Source of the DNA: Borborobacter arsenicus
Lineage (GTDB): Bacteria > Pseudomonadota > Alphaproteobacteria > Rhizobiales > Rhizobiaceae
Direction: 5' to 3'
Length of the DNA stretch: 64,000 nucleotides
Assembly: GCF_003934165.1 (NCBI RefSeq)
Contig: NZ_RKST01000007.1
Location: 186,001 to 250,000 of the forward strand
A model generated the notes under the pieces. That model saw nothing but the letters and a program-made list of their open reading frames with translations. It did no database searches and was not told the DNA's origin. Positions 1-64,000 of this stretch are shown here, in pieces. Each line of letters begins with the position of its first letter. Within the stretch, counting starts at the first letter, position 1. The position numbers were made by a program, and so were the translations under genes.

Positions 1-444
1 GACGCCGCTGCGTTCATAAGCCAATCGACCGGCGATTTGCTCGGGCGACCAACCATGCTTGATACGCTCGATGATCGAGGCGCGAAGTTTCGGATGTCGG
101 ATGAGCTTACGATAACGGCTGCGGCGTTCCTTGGCCCGGCTGTTGGCCGCCCCGCAGAAATAGCCGGTCAAATCCGGCATCTCCCGGTCCTCGAACTTGT
201 TGCGCGCAATCTCGCGGAAAATCGCCGACCGATGACGGCCGAGCTTCTCCGCAATTGTATCGACACTGACGCCGGCCTGGCGCCAGCGCTCGATCTTGCG
301 GCGTTCATCCAAAGTGATTTGGGAGTAGGTGCGGTTCATGTGCGGTTCCCTGCATGCGATAAACCGTTGGTATCGCTGCAAAGTCGCACTTCAAGATAGA
401 ACGCACCCCGCTACATAAACAAGTCGCATAAGATCTCTTATGGA
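1..444 (-). mobile_element. IS30-family element, 5' end with partial transposase
   Basis: The minus strand from 339 to the window edge reads as an open frame of 113 codons beginning MNRTYSQITLDERRKIERW and containing the helix-turn-helix stretch VDTIAEKLGRHRSAIFREI and then WSPEQIAGRL. This is the typical N-terminal DNA-binding half of IS30-family DDE transposases. The catalytic part lies outside the window, so it cannot be judged whether the element is intact. About 105 bases upstream of the start (340-444) belong to the element too, because they recur at 62862-62974 in front of a second IS30 remnant. The shared outer stretch contains AAGTCGCATAAGAT and is probably the terminal repeat. Confidence 0.85.
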
Positions 445-501
445 GCTAAGATATTGATATTAATAAATTAAATTTGTATGATGACAGACATCCCTAGTGG
501 G

Positions 502-917
502 TCACTCTTTCGGAAGCGCGTAGCGGATAATGCGCAGCGTCTCCTCGTCCTCAAGTGTTACTTCGAGGACTTGATTGACAAGATCGCCATCGTGATTGAG
601 CTCGACCAGCGCCTGCTCGAAAGCTCCACCTGCATGTCTAGATCCATGCTTGGCGGGCCGTTGAGGCAGACGAGTCCAGCGTGGATTACGACGTCAGCAT
701 ATTGACCTTTGGCGCCTGGATTATCCTTTGGGCCCCGAAAATCGACGGAGTTTTTGGTGACGAAGGTCCAGTCGCCATCGAGGATGACCGGCTTGAGTTC
801 CCAATCCTTGAGCCCGGCGAGCCCCAGCCATACGACATGATTGGCCTCGCCGTGGCCCTTTTCATGCGCGATTTTTGTGAGCTCCGGACTTAGGCACTCA
901 TCAATCAGGAACTTCGT
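502..917 (-). pseudogene. DUF5615 (PIN-like) toxin, broken
   Basis: Directly after the DUF433 gene the minus strand encodes FLIDECLSPELTKIAHEKG, then a DGDWTFVTKNSVDFRG stretch. This is the layout of PIN-like DUF5615 toxins with acidic residues near the N-terminus. Two lesions are visible. The expected first codon before KFLIDE is ACG (915-917) rather than ATG, and no other good start is in frame. Near 620 the frame shifts by one base: VEL must be followed by FEQALVELNHDGDLVN, read in another frame, to reach the family-like C-terminus and the stop at 502. One T missing in a short T run (minus strand) explains it. It is either an inactivated toxin or a sequencing error at one of the two places. 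Family assignment is from motif memory. Confidence 0.7.
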
Positions 918-1567
918 CCTGCCTTCCTGAGCCGTGGAACACGGCGATCGCTGACGATGACGGAGCCTTCCGGAAGGTCGCCGGTGGCGCGAGGGCGGCC
1001 ACGGAGCGGGTTGGCTTCGGCGTAGATGCTCGCCAGCCTGACCTTCTCAACATCGATGCTGGGGTAAGCCTCCAGGATCCGGTCGATCGGATGATCAGCC
1101 GCGACCGATGCAGCGACATCGTAAACCGGAATGCGCGTGCCCCGGATAACGGGCGCTCCGCCGAGCACATCACTCGAGGACGTTACCATTTCCCGGGAAG
1201 CCTCGAGATCGGACATGCGGTCGCTCGTATTCTTGAGGAACGGCCTGAGATCGATCGTGAGAAACTCATCGCGCACTGTCCAATCCTCGCGCAACAGTGC
1301 AGCCCATGCGAGTCCGCGCGCGCGTGTGAGCTTCGACTCTACAGTCCTGATCGCAAATAGTCGCTCTTCTGAGGTCAGTCGCTTTGCGGTCTCGAAGTAG
1401 AAGCTGATGAACGAGCAGGCGCCGGCCAGAACGTGTCGGCCGTTGTCGACCGATACGAAGGCCTCCGGCAAAATGCGCTCGTCGATGGCGCGATTGACGT
1501 CGCGCAGGCTCACTCGCGAGACTACGGCCGCCTCGGTTGGCTTGAGCATTTCCGCAACTGCGGGCAT
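905..1567 (-). CDS. DUF433-domain antitoxin-like protein
   Basis: The 220-residue product has a C-terminal DUF433 domain (about residues 129-195), recognisable from GGAPVIRGTRIPVYDVAA followed by ILEAYPSIDVEKVRLASIYAEANP. DUF433 is a small helix-turn-helix domain usually found in antitoxins paired with DUF5615/PIN-like toxins. The longer N-terminal part (RVSLRDVNRAIDERILP) looks like an extra DNA-binding region. The toxin partner follows immediately, its coding frame overlapping the end of this gene, but it is broken. This gene is therefore probably an orphan antitoxin or a fossil of a plasmid/island maintenance module. Confidence 0.75.
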   Translation of the reverse strand: MPAVAEMLKPTEAAVVSRVSLRDVNRAIDERILPEAFVSVDNGRHVLAGACSFISFYFETAKRLTSEERLFAIRTVESKLTRARGLAWAALLREDWTVRDEFLTIDLRPFLKNTSDRMSDLEASREMVTSSSDVLGGAPVIRGTRIPVYDVAASVAADHPIDRILEAYPSIDVEKVRLASIYAEANPLRGRPRATGDLPEGSVIVSDRRVPRLRKAGRSS

Positions 1568-1684
1568 GTCACCTGCTCCAAATTAAATCTTCCGACAGAT
1601 CGAAATATATAATAGAGCCCTCGAACTTATAAGGGAGTCTCTTTCAGCATCACGCCGGGAACCGATCTTGGGCAGTCAGGCGTG

Positions 1685-2215
1685 CCGTGAGTGGTTCGGC
1701 ATCCTCCCAGCATAGATGCCCGCGCGCAGATAGCGGATCTCATATCGTGGAGCTCTTCGTCAATTCGGTCTACCAGGCCTTGGGTCGATCGTCGTTGCCG
1801 TCCGACCTCCTGTATTCCCTCGCCTTCAGATGATCCTTCATGTCGAGAGGCGAATTATCGGCGAAGATCCGCACCCTGCTGCGCGCACCTGACCGGAGCA
1901 ACTCGGCAAAGGGCACGATCATCCCCCCCGCCCACCGGTCGTGCTAGAACTTCAAGCAGCGCATGACAATCGTCTGTCGCGCGATGGCCCTCATGGAAGA
2001 GACCGGACTTGTCGATGAGATAGCCGAGCTTGTTGTCCTCGAAGCCAACGGCCGATCGAAACCGATATTGTGCGCGATCACCAGTTCGGCCGACTCGATC
2101 AGCGCATCGAGAGCGTCGATGTCGAGCTCCTGCCCCGCGAGCATTTCATTCACAATGAGCAGCTTCGCCGTTTGCAGTTCACGCTACAACTTCAAAAGCC
2201 GTTTCTCGTCGCGCG
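1685..2215 (-). pseudogene. DnaQ-like 3'-5' exonuclease, decayed
   Basis: Reading the minus strand in several frames gives consecutive pieces of a DNA polymerase III epsilon-like exonuclease: LLIVNEMLAGQELDIDALDA, ESAELVIAHNIGFDRP, KLGYLIDKSGLFHEGH, RATDDCHALLEVL (the catalytic Asp motif), then RIFADNSPLDMKDHLKARG and finally IRYLRAGIYAG. To join them one must change frame several times and pass stop codons, including a TAG where a conserved Trp is expected near 1770. It is clearly a dead gene. The N-terminal DxE part is missing. Confidence 0.7.
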
Positions 2216-2630
2216 CCTTCCAATCGTGTCATTCTACAACATGCATTTTATAGGTTGGCAGACAAGAGGTGCATGTGATAATGTCATCCGGATGATGCAT
2301 GTCGGGGCGTCATCCGGCGTCGGGAAGGTGACAAGATTTCAATTCGCAGGCGTGACGATTGCGCGCATTGAGGAAGGCTTTGAGCCGGCAAATGTCTTTT
2401 TGGGCATCGGCCCCGCGATCTACGGTGCTAGATTTTTCATTCATGGCTGAAGATAACGATGTCGTTTTCTGTATCGTCGTCACATCGACTATGTCGGCTG
2501 GAACGCCCGCGGAATAGCGGGTCGCCTGGCGCCACTTTTCCCGACGCCCGCTGCATATTCGGCCGCGATGAGTTTGCGCATTAGACGACGGGGAAGGCCC
2601 CGAAGTTCTTAGCCAGATGAGGATATTTTG
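2216..2630. other. Intergenic stretch without recognisable gene
   Basis: No coding frame that resembles a real protein was found between the exonuclease relic and the aconitase-type gene. It should hold the promoter of the 2631-5315 operon, but no convincing -35/-10 pair stands out. A GAGGA ribosome-binding site sits about eight bases before the ATG at 2631. Confidence 0.4.
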
Positions 2631-3887
2631 ATGGGGTTCACGATTGCGGAAAAAATCCTGGCTCGTGTTTCGGGCAAGGACAGCGTTCGAGCCGGCGACG
2701 AGGTGATGGCCAAGCCAGATTATGTCATCGCCTATGATTTCCCGGGCTACACCGACGTCTATTTCAGGCAAATGAAAGAGGATTTCGGCATCGAGCGTGT
2801 TGCCGAACCGGATCGTTTTGCCATCTTCATCGATCATATGGTGCCGGCGACCGCGCCCAAGGAAGAGGAGCTGCATATCGGCACGCGCACCTGGTGCGCC
2901 GAGAACAATGTGGCGCTCTATGAGCGCCGGGGCATCGGCCATCAGGTGGCTGCCGAGGTCGGATATGCGGTGCCGGGCGCCTTCGTGGTGCATTTCGACG
3001 GCCATATCAGCCAGTTGGGCACATTCGGAACGCTTGCTATGGGTATCCGCCGCAACCTGCTGGAAGCGTTCGTGCGCGAGCGTATCTCCATCAAGGTGCC
3101 GCAGACGGTTCGTGTCAATTTGACCGGCACGCTTCAGAAGGGCGTGATGGCGCGCGACGTGTTCCACCATCTGGTGCGCACCATGGGCCCGGCCTCCTGC
3201 CGCTTTCAGGTTCTGGAAATCGGCGGCCCCGCCCTGTCGCAGATATCGACCGAAGGCCTGCAGACCATCACCGGCCTTGCCATGTTCACCGGCGCGGTTA
3301 CGGCCATCGTCAATCCCGACAAGGAGCGGCTGGACTATGCGCTGGCGCGGGCCAGGAAGCAGCTCGAGCCGGTCTGCAGCGATCCCGACGCCAGCTATTC
3401 GGCAGTCTACGAGATCGATCTCGACAATCTCGAACCGCTGGTGGTCATTCCGCCGACACCGGCCAATTCGCACAATCTGTCCGAGTTTCTCGGGCTGGAG
3501 ATCCATGCGGGCTATCTGGGCTCCTGCGCGTCGGGGCGCCTTGACGACCTTCGCATTGCCGCCAAAATCCTCGAAGGCAGGCAGGTGAAGCCCGGCTTCC
3601 AGCTGAACATCGTGCCTACCAGCCAGGAGATCATGGCGGCGGCAGGTCGCGAGGGACTGATTTCCACGCTCGTGGAAGCGGGCGCATTCGTGTCCTCGCC
3701 CAGTTGCGACTATTGCTTCGGCCGCATCGCGACAATGACGGCGAAGCAGCGCGCGGTCTCGACCGGCACGCTCAACGTGCGCGGTCGCATGGGAAGCCCG
3801 GATTCGGAGATCTATCTCTGCAACGCGGCGACGGTCGCGGCCTCGGCAATCGAGGGCGCGTTGGCCGATCCCCGCAAATATCTGTGA
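2631..3887 (+). CDS. Aconitase-family hydratase, large subunit (dimethylmaleate hydratase/LeuC-like)
   Basis: A 418-residue protein of the aconitase/isopropylmalate dehydratase superfamily, large subunit. The three cysteines that hold the 4Fe-4S cluster are present: GSC at about residue 299 and SCDYC at about 359/362. FDHMVPA- and GHQVAAEVG-type motifs appear in the N-terminal half. Its length is that of LeuC2/HacA types. The small subunit follows 10 bases later, then a PEP-mutase-family lyase. That trio is the order known for dimethylmaleate hydratase (DmdA, DmdB) and 2,3-dimethylmalate lyase in nicotinate fermentation, so a hydratase of a branched dicarboxylate is a better guess than leucine biosynthesis. 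Exact substrate unknown. ATG 2631 is preferred for its GAGGA Shine-Dalgarno. Confidence 0.85.
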   Translation: MGFTIAEKILARVSGKDSVRAGDEVMAKPDYVIAYDFPGYTDVYFRQMKEDFGIERVAEPDRFAIFIDHMVPATAPKEEELHIGTRTWCAENNVALYERRGIGHQVAAEVGYAVPGAFVVHFDGHISQLGTFGTLAMGIRRNLLEAFVRERISIKVPQTVRVNLTGTLQKGVMARDVFHHLVRTMGPASCRFQVLEIGGPALSQISTEGLQTITGLAMFTGAVTAIVNPDKERLDYALARARKQLEPVCSDPDASYSAVYEIDLDNLEPLVVIPPTPANSHNLSEFLGLEIHAGYLGSCASGRLDDLRIAAKILEGRQVKPGFQLNIVPTSQEIMAAAGREGLISTLVEAGAFVSSPSCDYCFGRIATMTAKQRAVSTGTLNVRGRMGSPDSEIYLCNAATVAASAIEGALADPRKYL

Positions 3888-3897
3888 GGGTGCTGCC

Positions 3898-4410
3898 ATG
3901 AGCCTTCAGAATCTGCACGGTCGCGTCGCCTTCGTCTTCGATGAGATCAATTTCGACGTCGACCAGATCGTCGGCGTCAAGAATATCAAGATCACCGACA
4001 TCGAAGAACTCGCCGCCGCGGCGATGAAGTCCTACGACCCGGAATTCCATGACAAGGTGAAGCCTGGCGACATCATCGTCGGAAACCACAATTTCGGTTA
4101 CGGCCACCCGCATTATCCGCCGATGCGCGCCATGCAGCATCTGGGAATTGCGGGCGTGATCGCCGAATCCTTCTCGCCCGGATACTGGCGCGGCGAAATC
4201 TCCATGGGCTTTCCACAGGTGAGCTGCCCAGGGATTCTGGATCTGGTCAAGCGCTGGGACGAGGTCGAAGTCGACTGGGAAAAGAACGAGGTGCGCAACC
4301 TGACGCGGGGCACGTCCTTGCCCATCGAACCCCTGTCATTCGCCGACCGCGAGATGCTCGATGCCGGTGGCCTGATCGGCTATCTCAAGCGCCCCATGCC
4401 CGTCTCCTGA
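3898..4410 (+). CDS. Aconitase-family hydratase, small (swivel) subunit
   Basis: A 170-residue LeuD-like swivel-domain protein. GNHNFGYGHPHYPPMRAM corresponds to the substrate-binding GxNFGxGSSREHA loop of isopropylmalate isomerase small subunits, but the serine-rich part is replaced by HPHYPP, which hints at a different substrate. It pairs with the large subunit just upstream and is followed 11 bases later by the lyase gene, so the three are surely co-transcribed. By analogy with DmdB it would complete a dimethylmaleate-hydratase-like enzyme. This is inference from context and not from a diagnostic residue. Confidence 0.82.
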   Translation: MSLQNLHGRVAFVFDEINFDVDQIVGVKNIKITDIEELAAAAMKSYDPEFHDKVKPGDIIVGNHNFGYGHPHYPPMRAMQHLGIAGVIAESFSPGYWRGEISMGFPQVSCPGILDLVKRWDEVEVDWEKNEVRNLTRGTSLPIEPLSFADREMLDAGGLIGYLKRPMPVS

Positions 4411-4421
4411 AAGGTCAAATC

Positions 4422-5315
4422 ATGCCCAAGTCGCCAAGCAATGACTACAAGCAACGCGTGCTCAACCAGAAGACCGTATGGGCGGCTGGCGCCTATGACG
4501 CGCTTTCGGCGCTCTATATCCAGAAGGCGGGCTTCGATGCCGTGATGACGAGCGGTTTCGGCGTGTCGGCATCGTTCCTCGGCATGCCGGACGCCGAGCT
4601 TTACACAATGTCGGAGAACCTGGCTGTCGTGCGCAACGTGGCCAATGTGGTGAAGATTCCGCTGATCGCCGATATCGACACAGGCTATGGCAACGCCATC
4701 AATGCCATGCGCACCATCCGCGAATTCGAAGCCGCTGGCTGCTCGGCCGTTATCATGGAAGATCAGGTCTCTCCCAAGCGTTGCCCGATCTGCGTCGGTG
4801 GCGTGGAGACCATCCCGGTCGAGGAGGCGGTCGGCAAGATCTCGGCCGCCGTGGCCGCGCGCACCAATCCCGATCTGGTGATCATTGCGCGCACCGACGC
4901 CGCAACCGAAGAAGAAGCGATCCATCGGGCCAAGGCCTATGTGGCTGCCGGCGCCGATATCATCCAGCCGATCAGCAAATGTTTCCGCTCGATCGAGGGC
5001 CTGCGCGCGCTGCGTGAGGCTTGCGGTGTGCCGCTGTCCTTGCAGATCCTTGGCTGGTTGGAGAAGGACCTGAAGCCCGAAGAGATCGAAAGCGTGGCCG
5101 GCATGGCGACCTTCGCGCTTGTTCCGCTGATGACCGCGGCCAAGGCGATGGAGGAAAACCTGGCCCAGCTGGCGCGAACCAAGACCTCGCGCGACCTGCC
5201 GCGTCCCGTCGCCGCTCACGATCCGTTCGTGGAGTTCATCGGCTTCAAGGAGATCGAGGCAAACCAGCTCAAATATCTTCCGGATGTTCCGTCCAAGAGC
5301 TGGAAGGTGGCCTGA
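4422..5315 (+). CDS. PEP mutase/isocitrate lyase-family lyase (dimethylmalate lyase-like)
   Basis: A 297-residue TIM-barrel protein of the PEP mutase/isocitrate lyase superfamily. Visible motifs are LIADIDTGYGN (metal-binding Asp residues at about 84 and 86) and EDQVSPKRCP with the catalytic Cys at about 121, matching the K-R-C of methylisocitrate and dimethylmalate lyases. Members cleave a C-C bond of a substituted malate to pyruvate or glyoxylate plus an acid. As last gene of the three-gene hydratase-lyase operon it would split the hydrated product, for example 2,3-dimethylmalate into propionate and pyruvate. Oxaloacetate decarboxylase or methylisocitrate lyase activity cannot be excluded. 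Confidence 0.85.
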   Translation: MPKSPSNDYKQRVLNQKTVWAAGAYDALSALYIQKAGFDAVMTSGFGVSASFLGMPDAELYTMSENLAVVRNVANVVKIPLIADIDTGYGNAINAMRTIREFEAAGCSAVIMEDQVSPKRCPICVGGVETIPVEEAVGKISAAVAARTNPDLVIIARTDAATEEEAIHRAKAYVAAGADIIQPISKCFRSIEGLRALREACGVPLSLQILGWLEKDLKPEEIESVAGMATFALVPLMTAAKAMEENLAQLARTKTSRDLPRPVAAHDPFVEFIGFKEIEANQLKYLPDVPSKSWKVA

Positions 5316-5352
5316 CAGAGGCTGCCAGCCAACGAGATCGGGCTTTGTCGCA

Positions 5353-5375
5353 AACCGCACGGCAGCGCTGCGGTT
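5353..5375 (+). terminator. Hairpin after the lyase gene
   Basis: A perfect 7-base stem, AACCGCA/TGCGGTT, around a 9-base loop lies 38 bases past the lyase stop codon. There is no T tract after it, so it is at best a weak or Rho-assisted terminator. Confidence 0.4.
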
Positions 5376-5471
5376 CTGGTCTTGCCGGTGATGGACCGTG
5401 ACGATGCGCCGATCTGCATTGTTTCGATGGCCGGCTTGTACCTCAGATGCAGGATGGGAGTGTGCCTCCAC

Positions 5472-5508
5472 ATATGTTATCTGATGAAACAGCAATTACT
5501 TGTTGACA
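5472..5508 (+). promoter_or_regulatory. Bipartite motif with TTGACA box before the Liv operon
   Basis: ATATGT (5472-5477), 11 bases, then ACAGCAATTACTTGTTGACA (5489-5508). The same arrangement, with identical spacing between ATATGT and ACAG, recurs at 11051-11087 before the FAD oxidase gene. TTGACA is a good -35 box. The rest is a candidate binding site for the IclR regulator encoded at 10170-10988. Confidence 0.5.
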
Positions 5509-5652
5509 TGTATTGTGCGCCCTGCGATTTTCGTCCCTTGCTGGCCATTCGCGCGCAAGGGAGAGGATTGATCTTGCGTCGCGGTGTTGGAGGCCGACAG
5601 CGTCCGTCATGGTTTTCGGGGCTGGTCGACATGGGTTTTTGAGGAGGAACCG

Positions 5653-6804
5653 ATGCAATCATCGAAACTATTCAGGCAGGCATTGGCGATCGGCATTGCG
5701 ACGAGCCTTGGGTTTGCCAATGCTGCCATCGCCGCGCCCGATGCGGGCGAATACCAGCTGGGCATCATCAGCGACGACACCGGACCGATTGCTTCGGCCG
5801 GGATCTCGTATCATGACGGCGCCGATCTGGCGATCAAGGAAATCAACGAGAAGGGCCTGGCGGGCGAGGGCGTGACCTTTACCCTCAGCGTCAAGGACAG
5901 CGCCAGCGATGCCGCGCGGTCCGTCCAGGCGACTACGCAGTTTGCCGCCGACCGCAACATCCTTGCCATCATCTGCTGCGTTCTCAGCCCGAACGCCGCA
6001 GGTGTCAGTCAGTTCGCCATACAGTCCGGCCTGCCCGTCGTCATCTATGGGGCGACGCGCGAGGGTCTGCCTCAAGAACCCTACATTACCTCGGTCGTGG
6101 CGCTGCCCGGTCCGCAGGAGGTTCTGCTGGCCGAGCGCATGGCCGCGGAATTCGCGCCCAAGAAGGTCGCTTATATCAAGCAAAGCGACAGCGACATCCA
6201 GAGCGCCCGCGCAACCAAGGTGCAAAAGGTGATGGAGGCGGTGGGCGTCGAGACCTCAGCCGAGGTCTTCGTTCTTGGCGCCGACACCGATTTCTCGGGG
6301 CCGGCGACACAGGCAATGGTGACCAAGCCCGAGATGATCTTTGTCTGGGCAAACCAGACGGCCGGCATCGGCGTCATCACCGCCCTGCGTCAGCGCGGCT
6401 ATGACGGGCAGATCGTGACCTCCGACATCATCTCTCCGCCTGCCGTGTTCGAAAAGTCCGGCGCCACCGTGGCCAATATTCCTTTCGCCGTGTCGTTCCA
6501 GCCGGGCGTCTCGGATTCCAGCACCGCCCAGGCATTCATCGATGCCTACAAGGCAGATTATGGCAAGCTGCCCGACGTCTATGCCGCGCAAGGCTATACC
6601 GCGATCCACCTGATCGCGCAGGGCATGAAGTCCCTGGATGGCAAGCCGACCCGCAAGGCGCTGGCCGAAGCCATCTGGAACATCACCGAAATCGAGCACA
6701 ACGTCTATGGCGGCCAGCAGATGGAAAACGGTCAGGCGCGCACGCCTGGAACGCTGATCGTCAACTGGACGAAAGAAGGCGAAGTCAAGCGCTGGGAAAA
6801 GTAA
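5653..6804 (+). CDS. ABC transporter substrate-binding protein, branched-chain amino acid type
   Basis: A 383-residue periplasmic binding protein of the LivJ/type-I class. It has a signal peptide (MQSSKLFRQALAIGIATSL... ending in an AIAA-type cleavage site near residue 27) and then the LGIISDDTGPIASAG start of the mature lobe. GVSQFAIQSGLPVV is the expected ligand-cleft region. The ATG at 5653 follows a strong GAGGAGGAAC ribosome-binding site. It heads a five-gene importer operon and sits between a hydratase-lyase operon and an IclR regulator, so the ligand may be the dicarboxylate or its precursor, not an amino acid. Confidence 0.88.
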   Translation: MQSSKLFRQALAIGIATSLGFANAAIAAPDAGEYQLGIISDDTGPIASAGISYHDGADLAIKEINEKGLAGEGVTFTLSVKDSASDAARSVQATTQFAADRNILAIICCVLSPNAAGVSQFAIQSGLPVVIYGATREGLPQEPYITSVVALPGPQEVLLAERMAAEFAPKKVAYIKQSDSDIQSARATKVQKVMEAVGVETSAEVFVLGADTDFSGPATQAMVTKPEMIFVWANQTAGIGVITALRQRGYDGQIVTSDIISPPAVFEKSGATVANIPFAVSFQPGVSDSSTAQAFIDAYKADYGKLPDVYAAQGYTAIHLIAQGMKSLDGKPTRKALAEAIWNITEIEHNVYGGQQMENGQARTPGTLIVNWTKEGEVKRWEK

Positions 6805-6808
6805 GATC

Positions 6809-7696
6809 ATGCAGCTCTTCCTCGAGCAACTGATCAACGGCGTCTCGCTCGGTTCGCTTTATGCACTTTTCGGCATCGGGTTCGGATTGGTCTTTGCGAC
6901 CCTCGGAATCCTGAATACCGCGCATGGTGCCTATGCGAGCTGGGCGGCCATCCTGGGGTATTATGCCGTCGAATGGCTTCAGGTGCCGTTTCCCATGGCC
7001 GTTGTGATCGGCACGGTCGGGGGCGGGCTGATCGCGATCATCGTCGATCAGGTCGGCTTTCAGCCGCTTCGGGGAAGAAAGGGAGGCATGCTCGGGGCAT
7101 TGATCACCAGCATTGCCTTCCTAATCGTTCTGGACAGTCTGGCCGGCACCGCGACCGGCCATCAAAGCTGGGCGTTCCGCCCCGGCCACTATCCCGACGG
7201 GTTGATTGACTTCGGGCCGATCCGAGTGCCCCAGATGCAGGTCATCATTATTGCCGCGATGCTGATCGTTGGCATCGGCATGCACCTGCTGGTCCAGCGC
7301 ACACGGATCGGTGCGGCCATGCGAGCCGTCGGCTGGAACGAAGAAGCCGCGTCTCTTGGCGGGGTCAACGCCCGTGTCGTTATCCTCATCACCGCGTTTC
7401 TGGCCGGGGCCACATCGGGGCTGGCGGGGGTTCTGGGCGGCGCCGCCACAGCCAATATCAGCTATCAGCTGGGCGAGGGGTTGCTGCTCAAGGGGTTCGC
7501 GGCCGTTGTCGTGGGCGGGTTCAACGATGTGCGTGGAACGATCATCGCCGGCGTCCTTCTCGGTGTCACCGAGGTGTTTGTCTCGCAATATCTGTCCTCG
7601 ACCTATCGCGATGGCGTCACCTACGTTCTGCTTCTCGGCTTCCTCTTCCTGCGCCCGCGCGGACTGTTCGGAAGCGGCAGCTTCATCAGGGCCTGA
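6809..7696 (+). CDS. Liv-type ABC permease (LivH family)
   Basis: A 295-residue, very hydrophobic inner-membrane permease. The start (FLEQLINGVSLGSLYALFGIG) and the GGVNARVVILITAFLAGATS region with the EAA-like loop are typical of LivH. It begins 4 bases after the binding-protein gene and is followed 3 bases later by the second permease, so the importer is one transcript. It forms the membrane channel together with the next gene product. Confidence 0.9.
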   Translation: MQLFLEQLINGVSLGSLYALFGIGFGLVFATLGILNTAHGAYASWAAILGYYAVEWLQVPFPMAVVIGTVGGGLIAIIVDQVGFQPLRGRKGGMLGALITSIAFLIVLDSLAGTATGHQSWAFRPGHYPDGLIDFGPIRVPQMQVIIIAAMLIVGIGMHLLVQRTRIGAAMRAVGWNEEAASLGGVNARVVILITAFLAGATSGLAGVLGGAATANISYQLGEGLLLKGFAAVVVGGFNDVRGTIIAGVLLGVTEVFVSQYLSSTYRDGVTYVLLLGFLFLRPRGLFGSGSFIRA

Positions 7697-7699
7697 CGG

Positions 7700-8641
7700 A
7701 TGGAAATGCTTCTGGATTTCTGGGCGGCCTATTCGTCGACCGTGGTTTTCGCCATGGTCAATTCATTCATCGCGCTCAGCATGTATGCCGTACTCTCGGC
7801 GGGCATTCTCAGCTTTACCACCATCGTCTTTGCGGCGATCGGAGGGTTTATGGCGGCGCAGATGATTGCCGGCGCGGGGCTTCCGATTTCGGTCGCGATC
7901 ATGGGCGCCGGATTGGCCGGGCTGGCGGCGTCGGTCCTGTTGGCGCCGCTGTTCCTGCGGCTCGAAACCCATTGGATGGCATTGGCCAGCCTGGCGCTGG
8001 TGCTGATAACGCGGGTCGTGGTCCTGAATGCGCCGGCACTGACGGGAGGCGTCAACGGCATGCTGGTGCCCGTCCGCGTCGGCGTCATGGAGATGGCGAT
8101 CTGGCTGGCGCTGGTGGCGCTGGTATTCTACCGGCTTCATCATTCCTGGTACGGGCTGGCGACGCGCGCGGTGCGCGAAGACCCTTCGGTCGCGGCAACG
8201 ATGGGCATCTCGACCTGGCGCATCCAGTTCATCGCCTTTGCCATCAGCGGCGCCGTGGGCGGCATCGGCGGCGCCGGCATGGCCGTGACGCTCCAGTTCA
8301 TCTCGGCGGATACCTATTTCCTGGGGGCGGCCTTTACCATGATCGCCTCGACGGTTCTGGGCGGGTCCTTCCATTGGTTCGGCCCGATCGTCGGTGCCTT
8401 TATCTTTACTGCCCTTCCGACCCTGATGCAGTCGATCGTGCCGAGCATCCAGGACGTGGCCAAGGGCGTCGTGCTGCTGGTCATCATGATCTACCTGCCG
8501 CGTGGCCTGGTCGACCCGCGGGCGCGCAAACTGCGCAAGGCGGCGCGGGAACGTCAGACCCTGCGCGACCATCATGCCCCGCTTGAACCGTCGCACGACA
8601 CCATCCTGCCGGGCAAAACTTCGAAAGAAGCAAAAGCATGA
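7700..8641 (+). CDS. Liv-type ABC permease (LivM family)
   Basis: A 313-residue multi-span permease of the LivM type. Hydrophobic segments fill residues 10-270, with the conserved GISTWRIQFIAFAISGAVGG loop that contacts the ATPase. A charged C-terminal tail (LRKAARERQTLRDHH) is cytoplasmic. The stop overlaps the start of the LivG-like ATPase gene (ATGA), which indicates translational coupling. Confidence 0.9.
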   Translation: MEMLLDFWAAYSSTVVFAMVNSFIALSMYAVLSAGILSFTTIVFAAIGGFMAAQMIAGAGLPISVAIMGAGLAGLAASVLLAPLFLRLETHWMALASLALVLITRVVVLNAPALTGGVNGMLVPVRVGVMEMAIWLALVALVFYRLHHSWYGLATRAVREDPSVAATMGISTWRIQFIAFAISGAVGGIGGAGMAVTLQFISADTYFLGAAFTMIASTVLGGSFHWFGPIVGAFIFTALPTLMQSIVPSIQDVAKGVVLLVIMIYLPRGLVDPRARKLRKAARERQTLRDHHAPLEPSHDTILPGKTSKEAKA

Positions 8642-9435
8642 CCGTCTCGGCACATCAGGACCAGGGTGCCCCCTTGCATGAATTGCGCAATGTGATGATG
8701 CGTTTCGGCGGCGTCGTTGCGGTGGACAATCTGACCATGGCCATCCCGAAAGGGAGCGTGCACGGGCTGATCGGCCCCAACGGCGCGGGCAAGACTACGG
8801 TAATCAACCTGATTACCGGCATGTTCTTTCCCACCGAGGGTACGATCCATTTCGCCGGCAAGCGCACGGATGGCAAGCAACCGCATGAAATCGCGGCGCT
8901 GGGGATAAGCCGCACCTATCAGAACGTGCGCTTGTTCAGTGGCATGTCCGCGCTGGAACAGGTTATGACCGGGTGCTACCTCAACCGCGACAGCAGCCTG
9001 TTCCAGTCGTTTCTGGGGATGCCGATAGCTCGCGCCAACTGGCGGCGCGTGCGCGAAAAGGCGATGCACCTCTTGGAGCGTGTCTCCATGGCCGACCGTG
9101 CCGATGAGCTGGCCGAGACGCTGTCTTATGGCGAGCAGCGCCGAATCGAGATCGCCCGCGCGCTCGGGTCCGACCCCCAGCTGTTGCTGCTGGATGAGCC
9201 GGCGGCAGGCATGAACCAATCCGAGGCGCGCGAGATCGGCAAGCTTGTCCATGAGTTGTGCGACGCCGGGCTGACTGTTCTGATGGTCGAGCACAATATG
9301 AGTATGGTGACGGAGTTCTGCCAAAGCTGCACGGTCATCAATTTCGGACGCCTGCTGATCACCGGCGACGCTGCCACATGCCTGGCCGACCCCGAAGTGC
9401 AGGCCGCCTATTTTGGACGGAAAAAGCATGCTTGA
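8638..9435 (+). CDS. Liv-type ABC ATPase (LivG family)
   Basis: A 265-residue ABC ATPase with Walker A GPNGAGKTT, signature LSYGEQRR, Walker B LLLLDEPAAGMN and the switch His in VEHNMSMV. The insert after the Q loop (QSFLGMPIARANWRRVREKA) is characteristic of LivG as opposed to LivF. It overlaps the preceding permease by 4 bases and the following ATPase by 8. Confidence 0.92.
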   Translation: MTVSAHQDQGAPLHELRNVMMRFGGVVAVDNLTMAIPKGSVHGLIGPNGAGKTTVINLITGMFFPTEGTIHFAGKRTDGKQPHEIAALGISRTYQNVRLFSGMSALEQVMTGCYLNRDSSLFQSFLGMPIARANWRRVREKAMHLLERVSMADRADELAETLSYGEQRRIEIARALGSDPQLLLLDEPAAGMNQSEAREIGKLVHELCDAGLTVLMVEHNMSMVTEFCQSCTVINFGRLLITGDAATCLADPEVQAAYFGRKKHA

Positions 9436-10123
9436 AATCAGGGGGTTGTCGGCCGGCTATGGGGCAATCAGCGCGGTGCGCGACATGGACCTGTCGGTAC
9501 GCAAGGGGTCGCTTTGCGTGCTTCTGGGCTCGAACGGGGCAGGCAAGTCTACGACGTTGCGTTGCATTGCGGGCCTGCACCGGCCGGTAACTGGAAGCAT
9601 CACGCTGGAAAGCCGGGAGATTTCGCCCATGCCGGTGCATAGCGTGGTGCGCACCGGCCTTGCGCTGGTGCCCGAGGGGCGCATGGTGGTTGCACCGCTC
9701 ACGGTGGAAGAAAACCTGGAACTGTCGCGTTTCTCCGGCCGCAACAGGGATGGCGACACGCTGGCGCGCGTGTTCGAGCTGTTCCCCCGCCTGAAGGAAC
9801 GCCGCCGCCAACATGCTGGGCTTCTGAGTGGCGGTGAGCAGCAGATGCTGGCCATCGGGCGCGCATTGATGACCCGCCCCGAAGTGTTGCTGCTGGACGA
9901 GCCGTCGATGGGGTTGGCCCCGGCGATCGTGGATCTGGTCTTTGATGCCATTGTCGCGCTACACAAGCAGGGCCAGTCTATCCTGCTCGTCGAACAGAAC
10001 GCCACGCTGGCGCTTTCGGTCTGCGATTTCGGTTATGTCATGCGGCGCGGCCATGTCGTCGTGCGCGGCAAGCCCGAGGAACTGCGCCAGAACCCGGAGG
10101 TTCTCAAAGCCTATCTGACCTGA
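9428..10123 (+). CDS. Liv-type ABC ATPase (LivF family)
   Basis: A 231-residue ABC ATPase with Walker A GSNGAGKSTT, signature LSGGEQQML and Walker B VLLLDEPSMGLAP, the usual LivF motif set. The ATG at 9428 inside the end of the LivG-like gene gives the family-like start MLEIRGLSAGYG and is preferred to earlier starts. It is the last gene of the importer operon, which then runs into the convergent IclR gene. Confidence 0.92.
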   Translation: MLEIRGLSAGYGAISAVRDMDLSVRKGSLCVLLGSNGAGKSTTLRCIAGLHRPVTGSITLESREISPMPVHSVVRTGLALVPEGRMVVAPLTVEENLELSRFSGRNRDGDTLARVFELFPRLKERRRQHAGLLSGGEQQMLAIGRALMTRPEVLLLDEPSMGLAPAIVDLVFDAIVALHKQGQSILLVEQNATLALSVCDFGYVMRRGHVVVRGKPEELRQNPEVLKAYLT

Positions 10124-10169
10124 GCGCCGGTCGTTTTGACGCCCGCGTCAGCATCTCGGCCACCGAGGT

Positions 10170-10988
10170 TCATCCAGTAACATCAAGCTGCGTCATTGTG
10201 GACGCCTTGAGGCGCCGCTCCAGTTCGGCGGCCGCGCTCAGAAGCCGATCCAGGTATGCCGGTCGCCCGCGCGAGGCCAGTTGGGGTGTCAGCCCTGCCA
10301 CGCTGACCGAACAGACGACATTGCCTTGGCTGTCTCTCACCGGCACGGCCAGCGCCGTGAGGCCAAGCGCAACGTCGTCGACCGCAAGTTCCCAGCCGCG
10401 TTTGCGAATTCTGGCCAGATCGGCCTCCAGCTTTGCCGGATCCGTTATGCTCTTGGGAGTGAGCGCGACCATCGGGCGCTTCATGGCCTTTGCGATCTCG
10501 CTTTCCGGCCGATAGGCCAGCAACAGCTTGGGCGCACCGCCGCAATTGAACGGCAATGTCCCGCCGATCGCCCACCAATGCACCTCGATCCCCCGCATGT
10601 CATGCACTCTGGCCAGGCAGACAGCGTCGCCCTTGTCGTAGACGGACAGGAAGGCAGTCATGTGGAATTCGGATGCGATATCGTTCAATACCGGCAGGGC
10701 AAGTGCCTTGAGGTCGAACTCGCCGGTGACGCTCGCGGCCAGTTCCCGTATCGCCAGGCCAAGGCGATATTGCTGGGCGCGGGCGTCGTGCGTCACGAAG
10801 CCATTGTCCATCAGCGTCAACAGAAGGCGGCGGGTCGTACCCTTGTCGAGGCCTGTGGCCACGGTCACTTCCGCCAATGTCTGCCCGTCCTTTCCGACGA
10901 AGGATTTCAGGACGGTGAGGGCGCGTGTCACCGCCCTGACATTGTGTGTATTTCCTTTTTCTTCGGCAATGACGTCAGTGGTGGTCAA
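10170..10988 (-). CDS. IclR-family transcriptional regulator
   Basis: An IclR-type repressor/activator of about 272 residues. An N-terminal winged helix-turn-helix (TLAEVTVATGLDKGTTRRLLLT) is followed by the ligand-binding domain with RVHDMRGIEVHWWAIGGTLP and LGLTALAVPVRDSQG. The TTG at 10988, with AGGA about eight bases upstream, gives a family-like start. Longer starts up to 11147 would add an unusual 50-residue extension. It is convergent with the Liv operon and divergent from the FAD oxidase gene. The bipartite motif found before both of these neighbours is the best candidate operator. The ligand is likely the imported acid or a pathway intermediate. Confidence 0.85.
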   Translation of the reverse strand: MTTTDVIAEEKGNTHNVRAVTRALTVLKSFVGKDGQTLAEVTVATGLDKGTTRRLLLTLMDNGFVTHDARAQQYRLGLAIRELAASVTGEFDLKALALPVLNDIASEFHMTAFLSVYDKGDAVCLARVHDMRGIEVHWWAIGGTLPFNCGGAPKLLLAYRPESEIAKAMKRPMVALTPKSITDPAKLEADLARIRKRGWELAVDDVALGLTALAVPVRDSQGNVVCSVSVAGLTPQLASRGRPAYLDRLLSAAAELERRLKASTMTQLDVTG

Positions 10989-11050
10989 TGTCTCTATCCT
11001 GCTGCGGTTGAAATTCACGGGGTGACGTTCGCAATGCTCAAGTCTCTCAA

Positions 11051-11087
11051 ATATGTCGTAGCATAACACAGAAATTGTGGTTTGACA
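11051..11087 (+). promoter_or_regulatory. Bipartite motif with TTGACA box before the FAD oxidase
   Basis: ATATGT (11051-11056), 11 bases, then ACAGAAATTGTGGTTTGACA (11068-11087). This matches the motif at 5472-5508 in order and spacing: ATATGT to ACAG is 17 bases start to start in both, and 14 of 20 bases of the second block agree. It lies in the divergent IclR/oxidase promoter region. Confidence 0.5.
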
Positions 11088-11188
11088 CTTTGTGGAAGGA
11101 GTGGTTCGGTCCAGGCTATTCGTAGGATGAGACGGTCTTGATGCCAAGAACGCGGGAAGAATTTCCAGCCGTATAGGGGAGGTATAAG

Positions 11189-12790
11189 ATGTGGATGACG
11201 GAGTATGTCCGTGCAGATGATTTCCTGGCAGTCGAGATGCTGCGCCAGGCGCTTGGTGATGACCGCGTGCTGGCGGATCAATCGACGCGGGACTATTACG
11301 CCAACGATATTTTCTGGCAGCCGGGCATTCCGCCGCTGGCGGTCATTGTGCCGAAGTCGGTAGCCGAAGTGGTTGAAGCGGTGAAGATGGCCGTTACAGA
11401 GGGCCTGTCCATCGTGCCGCGCGGTGGCGGCATGTCCTGCACCAAGGGCTATCTGCCCGACCGTGCCGATTCCGTCGTGATCGACGCTTGCGGGCTTGAC
11501 GATATCATCGAGCTGAATGCCGACGACCTCTATGCCACTGTTGGCGCGGGTTGCACCTGGGACAGGTTGAATGCCGCGCTTGAGCCGACCGGGCTACGGG
11601 CAGGCTGCTGGGGGCCACTTTCGGGCGCAAACGCCACGGTCGGCGGCGCCCTGTCGCAAAACAGCGCCTTTTTCGGCTCGGCCCTCAATGGAACGGTAGC
11701 CGAGACGGTTCTTGGCGTGACTGTCGTCCTGGCCAGTGGCGACAAGATCACCACGGGTTCGGGCGGGCGGAAGGGTGCCAGGCCGTTCTCGCGCCATGGT
11801 GGCCCCGATTTCACTGGCATGTTCCTTGGCGACAATGGTGCATTCGGTATCAAGGTGGCTGCGACCTTGCGGCTCGGGCCAAGGCCTCCCGCGACCGGTT
11901 GCCTGTCTTTTGGGTTCAACAGCATGCTCGACATGGTCCTAGCCCAGACCGACATGGCGCGCACCCGCCTTGTTTCGGAAGGCTTCGGCATCGACCGCAA
12001 CAAGGCCGGCCACGACATGCTTCGCATCTGCGACGGATTGCCAGTGGCGGCAAGCGCGGGAGAGGCGGCCACAGGCACCGCCGGCGGCATGCCCGTCCTG
12101 ACGGCCCACAATTACATGCTCCACATCGTGACGGAGGCCGATACGCAGGAGGAGCTGTGCCGCAAGATGGACGTGCTGCGCGAGATTGGCAGCAGGAATG
12201 GCGTCGAGATCGAGAACACCTTGCCTGAAGCCATGCGCTCCAAACCCTTTTCGCCGGTGTGGGGCATGCTTGGTAGCAATGGCGAGCGCTGGGTGCCGAT
12301 CCATGCCCTGTTTCCCTTGAGCGCAGCACGGAAGGTAACCGAGGCAAATGAGGCGTTTTTTGCGGAGCGTAAGTGGTTCATGGGCGAACATGGCATCCAG
12401 TACTCCGTCATGAGCATGACCGTCGGGAACGAGTTCTTCCTTGAACCGGCCTTCTACTGGCACGACGAGATCACGCCGCTCCATGCCAGAAGTGTCGGCG
12501 AAGACATGGTTCGTCCCTGGATGGGTCGTCCGGCGAATCCGGAATCCCGAAAGGCGGTAGCCGAATTGCGTCGCGGCGCCCAACAGCTCTATGCCGGCCT
12601 CGGCGGGGTGAACTGGCAGATCGCGCGCGACTATCCATATGCTGAATTGCTTGACCCCGAAACCTGGGCCTTCGCGCAAGCGATCAAGCGCGCACTCGAT
12701 CCTGCCGGCCTGATGAACCCCGGCTCGCTGGGCTTCGGGCTGACACGTTCGTCGCCGATCGTCTGGAGCAATTCCAGCAAAAGTGCGTAG
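11189..12790 (+). CDS. FAD-linked oxidase (GlcD/VAO family)
   Basis: A 533-residue flavoprotein of the vanillyl-alcohol-oxidase/glycolate-oxidase (GlcD) superfamily. The FAD-binding PCMH domain covers about residues 45-225, with IVPRGGGMSCTKGYLP and the PLSGANATVGGALSQNSAFFG loop. The C-terminal end has LDPAGLMNPGSLGFG. Such enzymes oxidise 2-hydroxy acids or phenolic alcohols. Start 11189 follows GGGGAGG; an ATG at 11195 is an alternative. It is divergent from the IclR gene and shares a promoter motif with the Liv operon, so it probably acts in the same pathway. The last codons lie inside a dispersed intergenic palindrome, so the C-terminal VWSNSSKSA tail is repeat-derived. Confidence 0.85.
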   Translation: MWMTEYVRADDFLAVEMLRQALGDDRVLADQSTRDYYANDIFWQPGIPPLAVIVPKSVAEVVEAVKMAVTEGLSIVPRGGGMSCTKGYLPDRADSVVIDACGLDDIIELNADDLYATVGAGCTWDRLNAALEPTGLRAGCWGPLSGANATVGGALSQNSAFFGSALNGTVAETVLGVTVVLASGDKITTGSGGRKGARPFSRHGGPDFTGMFLGDNGAFGIKVAATLRLGPRPPATGCLSFGFNSMLDMVLAQTDMARTRLVSEGFGIDRNKAGHDMLRICDGLPVAASAGEAATGTAGGMPVLTAHNYMLHIVTEADTQEELCRKMDVLREIGSRNGVEIENTLPEAMRSKPFSPVWGMLGSNGERWVPIHALFPLSAARKVTEANEAFFAERKWFMGEHGIQYSVMSMTVGNEFFLEPAFYWHDEITPLHARSVGEDMVRPWMGRPANPESRKAVAELRRGAQQLYAGLGGVNWQIARDYPYAELLDPETWAFAQAIKRALDPAGLMNPGSLGFGLTRSSPIVWSNSSKSA

Positions 12791-12814
12791 CGGTTTTGCG
12801 TCCGGAATTGCGTA
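12766..12814. repeat. Dispersed intergenic palindrome, copy 1
   Basis: Nested inverted repeats: outer arms GCAATTCC (12768-12775) and GGAATTGC (12804-12811), inner arms GCAAAA (12777-12782) and TTTTGC (12794-12799). The centre AAAAGTGCGTAGCGGTTTTGCG matches copy 2 at 32979-33022 nearly base for base, while the outer arms changed in a paired way. Short palindromes of this type are abundant between genes in rhizobial genomes. It also supplies the stop codon of the FAD oxidase gene. Confidence 0.75.
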
Positions 12815-12902
12815 AACACAGGATGGGTCGTTTCTGCGGTTCAGGGAAAAGCCTGGGCTGCGGCGATCCTGCCTTGCTTCGTCTGGGTCTTGGAGCGCAT
12901 CT

Positions 12903-14681
12903 TCAACAATACAGCGCGGTTTCGGCGTGATCCGTAATCGTCGAAGGGCGCAAAACTGCCTGTGCCAGGCCGGGGGCCTGGCATGCTACCTGATCTGCAA
13001 AAAAGCGGGCCAGCACAATGCGCCCGTTTTTTGTCGGGTTATCCGTCCCAGACAGAATCTGCCGATGGGCCGCAAGCGCCATGCGCGACAACAGTGCAAG
13101 TCCTAGCGTATGACCAAACAAGGCAAGATAGGGCGTGGCCCCCGCAAGAGCATCTTGACGAGCATTGCGAGCAACGGCGTTCAAGACGAAGTCTGTTGCG
13201 GATGTGAAATTGGCATTCGCTTCTCTCAAGCCGATGCCTGTCGCAACGAGATCTGAATGGCCGCTTGTGACAAGCTCTTCTGCGATGCTGGACATGTCTT
13301 CGATGAGGCAACGAACCGCGGCGGCGCCGGAAACCGGGAGTTTGCGCGTCACAAGGTCGATGGCCTGGATGCCGTTCGTCCCTTCGTAGATGGGAGCGAT
13401 CCGGGCATCGCGCATATGTTGCGCCGCTCCGGTTTCTTCAATGAAGCCCATGCCCCCGTGAACCTGCACCCCGAGAGACGCGACTTCACAGCCGACATCG
13501 CTTCCATAGGCCTTGGCCACGGGAATGAGAAGCGAAGCTGTCTCGGCGGCACGGCTTCTTGTCTCCCCATTTGTCTCGACACGAGCCCGATCCAGTGATG
13601 CCGCAGTGAAATAGCAGATGGCACGGCTGGCATGAATTTTCGATTTCATGGCAAGCAGCATCCGTTTAACATCCTGGTGCTGGATGATCGGAACAGCGTC
13701 CACACTGCCATTTGAGTAGCCCTGGCGTCTTTCCCGTGCGTAGGCGAGCGCCTGCTGGAACGCGCGCTCGGCAATGGCAACGCCCTGTAGGCCCATACCG
13801 AGACGCGCATTGTTCATCATCGTGAACATGCAATTGAGGCCACGGTTTTCCTCGCCGACGAGCCAGCCCACTGCGCCTTCACCGTCGCCGAAGATCATCG
13901 TGCAGGTCGGGGACGCATGTATGCCGAGCTTGTGTTCGATGCCGCCGCAACGCACATCGTTTCGAGTGCCGTCGGGCAGAATTTTAGGGACGAGGAAGAG
14001 CGAAATTCCCCGCGTGCCCGCAGGAGCACCCGCTATCCTTGCCAGCACGAGATGGACAATGTTGTCCGTCAGATCGTGCTCCCCATAGGTGATGAATATC
14101 TTCTGGCCCTTGATCCTGTAGCTGCCGTCCCCGGCCTGTTTCGCGCTGCTTCTTGTTGTCGAAAGATCGGAGCCCGCATTTGGCTCCGTCAGGTTCATGG
14201 TGCCCATCCACTCTCCCGACACGAGCTTTTCAAGATATTGCTGCTTGAGGGCTGGAGACCCATGCGCCGCAATCGCCTCGATGGCTCCAGCGGTCAGCAT
14301 CGGACCGAGCGCAAAAGCCATCGATGCCGAGTTCCAGATTTCGGTGCATGCGACCTGGAGGAGCAGCGGCAATCCCTGCCCACCCCATTCGGGATCACAG
14401 GAAAGCGAATTCCAGCCGGCCTTCATCCATGTCTGATAGATGGACTTCCAGCCTGGAGGCGAGATCACCCGATCGCCCTCCAATCGCGCGCCAACCTCAT
14501 CGCCCTTTCGATTGTGCGGCGCGATGCGCTCGCTTGCAAAACGCCCAGCCTCTTCGACGATGGCAGCAACCAGGTCCTTCGTGATGTCGCCGCAAAGCCC
14601 ATCCGCGATCGATTGGCCCAGGCCGCCGATCTCATTCATTGCAAACATGATGTCGTCGGTGGGGGCGCAATAGGCAGTCAA
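12903..14681 (-). CDS. Acyl-CoA dehydrogenase (long, DmdC-like type)
   Basis: About 592 residues, the length of the DmdC-like subgroup of acyl-CoA dehydrogenases, which carry an extra C-terminal domain. Visible are GTMNLTEPNAGSDL (FAD/acyl binding), IEHKLGIHASPTC, GMGLQGVAIAERAFQQAL and QVHGGMGFIEETG followed by YEGTNGIQAIDLVTRK. It introduces the alpha-beta double bond into an acyl-CoA and passes electrons to ETF. A TTG at 14681 with GGAG eight bases upstream gives MTAYCAPTDDIMFAM, the usual start of this subgroup; the longer frame has no support. It is the last gene of a six-gene minus-strand operon, downstream of the thiolase. Confidence 0.88.
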   Translation of the reverse strand: MTAYCAPTDDIMFAMNEIGGLGQSIADGLCGDITKDLVAAIVEEAGRFASERIAPHNRKGDEVGARLEGDRVISPPGWKSIYQTWMKAGWNSLSCDPEWGGQGLPLLLQVACTEIWNSASMAFALGPMLTAGAIEAIAAHGSPALKQQYLEKLVSGEWMGTMNLTEPNAGSDLSTTRSSAKQAGDGSYRIKGQKIFITYGEHDLTDNIVHLVLARIAGAPAGTRGISLFLVPKILPDGTRNDVRCGGIEHKLGIHASPTCTMIFGDGEGAVGWLVGEENRGLNCMFTMMNNARLGMGLQGVAIAERAFQQALAYARERRQGYSNGSVDAVPIIQHQDVKRMLLAMKSKIHASRAICYFTAASLDRARVETNGETRSRAAETASLLIPVAKAYGSDVGCEVASLGVQVHGGMGFIEETGAAQHMRDARIAPIYEGTNGIQAIDLVTRKLPVSGAAAVRCLIEDMSSIAEELVTSGHSDLVATGIGLREANANFTSATDFVLNAVARNARQDALAGATPYLALFGHTLGLALLSRMALAAHRQILSGTDNPTKNGRIVLARFFADQVACQAPGLAQAVLRPSTITDHAETALYC

Positions 14682-14719
14682 GAGGTTCTCCAACCAATAT
14701 TCATATGCTGCATGAAGCG

Positions 14720-15910
14720 TCAGGCCCTTTCCAGGGCAAGGGCAATGCCTTGTCCGCCACCGATGCACATGGTGACGAGCGCGCGGCGGGCAGAAATGCG
14801 TTCCAGTTCGTAGACGGCCTTGACGGTGATAATGGCACCGCTGGCGCCGACCGGATGGCCGAGGGCGATAGCGCCTCCGTTAATATTGGTCCTGTCAGCC
14901 GGCAGGCCAAGCTCGCGCGCGACCGCGCAAGCCTGGGCGGCAAAAGCCTCGTTGGATTCGACAAGGTCGAAATCGTCAATCGTCAGTCCAGTTCGCGCCA
15001 GCAGTCTGCGTACGGCCGGTACCGGTCCCATGCCCATTTCCTCGGGATCCACTCCGGCGTGAGCCCATCCGATGATCCTTGCCATTGGCGAGAGCCTGTA
15101 ACGGTCGATGGCTTTGCTGCTGGCAAGCACGAGCGCCGCAGCGCCGTCATTGATCGACGAAGCGTTGCCCGCGGTAACGGTCCCATCCTTCTCGAAAACC
15201 GGTCGAAGCGAGGCGATTTTGTCGATGCTCGTTCCGGGACGAACATTCTCGTCCACATCAAAGGAACGTTCCGTTTTCCCGTCCTTGACCGTGACAGGCA
15301 TGATCTGACTGGCGAACCGTTTCTCCTCGATAGCCCTCGCTGCGCGCCGGTGGCTTTCGACCGCCAGGGCATCTTGTTCCTCGCGTGAAATTTGCCTGCT
15401 GCGGGCCACGTTTTCGGCAGTCACGCCCATATGTCCATGGCCGAAAGGGTCATTCAGAGCGCCGGTCAGCGCATCTACGGCCGCGGTGTCCCCCATCTTC
15501 TGGCCCCACCGGGCGGACGATAGGAAATACGGCGCGCGGCTCATCACTTCGCAACCGCCCGCCACGGCCACGTCGCACTCTCCGCCCGCGATTGCTTGTG
15601 CGGCGCTGACGATCGCCTGAATGCCCGAGCCGCAGAGCCGGTTCACATTCATCGCCGGCGTCTTGATCGGCAGCCCCGCCTTCAGGGCTGCGACGCGCGC
15701 CAGATACATGTCCCGTGGTTCAGTATTGATGACCTGGCCGAAAACCACATGCCCGATGGCCGCTGGATCGACGCCGGAGCGCCTCACGGCCTCGGCCGTG
15801 CAGAGAGCCGCCAACTCTGTCGGCGGATGGTTTTTGAGAGCCCCCCCGAACACGCCGATAGCCGTGCGGGTGGCACTTGCGATGAAGATATCCTTGCTGG
15901 ACGAGGTCAT
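14720..15910 (-). CDS. Acetyl-CoA acyltransferase (thiolase)
   Basis: A 396-residue thiolase with all catalytic residues: nucleophile Cys93 in [18 protein letters not shown], His352 in GHPVGASGA and Cys382 in CIGGGQG. It would cleave a 3-ketoacyl-CoA to acetyl-CoA (or propionyl-CoA) and a shortened acyl-CoA. The ATG at 15910 overlaps the stop of the upstream kinase-like gene (ATGA), so the two are translationally coupled. In the context of the operon it performs the last step of a beta-oxidation-like sequence. Confidence 0.93.
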
Positions 15911-16968
15911 GATCGGGTTTGCCTCGATGAAGTTGAGGGGTAAGGCACGTTGTTTGTGTCGGCCAATCGGCGACCGAGCGCGGCGGCGACTTCCGTCATT
16001 GCAGCGGCGGCCCCGGCGTCGGCACTCGAAGCGTTTCCATCCAGGTGGCGCTTCTTGACCCCTTGCGTGATCGCGGCGAAACGAAACGCATGAAACGCCA
16101 GCAGAAGGTTCCATTCCCGCGGAAAATCCAGCCGGCTGGATTGCAGGAACGATTGCAGGAACGCGTCTTCGGAGGGAATGCCCTGGCTTTCCCGATCCAG
16201 TTCACCCAGGCCCTTCACATAGCCGTCACGGGGAAGGCGCAGCATGGTGCAGAAATAGGCGATATCGACCAGCGGCGTTCCCAAGGTCGAAAGTTCCCAG
16301 TCCAGTATGCCGATGATCTTTGGCTGGGAAGGGTGGAATACCAGGTTGTCAATGCGGAAATCGCCATGCACCAGCGCAATGCTGTCGTCTGCTGGCTGCC
16401 AGCCAGACAGGCGCACGATCAATTCCTCCATATCGGGGAGGGTCTCGGTTTCGGAGGCGCGATACTGGTCGATCCAGCGCTCGATCTGGCGCTGGACATA
16501 GTTGCCGGGCCGGCCATAGTCGCCCAAGCCGACCGCGGTCGGATCGACGCGCGTCAATTCACCCAGAACACGCGCAATTTCCCCATAGTAGTCCGCCCGC
16601 TTTTCCCGTGGCATATCTGCAAGAGCGGGGTCCCAGAAGACCCTTCCCTCGAGGAAATCCATCGTGAAGAATGCAGTTCCGATGATGGAGCTGTCCTCGC
16701 ACAGGATGCCTACATTCGGGACCGGCACGGCTGTCGGCCCGAGCGCCTTCATCACGCGGAATTCCCGCTCCACCGCATGCGCGGAACGCAGCAGAACGCC
16801 AAGTGGCTTACGGCGCAGCACATATCTGCCGGATACGGCCTCGATCAGGAAGGTTGGGTTCGATTGGCCACCGGCAAACTTCCTGGCCACCGCCGGGCCG
16901 CGAAATCCTGGCAGATGCGCCTCCAGATAGGGGACAAGCCGATCGAGATCGAGTAGCGGCCCGCTCAT
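15907..16968 (-). CDS. APH-family phosphotransferase (ACAD10/11- or LvaA-like acyl-CoA kinase)
   Basis: A 353-residue aminoglycoside-phosphotransferase-fold protein. Kinase motifs are present: [12 protein letters not shown] (nucleotide loop), [13 protein letters not shown] (catalytic Asp) and [15 protein letters not shown] (metal-binding Asp). This subgroup is the bacterial counterpart of the APH domain of human ACAD10/ACAD11, and of LvaA, which phosphorylates 4-hydroxyacyl-CoA. The adjacent acyl-CoA dehydrogenase overlaps its start by 4 bases, the same pairing that is fused in ACAD10/11. A role in removing a 4-hydroxyl group before beta-oxidation is therefore likely, by inference. Confidence 0.82.
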
Positions 16969-18185
16969 GCCTGCCGCGCCATTCCGTGTTGCCGCAGAAG
17001 ATGACGACCAAGGGTCATCAGGTGGACGGCATCCGGACCGTCGGCGATACGGATCGTGCGTGCATATTTCCAGGCCTCCGCCAGGAACGTGTCCTGGCTG
17101 ACGCCCATGGCGCCGAAGAGCTGGATCGCCCGGTCGATCACCGTCTGCGCCATGGACGGCGCGACAATCTTTATCATGGCTACCGCATCGCGCGCCGCCT
17201 TGTTGCCCTCGCGGTCCATCCTGTCGGCCGCCGCAAGCGTCAGCAGGCGGGCCTGCTCTATCTCGCAGGCGCTGCGGGCGATGTCCTCGCGCACCGTGCC
17301 CTGTTCTGCCAGCGGCCTGCCGAATGCGACCCGCTGATGGGCGCGCTGGCACATTAGTTCGAGGGCGCGCTGCGCGCAACCGATCAGCCGCATGCAATGG
17401 TGGATGCGCCCTGGTCCGAGACGACCCTGCGCAATCTCGAATCCACGTCCTTCGCCCAGCAGCATGTTCTCACGGGGTACCCGCACATTCTCCAGGACGA
17501 TCTCCGCATGGCCATGCGGCGCGTCGTCATGCCCGAACACCTGCATCGGACGGACCATCGTGACGCCGGCCGTCGCGGTCGGCACCAGGATCATCGATTG
17601 CTGCTTGTGGCGTTCGGCATCCGGGTCGGACTTTCCCATTACGATCATGATCTCGCAACGCGGATCGAGTGCGCCGCTCGCCCACCATTTGCGCCCGTTG
17701 ATGACGTAGCTGTCCCCGTCCGCTACGATGGAACAGCGCACATTGGTCGCGTCCGACGAGGCCACCTCAGGCTCCGTCATGCAGAAGGCTGATCTGATGC
17801 GGCCCTCGAGCAGCGGTTCGAGCCAGCGCTTCTTCTGCGCGCTGGTCCCGTAGCGCACGAAGACTTCCATATTCCCCGTATCGGGGGCGCTGCAGTTGAA
17901 GACTTCCGCACCGATCATCGAACGCCCCATGATCTCGCTCAAGGGCGCGTATTCGAGATTGGTCAGGCCTTTGCCATAGTCGGATTGCGGTAGCCACAGG
18001 TTCCAGAGTCCTTGTTCCCTGGCCTTTGCCTTCAGCTCTTCCATGACCGGCGGGATCGTCCACCGGTCCGCTGCCGTCATGACATGGGCATGATAGGAGG
18101 CTTCGGCGGGATAGACGTGTTCTTCCATGAACGCCGTCAGGCGATCGGCGATGGAACGCGTCCTTTCAGACAGGGTGAAATCCAC
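16965..18185 (-). CDS. Acyl-CoA dehydrogenase, ACAD11/LvaC-like
   Basis: A 406-residue acyl-CoA dehydrogenase fold protein. It has [55 protein letters not shown] and the terminal [19 protein letters not shown] seen in the ACAD10/11 group. Members paired with an APH kinase act on phosphorylated 4-hydroxyacyl-CoA and not in a simple dehydrogenation. A GTG start at 18185 has a well-placed AGGAGA; the TTG 15 bases earlier covers that site and is not used here. It is coupled to the kinase gene by a 4-base overlap. Confidence 0.87.
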
Positions 18186-18207
18186 AGCGGGTCTCCTCAA
18201 TACGGTC

Positions 18208-18984
18208 TCAAAAGCTTTTCAGCAAAGCTCCGCCTTCCACGGCCAGAACCGATCCGGTGATGAAATTGCCGGCATCGGAGGCGAGAAGCAGGATCGGTCC
18301 ATCGAGTTCATCGAGCGTTCCCAGCCGGCGGGGGAACAGCTTCTCGACATAGGCTTGGCCCTGCGAACTCGAAAAGAAATCGGAATTGATCTCGGTCTGG
18401 AAATAGCCCGGAGCGATCGCATTGACCCTTACACCCGAACGACCAAGTTCCATTGCCATCACGCGAGTCAGTTGCAGCACTCCGGCCTTGGCCGACGCAT
18501 AGTTTGCCTGGTTCTTCTGCACGCCTATTGCGAGTGCGGAAGCGATGTTGATGATCGAGCCTTTGCCTTGGCGCGCCATGATGCGCGCTGCCACTTGCCC
18601 AACCCGCCAGACCCCGGTAAGATTGGTTTCGACGACGCGGCTCCAGGCCTCCTCCGTCATTTCGAGGAACGAAGCCGTATCCGCTATTCCTGCATTGTTG
18701 ACGAGCACATCTATCGCTCCGAATTCCGCCACCGCAATCTCGAAGCCACGTTCGACACTATCACGATCGGTGACGTCCAACTCGACGCAAAGCGCCCGTC
18801 CACCCATCTCTTCGATCGTCTTGCGCGTCTCGTCGAGCTGGCCGAGGCGACGGGCAGCGAGAACGACAGCGGCACCTGCCGACACCAGGGTGAGCGCGAT
18901 ATGACGACCGATGCCGCTCGATGCTCCCGTCACCAGTGCCGTCCGGCCCGCGAGCGAGAAGCGCGATTGGTTGTCCAATTCCAC
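18208..18984 (-). CDS. Short-chain dehydrogenase/reductase
   Basis: A 258-residue classical SDR. It has the NAD(P) motif [16 protein letters not shown] at about residue 91, INIASALA and the catalytic YASAKAG. The end [17 protein letters not shown] is typical. It would interconvert a hydroxy- and a ketoacyl-CoA. In an Lva-like scheme this is the LvaD step that reduces a 4-ketoacyl-CoA; in plain beta-oxidation it would be the 3-hydroxyacyl-CoA dehydrogenase. GTG start with GGGAG upstream. Confidence 0.88.
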
Positions 18985-19013
18985 GAAGGGCTCCCTTTGA
19001 TTGCGGCGGCCTG

Positions 19014-20651
19014 CTAGAGGCCAATGCAGTCGCGCAGACTGCGCTTCAGTACCTTGCCATTCGGATTGCGGGGCAGCCCTTCCGTGAGGAAGGTCACGAA
19101 ATCGGGGACCTTGTAGTCCGCCAGATGCGCGCGGCAGTAGTCGCGGATAGCGTCTTCATCCATGCCGGCGTCCTTGCGCACGACGAAGACATGCAGCTTC
19201 TCGCCGAGGACGGCGTCAGGATGTGAAACGGCTGCAACCTCGACCACTCCGGGGTGGCGCGACAGAACGTTTTCGACCTCGATGCTGTAGATCTTGTAGC
19301 CGCCGCGGTTGATGACGTCGATCTTGCGGTCGAACAGCCGGAGCATTCCGTCGGCATCGACGGAGCCGATGTCCCCGGAACGCCAGTAGCCGTCGACGAG
19401 GGACGCGCGGGTCGCATCTTCCCGCTCCCAGTAGCCGCGGATCGTCATGGGGCCGCGAACCCACACCTCCCCGGCCTGGCCTGTCGGCAGCTCCCGGCCG
19501 TCGTCATCCATGATGCGCAGGTCGCCACAGGGCACCGCGGCGCCGACGGAATCTAGACACTGGCGCGTATGGCCCACGGGAACGACGCTGATGATCGTCG
19601 CGCACTCGGTCGAACCGTAGGCATTCAGCAGATGCAGATCTGGAAGGCGCTCGGCCATTGCCTCGATGCTGGACTCCGGCATCGGCGCGCCACCGAAGCC
19701 GCCGATGCGCCACGATGACAGATCCAACCCGCTGAAGTCACCACGAAGCAGGATGAGGTTGTACATGGCTGGAACGAGAACAGTCGTGGTCATGCGCTCC
19801 CGGCTGGCCAGTTCCAGATAGGCCGCCACGTCGAAGCTGCGCATCATTATGGTGCATCCAGCCACCTGAATCATGCTGGTAATGATCGCCACGAGGCCCG
19901 TCACATGCGATGCGGGCACCGCAAGAACGGAGCGTTCTCCACTTTCGTAATTCCAGCATTCCTGGAAATGCATCGAGGAATGTATGATATTCACATGCGA
20001 AAGCACAGCTCCCTTGGGCTGCCCGGTCGTGCCGGATGTGTAAAGGATGACCGCCCCGTCTTCCTCGGAAACCACGGCAGGGGCCGACCGTTGCTCGCTT
20101 GCCGCGACAGCATCGAATTCCTCCGCGCCCGCAGCCGGCCCGCCGACGCAAACACGAAGCTTGAGGTCCGGCGCCTCACCAGGCGCGGGAACGCGCCCGA
20201 TCAGATCTGCCTCGAAGATCACCGCGCTGGCCCGGCAGTTGCCGAGAATGAAAGCGATATTCGATCCGGACTCACGCGTTCCTATCGGAACCGAAATGGC
20301 GCCGACGCGGCTAATCGCCAGGAAGGCGACGACGAACTCCAGGCGGTTGACAAGGAGCAGGGCGACCCGGTCGCCTTTCGCGATCCCTCGCGCCGACAGG
20401 CCGGAGGCCACGCGCTCGACCAGAACATCAAGGTCGCCATAGGACAAACGGCGTTCGCCATCGACCACAGCCTCGGCGTCTCGAGCCCGTTCCATGGCCG
20501 CCTTTGCCATCGCATAGATCGAACCTGGCCGATCACGATAGCAAGGCACGACCCTGCCGCCGAACAACAGTTCGCGACGCTTTGGAAATCTCTCCTCCCA
20601 ACGGAACGCCAAGGGGCCTCCTTCAGACTCGGTCTTCCCGAGAAATTCCAT
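19014..20651 (-). CDS. AMP-dependent acyl-CoA synthetase
   Basis: A 545-residue adenylate-forming ligase. The P-loop is VILYTSGTTGQPKGAVLSH, the A5 motif is NAYGSTECATI, the hinge is RKIDVINRGGYKIYSIEVE and the C-terminal catalytic Lys is in NPNGKVLKRSL. It activates a free carboxylic acid to its CoA ester with ATP and is the first gene of the minus-strand operon, as expected for the entry step. ATG 20651 is chosen; the longer frame to 20828 would start in unsupported sequence. Substrate unknown. The neighbours suggest a hydroxy- or ketoacid. Confidence 0.9.
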   Translation of the reverse strand: MEFLGKTESEGGPLAFRWEERFPKRRELLFGGRVVPCYRDRPGSIYAMAKAAMERARDAEAVVDGERRLSYGDLDVLVERVASGLSARGIAKGDRVALLLVNRLEFVVAFLAISRVGAISVPIGTRESGSNIAFILGNCRASAVIFEADLIGRVPAPGEAPDLKLRVCVGGPAAGAEEFDAVAASEQRSAPAVVSEEDGAVILYTSGTTGQPKGAVLSHVNIIHSSMHFQECWNYESGERSVLAVPASHVTGLVAIITSMIQVAGCTIMMRSFDVAAYLELASRERMTTTVLVPAMYNLILLRGDFSGLDLSSWRIGGFGGAPMPESSIEAMAERLPDLHLLNAYGSTECATIISVVPVGHTRQCLDSVGAAVPCGDLRIMDDDGRELPTGQAGEVWVRGPMTIRGYWEREDATRASLVDGYWRSGDIGSVDADGMLRLFDRKIDVINRGGYKIYSIEVENVLSRHPGVVEVAAVSHPDAVLGEKLHVFVVRKDAGMDEDAIRDYCRAHLADYKVPDFVTFLTEGLPRNPNGKVLKRSLRDCIGL

Positions 20652-20986
20652 TCTACAACATGAGTGTTGGTAAATGACACACAATTCATTCAGGCGCAAG
20701 CTCTGGTTCAGGCCGCGCGCCGATCCTCGTGCACTACTCCGGCGTCCGCCTCGGGGTATCGATGTTCGATCAGTCCGCATGCACATGATGTTTATGGGCG
20801 GGCGGCGTGCCCGGCAGCGCCCCGGCACGGTTCTACTTGTCGCGAACCGGCAGAGCCGCCCTATCGTGTTGTCTTAGCCACATTTCCGGACGGCATGGAT
20901 CAAGCCGAAACCTGGTCGGGGGCGCATGCAGCAAGTGGAATGGCTGCGGCCGGGCGCTCTTTCAGCGCCCTGCCAGATAAAGCGAT
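20652..20986. other. Intergenic region with ligase promoter and IclR 3' flank
   Basis: No gene is visible here. It must hold the promoter of the ligase operon (minus strand). An inverted repeat CAACA-TGAG-TGTTG at 20656-20669 lies just before the ligase ATG and could be an operator. Confidence 0.35.
20952..20970 (-). terminator. Hairpin after the second IclR gene
   Basis: A perfect 7-base stem GGGCGCT/AGCGCCC with loop CTTTC lies 17 bases beyond the IclR stop codon. There is no T tract. It probably ends the flavin reductase-iclR transcript. Confidence 0.45.
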
Positions 20987-21802
20987 TCAATTCGCAGGGG
21001 GCGCAATATATCGGTTTGAGCCTTCAATATTGTCGTCAACTCCCAGTGCATGACGAATAAGGGCAGCGGTCTCCAGCATCAATGGAAGATGAATTGGCGT
21101 ATCATCCCTAACCATTTCCGGAGTCAGCGTGCTCATCGAAAGGGCGCAGATGATACGGCCATTGCTGTCGACTATGGGCACCGCCAATGCGGTCAATCCC
21201 TGGATGGCGCCATCTACGAATATCGCCCACCCCTGACTTCTGATCTTTTCAAGTTCGCAGCGAAGTTCATCTCTTGCAGCCTGGACGTTCTCGACATCGT
21301 CGCCGAACGACAAGGAGCCTAGCACCTCCTCGATGACGTTCTTGTCTTGATATGCCAGCAGGACCCTTGGCGCAGTTCCGCGATTGAGGGGCAAAGTGCC
21401 GCCAACCTGCCACCACTTGATGTCCAGACCATTGATGTCATGAATCCGCTCCAGGCAGATGGCGGAGCGGTTCTGAAACACCGAAAGAATGACGGTAGAC
21501 TTCGTGGTGTGAGCAAGCTGCTCCATGAAGGGCAGGGCAGCCATGCGCAGATCGTGATGTTCGATGACGCATGACGCCAGGACGCGCATCAACCATCCCA
21601 GCGCGTATTTCTGGGTGATGGAATCCTGTACGACAAGTCCTGACTGGATAAGCGTCACAAGAATGCGTCTTGTTGTTCCCTTGTCAAGCTGCGTGGCGCT
21701 GCTGATCTCAGACAAGGATTGAATTTTATTTTGCCTGAAGGATTTTATGATTTCTGCTGCTCGTGCAACAGATCTGACACTCATGTTGCTTGCAACCAGC
21801 AT
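20987..21802 (-). CDS. IclR-family transcriptional regulator
   Basis: A 271-residue IclR regulator (start at 21802, or 21784 for MSVRSVARAAEII). The winged helix-turn-helix is QSLSEISSATQLDKGTTRRILVTL. The effector domain has ERIHDINGLDIKWWQVGGTLP and IQGLTALAVPIVDSNG, very similar in style to the regulator at 10170-10988, so they are probably paralogues. It lies between the acyl-CoA operon and the flavin reductase/hyuA region and could control either or both. The inverted repeat at 22522-22534 is a candidate site. Confidence 0.87.
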   Translation of the reverse strand: MLVASNMSVRSVARAAEIIKSFRQNKIQSLSEISSATQLDKGTTRRILVTLIQSGLVVQDSITQKYALGWLMRVLASCVIEHHDLRMAALPFMEQLAHTTKSTVILSVFQNRSAICLERIHDINGLDIKWWQVGGTLPLNRGTAPRVLLAYQDKNVIEEVLGSLSFGDDVENVQAARDELRCELEKIRSQGWAIFVDGAIQGLTALAVPIVDSNGRIICALSMSTLTPEMVRDDTPIHLPLMLETAALIRHALGVDDNIEGSNRYIAPPAN

Positions 21803-21894
21803 TAAAAAGGCCTTCTCGAAGTGTCGTTGAATATATCCAGGCGCTCGGGATCTTTCAGCCTGACTGACGCCAGCTTGGGCAGTTCCCCGACCCG

Positions 21895-22494
21895 TCAGGC
21901 AGGTGTTCTGGATACATAGGACAATATTGTCGCGTAGTCATTATAGCCGCAACGTGACAAAGGCGCCGCCTTGCCGGTGACGAACCGCCCATTTTCCAGC
22001 AGCCTGTCATCGATATGGACTCCGATCACCTCACCGAGCACCAGATAGGCGTCGCACTCTTGCGCGGCAGCGTCGATCAATCTGGTCACCTGCGTCACCC
22101 GGCATTCCAGCGCGGCCGGTGATTCAGCAACGCGCGGCGCAGATACCAGCCTCGATGGGGCTGTCGTCAGTCCGGCAAGCGTGAATTCACTCGCGCCCCG
22201 AGGTGATTGCGATGAGGTGATGTGAACCTGATCGATCAAATCGGCAGTTGCCATACTGTAAGTAAATTCCATCGTGTCTCTAATAAAACTCAGCGTGTCT
22301 TTGACGCCAATGCTTGAAAACCCGACAATTGGCGGGTTGCTGCAAAAAACATTGAAAAAAGAATATGGCGCCAGATTGATATCTCCCTGCGAGGAAACGG
22401 AAGAAATCCATCCGATAGGTCGGGGCGCCACAATCGCATTGATTGGACTGCGCGGTAACTTGTCTGTGTCGCGGTGACGGGGTTCGTAGAACAT
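21895..22494 (-). CDS. Flavin reductase-like (FMN-binding split-barrel) protein
   Basis: A 199-residue member of the flavin reductase-like family (DIM6/NTAB type). The start has SPINAIVAPRPIGWISSVS and APYSFFNVFCSNPPIVGFS, the flavin-binding loop. These proteins supply reduced flavin to monooxygenases or bind FMN themselves. No monooxygenase gene is nearby, so the partner is unknown. It is divergent from hyuA and co-directional with the IclR gene downstream. Confidence 0.82.
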   Translation of the reverse strand: MFYEPRHRDTDKLPRSPINAIVAPRPIGWISSVSSQGDINLAPYSFFNVFCSNPPIVGFSSIGVKDTLSFIRDTMEFTYSMATADLIDQVHITSSQSPRGASEFTLAGLTTAPSRLVSAPRVAESPAALECRVTQVTRLIDAAAQECDAYLVLGEVIGVHIDDRLLENGRFVTGKAAPLSRCGYNDYATILSYVSRTPA

Positions 22495-22521
22495 CGGCGG
22501 GTTCCGGCTGGCTATTTCACG

Positions 22522-22548
22522 ATACGAAACGTATTTTGCCTATTGACA
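22522..22548. promoter_or_regulatory. Inverted repeat and TTGACA box in the flavin reductase/hyuA divergent promoter
   Basis: A perfect inverted repeat ATACG-AAA-CGTAT (22522-22534) is followed by TTGACA (22543-22548), a good -35 for the plus-strand hyuA operon. It sits in the only gap between the two divergent genes, so it could control both. Confidence 0.5.
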
Positions 22549-22597
22549 CGAAAAACGATATGGTTTGATCTGTGGTTGGTCAACTTGGAAAAAGCGC

Positions 22598-24697
22598 ATG
22601 CGCATTCTTGAGCCTGTGAGGGACGTTGCCCCCAGCCCGTTAGCCTCGTGCCAGATTGGTGTTGATGTCGGCGGAACCTTTACCGACCTCGTTCTCATCG
22701 ATGGCTGCGGCGCGGTGCGCTGCGTCAAGGTTCCCAGCACCCCCGGTGAGCCGGCGCTGAGCACTCTTCAGGGTATTGACGAACTGATCGGGCCTGCCGG
22801 CGCAAGGCAATTTCAAAGTATTCATCATACGCACAGCAATACCCTTGCGCTGAATACATTGATCGAGAGAACAGGCGCAAATATTGGGATGCTGGTAACG
22901 CAGGGGTTTCGTGACCTCATGGAAATCCAGAGGCTCTCCATACCTGACCCGATGCGTTATTCCTCAAGAAGGCCGCAGGCAGTCGTTCCCAGGCGGCTTG
23001 TTCGCGAGGTGCGCGAGCGTCTTAATGCGGACGGAAGCATCGAGACGCCATTGGATGCTTCCCAGTTATTGGAAGCGGCTGCCGAGATAGTCGCTGCCGG
23101 GGCTCAAGGGATCGTTATTTGTTTCCTGCATAGCTACCGAAGCCCGGTTCATGAGCGCCGGGCAAGAGAGATCATAGGCGAGAAATTCCCGGATCTCCCC
23201 GTCGACATTTCGTCGGAGGTCTGGCCGCAGGCCCGCGAGTTTGAGCGCGGAATGCTGGCGACAATCAACTCATATGTCAGGCCCCGAATTGAGCGATATG
23301 TGACCGTCCTGGCGCAGGGGCTGCTTTCCCGGTCCATTTCATCCGCGCCGCGCGGCGCAAGGTCCAATGGAGGGCGGGAGCTGCTGTCATCCATGGGTCA
23401 AAAGCCTGCGGTGGCTCTGTTTTCTGGTCCGGCGGCCGGTGTGGCTGGCGCAGCTTCCGTTGCCCTCGATGCCGGCTGGGCCGATGCAGACCTCATGACA
23501 TTGGATATTGGCGGCACCAGCGCCGATATCGGAGTGATAAGGCGCGGAAAGCCGATCCTCAGTTCGGAAGAGCATATTGCGGACTTTCCCATTCTGTTCC
23601 CAACGGTTGCGGTTTCGGCGATCGGAGCCGGCGGCGGGTCGATCATCTGGGCTGACCCCACAGGCTCGGTGAAGGTTGGCCCGCGGAGCGTGGGGGCGGA
23701 TCCTGGCCCTGCCTGCTATGGCCGAAGCGATGCATTGGTTCCCGCCTTGACCGATGCGTTTCTGGTTGTCGGTTACTTGTCTGCCGATCGGAAGCTCGGG
23801 GACAAGCTGGTCATGTCCCTGGAGCGCTCGTTGCAGGCCATGTCCAGGCTCGGCGACAGGGTCGGGGTGCCTGCAGAGGGCATTGCCGATGGCGCCATTC
23901 AGATTGCCATTGCGATGATGGCAGCGGAGGCGACTTCGACGCTTTCCAGGCGAGGGGTCGATGCGCCGGAGTTCAGAATGGTGGCGTATGGGGGCGCCGG
24001 TCCCCTCCTTGGGGCGCTGGTTGCCGAGGAAGTATTCATCGACACCGTGCTCATCCCTCCGCTTCCGGGTGCCCTGAGTGCGATGGGAGCCGCCCGCTCG
24101 GACATTCATGGCGATTTCCTCAGGCCCATCTATCAGGAAGTCGAGATCATCGACCCGACACAGTTCGCCAGCCAGCTCGACAGCATAAGTCGCGACGCAA
24201 GAGATTGGCTTGGTGAGGAGGTCGAGGGGCTGCCCGTTACCGGCATGAACATCACCTATTCCCTCGACATGAGGTATGAAGGCCAGGGCTTCGATGTCGC
24301 TGTCGACATTGATCGGGAAACCTTGGAGCGTTTTGACAGATCCGTTCTTCTGAAGCGCTTTCACGACGCGCATCAAGCGGAGTTCGGCTATGCAAGTGAG
24401 AGTGCGAGGGTCTGGATAAAGGAACTGCGGGCTCACGCGGTTGGCTATCTGGCCAAGACAGTCCATGCGCACAAGGGGGCTGAAGCCGCCCAGCCATGTG
24501 CCCCCAGGGCGCGTACCATCCGACTGCGCGGCGCGGCCGTCCACGCCTCTGTCTACTCAAGAGAAAATCTGGAGATTGGCAGCCGCCTGGAAGGCCCGGC
24601 AATCATCGAGCAGATGGATACCACCACTTTGATACCCGATGGCTGGATTTGCGAGTGTCATCAAAGTGGCGCGTTGGTTCTTCACAGGGCGGGTTGA
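22598..24697 (+). CDS. hyuA: Hydantoinase/oxoprolinase A subunit
   Basis: A 699-residue HyuA-type ATPase subunit. Phosphate-binding motifs of the sugar-kinase/actin fold are clear: IGVDVGGTFTDLVLI near the start and TLDIGGTSADIGVI in the middle. THSNTLALNTLIERTGA and LFSGPAAGVAGAA are also diagnostic. The family (5-oxoprolinase, N-methylhydantoinase, acetone carboxylase) uses ATP to open a lactam/imide ring or to carboxylate a ketone. The ATG at 22598 with GGAAAA upstream is chosen. The B-subunit gene follows 5 bases later. Unlike the second hyuA in the window, this one belongs to a NitT/TauT importer cluster. Confidence 0.9.
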   Translation: MRILEPVRDVAPSPLASCQIGVDVGGTFTDLVLIDGCGAVRCVKVPSTPGEPALSTLQGIDELIGPAGARQFQSIHHTHSNTLALNTLIERTGANIGMLVTQGFRDLMEIQRLSIPDPMRYSSRRPQAVVPRRLVREVRERLNADGSIETPLDASQLLEAAAEIVAAGAQGIVICFLHSYRSPVHERRAREIIGEKFPDLPVDISSEVWPQAREFERGMLATINSYVRPRIERYVTVLAQGLLSRSISSAPRGARSNGGRELLSSMGQKPAVALFSGPAAGVAGAASVALDAGWADADLMTLDIGGTSADIGVIRRGKPILSSEEHIADFPILFPTVAVSAIGAGGGSIIWADPTGSVKVGPRSVGADPGPACYGRSDALVPALTDAFLVVGYLSADRKLGDKLVMSLERSLQAMSRLGDRVGVPAEGIADGAIQIAIAMMAAEATSTLSRRGVDAPEFRMVAYGGAGPLLGALVAEEVFIDTVLIPPLPGALSAMGAARSDIHGDFLRPIYQEVEIIDPTQFASQLDSISRDARDWLGEEVEGLPVTGMNITYSLDMRYEGQGFDVAVDIDRETLERFDRSVLLKRFHDAHQAEFGYASESARVWIKELRAHAVGYLAKTVHAHKGAEAAQPCAPRARTIRLRGAAVHASVYSRENLEIGSRLEGPAIIEQMDTTTLIPDGWICECHQSGALVLHRAG

Positions 24698-24702
24698 CTA
24701 TA

Positions 24703-26670
24703 ATGAATGACAAAACCAATGCCATCTCTGTAGAAATATTCTCAAATCTATTTCGAGCAATAGTGGATGAAATGGCGTGGCGTGTGCGCCGCGCGGCTCA
24801 TACGACTTTTATCCGGGAAACACAGGATTTCGGCACGGCGCTCATCACGCCTGAGGGCGAACAATTCGCGGTTCCGAACAATACCGGCGGGATCTCGCTG
24901 ATTGGCATTCCGATCAAGCCATTGATTGACGCAATCACCGATTGGCGTCCGGGTGATGTGGCTGTCACGAATGATCCATATTCGTCCGACGGCATGGTCA
25001 TGCATCTGAATGACATATTCATGCTGAGGCCGATCTTCGTCGACGGCAAGATAATATGCTTTGCATGGGCGTTTCTTCATTGCAGCGATGTGGGAGGCAG
25101 CGTTCCCGGCAGTATTGACAGCGAAAATAAAGAGATACTCCAGGAAGGTCTGCGGTTGCCGCCGCTCAAGCTGTATTCGAGCGGGACCGTGAATGAATCC
25201 GTCAAGGCCATCCTTCAAGCTAATTGCCGTGGCCCCGACCTGATGTGGGGCGATCTGGCCGCGGTTGTTGCCTCTCTGCATATGGCCGAGACACGTGTAC
25301 TGCGCCTGGTCGAGCGATATGGAGCCGGTGCTATAAAATCAGCGATGTATTCGGTCCTGGATCGGTCCGAGAAGCTGGCCCGCCTGGCCCTGTCCACGGT
25401 CCCGAGCGGAAAATACCGGTTCACTGAATATCTGGAAGATGATTTCAGCACCGATACGCCCGTCCGCTTCTGTCTGACATTGTCGGTTGCGCCGGATGGG
25501 CATTGCACCCTGGACTACACGGGATCGGACCCGGAAGTCGCCTCCGCCGTCAATCTGCCAACGGGCGGCCAGAGACATCACCCCATGCTGTCTGTCGCGC
25601 TCATGAATTACGCGATCACCAAATCGGCAGACATCGATGTGAATGCCGGGATCATCCGATGCATAGAGCTGGTGCTGCCGGAACAATCGGTCGTAAACGC
25701 CGCTTATCCGGCCGCCTGTGGGGCCCGCGTCATCAGCGTCATGAGACTTCACGACCTGACGCTCGGCGCATTGTCAGCCGTTATCCCAGGCAATGTGCCG
25801 GCAGCAGGCGGCAGCCAGCTTGCCATCACGTCGCTATCGTTTCACGCGGCTGATGGCGCAAGGCGGGTCGTCAGTGCCAATGCCGTGGTCGGCGGCTCTG
25901 GGGCCGGCTGTGGGCTCGACGGCGTATCGGGCACGGATTTTCCGGCTGCAGCCCTGAAGAATGTGCCCGTCGAGGTATTGGAGACCGAAGCTCCCGTTCG
26001 CGTCCATAGATTTGGCTTGCGTGCCGACAGCGAGGGGCCGGGCAAATTGCGGGGCGGCTTCGGAATTGAATATGTGTTCGAGATACTTCAGGACGGTGTG
26101 ACCGTCGTCAGTCGCGGCAAGGATCGCCACAAATTTGCGGCCTGGGGCGTGGCAGGTGGCGGCGCTGCTTCCTGTGCATATGCTTACGTGGCGGCGCGTG
26201 ACGGACGCCGGAAATCGACTGGCAAGAAGGCGCTCTGGTTTGCCGATCAAGGCGACATCATAACCGTCGCCGGAGGCGGTGGAGGCGGTGTGGGCTTGCC
26301 GCATGAACGCGAGCCCGGCCAGGTTTCGAGCGATGTCCTGGACGGCCTGATTTCGGTTGGGCGGGCTCGGGACGTGTATGGCGTGGTCTTCTCGCCGGAT
26401 GGGTCGCTGGACGTGACCGAGACCGAGCTCTCCAGGAAATACATGAGCGGAACCCGAAGCAGCGATCAATTCGATTGGGGGGCGGGCAGGGATGAATGGG
26501 AGCGCCGTTGGGCCGATGCCTATGATGCGGTCCACCTTCGCGCAATCAAGCTGCCGCAAAGGAGCCGACGTGATTTCCAGGTCCGCGCGTTCCTGGCCCT
26601 GAGGCAGCAGCACCCGGAAGGCCTCTCGCGCGCAGCGGCCGAAAGATACCTTGACGAATTGCAACGTTGA
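24703..26670 (+). CDS. hyuB: Hydantoinase/oxoprolinase B subunit
   Basis: A 655-residue HyuB-type subunit with VTNDPYSSDGMVMHLNDIFML, the conserved NDPY motif region, and GKLRGGFGIEYVFEI near residue 450. It is the partner of the preceding HyuA. ATG 24703 gives NAISVEIFSNLFRAIVDEM, the normal start of the family; longer frames run back into hyuA. A glycine-rich loop (AGGGGGGVGLP) near residue 525 is also usual. Substrate not predictable from sequence. Confidence 0.9.
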   Translation: MNDKTNAISVEIFSNLFRAIVDEMAWRVRRAAHTTFIRETQDFGTALITPEGEQFAVPNNTGGISLIGIPIKPLIDAITDWRPGDVAVTNDPYSSDGMVMHLNDIFMLRPIFVDGKIICFAWAFLHCSDVGGSVPGSIDSENKEILQEGLRLPPLKLYSSGTVNESVKAILQANCRGPDLMWGDLAAVVASLHMAETRVLRLVERYGAGAIKSAMYSVLDRSEKLARLALSTVPSGKYRFTEYLEDDFSTDTPVRFCLTLSVAPDGHCTLDYTGSDPEVASAVNLPTGGQRHHPMLSVALMNYAITKSADIDVNAGIIRCIELVLPEQSVVNAAYPAACGARVISVMRLHDLTLGALSAVIPGNVPAAGGSQLAITSLSFHAADGARRVVSANAVVGGSGAGCGLDGVSGTDFPAAALKNVPVEVLETEAPVRVHRFGLRADSEGPGKLRGGFGIEYVFEILQDGVTVVSRGKDRHKFAAWGVAGGGAASCAYAYVAARDGRRKSTGKKALWFADQGDIITVAGGGGGGVGLPHEREPGQVSSDVLDGLISVGRARDVYGVVFSPDGSLDVTETELSRKYMSGTRSSDQFDWGAGRDEWERRWADAYDAVHLRAIKLPQRSRRDFQVRAFLALRQQHPEGLSRAAAERYLDELQR

Positions 26671-26725
26671 AAAATGACCGAGCTAAACCTTGCAGGCAAG
26701 CCATAAGGAATAGCAGGAGGAGCGC

Positions 26726-27652
26726 ATGAGTAGCCAGATGTTTGAAGATGGACGGTGGCCGGGCCACACTGGCAATTGGGGCCGTTGGAATGATGATCGT
26801 GGAACCTTGAACACCATCGATCCATCCGTCGTTCTTCGAGCAGTGAGCACCGTCCGGGAAGGTGTGGCCATTTCCTGCTCGAGGCCGGTGTCGGATCATG
26901 AGCCGTTGAGGAGCGGCGGCGAAAAGCCCTTCAAGCACGAAATGCTGACGGCAGGTGTTTGGGATCTTGAACCGGAGCGCACGGAATCGCTCAATGCAAG
27001 TGACAGGATCTCTGTGAGAACTCACGGCATGGTCAATACGCATATCGATGCGTTGGCCCATGTGGGCTACATGGGCAAGGGGTTCAACGGCCGTCCCTTT
27101 GACGACATGGTCACGATGTCGGAAGGGGTGAAGCACGGCGATGTTGTGTCCGCAGTCGGTACGGTCACAAGAGGGCTGCTTATAGATGTCGCGGCCGCGA
27201 GGGGCGTGGACCATATCGAGCCGGGCGACTGCGCCCGGCCGGAAGACATCGAACCACATCTGTCAATTATCGAGCCGGGCGACGCCGTACTGATCAGGGT
27301 GGGTGGAACGCTGATAGGAGGAAGGGCTCCTGTCGCGGGCGAAAATAGACACGGCACCTGGCCTGGCTTGCATCCTGAATGCGTGGAAATGCTCGCCACC
27401 CGTGACGTCAGCTTGCTTGGTTCCGACACGGGCAACGATGTGTTCCCGTCACCCTATGAGCACATCTGTCGTTCGCCGGTGCATACGCTCGCTCTCGTAT
27501 ATTACGGCATTCATCTTATACATAATCTAGATTTAGAAAAGCTTGCGAAAGAACTTCTTCGGCACAGTAGAACTCACTTCCTTTTCGTGGTTTCGCCGTT
27601 GCACCTTGTGGGGGCGACAGGATCGGTGGTGGCGCCGGTGGCGGTGATCTGA
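26726..27652 (+). CDS. Cyclase-family (kynurenine formamidase-like) metal hydrolase
   Basis: A 308-residue protein of the cyclase/kynurenine formamidase/isatin hydrolase family. The metal-binding motif reads HGMVNTHIDALAHVGYMG, matching the family HxGTHxDxxxH. The family hydrolyses amide or cyclic amide bonds with Mn or Zn. Placed after HyuA/HyuB and before an importer, it may carry out a second hydrolytic ring-opening or deformylation step. A strong GGAGGAG precedes the ATG, and the next gene overlaps the stop. Confidence 0.83.
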   Translation: MSSQMFEDGRWPGHTGNWGRWNDDRGTLNTIDPSVVLRAVSTVREGVAISCSRPVSDHEPLRSGGEKPFKHEMLTAGVWDLEPERTESLNASDRISVRTHGMVNTHIDALAHVGYMGKGFNGRPFDDMVTMSEGVKHGDVVSAVGTVTRGLLIDVAAARGVDHIEPGDCARPEDIEPHLSIIEPGDAVLIRVGGTLIGGRAPVAGENRHGTWPGLHPECVEMLATRDVSLLGSDTGNDVFPSPYEHICRSPVHTLALVYYGIHLIHNLDLEKLAKELLRHSRTHFLFVVSPLHLVGATGSVVAPVAVI

Positions 27653-28428
27653 TGCGGGATAAAACAATGTCGCAGGACACACTGATAGTCTGGACCGGCC
27701 GCGCTCTCTTCCTTGGCTTATGGATGGGCGCTTGGGAATGGATTGCCAGGACGGAGTTGCTTCCGCCAGCATTCATTGGAACGCCATCCAAATTTATCCG
27801 ACAATTCTGGATTAGCCTGTGGGATGGAAGTTATCTGGAAGCAACCATTGTGACAATGCAAGCCACTTTGGCGGCGTTCGTAGTAGGCGCAGTCGCTGCA
27901 CTGCTTGTCGCCATGGTCATGTCGGCATCGCCAATTATAGGAAAAGTTCTTTCCCCTTTCGTTGACGCATTCAACTCGCTTCCGCGTGTTGCGCTAATAC
28001 CGTTGTTTATTATCTGGTTTGGCCTGGGCATGACCCAGAAGGTGGCGTCAGGGGTGTCGATAATGTTCTTTATCGTGCTCTCCTATACCATCGCAGGCGC
28101 AAAGTCCGTGGACCCGGATCATGTTGTGCTGGCGCGAAGCCTGGGAATCCCGCGCTGGAAGATTTTCACGACCATTGTGATCCCGACTGCTGTTCCGGCC
28201 ATTTTTTCGGGCCTGAGACTGGGTATGATTTATACGATATTGGGAGTCATTACAGCAGAAATGCTAGCTGGCGGGGAAGGGTTAGGTACGCGTGTAAGTT
28301 ATTACTCAAATATATTTGATACAAATGGAGTCCTTGCCGTTCTTATCGTACTGGTTTTGCTTGCAAGCGCTGTTTCCTATGTGATGTCCATCATCGAAAA
28401 TTGGATTGGGCGCTGGAGAAGCATTTAG
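27652..28428 (+). CDS. ABC permease, NitT/TauT type
   Basis: A 258-residue permease of the nitrate/sulfonate/taurine class (TauC/SsuC). The EAA loop AGAKSVDPDHVVLARSLGIPRWKIF and PTAVPAIFSGLRLG are typical. It overlaps the cyclase stop by one base. The composition is more AT-rich than the flanking genes. It forms the channel of the importer with the binding protein and ATPase that follow. Confidence 0.9.
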   Translation: MRDKTMSQDTLIVWTGRALFLGLWMGAWEWIARTELLPPAFIGTPSKFIRQFWISLWDGSYLEATIVTMQATLAAFVVGAVAALLVAMVMSASPIIGKVLSPFVDAFNSLPRVALIPLFIIWFGLGMTQKVASGVSIMFFIVLSYTIAGAKSVDPDHVVLARSLGIPRWKIFTTIVIPTAVPAIFSGLRLGMIYTILGVITAEMLAGGEGLGTRVSYYSNIFDTNGVLAVLIVLVLLASAVSYVMSIIENWIGRWRSI

Positions 28429-28457
28429 TAAATCGTAAAAAATGGGAGGTTGAATAG

Positions 28458-29492
28458 ATGAAGTATCGTAGAGTATTTGTCACAATCGCGGCGGTCCTGT
28501 CATTGGCTGTGTCATGGACCGCCCATGCGCAAGAGAAACTTGGGACGCTTCGGGTCCATGTGTTTCCTGGCGCTTACACGTCGATGTCGCTGCATGTGGC
28601 TCAGGAGAAGGGCTTCTTCACCAAGAATGGTCTGGATGTGGAGCTGGTGCCGGCTCAATCGTCATCCGCTGCCATTGCGGCAATGTTGGGCGGCAGCCTT
28701 GATATTGTGGAAAGTGGCGCGGATCTCGTCCTCTCCAGCATCGAGAAAGGAATACCGCTAAAGTACCTGATGGCCAATGAAGCAAAGAACTATGTGACAT
28801 TCATTGGGTCGAAGGAATTTGTTGAAGCTGCAAAAGGCAAGTCCTATCCGGAAATATTCCGGGAGCTGAAGGGCAAGCGCTTCGGTGTCAATGCCATCGG
28901 CGCCACTTTGCACCTGGCAGCGGTCATGATGCTGAAGGAGGCGGGGCTCAGCGAGGGCGACGTTCAATTTGTAGCCACGGGAACGGCGTCAAATACGCTT
29001 GCAGCCTGGCAGGCAGGAACGGTGGACGTGCAATTGACATTCCCCCCGGTGCCTCAACTGCTTGGAAAGCTCGGTCTGGCTGAGCCGCTTCTGGTTCTTG
29101 CCGATGACGGGCCGGATATCCTCAAGTTCCGCAACCTGTATTCAGGATGGGTCACGACCGAGGGCAATATCAGCGGCAAGAAGAAAGAGATGGACGCCTA
29201 TATCAGCGCGATGAAAGAGGCAATCGATTGGATGAAGTCGGCGGACAACAGGCAGGAACTTGTTTCGCTGGCCGAGGAACATACGCCGATATCGATGCTC
29301 CCTGAAGGAAATGAGCAGGTGCTGCGCGATGTCGTCGATCAGTATGACCGCTTCTGGGGTTATGAAATCAGCTCCGGGACGATCGATCTTTGGAACGAAT
29401 ATGCGGCCCGTAACGGTTTGATTTCGGCTCCTGTCCAATTCGACCGTGTGGTTTATGAAGGTGCTCCGAAGTGTACAGATCCATGTCAATGA
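28458..29492 (+). CDS. ABC substrate-binding protein, NMT1/THI5/TauA type
   Basis: A 344-residue periplasmic binding protein. The signal peptide is residues 1-24 (cleavage after SWTAHA). The mature part begins EKLGTLRVHVFPGAYTSM and has FFTKNGLDVELVPAQSSSA and MLGGSLDIVESGADL, the pattern of NMT1/TauA-type proteins. GGGAGG precedes the start. A perfect stem-loop follows 12 bases past the stop codon, an arrangement often used to protect or limit binding-protein mRNA. Confidence 0.9.
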   Translation: MKYRRVFVTIAAVLSLAVSWTAHAQEKLGTLRVHVFPGAYTSMSLHVAQEKGFFTKNGLDVELVPAQSSSAAIAAMLGGSLDIVESGADLVLSSIEKGIPLKYLMANEAKNYVTFIGSKEFVEAAKGKSYPEIFRELKGKRFGVNAIGATLHLAAVMMLKEAGLSEGDVQFVATGTASNTLAAWQAGTVDVQLTFPPVPQLLGKLGLAEPLLVLADDGPDILKFRNLYSGWVTTEGNISGKKKEMDAYISAMKEAIDWMKSADNRQELVSLAEEHTPISMLPEGNEQVLRDVVDQYDRFWGYEISSGTIDLWNEYAARNGLISAPVQFDRVVYEGAPKCTDPCQ

Positions 29493-30283
29493 GTGCTGAT
29501 GTTGCTGGCCTGGGGAAAAATCTTTCCCCAGGCCAGGGGATCAAGGTGCATCAGGTCAGCCACATCTATGGTGGTGGAGACCGCGTGGTGCAGGCATTGA
29601 GGGAGGTCAATCTCGATATAGAGGTTGGTTCGTTCGTCAGCCTCGTTGGTGCAAGCGGTTGCGGCAAGACGACCTTGCTGGACATCATGTGCGGTCTGAC
29701 GGAAGGGCAGCAGGGGACGGTGACCGTCGGTGGTTTGCCGCCCAGGGCCGGACGCCCTGATACCGCCCGGATGTTTGCTCGGGACGCGCTGCTGCCTTGG
29801 CTGACGGCTGAGCAGAATGTGGACTATGCGCTCAAGACCAGGATCGCCGACGCGGCGACGCGCCGACGCAGGATAGCTGCCCTTCTGGCTGCCGTTGGAC
29901 TCGGGGATTTTGCGCATGCATACCCAAGGCAACTTTCACAAGGGATGCGCCAGCGGGTCGCTTTGGTCCGGACGTTTTCGTTGCATAGCGAATTCGTTTT
30001 TCTGGATGAGCCATTTGGCGCGCTCGACGCACTCACGAAGATCACGCTCCAGGAGGAGTTGATCAGACTGTGGAGCGAAACCAACTCGACAGTGGTTCTT
30101 GTCACTCACGATCTGTCTGAGGCTGCTGCGTTGTCGGACCGAGTGGTGGTGATGTCGCCCCGTCCGGGACGTATAGTGGCTGATGTGAAGATTGATATTC
30201 CGCGGCCACGACGCGTCAAGGATCTTCATTCCAATCCGGAGTTCCATGAAATCGTTGCCGATCTGTGGGCGCGGCTTGAATAG
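29489..30283 (+). CDS. ABC ATPase, NitT/TauT type
   Basis: A TauB/SsuB-like ATPase with Walker A GASGCGKTT, signature LSQGMRQRV, Walker B FVFLDEPFGALD and the switch VTHDLSEA. Two starts are possible. ATG 29489 overlaps the binding-protein stop and gives 264 residues. GTG 29546, preceded by AGGGG, gives the family-like IKVHQVSHIYGGG start and leaves the stem-loop at 29505-29536 outside the coding region. The second is biologically attractive, because a perfect 14-base stem is odd inside coding sequence. Confidence 0.9.
   Translation: MSADVAGLGKNLSPGQGIKVHQVSHIYGGGDRVVQALREVNLDIEVGSFVSLVGASGCGKTTLLDIMCGLTEGQQGTVTVGGLPPRAGRPDTARMFARDALLPWLTAEQNVDYALKTRIADAATRRRRIAALLAAVGLGDFAHAYPRQLSQGMRQRVALVRTFSLHSEFVFLDEPFGALDALTKITLQEELIRLWSETNSTVVLVTHDLSEAAALSDRVVVMSPRPGRIVADVKIDIPRPRRVKDLHSNPEFHEIVADLWARLE
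29505..29536 (+). terminator. Perfect stem-loop between binding protein and ATPase
   Basis: Arms CTGGCCTGGGGAAA (29505-29518) and TTTCCCCAGGCCAG (29523-29536) pair without mismatch around the loop AATC. There is no T run after it, and AGGGG just behind it can serve as ribosome-binding site for a GTG start at 29546. It most likely acts as an attenuator or mRNA 3'-end stabiliser that sets a high binding-protein to ATPase ratio. Confidence 0.65.
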
Positions 30284-30340
30284 AGGTTCACCGTGCAAAA
30301 ATGTAGGGGCTTCATGCTCGCCGATAGCCGCGTCGTTGTG

Positions 30341-30372
30341 TTGACATAAAAAAACTAATCAGCATACTCATG
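30341..30372 (+). promoter_or_regulatory. Promoter with MarR-like site before the acyl-CoA ligase operon
   Basis: TTGACA (30341-30346), 16 bases, then CATACT (30363-30368). AATCAGCATACTCATG (30357-30372) overlaps the -10 and agrees at 13 of 16 positions with AATGAGTATACTCACG at 35596-35611, in front of the ThDP-marR operon. Confidence 0.55.
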
Positions 30373-30459
30373 ATGATGCGAGCAGGCCACATGCTTGCAA
30401 GTCGGCAATATCCGAGCTGATCCTGTTTCCATCTGTCAAAAAATTGGAAGAGGCGACAA

Positions 30460-32028
30460 ATGGACCGTGTCGGCGAACGCGCTTTTCCAGTGATACTTGA
30501 CGAGCAGGCAGCGCTTCACGGCGACCGCACTTTCCTCGTCCACGAGGATCTGGAAGGCGTGGTGACGTCGTTCAGTTTCACTGAAATGCGGGAACGTGCG
30601 CAGGCCTGTGCGGGGGCATTGCAATCGGTCGGGCTGGAGAAAGGCGGCCGGGTGTTCGTGTTTCTCAGGAACACCGCGGATTTTGTGCCGCTGTGGTTTG
30701 GCGTCATGTTGGCCGGGGGCGTCGTGGTGCCCGGAAACATCTATCTGACCGCGCCTGAGGTCGAGCATCTGACAACGGTTGCCGAGCCGAGCGTAATAAT
30801 AACCGAATCCCAATTCCTGCCGCTGATCCGTGAGGTTGTGGAACGCTCCGGTTGCCGCACTGCGATAGTGTCGACAGACGGGGGGGCGGATTGTATCGAA
30901 CTTGCCACGCTCGTAGAGCGCTCGCCGGATTTCACGCCTGTCTCGCTATCGAGCGACGACCTCGCCGAGATATTGTTCACCTCGGGAACCTCGTCACGTC
31001 CCAAGGGCGTGATGCTGACCCATGCGAACCTGATCTGGTGCGGCATTGCGGGTGTCGCCAATACCAGTCTCTCGCCAGCCGACCGCAGCTTCAACAACAA
31101 GCCCCTGTTCCATGTCAATTGTCAGGAGACGGTGTTGTCCTGCCTGATGGCTGGGGCAACCGCGATTGTCGGCGAACGCTACAGCGCATCGCGCTACATC
31201 AACCAGTTGATCCGGCATGGGGCCACGATCTGCAGCCTCTCGGGGATGCTGTGTCGGACACTGCTCAAGCAGCCGTCCAGCCCCTTGGACCGTTCTCACC
31301 AGATACGATTTGCTGGCTACGGCATCAATATTTCAGAGCAGGAAATAGCGGAGTTTAGCCAGCGCTTCGGCATGCGCATCCGCAATGGTTACGGCCAATC
31401 GGAGGCGATGGTCTATATCAGTGTGGAATCCGTGACCTCTCCAACCACTTATCCATCCATAGGCAGGCCGGGACTGGGGCGCGAGGTGTTCATCGTCGAC
31501 GATCAAAATCGCATCTTGCCGCCTCTTCAGCTGGGCGAAATCGTGCTGCGCGGGCGGCCGGGGCGCGATGTCATGCTCGGCTACTACAAGGACGAGGCTG
31601 CGACGAAAGCCGCTTTCGAAGGCGGCTTTCTGCACACGAACGACCTTGGATGGTTCGACGAGATGGGCAATCTGTATTTCCAGGGCAGGCGTGGCGACAT
31701 GATCAAGCGTGCCGGTGAAAATATCTCGGCCCAGGAGGTCGAGGACGCCCTGATCGGCCATGAGGCGGTAAAGGACGTCGCTGTCATCGGCGTTCCCGAT
31801 CCGGTGCGCGACCAGGCTGTGAAGGCCTTTGTGGTGCTGCGGGCGGGCAGCAGGCCGACAAGCGACGAGCTTCGCGAGTTCTGCCGTGAGCGGCTTGCCT
31901 ATTTCAAGGTGCCCGAGTTCATCGTCTTCGTTGCGGAATTGCCGCGCAATGCCAGCGGCAAGGTGCTGAAGCGCGAGCTGGATTCACTTCCGCCGGTGGA
32001 ATTTGCTCCGGAACTGGCAAAGCGATGA
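30460..32028 (+). CDS. AMP-dependent acyl-CoA synthetase
   Basis: A 522-residue adenylate-forming ligase with P-loop ILFTSGTSSRPKGVMLTH, A5 motif NGYGQSEAM, hinge GRRGDMIKRAGENISAQEVE and C-terminal Lys in ASGKVLKREL. It activates an unknown acid to an acyl-CoA. Two hydratase-like genes follow in overlapping fashion (ATGATG at 32025), so all three form one operon, with the candidate MarR-controlled promoter upstream. Confidence 0.9.
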   Translation: MDRVGERAFPVILDEQAALHGDRTFLVHEDLEGVVTSFSFTEMRERAQACAGALQSVGLEKGGRVFVFLRNTADFVPLWFGVMLAGGVVVPGNIYLTAPEVEHLTTVAEPSVIITESQFLPLIREVVERSGCRTAIVSTDGGADCIELATLVERSPDFTPVSLSSDDLAEILFTSGTSSRPKGVMLTHANLIWCGIAGVANTSLSPADRSFNNKPLFHVNCQETVLSCLMAGATAIVGERYSASRYINQLIRHGATICSLSGMLCRTLLKQPSSPLDRSHQIRFAGYGINISEQEIAEFSQRFGMRIRNGYGQSEAMVYISVESVTSPTTYPSIGRPGLGREVFIVDDQNRILPPLQLGEIVLRGRPGRDVMLGYYKDEAATKAAFEGGFLHTNDLGWFDEMGNLYFQGRRGDMIKRAGENISAQEVEDALIGHEAVKDVAVIGVPDPVRDQAVKAFVVLRAGSRPTSDELREFCRERLAYFKVPEFIVFVAELPRNASGKVLKRELDSLPPVEFAPELAKR

Positions 32029-32540
32029 TGAGACCCGAACTGCAGCACTGGGCCGACACCGTCATCGGACGCACCGAGCATTTCAGCATCGGTGTCATCG
32101 ATCCGCTCTGGTCGCAGCGATACGCGGCGGCCATAGACGATATGAATCCGCTTTATTTTGATGATGCCTATGCCCGCAGCCATGGCTATCGCGGCATTGT
32201 CGCGCCGCCGAACTATCTGGCGACGTTGCGCGGAGAGCAGGGATTCGGTCCTGCGGAAGGCGAGCTTCTGGGTGACGGCATGGCGCCTTCCGCCCGACCA
32301 CCGCTGACCAATCTGATCGGCATGGGCGGCGGGCAGACATTGGTCTTCTATGCGCCCGCCTATTGCGGTGAGCGCATCATCGGTGAGCGCACGATTGTCC
32401 GGGTCAGTGAAAAAGAGGGCCGCAAGGGTCCGCTGGTCATCATTGAAGATGAATTCCGGTATCTGACCGAACCGGGCGAGCTTGTGCTCACGCTGCGCAA
32501 CACCCTTCTATGCCAGTGGGTGGAAGGCGGTGCGTCTTGA
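32025..32540 (+). CDS. MaoC-like / FAS1-type dehydratase N-domain protein
   Basis: A 171-residue hot-dog fold protein of the MaoC N-terminal (FAS1_DH) family: DDMNPLYFDDAYARSHGYRGIVAPPNYLATL is the typical helix and substrate channel. Such proteins form enoyl-CoA hydratases, often as heterodimers with a MaoC C-terminal domain protein, encoded here by the next gene. It overlaps the ligase stop and the next start. Confidence 0.85.
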   Translation: MMRPELQHWADTVIGRTEHFSIGVIDPLWSQRYAAAIDDMNPLYFDDAYARSHGYRGIVAPPNYLATLRGEQGFGPAEGELLGDGMAPSARPPLTNLIGMGGGQTLVFYAPAYCGERIIGERTIVRVSEKEGRKGPLVIIEDEFRYLTEPGELVLTLRNTLLCQWVEGGAS

Positions 32541-32965
32541 CCGGGAAGCAGATCTGCATCGAAGACGTTCATGTCGGGCTGGTCCTTCCCGAACTGGTCA
32601 AGCAGCCGACGACGAGCATGTTGTTCCGGTTCAGCGCCGTCACCTGGAATGCGCACCGCATCCATTACGACGAACCCTATGCGCGCTCGGAAGGACATGA
32701 CCGAGTGCTGGTGCAGGCAACGATGCACGGCGCCTTCCTGTTGCAGATAATCACCGGCTTTGCAGGCCCCGCCGGGCGCGTGACTGAGTTCACCTATTCA
32801 AACCGGGGCAAGGCGATGCCCGGCGACATCCTCACATTGGGTGGGACGGTGACGGAACTGGATGATGCGGCCGCTATCGTCGGATGCGATATCTGGGAAC
32901 GCAACCATCAGCACGTGATATGTGCGGTCGGCTCGGCGCGTATCCTGCTGCCCAGACGTGGGTGA
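32537..32965 (+). CDS. MaoC-like dehydratase partner
   Basis: A 142-residue hot-dog protein with TWNAHRIHYDEPYARSEGHDRVLVQ, the MaoC hydratase signature with its catalytic Asp/His region. A TTG start at 32537 overlaps the upstream stop as TTGA and has GGAAGG about nine bases before it. The longer frame from 32510 lies inside the previous gene. The two hot-dog proteins together probably make a two-chain enoyl-CoA hydratase that acts on the product of the ligase after an oxidation step not encoded in this operon. Confidence 0.83.
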   Translation: MTGKQICIEDVHVGLVLPELVKQPTTSMLFRFSAVTWNAHRIHYDEPYARSEGHDRVLVQATMHGAFLLQIITGFAGPAGRVTEFTYSNRGKAMPGDILTLGGTVTELDDAAAIVGCDIWERNHQHVICAVGSARILLPRRG

Positions 32966-32978
32966 CGCGCCTGCCAGA

Positions 32979-33022
32979 GCATTTTCAGCAAAAGTGCCTA
33001 GCGGTTTTGCGTCCGAAAATGC
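32979..33022. repeat. Dispersed intergenic palindrome, copy 2
   Basis: Outer arms GCATTTTC (32979-32986) and GAAAATGC (33015-33022), inner arms GCAAAA (32988-32993) and TTTTGC (33005-33010). It lies between two convergent genes and may serve as a two-way terminator. It differs from copy 1 at 12766-12814 mainly in paired changes of the outer stem. Confidence 0.75.
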
Positions 33023-33037
33023 GTAAAACAAAGGGAT

Positions 33038-33610
33038 TTAGCCGGCCTTTTCCGGCTCGATCAGCCGGCTCCAGGGCGACGAGCCATTTTCATGTGCGAC
33101 CAGCAGCCGTTCGAGCAGGCCGAGGAATTGTTCCAATTCGGCGCCGCTCAGTGGTGCCATAAGCTGCGTGCGCGCGTCATGGACAAGTATCTGAGCTTGC
33201 GCCAGAACCTTGTGGCCCTCAGGAGTCAGCGATACCGTGCGGGTGCGCTTGTCAACCACACCGGCCTCGCGCTTGACCAGCCCACGCTCTGCCATTCGCC
33301 GCACCACATCGGCCACCGTGCTGGTGTCGAGCACGGCCTCGGCGGCCAAGGAGACCTGGTCGATCGCAGGATTGACGCGCACGATGCTGAGCAATGTGAC
33401 CTGCGCCGGCGTCAGCCCTAGCGGCTCGAGCTTCTGATGGAAACTTGCAACGAAAACCTGATGCAGGCGCCTCACCATGAAGCCGGGACTCTTCGGCAGC
33501 TTGACGCGTTCCGTAGCCGGCGTGGATGCTGGAGCCGCTTTGTCGCGCGCAGATCTGGCGGCTTTCTGGCTGGGTGCAGCCAGGGGGCCGCTCTTTGGTC
33601 CTGCATTCAT
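33038..33610 (-). CDS. MarR-family transcriptional regulator
   Basis: A 190-residue MarR regulator: a winged helix with LTPAQVTLLSIVRVNPAIDQ, VLDTSTVADVVRRMAERGLVKRE and the wing DKRTRTVSLTPEGHKVL. The ATG at 33610 has GGAG six bases upstream. It is 18 bases behind the ThDP enzyme gene and so is in the same transcript. A palindrome GAGTATACTC in the promoter of that transcript and a similar site before the ligase operon at 30357 make autoregulation and control of the ligase operon likely. Confidence 0.87.
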   Translation of the reverse strand: MNAGPKSGPLAAPSQKAARSARDKAAPASTPATERVKLPKSPGFMVRRLHQVFVASFHQKLEPLGLTPAQVTLLSIVRVNPAIDQVSLAAEAVLDTSTVADVVRRMAERGLVKREAGVVDKRTRTVSLTPEGHKVLAQAQILVHDARTQLMAPLSGAELEQFLGLLERLLVAHENGSSPWSRLIEPEKAG

Positions 33611-33628
33611 TTCGGTCTCCAGGCGCAA

Positions 33629-35422
33629 TCAGGCATCGTCGCCAACGGGCGTCGCTGCGTTTTCCGATAAGCGGACGAACTGGCGCTCGAACGCTGTAAT
33701 CGGTGGAAATGCCTCCGGATCGACCATCACGTCGATCAGGCAGGGACCCGGAGTCGCGAAGGCTTGGCGAAGGGCCGCCTCGAGACTTTCGTCATCGGAT
33801 GCCGCGAAGGCCGCGCATCCCACGGCGCGCGCAACCAGCGTGTGGTCGACCCGCACCATCCGGCAAACATCCGTATGGGTCCGGTAGTAGCCAAGCTCCG
33901 CATTGCGCTGGAAGCCGAGCACCGCGTTGTTGAGGACCACCACCTTGGCATCGATGTCGTGCCGGACCGCGCATTCGAGTTCGGCCCAGCAATGCGCGAA
34001 GCCGCCATCGCCAACCAGCGCCACGACCGTGCGCTGCGGCATCGCCAGCTTGGCGCCGAGCGCCATCGGATAGCCCCAGCCGAGGCCGGCCAGACCGCGT
34101 GGCGACAGATAGCGCCGGCCGGGTTGCCTGCAGGTCAGGAACTGCGTCAGCCACAGCGTCGAATAGCTCGCATCGGCCACGAAGATGCTGTCTTCTGGCG
34201 CATGGCGCTCGATCTCGCGAACCAGCCTTTCTGGCCGCAGCAACGGATTGCCGGGCTGAAGATATGGCTGCAGGTTGGCCACCGCTCTTTCGCGCAGCGG
34301 CGCAAGCTCCGCAGCGATGCGGCGCTCGCGGGCACCGGGCGCTGCCACGGCGCTGGTCTGCCGCGCCGCATGGCGGACCAGCATCGCCTCAAGCGTCTCG
34401 CGCAGATCGCCCACCAGCGGCAGGGCGCGGTAGTTGCGCTGTGTCTCGTAGGGATCGATGTCGGCATGGATGAATGCCGCGTCTGGCGGGAACAGCTTCC
34501 AGGCGCCGGTACCGTTTTCGTTGGTCCTGTTGCCGGCAAAAAACACCACGTCGGCCTTGGAAATATATTCGCTCATATACTTGGCTGGGCTTCGCGTGCC
34601 CATCGTGCTGCCGACAACGCCAAGCGCCAGCGGATGCGTTTCGTCGACGGCACCCTTGCCCATATTGGTCGTGGCCACTGGAATGGCGAGCGCGTCGCGC
34701 AAGGCGGCAAGTGCATCATGCGCCTCCGAGGAATGCACGCCGCCACCGGCGACGATCAGCGGCCGCCTGGCCTTGAGCAGAAGGCCGAGGGCGGTGTCGA
34801 TCTCGGCATCGGCCGGCCGGGTGCGCAGCATGGGAAAGCGGCCGAGCCTGAAGGGCTCGGGTGCCGCCTCGGTCAGCCGCGCCGGTTCGATCAGTATGTC
34901 CATCGGCAGCATCAATACGGCTGGCCCCGGCCGGCCGCTGGTGGCGGCGATGATCGCCTTGCGGGTGAATTCGTAGGCGCGCCCGCCTTCTGTCAGCCGT
35001 TGGAACCAGACCGAGCAGGACGAGAACAGCGCCTGATGGTCGAATTCCTGGAAAGCGTTTTTATCGACCTGACGACGGTGGACGTCCTGCACCAGTGCAA
35101 GCATCGGCACGGAGGCCTTGTAAGCCTCGGCCATGCCGGGCACGAGCAGCGTCGCTGCCGGCCCGTTTTGCGCGGCGATGCAGGCGATCTGGCCCGAAAC
35201 GCGGGCATAGGCATCGGCCATGGCTGCGCCGGCATTCTCGGTGCGATAACCGATCTGTCGGATGCCCAGCCGCTCGGCGGCAAGCATCAGTGCGGTTGGG
35301 CAACTCTGTCCAAATATCTCGCGGATGCCGGCATCATGGAGCGCGCGGGCGATTTCGTCGGCGACCGAATTGACGGATGGATCATATCTCGATGATCTGG
35401 TCGGATCGGCGGTCTGGTTCAT
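33629..35422 (-). CDS. Thiamine diphosphate enzyme (acetolactate synthase-like)
   Basis: A 597-residue ThDP enzyme. The N-terminal domain carries the catalytic Glu in YRTENAGAAMADAYARVSG, and the C-terminal ThDP/Mg motif is GDGGFAHCWAELECAV up to LNN. The family covers acetolactate synthase, glyoxylate carboligase, oxalyl-CoA decarboxylase, 2-hydroxyacyl-CoA lyase and sulfoacetaldehyde acetyltransferase. Sequence alone does not decide. Its shared MarR-like operator with an acyl-CoA ligase/hydratase operon makes an acyl-CoA lyase role worth testing. The ATG at 35422 gives the normal start; the longer frame is unsupported. Confidence 0.85.
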   Translation of the reverse strand: MNQTADPTRSSRYDPSVNSVADEIARALHDAGIREIFGQSCPTALMLAAERLGIRQIGYRTENAGAAMADAYARVSGQIACIAAQNGPAATLLVPGMAEAYKASVPMLALVQDVHRRQVDKNAFQEFDHQALFSSCSVWFQRLTEGGRAYEFTRKAIIAATSGRPGPAVLMLPMDILIEPARLTEAAPEPFRLGRFPMLRTRPADAEIDTALGLLLKARRPLIVAGGGVHSSEAHDALAALRDALAIPVATTNMGKGAVDETHPLALGVVGSTMGTRSPAKYMSEYISKADVVFFAGNRTNENGTGAWKLFPPDAAFIHADIDPYETQRNYRALPLVGDLRETLEAMLVRHAARQTSAVAAPGARERRIAAELAPLRERAVANLQPYLQPGNPLLRPERLVREIERHAPEDSIFVADASYSTLWLTQFLTCRQPGRRYLSPRGLAGLGWGYPMALGAKLAMPQRTVVALVGDGGFAHCWAELECAVRHDIDAKVVVLNNAVLGFQRNAELGYYRTHTDVCRMVRVDHTLVARAVGCAAFAASDDESLEAALRQAFATPGPCLIDVMVDPEAFPPITAFERQFVRLSENAATPVGDDA

Positions 35423-35595
35423 TTCAACCTCGCAAAGCTGGAAGGTAGAGCCGGCGCGCAGCGTCGAAGGTGTGACCATCCACCGGTCGCGGCAATGTGC
35501 GTCAGCAATAAAGATTTCCGTCCCGGTGAAGACCCAGTGCGTGCCGTCGTCTCAAGGTCAGCGCGACCGAAAGGTTGCCGATCATCAGAATATTT

Positions 35596-35626
35596 AATGA
35601 GTATACTCACGAAATTCAGGTGTCAA
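35596..35626 (-). promoter_or_regulatory. Promoter with palindromic operator before the ThDP-marR operon
   Basis: On the minus strand TTGACA (35621-35626) is followed about 15 bases later by TATACT, which lies inside the perfect palindrome GAGTATACTC (35599-35608). A repressor bound there would cover the -10 box. The transcript would start about 170 bases before the ATG. Confidence 0.55.
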
Positions 35627-35905
35627 TGGCGCGATGCGCGCGGGCGCCGAGCGGGTGGCGGAAAGTCAGTGGTCCGCGCCCATTTTGCCTCGCCCTGTCT
35701 TGACCAGAGGGCCTCGATCGGCGCACCGGACCGAACGTCTCGAGCCTCGTATAGCGGTCTACCGCCGATATGCGGATCCCTGTTTGCCGTTTCGGCAATT
35801 GCCGCGACTTCGTGTCGGACCTTGAGCAAAGTAGACGAAGCGTGCGATGGTCAGCGGCCCAGCCGCCCTTGACACGACCGCCTAAATTCGCGACATCCGA
35901 GTCAA

Positions 35906-35922
35906 AGTTCGGAATCCGATGA
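35906..35922. promoter_or_regulatory. Degenerate IclR operator before its own gene
   Basis: AGTTCGGAATCCGATGA agrees at 13 of 17 positions with the perfect operator AGTTCGGAATACGAACT seen three times downstream. The left half is intact and the right half-site is eroded. It lies 87 bases before the IclR start and would allow weak autoregulation. Confidence 0.5.
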
Positions 35923-35992
35923 CAATGGGGCCCGGCGACAGCATGGACCTCCGCATTGCGCCGCAGAACGAGCACGAGGCCACGAAAATATC

Positions 35993-36811
35993 ATGACCAC
36001 CATGAAGACCGTCAAACCGCAGGGGGACGAGAAGAGCATCGTCAAGTCGGTGTTCAAGGTGCTGGCGCTGCTCGAGGCGTTTTCGCCCGAGACGCCGGAA
36101 TTCAGCGTGGCCGAGCTTGCCGAGCGCACGGGCATCCATAAGGCCACCTGCAACCGGCTGATGACGACGATGGTGCAGGCGGGCTGGATGCAGCGGGTGG
36201 GCGGCAGTCGGTATGCGCCGACCGTGAAGCTGTTTCGCATCGGCTCGACCGCGATCGGCCGGCTCGACGTGCGCGAGGCAGCGCGCCCCTTGCTGCGCGG
36301 CCTGGCGGCCCGCTTCGGCGACACGAGCTATCTGATGGTGCCGGATGGACAGCGTTTCGTCTGCCTGGACCGAGTCGAGGGCGACCACCCGGTGAAGGTC
36401 ACGAATTTCGACATCGGGATGAGCCTGCCGTTTTCTTTCGCCGCGCCGCCGCTTGCGATCCTGGCGTACCGGGACGACCTGCTCGCCAAGATCGATCGCG
36501 ACAAGTTCCATGGACACGCAGTTCGGACCGACGCCGGCTTCGATAAACTCCAGCAGCGACTAGCGACCGTGCGCGAGCAGGGATACGTGCTCAGCCTGGA
36601 GGATTACCAGGCCGGGGTCGCGGCGGTCGGGGCGCCGGTGTTCGACAATAGTGGCGTCGCGATCGCGTCGATCAGCATCGACGGCGTCGTCACGCGGTTC
36701 GAGCCGCCGCGGCGCAGTGAGATCATCGATGCGGTCGTCGAGGCCGCCTCCAAGCTGTCCGAGCAGCTTGGCTATTCCGGCTCAGCCTCGTCCGTGAGAA
36801 ACTCCGGCTGA
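35993..36811 (+). CDS. IclR-family regulator of the hyu-DUF1989 regulon
   Basis: A 272-residue IclR regulator. The winged helix-turn-helix is FSVAELAERTGIHKATCNRLM. The effector domain contains LDRVEGDHPVKVTNFDIGMSLPF and YQAGVAAVGAPVFDN. It is the only regulator in the 36-51 kb block. A 17-base inverted repeat appears before the permease operon, the hyuA operon and the binding-protein gene, and in degenerate form before this gene, so it is the natural candidate to bind all four. The start could also be Met4 (36002). Confidence 0.87.
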   Translation: MTTMKTVKPQGDEKSIVKSVFKVLALLEAFSPETPEFSVAELAERTGIHKATCNRLMTTMVQAGWMQRVGGSRYAPTVKLFRIGSTAIGRLDVREAARPLLRGLAARFGDTSYLMVPDGQRFVCLDRVEGDHPVKVTNFDIGMSLPFSFAAPPLAILAYRDDLLAKIDRDKFHGHAVRTDAGFDKLQQRLATVREQGYVLSLEDYQAGVAAVGAPVFDNSGVAIASISIDGVVTRFEPPRRSEIIDAVVEAASKLSEQLGYSGSASSVRNSG

Positions 36812-37030
36812 TGGCGCAGGGCCGGGGCGAATGTCCTTGGCCGGCTCCGTACCCGGCGGGCGCGCGGGCTGATATCGTGCCGGGCAGCGCAGCGAGCGGT
36901 TCGCAGCCTGCAAATGCGCGTCGCGGATCCGATCTGCGACGAGGTGCCCGGACCAAGGGCCAGATCCTTAGCCGGTGCTGCGTCCACGGCGGTGTCGGCT
37001 TTTATCGATCCCGGCAAAGCCGATCGAATC
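36812..37030. other. Unassigned sequence before the ghost operon
   Basis: GC-rich sequence follows the IclR stop. No gene is recognised, and the open frames look like chance. The last part (from about 37010) begins to resemble the sequence upstream of hyuA at 42900. Confidence 0.35.
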
Positions 37031-37185
37031 CCCCTCGAACATGGGCACGAACAGGCATGGGCGGCTCCGTAATCGGCGCTCCTTCACCGATGGCTGCATC
37101 GCTTTCAACCCGGCGTGTGACGATCCTCGACACCGTGCTGGCACTGCTCGGATGGCCGCTGGCGGAGACGACGCGCTCGCTTTAG
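37031..37185 (+). pseudogene. Ghost of the hyuA...DUF1989 operon (5' end joined to 3' end)
   Basis: Bases 37031-37103 match the start of hyuA at 42925-43010: ATGGGCGGCTCCGTAATCGG here against ATGAGCGGCTACGTAATCGG there, followed by a TTCACCGAT match. From TCAACCCGG at about 37105 to the stop at 37185 the sequence switches to the 3' end of the last DUF1989 gene: VTILDTVLALLGWPLAE here, VTILDTGLAPLGWPLAE there. The similarity continues past the stop (GGATGGCGCGTGGAG). The roughly 6.5 kb between these two points in the intact operon is absent. Confidence 0.8.
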
Positions 37186-37264
37186 CGGCCGGGAGGATGG
37201 CGCGTGGAGCGGCCATGGTAACGGCCGGCGCGGCGCGTGCGGCACCGCTTCAGGGTTGTTTGCC

Positions 37265-37457
37265 GGTCCGGTGCCGGGAACCGCAAAACCGGGCGTAGAT
37301 CGGCCTTGACAGTGGCCATCGGATGGGAGAAGTTTTAGCACAATACGATCCAAAGTTCGGAATACGAACTATGGCCATACGGCCACGGCCTGGTCGAACG
37401 TGCGGCAAAAGTCCGCCGACGACGGGTTGGGAAACCTCAAACGAGGGAATGGGAGAG
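37265..37457 (+). repeat. Promoter-operator-leader cassette, copy 1
   Basis: It holds TTGACA (37306-37311) and the operator AGTTCGGAATACGAACT (37354-37370), then about 85 bases of conserved leader up to GGGAGAGATGG. Copies 2 and 3 lie at 42675-42862 and 49660-49826, with the same distance of 42-43 bases between TTGACA and operator. Confidence 0.85.
37354..37370. promoter_or_regulatory. Perfect IclR-type operator, copy 1
   Basis: AGTTCG-GAATA-CGAACT, a perfect 6-base inverted repeat with 5-base spacer, in front of the permease operon. Confidence 0.65.
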
Positions 37458-37523
37458 ATGGACAAAAAATTGGATAAACAGTCCGGTCCGTCTCGCGTTC
37501 AGGCGCGGGCCGACGCCCGATGA
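37458..37523 (+). CDS. Leader peptide left from a truncated binding-protein gene
   Basis: A 21-codon frame begins MDKKLDKQS, which matches MDRKLSKQS at the start of the binding protein at 49827. After about ten codons the similarity ends and the frame runs to a TGA that overlaps the permease ATG (ATGA). The gene that should encode the binding protein here has therefore been deleted, leaving its ribosome-binding site and first codons as a translated leader. Confidence 0.5.
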   Translation: MDKKLDKQSGPSRVQARADAR

Positions 37524-38446
37524 GCGCTTCCGCCACGTCGGAAAGGTTTGCATCGGCTCGCGGGCAAGGGCCCAGCGGTCGCGATGCCGGCTCCGGGTTC
37601 CGCCGATGGCGCGGGTGGCAGCGAGTGGCGCTGCTTGCGCCCGTGGGCCTTTTCCTCCTCGCGTTTTTTGCCTACCCGATGGCGAAGATACTCGCCTTGA
37701 GCTTCTCGAGCGAGGCCTCTGGCTTGTCCCTGGAGAACTACGTCTGGTTCTTCGAGACGAGCGTCAACATCAAGGTTCTTTTGCGCACCTTCACCACGGC
37801 AATGATCGTGACGCTCGTCTGCGTCCTGGTGGGGTATCCCTACGCTTACCTGATGACGGTGGTAGGCACGCGCTGGCGCGCCTTACTGTTGATTCTCGCG
37901 CTGATTCCGTTCTGGACCAGCCTGATGACGCGCAACCTGGCGTGGCTTGCGCTGCTGCAGCCCAGCAGCACCATTGCCACGATCACCCGGAAGCTCGGTT
38001 TCGGTGAGCTGCAGTTGCTGGGCACTGTCGCAGGCGTCGTGGTCGCGATGTCCCAGATACTCCTGCCGTTCATGGTCCTGCCGATGTACGCCACCCTGAG
38101 AAACATCGACCGACGACTTCTGGCAGCCGCCGAAGGGCTGGGCGCACGCCCCTCCGTCGCGTTCGTCCGGGTCTATCTGCCGCTGTCGGCGCCGGGCGTC
38201 GTGGCCGGGTCCCTCCTGGTCTTCGTCCTCTCACTGGGCTTCTATCTCACGCCGGCAATCATCGGCTCCCCGCAGAACAGCCTGCTCTCGCAGCTCATCG
38301 TCACCCAGGTCTCACGGGTTCTCAACTGGGGCCACGCGGGCGCGATGGCGATGGTCCTGCTCCTGGTCACGGTGGTCCTGATCTGGCTCGCCTCGCTGGC
38401 CACAAGGCGCAACGCGGCGCTGACGTCTTCCGGAGAGAGGTCATGA
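37520..38446 (+). CDS. ABC permease, polyamine (PotB) type
   Basis: A 308-residue permease of the spermidine/putrescine class. A cytoplasmic N-terminal tail of about 30 residues precedes the first span (LAPVGLFLLAFFAYP). The EAA loop AAEGLGARPSVAFVRVYLPLSAPG is clear. It starts within the leader-peptide stop (ATGA) and overlaps the next permease in the same way. The binding protein that normally heads such operons is not here but at 49827. Confidence 0.9.
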   Translation: MSASATSERFASARGQGPSGRDAGSGFRRWRGWQRVALLAPVGLFLLAFFAYPMAKILALSFSSEASGLSLENYVWFFETSVNIKVLLRTFTTAMIVTLVCVLVGYPYAYLMTVVGTRWRALLLILALIPFWTSLMTRNLAWLALLQPSSTIATITRKLGFGELQLLGTVAGVVVAMSQILLPFMVLPMYATLRNIDRRLLAAAEGLGARPSVAFVRVYLPLSAPGVVAGSLLVFVLSLGFYLTPAIIGSPQNSLLSQLIVTQVSRVLNWGHAGAMAMVLLLVTVVLIWLASLATRRNAALTSSGERS

Positions 38447-39270
38447 CCGTCGCGTGGAGCGCTCGGATACCGGTCATGCGCCGCGTGCGGCCCGGGCGGG
38501 TGGCGTTGATCGCATTCGTGGTCCTGGTCACGGTGTGGCTGCTGTTGCCGACGCTGGCCGTCATCCCGCTAAGCTTCGCCGGCGCGCCGACCTTCCGGTT
38601 CCCGCCGACGTCCTGGTCGACCGAGTGGTACGCCAATCTGGTCCATGACGGCAGATGGATTCGGGCCTTCGTCACGTCGCTCATCGTGGCGAGCCTGTCC
38701 GCCATTGTCGCGACAGTGCTCGGAACGGCCGCGGCGCTCGGCATGCGGGGCCGGTTTATCGGCCGGCAGGTCATGTTTGTGCTCCTGCTCGCTCCCATGG
38801 TGGTTCCGGTCGTGATCTTCGCCGTGGCGGTGTACGCGGTATTCCTGCCCTGGGGGCTGACGGGCACGCTTCCCGGCTTCGTCGCCGCGCATTGCGTGCT
38901 GGGTATCCCCTTCGTATTCGTGACGGTGGCGGCAGGACTGGAGGGTATGGACCCGCGCCTGACCGACGCGGCGGCAAGCCTCGGGGCGTCTCCAATCAAG
39001 GCGTTTCGCGTCATCACGCTGCCGCTTATTGCGCCGTCAATGCTGACCGGAGCCCTCTTTGCATTCATGGCCTCGTTCGACGAGACGGTCGTGTCCATCT
39101 TCCTCGTCACCCCTGCCAGGCGCACTCTCCCTGTCACGATGTATGAGAGCATGACACGCGAGATTGACCCGACGGTGGCCGCGGCAGCGACCGTCATTTT
39201 CATGGGCACGACCTTGCTGCTGATTATCGGCGTTCTCGTTCAGGCCAGGAGACGGACCTCACATGGATAG
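38443..39270 (+). CDS. ABC permease, polyamine (PotC) type
   Basis: A 275-residue second permease of the importer, with the EAA loop DAAASLGASPIKAFRVITLPLIAPS and about six spans. It overlaps the upstream permease by 4 bases and the ATPase gene by 8 bases. It completes the channel. Confidence 0.9.
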   Translation: MTVAWSARIPVMRRVRPGRVALIAFVVLVTVWLLLPTLAVIPLSFAGAPTFRFPPTSWSTEWYANLVHDGRWIRAFVTSLIVASLSAIVATVLGTAAALGMRGRFIGRQVMFVLLLAPMVVPVVIFAVAVYAVFLPWGLTGTLPGFVAAHCVLGIPFVFVTVAAGLEGMDPRLTDAAASLGASPIKAFRVITLPLIAPSMLTGALFAFMASFDETVVSIFLVTPARRTLPVTMYESMTREIDPTVAAAATVIFMGTTLLLIIGVLVQARRRTSHG

Positions 39271-40402
39271 CAGACTTCACATGGGTATCCGTAGCGGCGT
39301 GGCCCTCGAGCTGGAGGCGCTTCACAAGCGATATGGCGACTATGTTGCGGTCGAGAGCGTCGATCTGCGCGCCGATCCGGGCGAGTTCCTCACTCTGCTG
39401 GGTCCGAGCGGGTCGGGCAAGACCACGACGCTGAACATGATAGCTGGCTTCGTGACCCCGAGCTCGGGGCGCATCCAGCTCGACGGCGGCAAGATCGATC
39501 ATCTGCCGCCACACAAGCGCAATATCGGGATGGTGTTCCAGCATTATGCGCTGTTTCCGCATATGACTGCCTTCGAAAACGTCGCGTTTCCTCTCAAGCA
39601 GCGCAAGTGTGGCGGCGCGGAGATCAGGACGAGGGTTCTGGAGGCGCTCGAACTCGTGGGGCTCGGCGATCGCGCGCACAGCTACCCGCGTCAGCTCTCC
39701 GGCGGGCAGCAGCAGCGCGTCGCGCTGGCCCGCGCGATCGTGTTCCGGCCTTCGCTGCTGCTCATGGACGAGCCGCTGGGAGCGCTGGACAGGCAGCTGC
39801 GCGAGCATATGCAGATGGAGATCAAGCGCATCCATGTCGAGCTCGGCATCACCTTCGTCTACGTCACGCATGACCAGGAGGAGGCCCTGACCATGTCCGA
39901 CCGGGTTGCGATCTTCAATAACGGTCGCATCGAGCAGGTCGGTACCGCGTCGGACGTCTATGATCGTCCCAGAACGCTGTTTGCAGCCGAGTTCCTGGGC
40001 GAGTCCAACAGCCTGTCGGTGGCCCGCACATGTCAGCCCGGCATTGCGGTCGTGGCGGGGCTGGATGTTCCCGTCCGGCTGCCGGAGGATACGCAGATGC
40101 CGGCCGGTGATGGCGCAACCGTGGTCATCCGGCCCGAGCGGCTCCGGGCCATGCCTGCGGGTCTTGAGCGCTCGCCTGGGACGAACGCGCTGCGCGGCGT
40201 TGTCCAGCGCGTCGTCTATCTGGGATCGGCGCGCCGGGTGGACGTCGAGGTCTCGCCCTGGATCCATCTTTCAGTGCGCGAACAGTCCGGCATGTGGTCC
40301 CCGGTGCAGAAGGGCGATGCCGTCGACATAGGCTGGCACCCAGGGGACTCCGTATTGCTCGAGCAGCGGACGGCGCCGGCGATCGTGACGGGCGCAGCAT
40401 GA
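39263..40402 (+). CDS. ABC ATPase, polyamine (PotA) type
   Basis: A 379-residue PotA-like ATPase with Walker [22 protein letters not shown] (Q loop), signature LSGGQQQRV, Walker [13 protein letters not shown] and switch [10 protein letters not shown], followed by a C-terminal TOBE-type regulatory domain from about residue 280. It energises the importer. The stop overlaps the next start (ATGA). Confidence 0.92.
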
Positions 40403-40836
40403 GCGGCAAGCAGGTAGTCACTACAACGTTTTTCGGTCGCCCCAAGGAGTATTCGCCATGGTCGGCGGGGATCGTGATCCCGCCCGGCTACGGCATCCTC
40501 TTCACCCCGGGCATGACCGCTCGTGACGCCGAGGGCAACACCGTCGCTCCGGGCGACATCCGGGGCCAGACGCGTCGGGTCCTGGAGCAGCTTGCGGCGG
40601 TGCTGGGCGAGGTCGGGGCCACGCTCGACGACGTGGTGAAGATGACGGTCTTCCTCCAGGACATGGATGACGTCCATGCGGTCCAGGAGATTCGCCGGCA
40701 GTTCTGGGCGACCAATCCGCCGGTTTCATCGACCGTCGAGGTCAGCCGGCTGGTCACCGAGGAGGTGCGGATCGAGATCGAGGCGGTGGCGGCCATCGCG
40801 CCGTCCAACCTGGCCCCGACCGCGGCGGTTGTCTGA
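40399..40836 (+). CDS. RidA-family protein (first)
   Basis: A 145-residue RidA/YjgF-family protein with TPGMTARDAEGNTVAPGDIRGQTR and VLGEVGATLDDVVKMTVFLQDM. True RidA enzymes hydrolyse reactive imines to ketones and ammonia using a conserved Arg; more distant members (Rid1-7) act in catabolic routes, for example on aminoacrylate or ureido compounds. Its position in a transport/imine-reductase operon suggests an imine or enamine intermediate. It overlaps the genes on both sides by 4 and 1 bases. Confidence 0.85.
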   Translation: MSGKQVVTTTFFGRPKEYSPWSAGIVIPPGYGILFTPGMTARDAEGNTVAPGDIRGQTRRVLEQLAAVLGEVGATLDDVVKMTVFLQDMDDVHAVQEIRRQFWATNPPVSSTVEVSRLVTEEVRIEIEAVAAIAPSNLAPTAAVV

Positions 40837-41801
40837 TGTTGCTGCTGCGTGAGGCGGATGTGCGCGCGGTGCTGACGATGCCCGACGCCGTACGCTGCGT
40901 CGAGGAGGCGTTCGGGCGCCAAGGCATGGGAGAGATGCGCGGCCAGCCGCGGACCCGTGTGCGCTTCCCGGCCGGGACGCTCAATGTCCTGCCGGCCGTC
41001 GATCTGACGCTCGGCGTGGCCGGCGTGAAAACGTACATCGCCGTGGGCGGGGTTGCCCGCTTCGTGGTGCTGCTGTTCGACCTCGACGGCGGCGCGTTGC
41101 TGGCGATGATCGAGGCCGACTATCTCGGCATGATCCGCACCGGCGCGGCCTCCGGCGTGGCGACCAGGCATCTGGCGGCCCCTGGTCCGCACACGCTGGC
41201 CATAATCGGTACCGGCTGGCAGGGACGCGGGCAGGTGGAAGGAGTGCTCAGCGCATGTGCGGTGAGCGAGATACGCGTCTTCAGCCGCCGGCCCGAGCAG
41301 CGTGCGGCCTTCGCCCGCCAAGTCGAGGATGAGTTCGCCGTGGCCTGCCTAGCGTGCGCCTCGGCGCGGGACGCGGTCGCAGGGGCAACCGTAATCTGCA
41401 CTGCCACCAACGCGACGGTGCCCGTTCTGGAGGCCGCCGATGTCGCCGACGGCGCGCATATCAACGCTGCCGGCTCGAACTCGCTGTTGCGCCGCGAGAT
41501 CGATGACGGCCTGGTGCACCGAGCGGGCACCATCGTCGTCGACTCGCGCGTGCAGGCCCGCGCCGAAGCCGGCGATCTGCTCGCTGCGCATCAGCGGGGA
41601 TGGCTTGACGTCGATTCGCTCCCCGAACTCGGTGACATCGTCGCCGGGCGGCGGCAGGGGCGAAGGAACGGCGCAGAAATCACCATCTTCGAATCGCTCG
41701 GCCTCGGCGCCCAGGACGTCGTCGTCGCCGCCCACGCATATCGGCAGGCGCGCGTCGCCGGCCTCGGGAACGAGATCCCGTTCGTCGGCACGGCGCAATG
41801 A
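40836..41801 (+). CDS. Ornithine cyclodeaminase/mu-crystallin family protein
   Basis: A 321-residue member of the OCD/mu-crystallin family. The N-terminal part has FPAGTLNVLPAVD, and the Rossmann motif is AIIGTGWQGRGQVEGV. The family includes ornithine cyclodeaminase, ketimine reductase and alanine or lysine-type dehydrogenases. Together with two RidA proteins this points to a pathway with cyclic or open-chain imines. The start overlaps the RidA stop by one base (TGATG). Confidence 0.87.
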   Translation: MLLLREADVRAVLTMPDAVRCVEEAFGRQGMGEMRGQPRTRVRFPAGTLNVLPAVDLTLGVAGVKTYIAVGGVARFVVLLFDLDGGALLAMIEADYLGMIRTGAASGVATRHLAAPGPHTLAIIGTGWQGRGQVEGVLSACAVSEIRVFSRRPEQRAAFARQVEDEFAVACLACASARDAVAGATVICTATNATVPVLEAADVADGAHINAAGSNSLLRREIDDGLVHRAGTIVVDSRVQARAEAGDLLAAHQRGWLDVDSLPELGDIVAGRRQGRRNGAEITIFESLGLGAQDVVVAAHAYRQARVAGLGNEIPFVGTAQ

Positions 41802-41879
41802 TGCACGGCGCGGGCTCGCATCACGGATATTGCGGGCACTTTGTCGCGCTCGCCTGATGAACAACAAGGAGATAGCGAC

Positions 41880-42275
41880 ATGGGTGGCATCAGGACCTCG
41901 GGCGGAAATCGGTGGGAGCTGGAGACAGGATATTCGCGCGCGGTGCGCGTCGGCCCTCTTATCGAGGTCAGCTCCACATGCGCCGCCCAGCCAGACGGGA
42001 CGATCGTCCACCTTGGCAATGTGGCTGGCCAGGCGCGTCACATCATCGGCATCATCGACGGGGCCCTGCGCGAGCTTGGGGCCACGCTGGCGGACGTCGT
42101 TCGCATATCATACTATATGCGCGATCAGCAGGACTGGGTCGCCGTGGGGGAGGTGCACCGGGAGTTCTTCGCCGAGACACGTCCGGCGCTCGACTACATC
42201 TTCACCGCCGGATGGCCCCTGAAGGGCGTCGAGATCGAGATCGTCTGCACCGCGTATGTCGAGGATGCGCGATGA
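41880..42275 (+). CDS. RidA-family protein (second)
   Basis: A 131-residue RidA-family protein with EVSSTCAAQPDGTIVHLGNVAGQAR, GATLADVVRISYYMRDQQDW and ALDYIFTAGWPLKGVEIEI. It is only distantly similar to the first RidA in the operon, so it is not a recent duplicate. A well-placed AAGGAG precedes ATG 41880. It is the last gene before the second cassette. Confidence 0.86.
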   Translation: MGGIRTSGGNRWELETGYSRAVRVGPLIEVSSTCAAQPDGTIVHLGNVAGQARHIIGIIDGALRELGATLADVVRISYYMRDQQDWVAVGEVHREFFAETRPALDYIFTAGWPLKGVEIEIVCTAYVEDAR

Positions 42276-42674
42276 CCCGACGTGCGAGCAGGGGCGGCAG
42301 CCGGGCTCTCGGCCAGTCGGCGGCCCCTCGACGCGGCCGCCTGCCCGGTTCCCGAAGGGGCGCGCAGAAGCCGACGACACAGGCTGTCGCCCGATAATCG
42401 ATGGCGCCGCTGACGGCAATGGCGGCCTAAAGGGTTAGTACCGTCACCGCGGCCGGCGAAGAGCCGATCAAGGCAGCTTGCCGGTGCGGCTACCATGCAA
42501 AACACCATGGCTTGCTCGAAAACTGTCCTGACCGGCCAGTGCCTTAGGAGAGGACATCCTCGCGGCGGCAACGGCCCGATCCGAGCTCACTTTGCGTTGC
42601 TTCAACAGGTCAACTGCCGCTGCTTCAGCAAGGCCTCCAACTCCACCTTCAACGCGCCGAGCGGGCGTGCTGCC
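42276..42674. other. Stretch without recognisable gene
   Basis: About 400 bases of GC-rich sequence between the RidA gene and cassette copy 2. No protein family was recognised in any frame. Confidence 0.35.
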
Positions 42675-42862
42675 GGGCTCTGCGAAGTCGCAAAACTCGG
42701 CGTAGAGCCCTTGACAGAGACCAGCGGATGGGAGAAGATTTTAACGCAATACGAACTTGAGTTCGGAATACGAACTATAGGCGTGCGGCCGCCATCTCGT
42801 CGAACGCGCGGCAAGCTCGCCGACGACGGGTTGGGAGATCTCAAATGAAGGAGTGGGTAGAG
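42675..42862 (+). repeat. Promoter-operator-leader cassette, copy 2
   Basis: TTGACA at 42711-42716, operator at 42760-42776, then the conserved leader ending near GGGTAGAGG. Similarity with copy 1 extends upstream over CGCAAAACTCGGCGTAGA. The distal leader has a one-base insertion relative to copies 1 and 3. Confidence 0.8.
42752..42776. promoter_or_regulatory. IclR-type operator, copy 2, with extra half-site
   Basis: The perfect repeat AGTTCG-GAATA-CGAACT (42760-42776) is preceded by another half-site, CGAACT at 42752-42757, two bases away. The hyu operon promoter therefore has three half-sites, unlike the other two copies. Confidence 0.6.
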
Positions 42863-42955
42863 GTGGGACACAGAATTGATGACACGGTCCGGGGTTTGAC
42901 AGCCACGGCGAAGCCAGGCGCCCCCCTCTCGAGCATGGGGCTCGAACAGGCATGA
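42845..42955 (+). CDS. Possible leader peptide before hyuA
   Basis: A 36-codon frame (MKEWVEVGHRIDDTVRG...) arises from the binding-protein leader of the cassette, out of the original frame. It ends in a TGA overlapping the hyuA ATG (ATGA), exactly as the leader does before the permease gene. It may only couple translation. Confidence 0.3.
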   Translation: MKEWVEVGHRIDDTVRGLTATAKPGAPLSSMGLEQA

Positions 42956-45015
42956 GCGGCTACGTAATCGGCGTTGATGTGGGCGGCACTTTCACCGATC
43001 TCGTCTGCGTCGGCGAGGCGGGGGATGTGCTGACCGCGAAGGTGCCCTCCACGCCCGCCGATCAGGGCATCGGCGTGCTGAGCGGCATCGCCAATCTGGC
43101 CGACAGGGCCGCCGTGTCGGTCGAGGATCTGCTGGCCAGAACCAAGATGATCGTCCACGGCACGACGGTCGCCACCAACACGATGATCGAGTGGAGCGGC
43201 GCGCACACATATCTGCTGACCACGCGCGGCTTCCGGGACCTCATCGACATCCGCCGCAACTACAAGGAGGCGGCCTTCGACATCCGGCTGAAGGCACCTT
43301 ACCCGATCGTGCCACGCCGCAGGCGCATTCCGATCACCGAGCGCATCACCGAAACCGGGGCCGTCCTCACTCCGCTTGCTGAGGAAGAGGTCCGTGCGGC
43401 GGCTCGCCGGCTCGCCGATGAGGGCGCGCAGGCCGTTGCGATCTGCTTTCTGTTTTCGTTTCTCGCCCCGGAGCACGAGCTGCGTGCGCGGGAAATCATT
43501 CACGAAGTCTTGCCGTCGATCCACGTCTCGTTGTCGCACGAGGTGCTGCCAAAGATTCGCGAGTTCGAGCGCCTGTCGACGACGATCGTTGACGCATACG
43601 TGACCCCCAAGCTGCGTGGCTATCTCACCAATCTCGAGCGTACCTTGGCTGAGCGCGGCTACGCCGGCGACTTCTTCATCATGCGTTCCAACGGCGGCGT
43701 GGTCGATGTGGGGCGCGCGGCCGAATCGGGCGTGCAGCTCGTGGCGTCGGGGCCTGCCGGCGGGGTCGTCGCGGCGTCCAGCATCGGCGCTGCGGTGAGT
43801 GACCGCAACCTGCTGACGATCGACATGGGCGGGACCAGCGCGGACGTCTCACTAATCCGCGATGGCACGCCGTCGGTCAGCATGGATTCCTGGTTCTCGC
43901 GCTACCGTGTCGCTGTTCCGCTCGTTGATGTCACGAGCGTGGGCGCCGGCGGCGGCTCGATCGCGTGGATCGACGATGGTGGGGCGCTGCGGATCGGTCC
44001 AGCGAGCGCCGGCTCCTATCCGGGGCCGGCCTGCTACGGGCGTGGGGGCACCGCCGCAACGGTGACCGACGCGAACCTCATACTGGGCTACATAGGCGCC
44101 GACAGCTTCCTCGGCGGTGCGATGGCCCTTGATGTCGAGGGTGCCCGCCGGGCCTTGCAAGCCGGCATCGCGGACCCACTCGGCGTCGGCGTCGAAGAGG
44201 CTGCGGCCGCCATTGTGCGGATCGTCAACCACAACATGGCCAACGCGCTGCGCGTCATCTCGATCGAGAAGGGCTACGACGTCCGCGACTTCTCGCTGAT
44301 GGCCTTCGGCGGCGGCGGGCCGCTGCACGCAGCGGCACTCGTGCAGGAGCTGCGCGTGCGCCGGATACTCGTCCCGCGCGGACATGCATCGGTGCTGTGC
44401 GCCCTGGGTGACGTGCTTGCCGACATCCGCGAGAGCCGAAGCCGTGGCTACTATGCGCGCTCGGAGACGGTTGACCTGCCTGCGCTGGCACAGGCAGTCA
44501 CCACGATGGTCGATGAGGCCGATGCGCTGATGGGCGAGCAGGCACGCAATCTGCGGCGTGTGGTCGAGTGTGCCTTGGAGATGCGCTACAAGGGGCAGAC
44601 GCATGAGGTGGCGGTGCCGATCGGGAGCGGCCTGGAGCCGACGCCTGAGCGGTGGGCCGAAGTGCTCGCCGACTTCGACAGGCTGCACGCGCAGCGCTTC
44701 TCCTATAGCCGGCCGGGAGCCGAGATCGAGATCGTCGGCCTGCAGGTCGACCGCTTCGCGCTCCGGGCGAAGCCGGAGATGAACGGGCTTGGGCGCACCT
44801 CGCAGGCAACCGCGACCAGCGAGCGTCCGGTGCACTTCCCGACCGCCGCCGGCTACGTGCCGACCCCGATCTACTCGGGCGTCGAGCTTGGCCTCGGCTT
44901 CACCGCGAGGGGGCCCCTGGTCATCGAGGAGGCCAACACCTCCGTGGTGGTCATGCCGGGCCAGAGGGTCTCGCTCGTGGCAGGCAACGTCTACATAATC
45001 GAGGATGACCGATGA
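42952..45015 (+). CDS. hyuA: Hydantoinase/oxoprolinase A subunit (second)
   Basis: A 687-residue HyuA-type ATPase subunit with IGVDVGGTFTDLVCVG, VHGTTVATNTMIEWSG, VASGPAGGVVAASSIG and TIDMGGTSADVSLI. The family couples ATP hydrolysis to ring opening of hydantoins and oxoproline or to carboxylation of ketones. First gene of a five-gene operon in which every junction is an ATGA overlap. It is followed by two B-type proteins, a layout closer to acetone/acetophenone carboxylases and three-subunit hydantoinases than to the simple A-B pair at 22598. Confidence 0.9.
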   Translation: MSGYVIGVDVGGTFTDLVCVGEAGDVLTAKVPSTPADQGIGVLSGIANLADRAAVSVEDLLARTKMIVHGTTVATNTMIEWSGAHTYLLTTRGFRDLIDIRRNYKEAAFDIRLKAPYPIVPRRRRIPITERITETGAVLTPLAEEEVRAAARRLADEGAQAVAICFLFSFLAPEHELRAREIIHEVLPSIHVSLSHEVLPKIREFERLSTTIVDAYVTPKLRGYLTNLERTLAERGYAGDFFIMRSNGGVVDVGRAAESGVQLVASGPAGGVVAASSIGAAVSDRNLLTIDMGGTSADVSLIRDGTPSVSMDSWFSRYRVAVPLVDVTSVGAGGGSIAWIDDGGALRIGPASAGSYPGPACYGRGGTAATVTDANLILGYIGADSFLGGAMALDVEGARRALQAGIADPLGVGVEEAAAAIVRIVNHNMANALRVISIEKGYDVRDFSLMAFGGGGPLHAAALVQELRVRRILVPRGHASVLCALGDVLADIRESRSRGYYARSETVDLPALAQAVTTMVDEADALMGEQARNLRRVVECALEMRYKGQTHEVAVPIGSGLEPTPERWAEVLADFDRLHAQRFSYSRPGAEIEIVGLQVDRFALRAKPEMNGLGRTSQATATSERPVHFPTAAGYVPTPIYSGVELGLGFTARGPLVIEEANTSVVVMPGQRVSLVAGNVYIIEDDR

Positions 45016-46190
45016 GTATCATGATGCCGTCGACCCAAGTCGCCGCGAGCCCGCAGATGGGGGAGCTGGTGCGCATACTCCGCCATGCCGATGCGAAGTT
45101 GCGGCGATCGTCGCCCTCCACGGCCCTCGGCGACGACCGCCACGCGGTCGTGGGGCTGTTCGACGAGACGGGCGCGGTGGTGGCGCTCAGCCGCCGGGCC
45201 TGGCTCGCGTCGCTTGCTGCCACGGTGCGCAGCGTCCTGGACGCTTTCGGCGGCACGCTGCCAGTTGGCGAACTGGCGGTGAGCAACGACCCATATGCAG
45301 GTGGCACCCATGTCACCGACTTCACCGTCGTGCGCCCTCTCGCCGGCGGAACGGGCTATCTGGCGGCGCGCTTCCACACCCTCGACATCGGGGGTGAACA
45401 ACTGGGCAGTATCACGCCACGGGCCGCCGAAATCTGGGAGGAAGGTGTTCTGGTGCCGCCGCTGCGCCTTGCGCGGTCCGGGCAAGCCGATTTCGACGCC
45501 GCCACGATGCTGGACTTCAACAGCCGCTTGCCCGATGTGCTGCGGGGAGATCTGAAGGCGGCTGTCAGAACGCTCGACGAGCTCGACGTCGCGCTTGCGA
45601 CTGCGGGCCTGGGTGGCCGCGACGCGCACGCCGCGCTGCTGGAGGAAGCCCGCGCCCGCATGCGTGATGAGCTGGCCGAACTGCAGGACGGAAGCTGGTC
45701 GACCACCGGCCGCATCCATCACTGTTGCACCGGGGTGGACGTGCCCTTCGAACTGAAGCTGACCGTGGCTGCCGGGCAGCTCCGCTTCGCGTTCCCGGTT
45801 GAGCCGGCGGGCGTCAAGGCATTCGTCAACAGCTCGGCGGGCACAACGGCTTCGGCGCTGCTGGCCCCGCTCGCCGCGGGTCTCCCTGATGCGGCGTGCA
45901 ACGCCGTGCTGCTCGACAGGGTCACGATCGCCACGACACCCGGATCGTTGTTCCACGCGCAGGCGCCGCTGCCCACGGGATATGCGCCATACATCACTGC
46001 CGGCGAGCTGGCACGCCGGGCAGCCGAGCTGGCCGGGCAAGCCGGACTGCGCGTTGCGCCCTACGAGCACTGGTTCGCATTGCCGGCGCGCCCGTTCTCG
46101 CTGCCTGGGTGCGATGATCCCGGCTGTCCGTTCCCTAAGGTGGGGGGTGACACCCACAAGACCCGCTATGCCCCAGGAGCACGTTCATGA
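45012..46190 (+). CDS. Short, divergent HyuB-like protein
   Basis: A 392-residue protein with HyuB features only in its first half (AVSNDPYAGGTHVTDFTVVRPL, NSSAGTTASALLAPL). HyuB proteins usually have more than 500 residues; here the C-terminal half is missing and replaced by a tail with GCDDPGCPFPKVGG, a possible CxxxxC metal or structural motif. It overlaps hyuA and the next, full-length hyuB by 4 bases each. It is perhaps an accessory subunit that together with the next product forms the B part of the complex. It is not simply a truncated gene, because the frame is clean and coupled at both ends. Confidence 0.75.
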   Translation: MSIMMPSTQVAASPQMGELVRILRHADAKLRRSSPSTALGDDRHAVVGLFDETGAVVALSRRAWLASLAATVRSVLDAFGGTLPVGELAVSNDPYAGGTHVTDFTVVRPLAGGTGYLAARFHTLDIGGEQLGSITPRAAEIWEEGVLVPPLRLARSGQADFDAATMLDFNSRLPDVLRGDLKAAVRTLDELDVALATAGLGGRDAHAALLEEARARMRDELAELQDGSWSTTGRIHHCCTGVDVPFELKLTVAAGQLRFAFPVEPAGVKAFVNSSAGTTASALLAPLAAGLPDAACNAVLLDRVTIATTPGSLFHAQAPLPTGYAPYITAGELARRAAELAGQAGLRVAPYEHWFALPARPFSLPGCDDPGCPFPKVGGDTHKTRYAPGARS

Positions 46191-47959
46191 GCGAAGTCGA
46201 TCCAATCACGGCGCAAGTCGTCCGTGAGTACCTCGAGTCCGTCTCCAAGGAGATGAGCAGCGTCGTCGAGCGCACGGCCGTGCATCCATTGTTCAACGAG
46301 TGCCACGACTATTCGACCGGCGTCTTTCATCGCCGCGATTCGGTATCGCTGGTGGCGCGTGCGACCGCCATCCCCGTGCATATCTTCGCGTCGTTGAAGT
46401 CGGTCGAGGCGATGCTCGATTATTTCGGCGACGGGCTGGCCGACGGCGACGTGGTGATCCTCAACGACCCGTTTTTCGGCGGTACCCACAATGCCGACTG
46501 GACGGTGATGAAGCCGATCTTCCTGGAGGGGGGCGGCATGCTCTGCCCGGCGGTCCGCGCCCACATGGCAGATTCCGGCGGACCGGTGGCCGGCAACTAC
46601 AACCCCGACGCGCGTGAGGTCTGGCAGGAAGCGTTCCGGATTCCGCCGGTGAAGATCGTCGAGGCCGGCAGGCTGCGAGAGGACGTGCGCGCCACGATCC
46701 TCGCCAATACCCGCATCCCGGAAACCCTCGATGGGGACCTGCGCGCGATGATGGCCGCCGTCGAGATCGGCGAACAACGGATCCGCGAGCTGTGCGAGCG
46801 CTACGGCGACCGTGTCGTGGAGGCCTGCGTCGATGAGGCGCTCAACTACTCCGAGCGCCGCTTCCGATCCGAGATCGCCAGTTGGCCCAAGGGGCGCACC
46901 ATAGGCGTCTGGCATCTCGATCACGACTCGGCGGGCACCCATGATATAAGGATTCAGGCCACGCTGGAGGTCTCGGAGTCCGGACTCAAGGTCGACTTCG
47001 AGGGCAGCTCGCCGCAGACCCCCGGATTTGTCAACAGCACCGAGGGCAACACTGCTTCCTGGGTTTACACGGCGCTCTGCGCCGCGCTCAGCGATGACAT
47101 CCCGATAAATTCCGGACTGTTTCGGGTGGTGGACATCCAGACCCCGCTCGGATCGGTGGTCAACCCGGTCCCGCCCGCTGCGACGATGTCTGCGACCGGG
47201 CGGGTCGGGAGCGAGGTCGGCCTGAGCGTGATGAAGGCGCTCGAGCAAATTGTTCCAGAGCGCAGCGGCAATGTCAGCTATGGCGGCTCGCTGTGCACGA
47301 CCTACGGCGTCGACCCCCGCTACGACGAGTTCTTCGTGACGATCGAGTATGGCAGCAACCTCGTCTCGGCCAGCGCTGCGTTCGGCACCGATGGCTGGGG
47401 CGGTTGGCCGGCACCGTTCTCCACGTTGGTGTTCAACACCATCGAGATGCTCGAGATACAGTTCCCGTACCGCTATCACCGCTACGAGTATACGACCGAC
47501 ACCGCGGCGCCGGGACGATGGCGCGGCGTGCCCGCCTTCGCGATGGAGCGCGAGGCGGTCACGGAGCAATATGTCAACGCCATCGTTGTTGGCGTCCGGC
47601 ACGTTGCGCCCGGATGGGCCGGCGGTGAACCAGGGATCCCCAACGAGATCACGCTCGCCACCGGCAGTCCCGACGAGCGAGCGGTCGTAGAAACCGTGAC
47701 GCGAGCCCCGCTGAAGGCGGGACAAGTGATGACCTCGTTGCGCTCCGGCGGCGGTGGCTTCGGCGACCCACTCGAGCGCGATCCCGATGCGGTGCGCGCC
47801 GACGTGCTAGACGAGATCTACACGCGCGAGGCTGCCAAGCGGGCGTTCGCCGTGGTGATCGATCCGGCCACGATGGACATCGACACCGAAGCGACGCGCG
47901 CCTTGCGGGTCGAGCGACGAAACACGTCCCAGACTGCAATCATGGAGGCTACGACATGA
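46187..47959 (+). CDS. hyuB: Hydantoinase/oxoprolinase B subunit (second)
   Basis: A 590-residue HyuB-type subunit with VILNDPFFGGTHNADWTVMKP, FVNSTEGNTASWVYTALCAA and RWRGVPAFAMEREAVTEQY, of normal family length. It partners the HyuA of this operon. The start overlaps the short B-like gene and the stop overlaps the first DUF1989 gene (ATGA at both ends), so all subunits would be made in fixed ratio. Confidence 0.88.
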   Translation: MSEVDPITAQVVREYLESVSKEMSSVVERTAVHPLFNECHDYSTGVFHRRDSVSLVARATAIPVHIFASLKSVEAMLDYFGDGLADGDVVILNDPFFGGTHNADWTVMKPIFLEGGGMLCPAVRAHMADSGGPVAGNYNPDAREVWQEAFRIPPVKIVEAGRLREDVRATILANTRIPETLDGDLRAMMAAVEIGEQRIRELCERYGDRVVEACVDEALNYSERRFRSEIASWPKGRTIGVWHLDHDSAGTHDIRIQATLEVSESGLKVDFEGSSPQTPGFVNSTEGNTASWVYTALCAALSDDIPINSGLFRVVDIQTPLGSVVNPVPPAATMSATGRVGSEVGLSVMKALEQIVPERSGNVSYGGSLCTTYGVDPRYDEFFVTIEYGSNLVSASAAFGTDGWGGWPAPFSTLVFNTIEMLEIQFPYRYHRYEYTTDTAAPGRWRGVPAFAMEREAVTEQYVNAIVVGVRHVAPGWAGGEPGIPNEITLATGSPDERAVVETVTRAPLKAGQVMTSLRSGGGGFGDPLERDPDAVRADVLDEIYTREAAKRAFAVVIDPATMDIDTEATRALRVERRNTSQTAIMEATT

Positions 47960-48837
47960 CATCGCAACCAATAGAGGCGTTGCTGAAGACGTCGCCGCAT
48001 CTGTGCCCGACCCCGATCGATCTCGGCTTCTACGAGGCGGCCGCCGCCAAGCTGTCTTCCGCCGTGATGAGGGTGGAGCATCGCCTGGCGGATTTCGGCG
48101 GCTTGGCGCTGGACGTGCCCAAGGGCGCGACGGTCTCGCTCACCCTGCTCGAGGGCGCGCAGATCGTCAACGCCTTCGCCTACAACCCGGCCGACCCCGA
48201 CGAGCGCATGTGGCAGCAGTCGGTGCTGCGCGAAGGCATATTTCTGCGCCGGTATTCGCGGGTCTGGGGAACCATGGCCCGCTACCGACCACTGATGACG
48301 GTGCTTGACGATACGGTCTGCGCCGATCCGCATCTTCCGCGAGCCCAGCACCATCCCTACTTCGGCGGGTCGGGTACCCCGGCCGACTGGCGTGCGGCAG
48401 GCGGCGCGGAAGGCATTGCGTCGACGTGGGAACAGTTCGCAGGCCTGCTCACGCAACGGGGTGTCCCGGCCCACATTCTGGGCGAGAATCTTTGCCTCTT
48501 CCAGCGGTCTATCGTCGACTCCGATCCGATGCGGGTCGAGATTCTGCCGTCGAACGCGGTGGCGGGCGACCGCATCACCCTGTTTTGCGAGATTGACCTG
48601 TGTCTGCTGCTCGGGCTCAGCCCGTTCATCGACGGCGCACGGGCGGCGGCGGAGCCGGGCGTGCCGCAGCCGCGCGCGGTGCATGTATCGATCACCGAAC
48701 CGATCGTCGAGCCGCTTGCATGGCCCTATCCCGAGATACGCTATCCGGACCTCTCCCTGTACCTCGACAACTCAGGCACGCGGTCGACTGCGGTCGAGAC
48801 GACGCGTGGCCTAGATTACAAGGTGACCCCCCGATGA
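47956..48837 (+). CDS. DUF1989 (urea carboxylase-associated) family protein, first
   Basis: A 293-residue DUF1989 protein, recognised from its pairing and the NLCLFQRSIVDSDPMRVEILPSNAVAGD segment that aligns with the family's NLFMNVPV...PGDYVEF core. DUF1989 proteins occur as pairs; one such pair, CgdA/CgdB, is carboxyguanidine deiminase in guanidine degradation. It is more divergent than the next gene. Coupled to both neighbours by ATGA overlaps. Confidence 0.75.
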   Translation: MTSQPIEALLKTSPHLCPTPIDLGFYEAAAAKLSSAVMRVEHRLADFGGLALDVPKGATVSLTLLEGAQIVNAFAYNPADPDERMWQQSVLREGIFLRRYSRVWGTMARYRPLMTVLDDTVCADPHLPRAQHHPYFGGSGTPADWRAAGGAEGIASTWEQFAGLLTQRGVPAHILGENLCLFQRSIVDSDPMRVEILPSNAVAGDRITLFCEIDLCLLLGLSPFIDGARAAAEPGVPQPRAVHVSITEPIVEPLAWPYPEIRYPDLSLYLDNSGTRSTAVETTRGLDYKVTPR

Positions 48838-49622
48838 CTGACAAACGTTTGCCGCGAGCCGTCTATCCGTTCCCGCGCGAGCACTACGAGAGGCTCGTGG
48901 CGAACCGCGAGCGCTTTCGCATCGTCTCCGAGCATTTGCTCGAGGCGTCGGGGCACGGGTTCCGCGTCGAGGCGGGACAGGCGTTCCGCTTCACCTTGGC
49001 CACCGGGCCCCAGGTGCTAGACGTCTGCATGATGAGCGCCGACGATCCGCACGAGCATCTCTTTCCCGGCACCCAGATGGCGATCGAGGGCGGGCGCATC
49101 AGTCGCTTCACGCGCCTGTGGGGCACCCCGCCGAGGAGCCGGCCGCTGGCCACCTGCATCGCCGACAGCGTTCGAGGAGTGCCCTCGCCGCGCGGGACGG
49201 GCGAGCACTTTCCCCACGGCGCGCACTGCAACCCGCATCTGTGGCAGCTCTACACTGGCAAGCACAGCCGCCCGTGCTACGACAATTTGCGCTACGGGCT
49301 TGCGATGCTGGGGCTGGACCAGCGCTATATCCACGACAACCTGAACCTCTTCATGAAGGGCGGCTATGACCCGGTGACGGGCGTGAGCATTGCCGAAGAG
49401 AGCGATTCCAGGACCGGGGACTATCTCGAATTCTACGCGGAGACGGCCCTTTACGTGGCCATCTCGCTGTGCCCGGCCGAGGCGGGCTCCGAGGACCTGC
49501 GGGAATCGTGGAGCGAGGGTTCCCAGGACACGATCGCCGTCAACCCGGTGCGGGTGACGATCCTCGACACCGGGTTGGCGCCGCTCGGATGGCCGCTGGC
49601 GGAGGCGGCGGCCTCGCATTAG
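48834..49622 (+). CDS. DUF1989 (urea carboxylase-associated) family protein, second
   Basis: A 262-residue DUF1989 protein with FRVEAGQAFRFTLATGPQVLDVCMM, GAHCNPHLWQLYTGKHSRPCYDNL and NLNLFMKGGYDP...GDYLEFYAET, the family's central motifs with conserved Cys and His residues. With the preceding protein it likely forms a heteromeric deiminase-like enzyme of the CgdAB kind. Its last ~27 codons and 3' flank are duplicated at 37105-37230. Last gene of the operon; the binding-protein cassette follows. Confidence 0.83.
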   Translation: MTDKRLPRAVYPFPREHYERLVANRERFRIVSEHLLEASGHGFRVEAGQAFRFTLATGPQVLDVCMMSADDPHEHLFPGTQMAIEGGRISRFTRLWGTPPRSRPLATCIADSVRGVPSPRGTGEHFPHGAHCNPHLWQLYTGKHSRPCYDNLRYGLAMLGLDQRYIHDNLNLFMKGGYDPVTGVSIAEESDSRTGDYLEFYAETALYVAISLCPAEAGSEDLRESWSEGSQDTIAVNPVRVTILDTGLAPLGWPLAEAAASH

Positions 49623-49659
49623 CCGGCGGGGGATGGCGCGTGGAGTGGCCATGGTTTCG

Positions 49660-49826
49660 GCCGGCGTGAATCGGCCTTGACAGCGGCCACCGGATGGGAG
49701 AAATTTTAACGCAATACGATTTAAAGTTCGGAATACGAACTATGGCCATGCGGCCACAGTCTCGTCGAACGTGCGGCAAAGCTCGCCGACGACGGGTTGG
49801 CAGCCTCAAAAGAGGGAATGGGAGAG
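49660..49826 (+). repeat. Promoter-operator-leader cassette, copy 3
   Basis: TTGACA at 49677-49682 and operator at 49725-49741, followed by the leader ending GGGAGAG before the binding-protein ATG. Here the leader still joins the full binding-protein gene, so this copy is probably closest to the original arrangement. Confidence 0.85.
49725..49741. promoter_or_regulatory. Perfect IclR-type operator, copy 3
   Basis: AGTTCG-GAATA-CGAACT, identical to copies 1 and 2, in front of the binding-protein gene. Confidence 0.65.
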
Positions 49827-50975
49827 ATGGACAGAAAATTGAGTAAACAGTCCTGCAGTTCCGACAAAGGTGAGCCGCACGTGAGCCGGCGTGACGCCAT
49901 TAAGGGCGGCACGATGTTCGCAGCGGCGCTGATGACGGGGTATGGAGGGGGCGTAATTGCCACTGCATCGGCCGCTACGGCGGCGAACGCCGACCCTTAT
50001 CCCTTTCCGGACCTAAGCGGAAAAACGATCACTTTCGTGGACTATGGTGGCGCCGGAGCCCGCGCCATGGAAGAAGCCTACACCCGACCCTTCGCGGAGG
50101 GTACGAAGGTGACGATCCTTCACGATGCCCCCTTCGAACCCGCCAAGGTCAAGGCGCAGGTCGAGGCAAATCAGGTCACATGGGACGTGGTCAATGGTGA
50201 CCCGCTGACATCGATCAGCTTCTGTCACGACGGCCTGCTGGAGCCGCTGGACCCGAGCCTCCTCGAAGGGATCGACCCCAAATACCACAGCGGGACCTGT
50301 GTGGTACCGGTTGACACCTATGCCTCGGTCCTCGCCTACGACTCCAGCAAGTTCGCCGATAACCCTCCCGCCAGCTGGGCCGACTACTTCGACACCAAGA
50401 AGTATCCCGGCAAGCGCGGCATGTGGACGGCCATCTATCTCAACCAGCTGGAGATCGCGCTGCTCGGCGACGGGGTGGCGCCCGCGGATCTCTACCCGCT
50501 GGACATCGACCGCGCCATCGCCAAGCTCGACAGCATCAAGGGCGACATCGTCTTCTATGATTCATTGTCCCAGTCCCAGGAACAGATGGTCGCGCAGTCG
50601 GTCGTGATGTCGAACGCTGCCGCCCAGCGCGCACGGGCCGCCACCGACAATGGTGCCCCGTTCAAACCTGTCTGGAACCAGGCGGTCCTGGCCTGGGAGT
50701 GCTACGGAATCCCGAAGGGATCGCCCAACAAGGAAGCGGCGGTCGAGCTGCTGAAATACATGGCCACGCCCGAGGCGCAGTCCAGGGTCGCCGGACTGCT
50801 GGGAATGGGGTCGACCTCGAAGAACCCAGTGCCCGTTGCGAATCTGTCCGCCAACCAGCAGCTCTGGTTGCCATCGACAGAGAACACCAAGGACGCCGTC
50901 ACGATGAACCCGGAGTGGTGGGCAACGCATTACGACGAGGCCGTCGCCAAGTTCACGGCCTGGATCGCCGGCTGA
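49827..50975 (+). CDS. ABC substrate-binding protein, polyamine (PotD) type, Tat-exported
   Basis: About 382 residues. The N-terminus carries VSRRDAIKGG followed by a hydrophobic stretch and ATASAATAANA, a twin-arginine signal peptide. The mature part (ITFVDYGGAGARAMEEAY, NQVTWDVVNGDPL, SWADYFDTKKYPGKRGMW) is of the spermidine/putrescine-binding class. It must belong to the permeases and ATPase at 37520-40402, which lack a binding protein and keep only a fossil of this gene's first codons. ATG 49827 is preferred; ATG 49818 in frame is possible. Confidence 0.9.
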   Translation: MDRKLSKQSCSSDKGEPHVSRRDAIKGGTMFAAALMTGYGGGVIATASAATAANADPYPFPDLSGKTITFVDYGGAGARAMEEAYTRPFAEGTKVTILHDAPFEPAKVKAQVEANQVTWDVVNGDPLTSISFCHDGLLEPLDPSLLEGIDPKYHSGTCVVPVDTYASVLAYDSSKFADNPPASWADYFDTKKYPGKRGMWTAIYLNQLEIALLGDGVAPADLYPLDIDRAIAKLDSIKGDIVFYDSLSQSQEQMVAQSVVMSNAAAQRARAATDNGAPFKPVWNQAVLAWECYGIPKGSPNKEAAVELLKYMATPEAQSRVAGLLGMGSTSKNPVPVANLSANQQLWLPSTENTKDAVTMNPEWWATHYDEAVAKFTAWIAG

Positions 50976-51014
50976 GCTTACGGCCCCGCCACGTCCGTGG
51001 CGGGGCCGTAAGCT
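50975..51014 (+). terminator. Strong perfect hairpin after the binding-protein gene
   Basis: Arms of 18 bases (50975-50992 and 50997-51014; core CTTACGGCCCCGCCAC) pair perfectly around the loop GTCC and begin at the last base of the stop codon. No T tract follows. It very likely ends the transcript or protects its 3' end. Confidence 0.7.
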
Positions 51015-51129
51015 GCGGGACGCGGGTGCCTGAACAGTTGCGTCCGTGGGGGCCCCGAAATCCTGGACAGCGGTGCCATCGTTTGCGACACACCGGATTC
51101 CGTGTTGCGGATCGGTTTTGGAACCACGC

Positions 51130-51530
51130 GGTGAGGCGTTCGACGCTCATTGCTCACACTGCCATCGGGAATCCCGCACATGTGGTCCGCCTGGCCGGTG
51201 CGGCGCGGGCCATGCTGACTACGCTTTAGCTCCCGGCCGGCCTGCATCTCCGCGACCATGGCGAGAGCGGTATCGAGGCGCTTGTTCTCGACCACCTCTG
51301 ATCTATGAACCGAACGTAGCTTGTCGAAGGTTCTGTAGGGCAGGGACGTGCTGCCTTCCATGATCTCGAGCCGGCCGTCGGGATAGTCGCAAACGACCAC
51401 CTTCTTGCCGGCCAGGCTCTTCGCGAAGTCGCTCGGATCGAGGATGAACAACACCTTGTCGTACCGTAGTGTCAAAGCCCGGGACAGTGTGCGGAACTCC
51501 CGCATTGCCTCGTCGAAAATGTTCCTGAAT
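51130..51530 (-). pseudogene. ISNCY-type transposase, C-terminal fragment
   Basis: The minus-strand frame NIFDEAMREFRTLSRALTLRY followed by KKVVVCDYPDGRLEI, LPYRTFDKLRSVHRSEVVENKRL and GRELKRSQHGPRRTGQADHM is the C-terminal end of an ISNCY-group transposase. Upstream the frame is lost at about 51530, and after GIPDGSVSNERR the sequence is unrelated. Only a remnant of an insertion sequence. Confidence 0.7.
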
Positions 51531-51588
51531 GTTCAACCGTTGCCTCACATAAGTTGCTCCCTACCGAGGGGTATGAGGAGGGACGACT

Positions 51589-52161
51589 ATGGGACAGCTG
51601 AGCATGGCGACGAGGAAAGAACTGACGGCGGCGGTTTCGGAGCGATATCGTGCTTCGACGCGAGCGGAGAAGGCGAGAATTTTGGATGAGTTCGTCGTCA
51701 TCACGGGCTTTCACCACAAGCACGCGACGCGGCTGCTGTGGCGCCATGAAAGAGCCCCTACAGGTCGGCGAGCGCGAGCGGAACGCAATGCGCTCATATT
51801 GTTATGGGAGGCGTCTGACCGGGTTTGCGGGAAGCAGCTGAAGGCGTTGCTGCTCGTCCTTGTCGAGGCGATGGAAAGGCACGGTCATTTTAACCTCGCG
51901 CCCGAGATTCGTGGCAAATTGCTGGCGATGAGCGCGGCCACGATCGACAGGACGCTGGGACCGATCCGAGAAGGATTGGGACGTTCCCGACGACGGCCCG
52001 CGGCGCACGCCCTGCGACGGAGCATTCCCATTAGAACGTCGGCGGATTGGAACGATCCGGCGCCAGGCTTCGTTGAGGCGGACCTCGTCGCCCATAGCGG
52101 CCCTTCGGCTCGCGGCAGCTTCATCCAAACGCTCGTGCTCACCGACATCGCGACCGGCTGA
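51589..52161 (+). pseudogene. Truncated DDE/integrase-type transposase
   Basis: 190 codons of a transposase: an N-terminal helical part (YRASTRAEKARILDEFVVITG...HATRLLW) and the beginning of the integrase catalytic core, FVEADLVAHSG with the first catalytic Asp, then LVLTDIATG directly followed by TGA, where a Trp is expected. The rest of the catalytic domain is absent downstream. It is a dead element abutting the ISNCY fragment. Confidence 0.72.
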
Positions 52162-52924
52162 CCATGTTGCCGAGCAGCAGGCAACGTTGGCTTCAGAGCA
52201 GCGTGGCAGGCATCCCGATGAATGGGTGATCGAAAGAAAACCGGTTCTCGACGAAGAGCGTACCAGATCTGATCCGCAGCAGCAGCATGTGCCCCGTCTG
52301 CGGGAGATCGAACGGGAGCTCAAGGAAAGTCAGGACCGTGAGGACGACAATCGGGAAAGGTGAGAGTTGGGGCATGACGAACGATCGGCAAGTTAATCAG
52401 CTCCTCCCCCTAAAGGTTCCGAAAATCGACCCGATGAGCTCAGCTCGATAGCGATGTTGGGATTCGTCATCATCGCTCCGCTGATCTACTTTGGCCCCCA
52501 GCTTGGCGCTGTCGAGGCCTGGTTCGTCGATATCTATCTCACGGTTGACGGCTGGGTTGCGCCAATCCGGGAGCTTTTCTTGGGTAGTGGGGCGTAGTGC
52601 CCCTGCTATACTTACGGGGCCGCCATGAGTTGTCGGCAAATGGCGCGTTGCGTGAGCGCCCGCATCTGGGCTCGAAGCGCAGCGCGTATTTCTTGTCTCC
52701 ATTTAGCCCAAGGCGCGGCAGACACCGCATATTAATGGAGGCAATGGGCGCGCCTCTGCCCTCGCTGCCTTCGTAAGAAGCTTGCCGTTCGCCCAGACTA
52801 TTCAGTGTCCACGGATCGTGAGCGGTTCGTTCGGGCCCATGTCACAGTGGTGCCGATGAGTGTCTTGAAATCGATCCAAGTTTCCGCGTGCCCCTACCCG
52901 GGGGAGACCCGTACCCATGGGAGA
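52162..52924. other. Mostly non-coding stretch with one small candidate ORF
   Basis: A charged frame (52170-52363, DEERTRSDPQQQHVPRLREI) has no start of its own. A 47-codon ORF at 52454-52597 (MLGFVIIAPLIYFGPQLG...) is hydrophobic at its start and ends cleanly in TAG. It could be a small membrane protein, but no ribosome-binding site stands out and no family is recognised. Confidence 0.3.
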
Positions 52925-53377
52925 TTAAGCCTTCTTGCGGCCACGCTTTACAGGCGCAGGCGTGCCCTGCTTTTGGCCGAGCCCCATTTCCTTGGCGAGT
53001 GCTGAGCGCGCGGCAGAGTAACCAGGCGCTACCATCGGGTAGTCGGCCGGGAGGTTCCATTTCGCGCGGTATTCGTCAGGGGTTATTCCGTGGTGCGTCG
53101 CCAAGTGCCGCTTGAGCGACTTGAACTTCTTCCCGTCATCAAGGCAGACAATATAGTCGCTATGAACTGACCGCTTCGGATTGACGGCAGGCTTTGGCGC
53201 CTCTTCGGATGAGGTCGATGCGACTGACTTCAGGCCAGAAAGCGTCTGATGGACCTGGGCGATCAGGGACGGCAACTCACCAACCGGGACCGGATTGTTG
53301 GCGACATAGGCTGATATGATATCGGCGGTCAGCTCGATTATCTCGTCGTTGCCACTGTTTTCGATAGCATCGGCCAT
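52925..53377 (-). CDS. mucR: Ros/MucR-family zinc-finger regulator
   Basis: A 150-residue Ros/MucR regulator. The prokaryotic zinc finger is CLDDGKKFKSLKRHLATHH, preceded by VHSDYIV and followed by the hallmark EYRAKWNLPADYPMVAPGYSAARSALAKEMGLGQ. Such proteins are H-NS-like silencers in rhizobia and Brucella, acting on surface polysaccharide, symbiosis and virulence genes. Several copies per genome are common, so this may be an accessory paralogue. A long inverted repeat lies in its promoter. Confidence 0.93.
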   Translation of the reverse strand: MADAIENSGNDEIIELTADIISAYVANNPVPVGELPSLIAQVHQTLSGLKSVASTSSEEAPKPAVNPKRSVHSDYIVCLDDGKKFKSLKRHLATHHGITPDEYRAKWNLPADYPMVAPGYSAARSALAKEMGLGQKQGTPAPVKRGRKKA

Positions 53378-53420
53378 TGTGGTTGTCGATCCTTGCGTTA
53401 CCCCGTGGCGCGACTGGTAT

Positions 53421-53448
53421 AGATATTTGTTTTACAATGCAAATATCT
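53421..53448. promoter_or_regulatory. AT-rich inverted repeat before mucR
   Basis: AGATATTTG (53421-53429) and CAAATATCT (53440-53448) form perfect 9-base arms around ten bases, 44 bases before the mucR start. MucR/Ros proteins prefer AT-rich sites and often control themselves, so this is a likely operator. Confidence 0.5.
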
Positions 53449-53590
53449 GCATCGGACGGCGGAACGGCATGCACCCGGCCAGAGGTAAAGCGATCTGCTT
53501 GGCAACTCGGCCGACATGCCTCGGCCAACCTGCCGGCAACTTGTGCGCCTTAATCGCGTTTGATTTGTCACTGGCTGCTTGGTGTTACTG

Positions 53591-54925
53591 ATGAAAAATC
53601 TTTTTGGCTTTGTGCTGGGGCTCGTGACCCTCACTTTGATGGCGGGTTGCGCGGTCCTCTTGCGATCCCAGGAACAGGCAACCGTCGCGATCGAAGACGG
53701 TTATGGGCCAAATCCGAAGTTGCCGCCACCCAATCCAACTTGGCTGCCAACAGTCAATATTGCTAAAGCCGATCCATGGCCCGAGGGGACTAAACCGACC
53801 GCTGCCGCCGGCTTGGCGGTCAACGAATTTGCGGGCGATCTCGATCACCCGCGATGGCTGCATGTGCTGCCGAATGGAGACATCCTGGTGGCGGAGAGCA
53901 ACAAGCCGCCCAAGCCTGACCAGGGGTTCAGCATTCGCGGCTGGGTCATGGGTCTAATGCAAGGACAGGCTGGCGCAGAGGTGCCGAGCGCCAACCGCAT
54001 CACCTTGCTGCGGGATCGGGACGGTGACGGAGTTGCAGAAGTTCACTCGGCATTTTTGGAAGGTCTCAATTCGCCATTCGGCATGGCGCTGCTTGACGGC
54101 AAGCTTTACGTCGCCAATACCGATGCGATCGTCGCATTTCCCTATCAGGACGGCACGACGCAGATCAAGGCGCCTGCCGAGAAGATCGCCGATCTGCCGG
54201 GCGGCCCGATCAATCATCATTGGACCAAGGACATCATTGCATCCAAGGACAGGAGTAAGCTGTTCGCTACCGTGGGATCGAACAGCAATGTTGGCGAAAA
54301 CGGCATGGAAAACGAAAAGAATCGCGCCGTAGTGCTGGAGATCGATCTACAAACCCGACGGACACGGCTTTTCGCTTCGGGACTACGAAATCCGAACGGT
54401 CTTTCGTGGAACCCGGAAACCGGGGATCTTTGGGTAGCAGTCAATGAGCGTGACGAAATCGGCAGTGACCTAGTGCCGGATTATATGACTTCGGTGAAGG
54501 GAGGGGGTTTTTACGGCTGGCCCTATAGCTACTATGGCCAGCATATCGATGAGAGGGTGCAACCCCAGAAACCCGAACTCGTCGCCAGGGCGATCGTGCC
54601 GGACTACGCGCTGGGCCCCCATACAGCGTCGTTGGGCCTGACCTTCAACGAGGCCGACCTCTTTGGACCGGGATTCCGCAATGGTGCCTTTATTGGCCAG
54701 CACGGATCTTGGAACCGCGTGCCACGCAGCGGCTACAAGGTGATTTTCGTCCCCTTCGATAGGGGAAAACCGTCTGGTCCGCCGCAGGATATCCTGACCG
54801 GCTTTCTCAGTTCCGATGACAAGGCATACGGACGTCCGGTAGGCGTTGCGATTGACCGTCAAGGCGCGTTGCTCGTAGCAGACGACGTTGGCAACAAGGT
54901 GTGGCGGGTTTCGCCTTCCAGATAA
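53591..54925 (+). CDS. Sorbosone dehydrogenase-like PQQ-type sugar dehydrogenase, lipoprotein
   Basis: A 444-residue beta-propeller protein of the GDH/sorbosone dehydrogenase family. The N-terminus ([20 protein letters not shown]) is a lipoprotein signal with lipobox LMAGC. Propeller motifs include [57 protein letters not shown] and [17 protein letters not shown]. It probably oxidises an aldose or sorbosone in the periplasm with PQQ. ATG 53591 is preferred to the frame start 12 bases earlier. No PQQ biosynthesis genes are in the window. Confidence 0.88.
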
Positions 54926-55149
54926 TTTGCGTGTTCCTTGTGAACGAGTGCGCAGTCAGGAACCAAAGGTCCATGAGATGTATTTCGTCGCCTCGACGAT
55001 AGGTTACGATGGTACGCTCGTCGGCGCATGATGTTAGCATCTCTGGAAAGACTATAGCACTCAATCTTACGACGTTCGTCCATCCTCAACTGCACAAAAG
55101 AGTGGAATTCCATCTTCCTGAAGCAGGGACGGTTATTGCCTTTCATTGC

Positions 55150-55850
55150 ATTTGAAAATGGAATCTGCCTCACATGCCATTTCCCAGAATTCGAGATCTC
55201 GGTCAAAAGTCAGGCTTTGTCGGGCCTCTACGGGCAGGGGGCTCAAATGGCCTTATCAGTCGGTTCATGGTCGGCTTGGAATGCCAGTCGTTGTTGCGAA
55301 ACAGAACCGTAAGGCGGCTCTTGCGCTCGACGATGGTTGCGATGTTGGCTGCTCCGTCTTCCTTCCTGAAAATCATCTGCCCGCCAGTGGCCGAATTCGC
55401 TTCGGGAGTTGACAGTCTCGGCCGGTTTCGAATAGCGCATTCGACAAAAAAGACGAGAACTTCCGGGGCATATCAGGGTCGGCGTTTCGCCGGCGTTCTG
55501 GCAAATGACCGGCGAATTGCCTGATCCTAGCCTTCGGCAGATAGACATACTGATAGATCGTCTTGTGGCTCAGCCTTGCAGATGATCCGCCACTGATCCT
55601 CAGACGCCCTGAAATCTGTTCCGGCGACCAAGCCGTCCTTCACCCGGTCGATGACCGCCGAACAAAGGAAAGGATCACGTAACAGGTTGCGGTAACTCCG
55701 ACGCCGGCCATCGGCCATCTGCTGGGCTGTAACGTGCCAGTACGTTCCGACAATTCGGGACTAGAGTCGCGCTACAATCGCGCGCCAGCCAGGTTGCGCG
55801 GAGGACCCACACGAATCGATGGGACCACCCCTTCTCGAAAATGCATAACC
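55150..55850 (-). pseudogene. IS30-family transposase, decayed
   Basis: In changing frames the minus strand encodes YWHVTAQQMADGRRR, RNLLRDPFLCSAVIDRVKDG, WSPEQISGRLRISGG, LSHKTIYQYVYLPK, then MIFRKEDGAANIATIVERKS and LFRNNDWHSKPTMNRLI. These are consecutive segments of an IS30 transposase, including the region around the catalytic acidic residues. At least two frameshifts and stops interrupt it. It is a different IS30 lineage from the one at the window edges. Confidence 0.75.
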
Positions 55851-55886
55851 GTAAAACCGAGAGATTTTCAGGGTTGGATCGAAGGC

Positions 55887-56720
55887 TCAACAGATTTTAT
55901 CAAAAGTGCATTGCTTGGGAGCTTTATCCGGTCGCCACCTCAGCAACTTTGTTCCATGCCGAAAGCGATTTCCCGTCATGTGATCGAAACGAACTTCGAC
56001 AACCAGTTCAGGTCGCAAGGGCTCCCATTGGGCGCTGCGTTCGGTGTTCCAGCGGCTGGGACCTCCCGGCGCTTTTCCGGTAAAACCTGGTGGCGCGCGC
56101 AATGCTTCCAGGTTCCTTGTCAGTTCGGACCTTTCTCCCTGTGCGATTGTCGACGTAAAACCAACATGGTCGAGCTTACCTTGGTTATTGAACAAGCCAA
56201 GCAAGAGTGACCCAACCAGCCTCTTGCCAGCAAGGTAGCGAAAACCACCTACCACGCAATCAGCTGTCCGCAGACGCTTGACTTTGATCATGGCGCGCTC
56301 ACCAGACCGGTAGGATTCATCCAGGCGTTTGGCGACAACCCCATCAATAGCACCTTGGCCCGATTGGTCGAGCCAGAAACTGGCGATTTCCGGGTCATTC
56401 GTGCAGCGTGAAAGCCTGAGTTCGGGACGCCTGGATGCATTGACGAAGGCTTCGAGGGAGGCTCGGCGCTCGATGAGCGGTCTGTCGAGCAAGTTGTTCC
56501 CGGAGGAATCCACCAGCATGTCAAACAGAATTAGCGAAGCCGGCATTTCAGCAGAAAGCTTGCGGATTCTGCTTTCGGCGGGATGCAGACGCATCTGTAG
56601 CGCTTCGAATGAGAATTTGCCACCGCTTTCCAGAACGATTTCACCATCCAGGGCGAATGACTGATGGTTGAGGTCACGGAGACCCGCGAAGAAGTCGACG
56701 CATACGCAGATACCGATGGG
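55887..56720 (-). pseudogene. ATP-dependent DNA ligase, N-terminally truncated
   Basis: The minus strand reads HQSFALDGEIVLESGGKFSF, then LILFDMLVDSSG, GAIDGVVAKRLDESYRSGERAMIKVKR and ends FRHGTKLLRWRPDKAP. These are motifs III-V and the OB-fold end of LigC/LigD-type ATP-dependent ligases. The N-terminal part with the catalytic KxDG lysine is missing: upstream the frame meets a stop near 56726 and no ligase-like sequence is seen beyond. Such ligases join ends in non-homologous repair. This copy cannot be active. An internal ATG at 56594 leaves a 235-codon open frame that an annotation program may call as a gene. Confidence 0.75.
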
Positions 56721-57099
56721 CCGCTCTTAGGGGAGGCCAAAGCCCTTGTCGGGATGGAGGCGCGGGCGTGACCTATCTCAATCTGCTTTTTGTCGTGACG
56801 GTAACCGCGGGCACAATTGCTCACTTTTTGCTTTGAATCAGTGATCGGTCGGTAAGACTCCTTCCAGTTCACTTGAACGACCCTCACCGCCCAAGGTGGA
56901 GGCGAAGATTTTTGGAGCCCTCTAATTGTCCGCGTGGGTTTCGTATCCAGGTGGCATTAGTTCAGCAGTCAAAGATCTTAGATCTTAAAACATGACACGT
57001 GCTGCAACTTCCCCTGTACAGAGCGTCAAGGTCTAGAACTTGCTTATCGCCACTGCGTTCCCAATTTTTTGGCGGCGGAAACTATATTTGTTGTCATGC
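56721..57099. other. Stretch without recognisable gene
   Basis: No protein family is recognised between the ligase remnant and the promoter of the glycine-rich protein gene. Confidence 0.35.
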
Positions 57100-57124
57100 G
57101 GAACTTCTGCCCAGGCGTGCGGTT
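57100..57124 (+). promoter_or_regulatory. Candidate EcfG-type promoter
   Basis: GGAAC (57100-57104), 16 bases, GGTT (57121-57124). This is close to the alphaproteobacterial general-stress sigma factor consensus GGAAC-N16/17-CGTT. It lies 36 bases before the glycine-rich protein start. Confidence 0.4.
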
Positions 57125-57159
57125 GATGGTCGTACTCGAGCATTACGAGGAGACCGAAG

Positions 57160-57849
57160 ATGCACATGATGAAAGCGTGGGGACTAGGGTATGCCGCGGC
57201 CATAGGACTGGCAGGAGGAATTCTGGCTTCGGGCCCCGCTCAGGCCGATATTTGCAGTCAGCCGGCCAAATCCCTTTCACGAGCACAGCTTCAATCCATC
57301 CTGGCCGGCGGCTGTCCGCTCCCGCAGAAGACCGATCGCGCCGGTGCGCCGACCACCAGTGTCTCGAGTGTGCCCGGGTTGCCCGGCTTCCTTGTTCCTT
57401 CCACAGACGACACAAGCGTTTCTCGCGGTACGGGAATAGGCTTGGATGGGGGAGCCCAAGACAATACCGGCGGCATCAATGCGGGGGTGGGGACGAATGC
57501 AACTTTCGGGAATGCGGCTGGTATCAACGCTGGGATAGGTACGGATGCTGCCTCCGGCAATAGCGGAGTTCTCAATGCCGGGGTCGGCGAAGGGGCCGCA
57601 TCCGGAAATTCGGGCGGAATTAGCATTGGCGTCGGCGAGAATACGGCAACCAATAATACGGGCGGCGTCAGTATAGACGTGGGTGGTGAAGGGACCGGAG
57701 CCGGTAGCAACAATACACAGGGCATCGGGGTGGGAGTAGGCGGCGCTGACGGACTGGGCGTGAGCGTGGGTTCAGGGGGCTTGGCGCCAGCTTCGGCGGT
57801 TCGGAATAGGAATCTTCGAAACAAAGCAGGGTCTGTCGAGTGCCGTTGA
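57160..57849 (+). CDS. Secreted glycine-rich repeat protein
   Basis: A 229-residue protein with a signal peptide (cleavage after GPAQA, about residue 29) and a short linker with two Cys. From about residue 100 it has at least five tandem units of roughly 15-16 residues: INAGVGTNATFGNAAG, INAGIGTDAASGNSGV, LNAGVGEGAASGNSGG and ISIGVGENTATNNTGG, then a more divergent one. Alternating small and hydrophobic residues with Gly suggest a beta-solenoid or other extended surface structure. No known family or function is recognised. ATG 57160 has GAGGAG upstream and a possible stress promoter. Confidence 0.7.
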   Translation: MHMMKAWGLGYAAAIGLAGGILASGPAQADICSQPAKSLSRAQLQSILAGGCPLPQKTDRAGAPTTSVSSVPGLPGFLVPSTDDTSVSRGTGIGLDGGAQDNTGGINAGVGTNATFGNAAGINAGIGTDAASGNSGVLNAGVGEGAASGNSGGISIGVGENTATNNTGGVSIDVGGEGTGAGSNNTQGIGVGVGGADGLGVSVGSGGLAPASAVRNRNLRNKAGSVECR

Positions 57850-57927
57850 CAGACCCGCAGCCTTATGGATTTGCCGGACAGTTGCGGGATATCCCCGCCC
57901 AATTGAGTGCTAGCTTGGGAGGCGCAC

Positions 57928-58524
57928 GTGAAAGCCTTGTTGGCCGTAATAAGCGGGTTTTTCCTGACGCTTCTGGTGTTCGGTGCCGGCGCCCTGACCA
58001 CGGTCTTCTTCGTGAATGCGGAGCCAACACCGGTTCGGCACCTCGAAATGGAGACAAGTGCCTTGTGGACCAACCGGGCAGTGAAGGTGAACCCTGCTAC
58101 GACTGGTCTTCAGCGGAGTGAGCCGCTTGAATTGGAGACGCGCAGCAAGCAAGACGCCGGGCGGCTGGAACTCGATACAGTGACCACAGCAGGAGTATCG
58201 TTACCCGAGGTAAGTGAGCCTCAATCCTCGCCGAATGAAGCTCATATTGATTGGTGTTTCTCGCGTTATCGGTCCTATGACCCGAGTGACGACAGCTATA
58301 AAGCGTATAGTGGAGAGAGACGCCAGTGCATTTCCCCGTATTCAGACGTTCCTGACAACACAGAAAGCTACGTTGAAGCCGCTGTTTACAATGCCCCGGC
58401 GTCAGCGGGCCCCTATGAGTATTCCGAGCATGTGCAATCGTGCTTTGACCGATATCGCTCGTACCGGCCTGAGGACAACTCCTACCAGCCTTACGGTGGA
58501 GGTCCGCGTCTGCAATGCCAATAG
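57928..58524 (+). CDS. Protein with two BA14K domains
   Basis: About 198 residues: an N-terminal membrane or signal segment (VKALLAVISGFFLTLLVFG), a variable linker, and two BA14K repeats, HIDWCFSRYRSYDPSDDSY ending in RRQC and HVQSCFDRYRSYRPEDNSY ending in RLQC. BA14K proteins of Brucella and relatives are lectin-like surface or periplasmic proteins; most have a single domain. GTG 57928 with GGGAGG is chosen. It follows the glycine-rich gene closely and may be co-transcribed. Confidence 0.82.
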   Translation: MKALLAVISGFFLTLLVFGAGALTTVFFVNAEPTPVRHLEMETSALWTNRAVKVNPATTGLQRSEPLELETRSKQDAGRLELDTVTTAGVSLPEVSEPQSSPNEAHIDWCFSRYRSYDPSDDSYKAYSGERRQCISPYSDVPDNTESYVEAAVYNAPASAGPYEYSEHVQSCFDRYRSYRPEDNSYQPYGGGPRLQCQ

Positions 58525-58587
58525 TTAAGCCCCTCCCGTTCTTGGAACCAAAGTTGCTTGGAGCTTCCTTCAGCAAAGGCGCTGGAA

Positions 58588-58797
58588 ATGGCGAAATATT
58601 CGAAGGGTGACCACGTCAGCTGGAATTCGGAAGCAGGGCGGGTGACTGGGAGAATAATCAAGATCCATGAAAAGGATTTCCAGTACAAGGGCCACCCGCG
58701 CCGCGCCTCCAGGAACTCACCCCAATATGAGATCGCCAGCGATAAAACCGATCACATCGCGGCACATAAGGAAGAGACGCTGACCAAGATCGACTGA
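58588..58797 (+). CDS. DUF2945 (Tudor-like) small protein
   Basis: A 69-residue DUF2945 protein: YSKGDHVSWNSEAGRVTGRI at the start and PQYEIASDKTDHIAAHKEETLTKI at the end are the family pattern. The fold is predicted to be Tudor/SH3-like; the function is not established. It sits 2 bases before the DUF488 gene, a pair often seen together in alphaproteobacteria. Confidence 0.82.
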   Translation: MAKYSKGDHVSWNSEAGRVTGRIIKIHEKDFQYKGHPRRASRNSPQYEIASDKTDHIAAHKEETLTKID

Positions 58798-58799
58798 TC

Positions 58800-59363
58800 A
58801 TGCCAGGCTTTACGACCATCGGTCATTCAAACCGCTCTCTTGACGAATTTCTGAACATGTTGCGGGACGCTCGAGTGACCCTGGTGGTGGACGTCAGATC
58901 CTTTCCGAAATCGCGTACCAACCCGGTCTTCAACACCGACCGATTGCCAGGCAGCCTCGAGCAAATCCAAGTCGGCTATCGGCATATCGAAGCGTTGGGC
59001 GGGCGCCGGCCGAAGCAATCAACAGTTGACGGAACTCTCAATTCGTTCTGGAAGGTCCAGAGCTTCCACAATTATGCTGACTACGCATTGGGGGAGGCCT
59101 TCAGCGCGGCTCTTGCCGAAATCATCTGCCTTGGGCGCCGCCATCGCCCGGCCTTGATGTGCGCTGAGGCAGTTTGGTGGAGATGTCACCGCCGGATAAT
59201 CACTGACTATCTGCTGCTGAACGGGTATGAGGTGGAACATCTCATGTCGCCGGGCCATAGCGAGCATGCGGTGCCCACGCCCGCTGCAGTTAGGACATCA
59301 GATGGAAAGGTGATCTACCCGTCGGAGAATATTATTCCGAGTGGCCAGGCAGCTGGCGTATGA
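58800..59363 (+). CDS. DUF488-family protein
   Basis: A 187-residue DUF488 protein with TIGHSNRSLDEFLNMLRDARV, VVDVRSFPKSRTNPVFN and LMCAEAVWWRCHRRIITDYL. The family has conserved Arg and Cys-His residues and no settled biochemical role. It is translated right behind the DUF2945 gene. Confidence 0.87.
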   Translation: MPGFTTIGHSNRSLDEFLNMLRDARVTLVVDVRSFPKSRTNPVFNTDRLPGSLEQIQVGYRHIEALGGRRPKQSTVDGTLNSFWKVQSFHNYADYALGEAFSAALAEIICLGRRHRPALMCAEAVWWRCHRRIITDYLLLNGYEVEHLMSPGHSEHAVPTPAAVRTSDGKVIYPSENIIPSGQAAGV

Positions 59364-59388
59364 ACGATTCATAAGCTGCCGCCAGCAT

Positions 59389-59859
59389 TTATTCTTTTCG
59401 TAATTTTCGGAGCACCTCGTCCGTCCCGACCAGCTTCTTTCCTCCACCAGGTATGGCCGTGGAGACGACGGCTGGCGGATCGCTGGCCGGAAAGCTGTCT
59501 TCAAGGCCCTCCTGAAGCTGATCTTCGAGCGTGTCGGTTTGTTCTGACCGGCCTTGCGTACGACGCGTCTTGATGTCCTCCAACGGATGCGTCATGTCGG
59601 GAGAGCTTTTGACTTCCCGCACGCACGCATAAAGCTGTTCAGTGGCAAACTCCTTCATGTCGTCGAAATCCGAACAGTCGGAGGACGACTGTTCAATCTT
59701 TTCGACCATTGCCTTTTCGAAACGATCCAGACTCTCAGGGCCACATGCTCTGCACAGCCGAAGCAAGACCTCCTGCAGCATCATCGGTCCAAAATGCTTG
59801 ATCGCTTGAAGCCGGATAGCTTCCAATTCCTCATGTGAGCCCTGCTGCAACTTGGTCAT
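59389..59859 (-). CDS. Hypothetical protein with EDSFPASDPP motif
   Basis: A 156-residue soluble, acidic protein. The C-terminal part contains LEDQLQEGLEDSFPASDPPAVV, a short motif seen at the end of many small alphaproteobacterial stress-related proteins. The N-terminal part is helical with three Cys residues. The function is unknown. An excellent EcfG-type promoter stands about 33 bases upstream, which fits a stress-induced gene. Confidence 0.65.
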   Translation of the reverse strand: MTKLQQGSHEELEAIRLQAIKHFGPMMLQEVLLRLCRACGPESLDRFEKAMVEKIEQSSSDCSDFDDMKEFATEQLYACVREVKSSPDMTHPLEDIKTRRTQGRSEQTDTLEDQLQEGLEDSFPASDPPAVVSTAIPGGGKKLVGTDEVLRKLRKE

Positions 59860-59891
59860 GATGGCGCTCCGAGCCAGTGTGGAAGTCTCTC

Positions 59892-59916
59892 AACGCGCCA
59901 CGCTTCTGCCAGTTCC
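59892..59916 (-). promoter_or_regulatory. EcfG-type promoter of the EDSFPASDPP gene
   Basis: On the minus strand GGAAC (59912-59916), 16 bases, CGTT (59892-59895), an exact match to the general-stress sigma factor consensus, 33 bases before the start codon. Confidence 0.6.
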
Positions 59917-60491
59917 GCCGAGATGACTGCACACGATTGTTTCCGCTTGAGACGCAATGGCTGCAACTTACTGTCTCTACAAGACGGTCGTGACGGGCCT
60001 GATTGTCGAGCAATGCCGCAAGCCACGGCGACGCTGAAAGCTTGGTGGAACAACGATCGACAGCGAGGTTCGGGCTGGAGAAGGCACGCTCTGGTCAATA
60101 TACCGTCCGAAAGGATTTCAAAGCCTTCCCACCAGGAGGCCGGTGCGGACAAAATGCGGCTACTCGAGCCCGAGGCGCAGCGGGGCCGCCGAGATTCACG
60201 ACGCCGCTCCTATGTTCCCCTGATCCGAAAAGCCACGATGGTTCAAAGACATATGCTCCCTTGCTGACGCGACAAGGCAAAATGAAAGCTGAACCCATGA
60301 AAAGCCCGAACGAACGGCTCTCCTGTTATCGTCACCGTGATCATAGCGACGACAATGGTCGTGATTGTGCTTGTCTGGGCGCTGGCAGGATAGCCATCCG
60401 TGCCAATAGAAGCGACGAAAACGGAATTTTCGTTTTGGGGAGAACCTATCCCTTTATTGCTGGTTAGGGAACTCCAACCGAGGTTGCGTCA
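59917..60491. other. Mostly non-coding stretch, possible broken micro-ORF
   Basis: No recognised gene. At 60297-60394 an ATG-AAAA start and a hydrophobic peptide (PVIVTVIIATTMVVIVLVW) lie one base out of frame. Deleting one A of the run would make a 31-residue membrane peptide. Confidence 0.3.
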
Positions 60492-60791
60492 ATGCTGAAT
60501 GAACCCTACCAATCTCCATACGAAACTATCCTCCAGGAATGTCCATTCCATGTTCCGGCCGCTGTGAGAAGCGCTGTTCTGATTTTCCTCTGCAAACGCG
60601 TCAACGGCAGAGCTATTTCGACCACTGAACTGGTCGATGAAGTGCGTGGCAGCGTATCGAAGTGCAGGCTTACCGATGAACAGATCGAGGAATATGCCGT
60701 ACGCTCCGCCATCCGTGAGGAATTCGCAGTCAAGTTCGACCGCAAGAAAGACGTCAACCCACCCTGGGGCACATTCCTGATGCCCAAATAG
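60492..60791 (+). CDS. Hypothetical protein, 99 residues
   Basis: A small soluble protein (MLNEPYQSPYETILQECPF...). It has a helical middle part, TTELVDEVRGSVSKCRLTDEQIEEYAVRSAIREEF, that looks like a small helical bundle. No family is recognised. Clean start and stop, but no neighbours that suggest a role. Confidence 0.5.
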   Translation: MLNEPYQSPYETILQECPFHVPAAVRSAVLIFLCKRVNGRAISTTELVDEVRGSVSKCRLTDEQIEEYAVRSAIREEFAVKFDRKKDVNPPWGTFLMPK

Positions 60792-61054
60792 CGCGTAAGG
60801 CGCACGACGGCACGCGAACTTCTCAAGGATTTCTCCAGGCTATTCGTCAAAACCGAGCACGCGAAGAACGCTGGTTCGTTGGAAATCAGAGTGCGCGCAT
60901 TTCCGGGAACGCCTGAGCTAGCGGAGAATCAGGTTGGCAGACGCGGGCTTCCTGATGCTTGGGTTCACAATGTGAAGACTGGTACCTCGTCGCCGAATCC
61001 AAAATTAATGCCATTCGACGCACGAAGTTTTGCTCAACGCTTCGATCGAGCATC
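60792..61054. other. Gap ending in an intrinsic terminator
   Basis: No convincing protein is encoded. Because an ideal terminator closes it, a small RNA or an untranslated tail of the preceding gene is possible. Confidence 0.35.
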
Positions 61055-61082
61055 ATCTCGGGCCTTGTGCCCGAGATTTTTT
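61055..61082 (+). terminator. Intrinsic terminator
   Basis: A perfect 9-base stem ATCTCGGGC/GCCCGAGAT with loop CTTGT is followed directly by a run of six T. This is the clearest Rho-independent terminator in the window. Confidence 0.85.
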
Positions 61083-61135
61083 GTAGGAAGTCAAAATTGA
61101 ATGCAGCAGACGGCCTTGCGTCATTACGCCAGGAC

Positions 61136-61163
61136 GATTAGTCTAATCGTAATTAGTCTAATC
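61136..61163. promoter_or_regulatory. Tandem palindromes before the AAA ATPase gene
   Basis: GATTAGTCTAATC (61136-61148) and AATTAGTCTAATC (61151-61163) are two near-identical palindromes (GATTAG-T-CTAATC) in tandem, 12 bases before ATG 61176. They look like an operator pair. This also argues for the start at 61176 and not 61101. Confidence 0.55.
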
Positions 61164-61175
61164 TGCGGTGCAGCA

Positions 61176-62615
61176 ATGTTCGTCGGACGCAGGCGTGAGC
61201 TAGCAAGGCTCGATGAAGAACTCTCACGGGGACGAGCGTCTCTTATCGTCGTTTCGGGACGGCGACGCGTCGGAAAATCACGGCTACTGCTGGAAGCGGT
61301 GCAAAATCGGCGAAAGGTGTTCTTTCAGGCCGCTCGCGTGTCGAGCGAACTCAACCTCGACGCGTTCAAAAGGCAAGTTTCAGCCTCGATCGGCCCATCG
61401 CCAGTCCTGGATGGAATCGCTGACTGGGAAGGGGTATTCCACTACGTATCGCAGCTGTCGACCAAAAATCACGGCAACGTTGTCGTGGTGATCGACGAAT
61501 TCCCCTACATCACGGACAGCGACAAGAGTCTTCCATCCGTCCTTCAGAGATTTTGGGATGCGGAGATTCACAAAGGCGGAGGAATCAAACTCATCCTATG
61601 CGGGTCTTCGATCTCGCAGATGGATGAATTATTTGCCGAGCGAAATCCGCTGTACGGTCGTGCTACCATGCAGATGAACGTCAAACCGCTTCCTCTGAGG
61701 GATGCCGCGATGTTTTTTCCGGACTACTCAGCAGAAGATTTGGTCGTGGCACATGCCGTTTTCGGCGGCATGCCCTACTATTTGCAGCTATGCGACCACC
61801 AGGCCGATCTTCGCACGAACGTTATCAATCTTCTGCTGTCGGAAACCGGCGCGTTGGTCGATGAACCAAATACCCTGCTGCAAAGTGAGCTCCGGGATCC
61901 CGCTTTTTATTCAAGCATCCTGTCCGCAGTCGCGCAGGGATGCACCACGACCAATGAAGTCGCCGGACGGGTCGGCCGCTCCGATACACGCTCCTTGGGT
62001 CCATATCTCGAGACATTGAGACGCCTGGATTTGATTTCAGTGTCGAAGTCGATGGATGCCTCCGAGAAGGTGCGCAACCTGCGCCTTACCATCAACGATC
62101 GCCTCATCGCCTTTTGGCATTGGTTTGTGCGACCAAATCTCACGGCGATCGCCGAGGGCAATGGGTACGAAGTCTACGATAGCATCATCGCTGCGAAGCT
62201 TCCGGAATACATGGGCACCGCGTTCGAGCGCATCTGCCTTGATTACACTAAGCAATTTGCCAAGGAAATCATGGGTTCATCAACTCAGGAAGTGGGACAA
62301 ATCTGGAGCGCCGACTACGATATTGACGTGAGCGGGCGATTGATCGATGGCGCGTTTTTCTACGGCGAATGCAAATGGAGATCAGCTCGTGTCGACCTTG
62401 GAATGGTCAACACTCTCAAGAAGCGCGCCGATCTGACGGAGTATGGGCGTGGGCATCCCGGCAAGCAGTTCCTCTTCTTCAGCAGGAGTGGCTTCAAACC
62501 CGAAGTCGAGGAGCTTGTTCGGTCTGATGCGTCTGTTCATTTGTTAGGATTGGATGATCTCGCCTACTATCCTTCCGCAAAACCGCAGGCCGTCCCGACC
62601 GGAGATAAACCTTGA
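61176..62615 (+). CDS. AAA ATPase of the archaeal-type ATPase/DUF234 family
   Basis: A 479-residue protein. The N-terminal P-loop domain has MFVGRRRELARLDEEL, Walker A VSGRRRVGKSRLL, Walker B VVVIDEFPYI and GSSISQMDELFAERNPLYGR. A winged-helix region (NEVAGRVGRSDTRSLGPYLETLRRLDLI) and a C-terminal DUF234-type PD-(D/E)xK-like domain (AFERICLDYTKQ ... IDGAFFYGECKWRS) follow. Members are common in mobile or defence-type islands; their function is unclear. The start at 61176 gives the family-like beginning. Confidence 0.87.
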   Translation: MFVGRRRELARLDEELSRGRASLIVVSGRRRVGKSRLLLEAVQNRRKVFFQAARVSSELNLDAFKRQVSASIGPSPVLDGIADWEGVFHYVSQLSTKNHGNVVVVIDEFPYITDSDKSLPSVLQRFWDAEIHKGGGIKLILCGSSISQMDELFAERNPLYGRATMQMNVKPLPLRDAAMFFPDYSAEDLVVAHAVFGGMPYYLQLCDHQADLRTNVINLLLSETGALVDEPNTLLQSELRDPAFYSSILSAVAQGCTTTNEVAGRVGRSDTRSLGPYLETLRRLDLISVSKSMDASEKVRNLRLTINDRLIAFWHWFVRPNLTAIAEGNGYEVYDSIIAAKLPEYMGTAFERICLDYTKQFAKEIMGSSTQEVGQIWSADYDIDVSGRLIDGAFFYGECKWRSARVDLGMVNTLKKRADLTEYGRGHPGKQFLFFSRSGFKPEVEELVRSDASVHLLGLDDLAYYPSAKPQAVPTGDKP

Positions 62616-62822
62616 TTTCCTGAGCAGCTTTCGAGCGCAGAATTCATGAGCAGCGGTGATGCATACGATTTTTCGCTGCGACGATTCCAGTGAGCCGGGT
62701 GCGAAAGCAGTCCAGCGGATTTGACGATGTGCCTGCCGAGCTAAGTTATGAGGCTATCGTCCTCGCCTATCCAGATCGGTTTGCTGATGACGTTGTCGCC
62801 ATCGCCCGCGAGCGATCCTACG
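62616..62822. other. Stretch without recognisable gene
   Basis: A short open frame (VPAELSYEAIVLAYPDRFADD...) lacks a start and a family. Confidence 0.3.
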
Positions 62823-62974
62823 ACGTTCATCCATATCGAGCTGGGAGTAGGTGCGTCTCATGACATTCCTTGCGAGTGATAACCCATTGGTATCTATCGC
62901 AAGTCGCACTTCATCCTTGAACCCACCCCCGCTACACCAGAAAGTCGCATAAGATAGGTTATGGAACTTATTTG
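62823..62974 (-). mobile_element. IS30-family element remnant
   Basis: The minus strand from 62861 reads MRRTYSQLDMDERRRI, the same start as the transposase at the left window edge, and then breaks off after about 16 codons. The 110 bases upstream match 340-444 in many blocks (TTGGTATC, CAAGTCGCACTTCA, AAGTCGCATAAGAT, TTATGGA). Only the 5' end of the element is left. Confidence 0.75.
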
Positions 62975-63014
62975 AATTGGCTTGGGCGCAACTGCTGATC
63001 GTGACTTGAGATCT

Positions 63015-63245
63015 TGACCGCCAACATGTCCAAACAGATGCGGAGTCGCTCGATCACGGTAAACGCGGCCGCCCCGGACCGACCGCAATCGACCCTTTCC
63101 TCAACGGGAAGTCGGAAGAGTTGGTCGACCGCATGTCGAAACGAACCCGTTGGAAAGCGTGGGCACCGCAGGACATCGCCGCCTCTGTCTCCTTCCTTGC
63201 TGGACTCGACGGTGCTTGGATAAACGGTCAGGCGCCACTGTCGGC
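63015..63245 (+). pseudogene. SDR, C-terminal remnant
   Basis: In two frames the plus strand encodes LTANMSKQMRSRSITVNAAAP and then GPTAIDPFLNGKSEELVDRM, APQDIAASVSFLAGLDGAW and INGQ, the C-terminal third of a short-chain dehydrogenase. One frameshift near 63080 and the absence of the N-terminal two thirds make it a dead fragment. Confidence 0.7.
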
Positions 63246-63433
63246 ACTATCTGAAGGCGCCACCGCTTGCACGTAAGCGTTTTGTGCCATGATGACAAAA
63301 TCCATGATGATGTTTGCCTAATTAGAACTGCGGTTTCCCAATAATCAGAACTGTAACCGGGTAGCTCGAGTCATTAAGGGTTTTCATACATGATTATATG
63401 TGGAAGTTATTCTAATTGTTAGCGAATCAGGTC

Positions 63434-63492
63434 ACTCGTATTACGATATTTCTTAATAATTACTCGTATTACGATATTCATAATTGTTGACA
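63434..63492 (+). promoter_or_regulatory. Duplicated palindromic operator and -35 box
   Basis: ACTCGTATTACGATATT occurs twice (63434-63450 and 63462-63478, 28 bases apart). Each contains the palindrome TCGTA-T-TACGA. TTGACA follows at 63487-63492. Likely the regulated promoter of the acyl-CoA dehydrogenase gene at 63594; its regulator is not in the window. Confidence 0.55.
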
Positions 63493-63593
63493 ATATTAAG
63501 TATGCAGCGCCACTATTTCAAACGCCATGCCAACATGGCCATAAGGAGGACGACCGCGGTACAGCTAGGGCACTGATCTGATGGAGAAAAGTT

Positions 63594-64000
63594 ATGGCAA
63601 TCGACTTCACGTTGAGTAGTGAACAGAACGCCCTCAGGAAGACGGCGCGTGAGTTCGCTCAAGGTATCCTCAAGCCTATCGCGATAAAGGCGGATGCCGA
63701 GCCTGACCCACAAAAAGCCTTCGCTATGATGAAGCCTGCATATATGGAGGCACATAAACTTGGCCTGACTTTCGGATTCATTCCAAAGGAATATGGTGGC
63801 GCAGGAATCAGCAATGTCGATCTCCAGATTGTTGCAGAAGAGATCTGCGCGGTGGACCCGGGTTTCGGGTGCATTCTGCTCGTCAATGGGCTCGCGCTGC
63901 TACCATTGGTCTGGTTCGGCACGGAAGAACAAAAGAAAAAGTGGTTGATCGAGGCCACCAGCGATCAGTCAGGCGAATATATTGCTGGGTTCAATGTTAG
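63594..64000 (+). CDS. Acyl-CoA dehydrogenase, N-terminal part (runs off the window)
   Basis: 135 codons are visible: MAIDFTLSSEQNALRKTARE, LGLTFGFIPKEYGGAG, VDLQIVAEEICAVDPGFG and LVWFGTEEQKKKWL. This is the N-terminal helical domain of an acyl-CoA dehydrogenase. The catalytic part lies outside the window. ATG 63594 follows GGAGAAAAGTT. It is unlike the two other acyl-CoA dehydrogenases in the window and is preceded by the duplicated palindromic operator, so it belongs to a separate unit. Confidence 0.88.
   Translation, partial: MAIDFTLSSEQNALRKTAREFAQGILKPIAIKADAEPDPQKAFAMMKPAYMEAHKLGLTFGFIPKEYGGAGISNVDLQIVAEEICAVDPGFGCILLVNGLALLPLVWFGTEEQKKKWLIEATSDQSGEYIAGFNV

Follow-up and report, generated by a model that had tools for sequence, protein, structure and literature searches.

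A regulatory cassette of about 200 bp stands before each of three neighbouring gene groups, and this duplicated regulatory DNA probably wires several units into one regulon. Within the window, the whole stretch of 64,000 nucleotides that was analysed, a cassette of about 170-200 bases had been predicted to occur three times; this observation is correct, and the duplication is larger than first described. The locus as a whole would constitute a small catabolic regulon, its three gene groups probably taking up and breaking down a compound. Its cassettes and genes, all on the forward strand (+), are the following.

37282..37486 (+): P1 cassette, before the permease genes, with TTGACA 37306, box A 37343, operator 37354-37370, leader and nine SBP-like codons from ATG 37458 (self-blastn and alignment)
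37520..42275 (+): transporter operon (Pfam)
37520-38446 (+): permA (Pfam BPD_transp_1)
38443-39270 (+): permB (Pfam BPD_transp_1)
39263-40402 (+): ATPase (Pfam ABC_tran and TOBE_2)
within 40294-40836 (+): RidA-like (Pfam Ribonuc_L-PSP)
40836-41801 (+): OCD (Pfam OCD_Mu_crystall)
41841-42275 (+): RidA-like (Pfam Ribonuc_L-PSP)
42689..42892 (+): P2 cassette, before hyuA, with TTGACA 42711, box A 42749 (full CGAAC half-site), operator 42760-42776 and leader
42952..49622 (+): enzyme operon (Pfam)
42952-45015 (+): hyuA (Pfam)
45012-46190 (+): hyuB1 (Pfam)
46187-47959 (+): hyuB2 (Pfam)
47956-48837 (+): U1, DUF1989 protein (Pfam)
48834-49622 (+): U2, DUF1989 protein, the gene before SBP (Pfam, scanned as the longer frame 48600-49622)
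49663..49853 (+): P3 cassette, before SBP, with TTGACA 49677, box A 49714, operator 49725-49741 and leader, ending in the first nine SBP codons from ATG 49827 (self-blastn and alignment)
49827..50975 (+): SBP, ABC solute-binding protein (Pfam SBP_bac_8, translation)

The nearest NCBIfam model to HyuA is caprolactamase alpha, at 633 bits against a cut-off of 1000. As evidenced by self-blastn of the window, the three cassettes are 79-88% identical: P1 matches P3 (37292-37484 / 49663-49853, 88%, E 1e-62), P2 matches P3 (42709-42890 / 49675-49853, 83%, E 4e-43) and P1 matches P2 (37282-37486 / 42689-42892, 79%, E 8e-40). In the multiple alignment 144 of 198 columns are invariant (over P1 37292-37486), and the sharing far exceeds the 17-base operator. 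The perfect inverted repeat that had been placed 42-43 bases past TTGACA does have perfect 6-bp arms, and the distance from TTGACA to GTTCGGAAT was measured as 43 nt in P1, 44 in P2 and 43 in P3; likewise, the leader includes the first codons of SBP, with sharing that extends to the ninth. Just 5' of TTGACA (37262-37303) the sharing is weak, P1 agreeing with P2 in 24 and with P3 in 15 of 42 columns. Note that the invariant run of 19 bases at the operator is unexceptional within the aligned region (permutation p 0.09). Visual inspection also shows apparent direct repeats GTCCGGT close to either end of P1.

P1 and P3 share more than the cassette. A further 135 aligned columns on the 5' side are common to both, the coding end of U2 included, and the DNA before P1 carries the dead ends of two genes.

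36998..37101 (+): fossil covering the start of hyuA (ATG 37057) and the DNA upstream of it (blastn, local alignment)
37098..37230 (+): fossil covering the 3' end of U2 (with its stop codon at 37183-37185) and the U2-SBP intergenic DNA (blastn, tblastn)
37057..37185 (+): open frame, 42 codons before the stop, in which the hyuA start is fused in frame to the U2 tail (translation)

The hyuA-start fossil was detected by self-blastn (37012-37078 / 42906-42973, 81%, E 2e-9), and local alignment of 36990-37101 with 42885-43012 scored 88, where 200 shuffles reached at most 47; in the 59 nt before hyuA, fossil and live copy agree at 42 of 58 positions, below the other blocks. The U2-end fossil (37098-37230 / 49533-49666, 85%, E 2e-35) was matched by the U2 protein tail as well (tblastn, E 7e-7), and over the last 24 codons, stop included, the fusion frame differs from U2 by six nonsynonymous and three synonymous codon changes. 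The U2 end, the intergenic DNA, the promoter region and nine SBP codons common to P1 and P3 have diverged by 10-14% throughout, with identities of 63/73 in the U2 tail, 39/44 in the intergenic DNA, 62/69 from TTGACA to the operator, 74/83 in the leader and 24/27 in the SBP codons. As dead and live DNA are alike in this respect, the pattern fits one duplicated segment, and since P1 is preceded by dead hyuA and U2 ends, it was most likely a gene-bearing segment that was duplicated and then deleted. P1 is thus probably what remains of a duplicated segment that ran from hyuA to SBP and suffered internal deletions, rather than a promoter that was copied by itself. Further relics were sought without success: no local alignment exceeded the shuffle maximum for SBP relics after the P1 and P2 junctions or for permease relics after SBP, tblastn gave only weak matches (E 0.017 or weaker) apart from the U2 tail before P1, and 36812-37010 aligned to the DNA before P2 with a score of 32, under the 95% level of shuffles.

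P2 is the odd copy, the only one of the three whose sharing is limited to the cassette (self-blastn, local alignment). The similarity of P1 to SBP stops at SBP base 49853, and so does that of P2. Remnants of flanking genes beside the copied promoter, a criterion for promoter capture, are present at P1 and absent at P2, where local alignment found neither a U2 relic before nor an SBP relic after the cassette that scored above shuffles. One duplication therefore leaves P2 unexplained, and it has the appearance of a solitary cassette copy, about 200 bp long. The original prediction that regulatory DNA was copied to new genes is supported as regards the duplicated control DNA and may hold for P2, but the evidence at P1 speaks against copying of such DNA alone.

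For the order of events and the original gene order we infer the following. A block comprising hyuA through U2, the control region P and SBP, or at least its start, would have been duplicated locally; the copy adjoining iclR would then have lost hyuA-U2 and the body of SBP, leaving the fossil, P1 and the first SBP codons, which would now drive the permease operon, while the other copy would have retained the enzymes and SBP behind P3. P2 would be a further cassette copy, fused to hyuA. Together with IclR control of P0 to P3, we consider this model likely.

Three other explanations of the copies were weighed. Copying of an independent cassette of some 200 bp, made up of promoter, operator, leader and start codons, to each gene would account for P2, which shares nothing further, and for the common end point of P1 and P2 at 49853, but it leaves the additional upstream columns of P1 and P3 and the hyuA fossil before P1 unaccounted for, and the strong matches in the genome are confined to this locus; we regard it as unlikely. 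Somewhat less probable still is that old copies were held similar by gene conversion, in which case identity would not date the duplication. Short, nearby copies on the same strand could recombine, yet the dead U2-tail DNA and the cassette are similarly diverged (86-90% identity), and P2, at 79-83%, was not homogenised with the others. That the operators arose independently, and that the operator alone is shared, has a negligible probability: operators of one regulator can converge, but the invariant columns include the leader and start codons, and the alignment already refutes this origin for P1 to P3, although it could apply to P0.

The leader would also supply a start site, and the short frame that begins there closes with an ATGA overlap.

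37458..37523 (+): short frame with an SBP-like start, 21 codons before the stop, ATGA overlap with permA (ATG 37520) (sequence, translation)
42863..42955 (+): short frame that starts at GTG, 30 codons before the stop, ATGA overlap with hyuA (ATG 42952) (translation)

Given these overlaps, translational coupling is probable for permA and hyuA. The conserved leader could be an RNA element or a leader-peptide attenuator, a reading in whose favour about 85 nt of leader are common to the cassettes, P1 and P3 are predicted to form a small CCTC-GAGG hairpin, and one of 35 predicted leader pairs is changed on both sides. The hairpin is not predicted in P2, however, Rfam gave no match at gathering thresholds over 30000-58000, the three 100-nt leaders fold with z-scores of -1.12, 0.86 and -0.24, and the covariation term is -0.1 (three sequences, little data), which makes this reading very improbable. 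A structured leader RNA or riboswitch was rejected, given no Rfam match, weak folding and almost no covariation.

The gene of the predicted regulator lies upstream of the fossil.

35869..35941 (+): P0, diverged control region before iclR, with TTGACA 35869 (local alignment, box spacing) and a three-box operator at 35895-35919, ATCCGA (35895), GTTCG (35907) and ATCCGA (35914)
35993..36811 (+): iclR, encoding a regulator of the IclR family, the predicted operator-binding protein (Pfam HTH_IclR and IclR_C, both over the cut-off)

The operator of P1, P2 and P3, AGTTCG-GAATA-CGAACT, contains GTTCG-GAATA-CGAAC, in agreement with the GTNCG-N5-6-CGNAC core; judged by its sequence it fits the IclR-family PcaR/PobR-type motif with a third half-site, box A, complete as CGAAC in P2 only. 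The P0 core reads GTTCG-GAATC-CGATG, with a degenerate right arm and the same box spacing as P1 to P3. In local alignment P0 scored 50 with P3 and 46 with P1 (maxima of 1000 shuffles 37 and 40), while the score of 30 with P2 was reached by 31 of 1000 shuffles and is not significant; blastn on its own gave only a weak match (E 0.035-0.13). This fourth site before iclR, the hyuA-start piece and the P1-P3 similarity through the U2 end were missed by the original prediction. In the genome, AAGTTCGGAATACGAACTAT with up to three mismatches occurs at P1 to P3 only, and GTTCGGAATNCGA occurs exactly five times, at P0 to P3 and in one place apparently inside a gene. With one mismatch, GTTCGGAATNCGA gave 18 + 11 genome sites and the control 9 + 11, so weak matches carry no meaning. 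The three-box pattern (up to three mismatches, 141 genomes) was found in this genome only, in three places. IclR-family regulators commonly have nearby target genes and autoregulation. The IclR-family protein encoded here would bind the operator at P1, P2 and P3 as well as its own P0. It most likely controls all four units in this way, so that the predicted wiring of three units into one regulon probably holds, with the regulator gene itself probably also a member. If TTGACA is a -35 element, the operator lies just past the transcription start, which would favour repression relieved by a ligand. No consensus -10 box was found after TTGACA, and a sigma-70 consensus at TTGACA was rejected, a scan of 35850-51100 giving three sites, all on the other strand, with 1.7 expected.

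Strong cassette matches in the draft genome are restricted to this locus, the rest having E 0.04 or weaker, and 150 relatives gave only matches of 20-31 bases, in eight genomes. SBP lies directly upstream of permA in eight of ten permease loci (L126 being ambiguous) and after the ATPase in another (L134), which makes it natural to suppose that SBP was lost from between P and permA. An intermediate gene order was seen in no relative, and the ancestral order therefore rests on these permease loci, which are distant (40-54% identity for PermA, 30-39% for SBP). HyuA relatives did not yield it: U1 and U2 are absent from all 22 loci compared (11 + 6 + 5, stretches of 8.6-22 kb each). SBP, permeases and ATPase adjoin HyuA in L056 alone, and IclR-, ATPase- and PermB-like matches occur near HyuA in L101. 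Cassette-like DNA was compared in 17 loci, the ten permease loci and seven of the 22 HyuA loci, with only short matches (E 0.002 or weaker). A search of 72,556 plasmid records with positions 37000-37560 was negative at E 0.001, HyuA at E 1e-160 was found in this genome only among 299 genomes drawn from the phylum, and of 19 stretches matched by a U2 pattern scan of a set of genome contigs none encoded a relative.

The route by which an operon joins an existing regulator is usually inferred and rarely readable in sequence. Here the dead ends of hyuA and U2 document how one unit is likely to have done so: a segment was duplicated, and subsequent loss left the promoter on a new gene. The four sites of differing age and geometry, with one predicted regulator, are a ready test of how much change an IclR operator tolerates. 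More tentatively, a portable module of promoter, three-box IclR operator, leader and ATGA-coupled start may have spread within the locus by duplication and deletion from the control region of the regulator or of SBP, its four copies assembling regulator, enzymes, transporter and SBP into one regulon.

A mobile promoter is one with dispersed copies of the promoter alone; mobile promoters and promoter propagation were reportedly treated by Matus-Garcia in 2012. The present case resembles a mobile promoter in that one promoter sequence recurs before unrelated genes, but it falls outside this definition: the strong matches lie within 12.6 kb of one locus and the DNA shared by P1 and P3 includes gene ends; P2 by itself would fit a promoter alone. 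Among IclR-family operators, PMC8222616 describes three-box sites and a GTNCG-N5-6-CGNAC class including PcaR, PcaU, PobR, CatR and HmgR, with which the present sites have in common the GTTCG-N5-CGAAC core and, beyond that core, an additional half-site. Also shared are the nearby IclR-type regulator gene (35993-36811) and the site before it, whereas a complete CGAAC box A is confined to P2, the predicted targets encode a hydantoinase-type enzyme and a polyamine-type ABC transporter, and the best NCBIfam match of the regulator, PcaR/PcaU/PobR (TIGR02431), scores only 116 bits, under the cut-off of 284.75 and outside subfamily membership. Promoter capture by tandem duplication or deletion, as described in PMC11111574, likewise brings a gene under a neighbouring promoter through local rearrangement. 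The mechanism is already known, but here the event is natural and old, has left readable fossils and has joined units of apparently one pathway to one regulator, and the locus is a legible natural case of it.

The control cassettes that precede the permA operon (P1), the hyuA operon (P2) and the gene of the solute-binding protein SBP (P3) had been proposed to be copies of one regulatory segment, and they do form the strongest three repeat pairs in a self-comparison of the 64-kb window, with identities of 88% over 193 columns for P1-P3, 83% over 183 columns for P2-P3 and 79% over 208 columns for P1-P2 (E of the three pairs 1e-62 to 8e-40). The original prediction also held in that sharing extends beyond the 17-base operator: in a three-way alignment with 37292-37486 of P1 as reference, 144 of 198 columns are invariant, and similarity restricted to the operator did not appear. 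A run of 19 invariant bases lies at the operator and is not exceptional for the aligned region (permutation p 0.09). Within the draft assembly, 5.4 Mb in 107 contigs, strong matches to 37098-37520 are confined to the P1-P3 locus, the other seven places listed having E values of 0.04 or higher. A search with the P3 cassette recovered all three copies at their own locus, and in 150 other genomes (of 151) it returned just 20-31-base matches, in 8 genomes and with E 0.0016 or weaker.

The DNA shared by P1 runs past the promoter. In the window self-comparison, 37098-37230 is 85% identical to 49533-49666, covering the 3' end of U2, a gene of the enzyme operon, stop codon included, as well as the DNA between U2 and SBP, and directly before this block 37012-37078 matches the hyuA start (42906-42973, 81%). 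Upon translation this fossil yields a single frame, 37057-37185, in which the hyuA ATG is fused into the U2 tail. A deletion in the copy would have removed almost the whole of hyuA and the greater part of U2, together with the three complete genes between them, hyuB1, hyuB2 and U1. The last 24 codons of the fused frame, including the stop, differ from U2 by six nonsynonymous and three synonymous changes, a small count that would fit a loss of constraint.

Between P1 and P3, identity amounts to 63/73 in the U2 tail, 39/44 in the intergenic DNA, 62/69 between TTGACA and the end of the operator, 74/83 across the leader and 24/27 in the first SBP codons; for P1-P2, the promoter-operator and leader values are 60/69 and 66/83. 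As dead and live DNA have changed to a like degree, the P1-P3 values point to a single duplication of this segment, and for the same reason their similarity alone is no proof of selection on the cassette. An argument against one duplication is the stretch that precedes the hyuA start in the fossil, where just 42/58 positions agree with the live copy.

In eight of ten permease loci (L125, L127-L133), SBP lies directly upstream of permA, while L126 is unclear and L134 has SBP after the ATPase; the ten comprise all 7 matches outside the own genome and 3 of 532 plasmid records. This arrangement suggests an ancestor with SBP between P and permA, from which deletion of SBP would leave P1 and nine SBP codons before permA. 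As about 60 bp before TTGACA are present in P1, weakly shared by P2 and absent from P3 in the alignments, P2 seems not to have been copied from present-day P3, although this is no proof. The P1-like similarity in P2 stops at 42892, close to where similarity to the hyuA fossil begins (about 42885-42906), and here P2 may have been joined to hyuA by short-homology recombination.

The best relatives of SBP (49827-50975), in one same-family genome and on Streptomyces, Rhodococcus and Mesorhizobium plasmids, are just 39-40% identical, while for permA the identity reaches 52-53% in two genomes of the same genus; this possibly reflects different origins or faster change. A nearly perfect 40-bp palindrome at the SBP stop codon (50975-51014) is probably a terminator. 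It is followed by a fragment of an ISNCY-family transposase (51589-52161), 91-92% identical to its best copies on rhizobial plasmids, without a Pfam match and probably truncated. Elsewhere, a 51-bp repeat, 90% identical and palindromic by eye, occurs near ORF ends at 12766-12816 and 32977-33027 and resembles a rhizobial dispersed repeat, and a further pair (281-447 and 62803-62968, about 168 columns, 74% identity) lies near both window ends.

The operator site reads AGTTCG-GAATA-CGAACT, and in P1, P2 and P3 a third box, ATACGA, is found 12 nt before GTTCG, the P2 box being a full CGAAC half-site. A diverged control region, P0, precedes a regulator gene:

35993-36811, iclR, IclR-family regulator

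P0 contains ATCCGA-GTTCG-ATCCGA with spacing identical to P1-P3, while its TTGACA lies 32 nt before GTTCG rather than 43-44, about one helical turn shorter. P0 is weak by blastn; its alignment to P3 and P1 exceeds all 1000 shuffles, and that to P2 is not significant, with 31 of 1000 shuffles reaching the score. Exact matches to GTTCGGAATNCGA occur at five sites in the genome, P0, P1, P2, P3 and one apparently inside another gene; with one mismatch there are 18 + 11 on the two strands, versus 9 + 11 for the control. The three-box pattern, at up to 3 mismatches, is absent from 140 other genomes.

The IclR protein most likely represses the promoters, with release by a ligand that might be a substrate or product of the HyuA/HyuB enzyme. 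Repression is favored by the position of the operator about 43 nt after TTGACA, but activation is possible, as scanning for promoters gave no consensus match at this place. In every cassette a purine-rich stretch precedes the start codon, and the short frames starting in P1 and P2 end in ATGA at the starts of permA and hyuA. Because of these ends, and because inspection by eye shows no clear ribosome-binding sequence belonging to either gene, their translation would likely be coupled.

HyuA and HyuB2 scored 633 and 367 bits as caprolactamase alpha and beta (cut-off 1000 each) and are non-members; a lactam or hydantoin-like substrate is our guess. The short HyuB-like protein of hyuB1 (45012-46190) stands ahead of the full HyuB2, and HyuA followed by two consecutive HyuB-like stretches likewise occurs in L097 and L107-L111, loci of HyuA relatives. 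A second hydantoinase-type pair (hyuA-like 22565-24697, hyuB-like 24496-26670) lies 18 kb upstream; after it come a cyclase-like gene and genes for an NMT1-type binding protein and an ABC ATPase.

General search terms retrieved no report of the P1-P3 locus from the open-licence literature. Promoter capture via duplication or deletion is established (PMC11111574), and mobile promoters are cited in PMC8049555. In the P1-P3 locus, the fossil makes the probable route of promoter acquisition readable.
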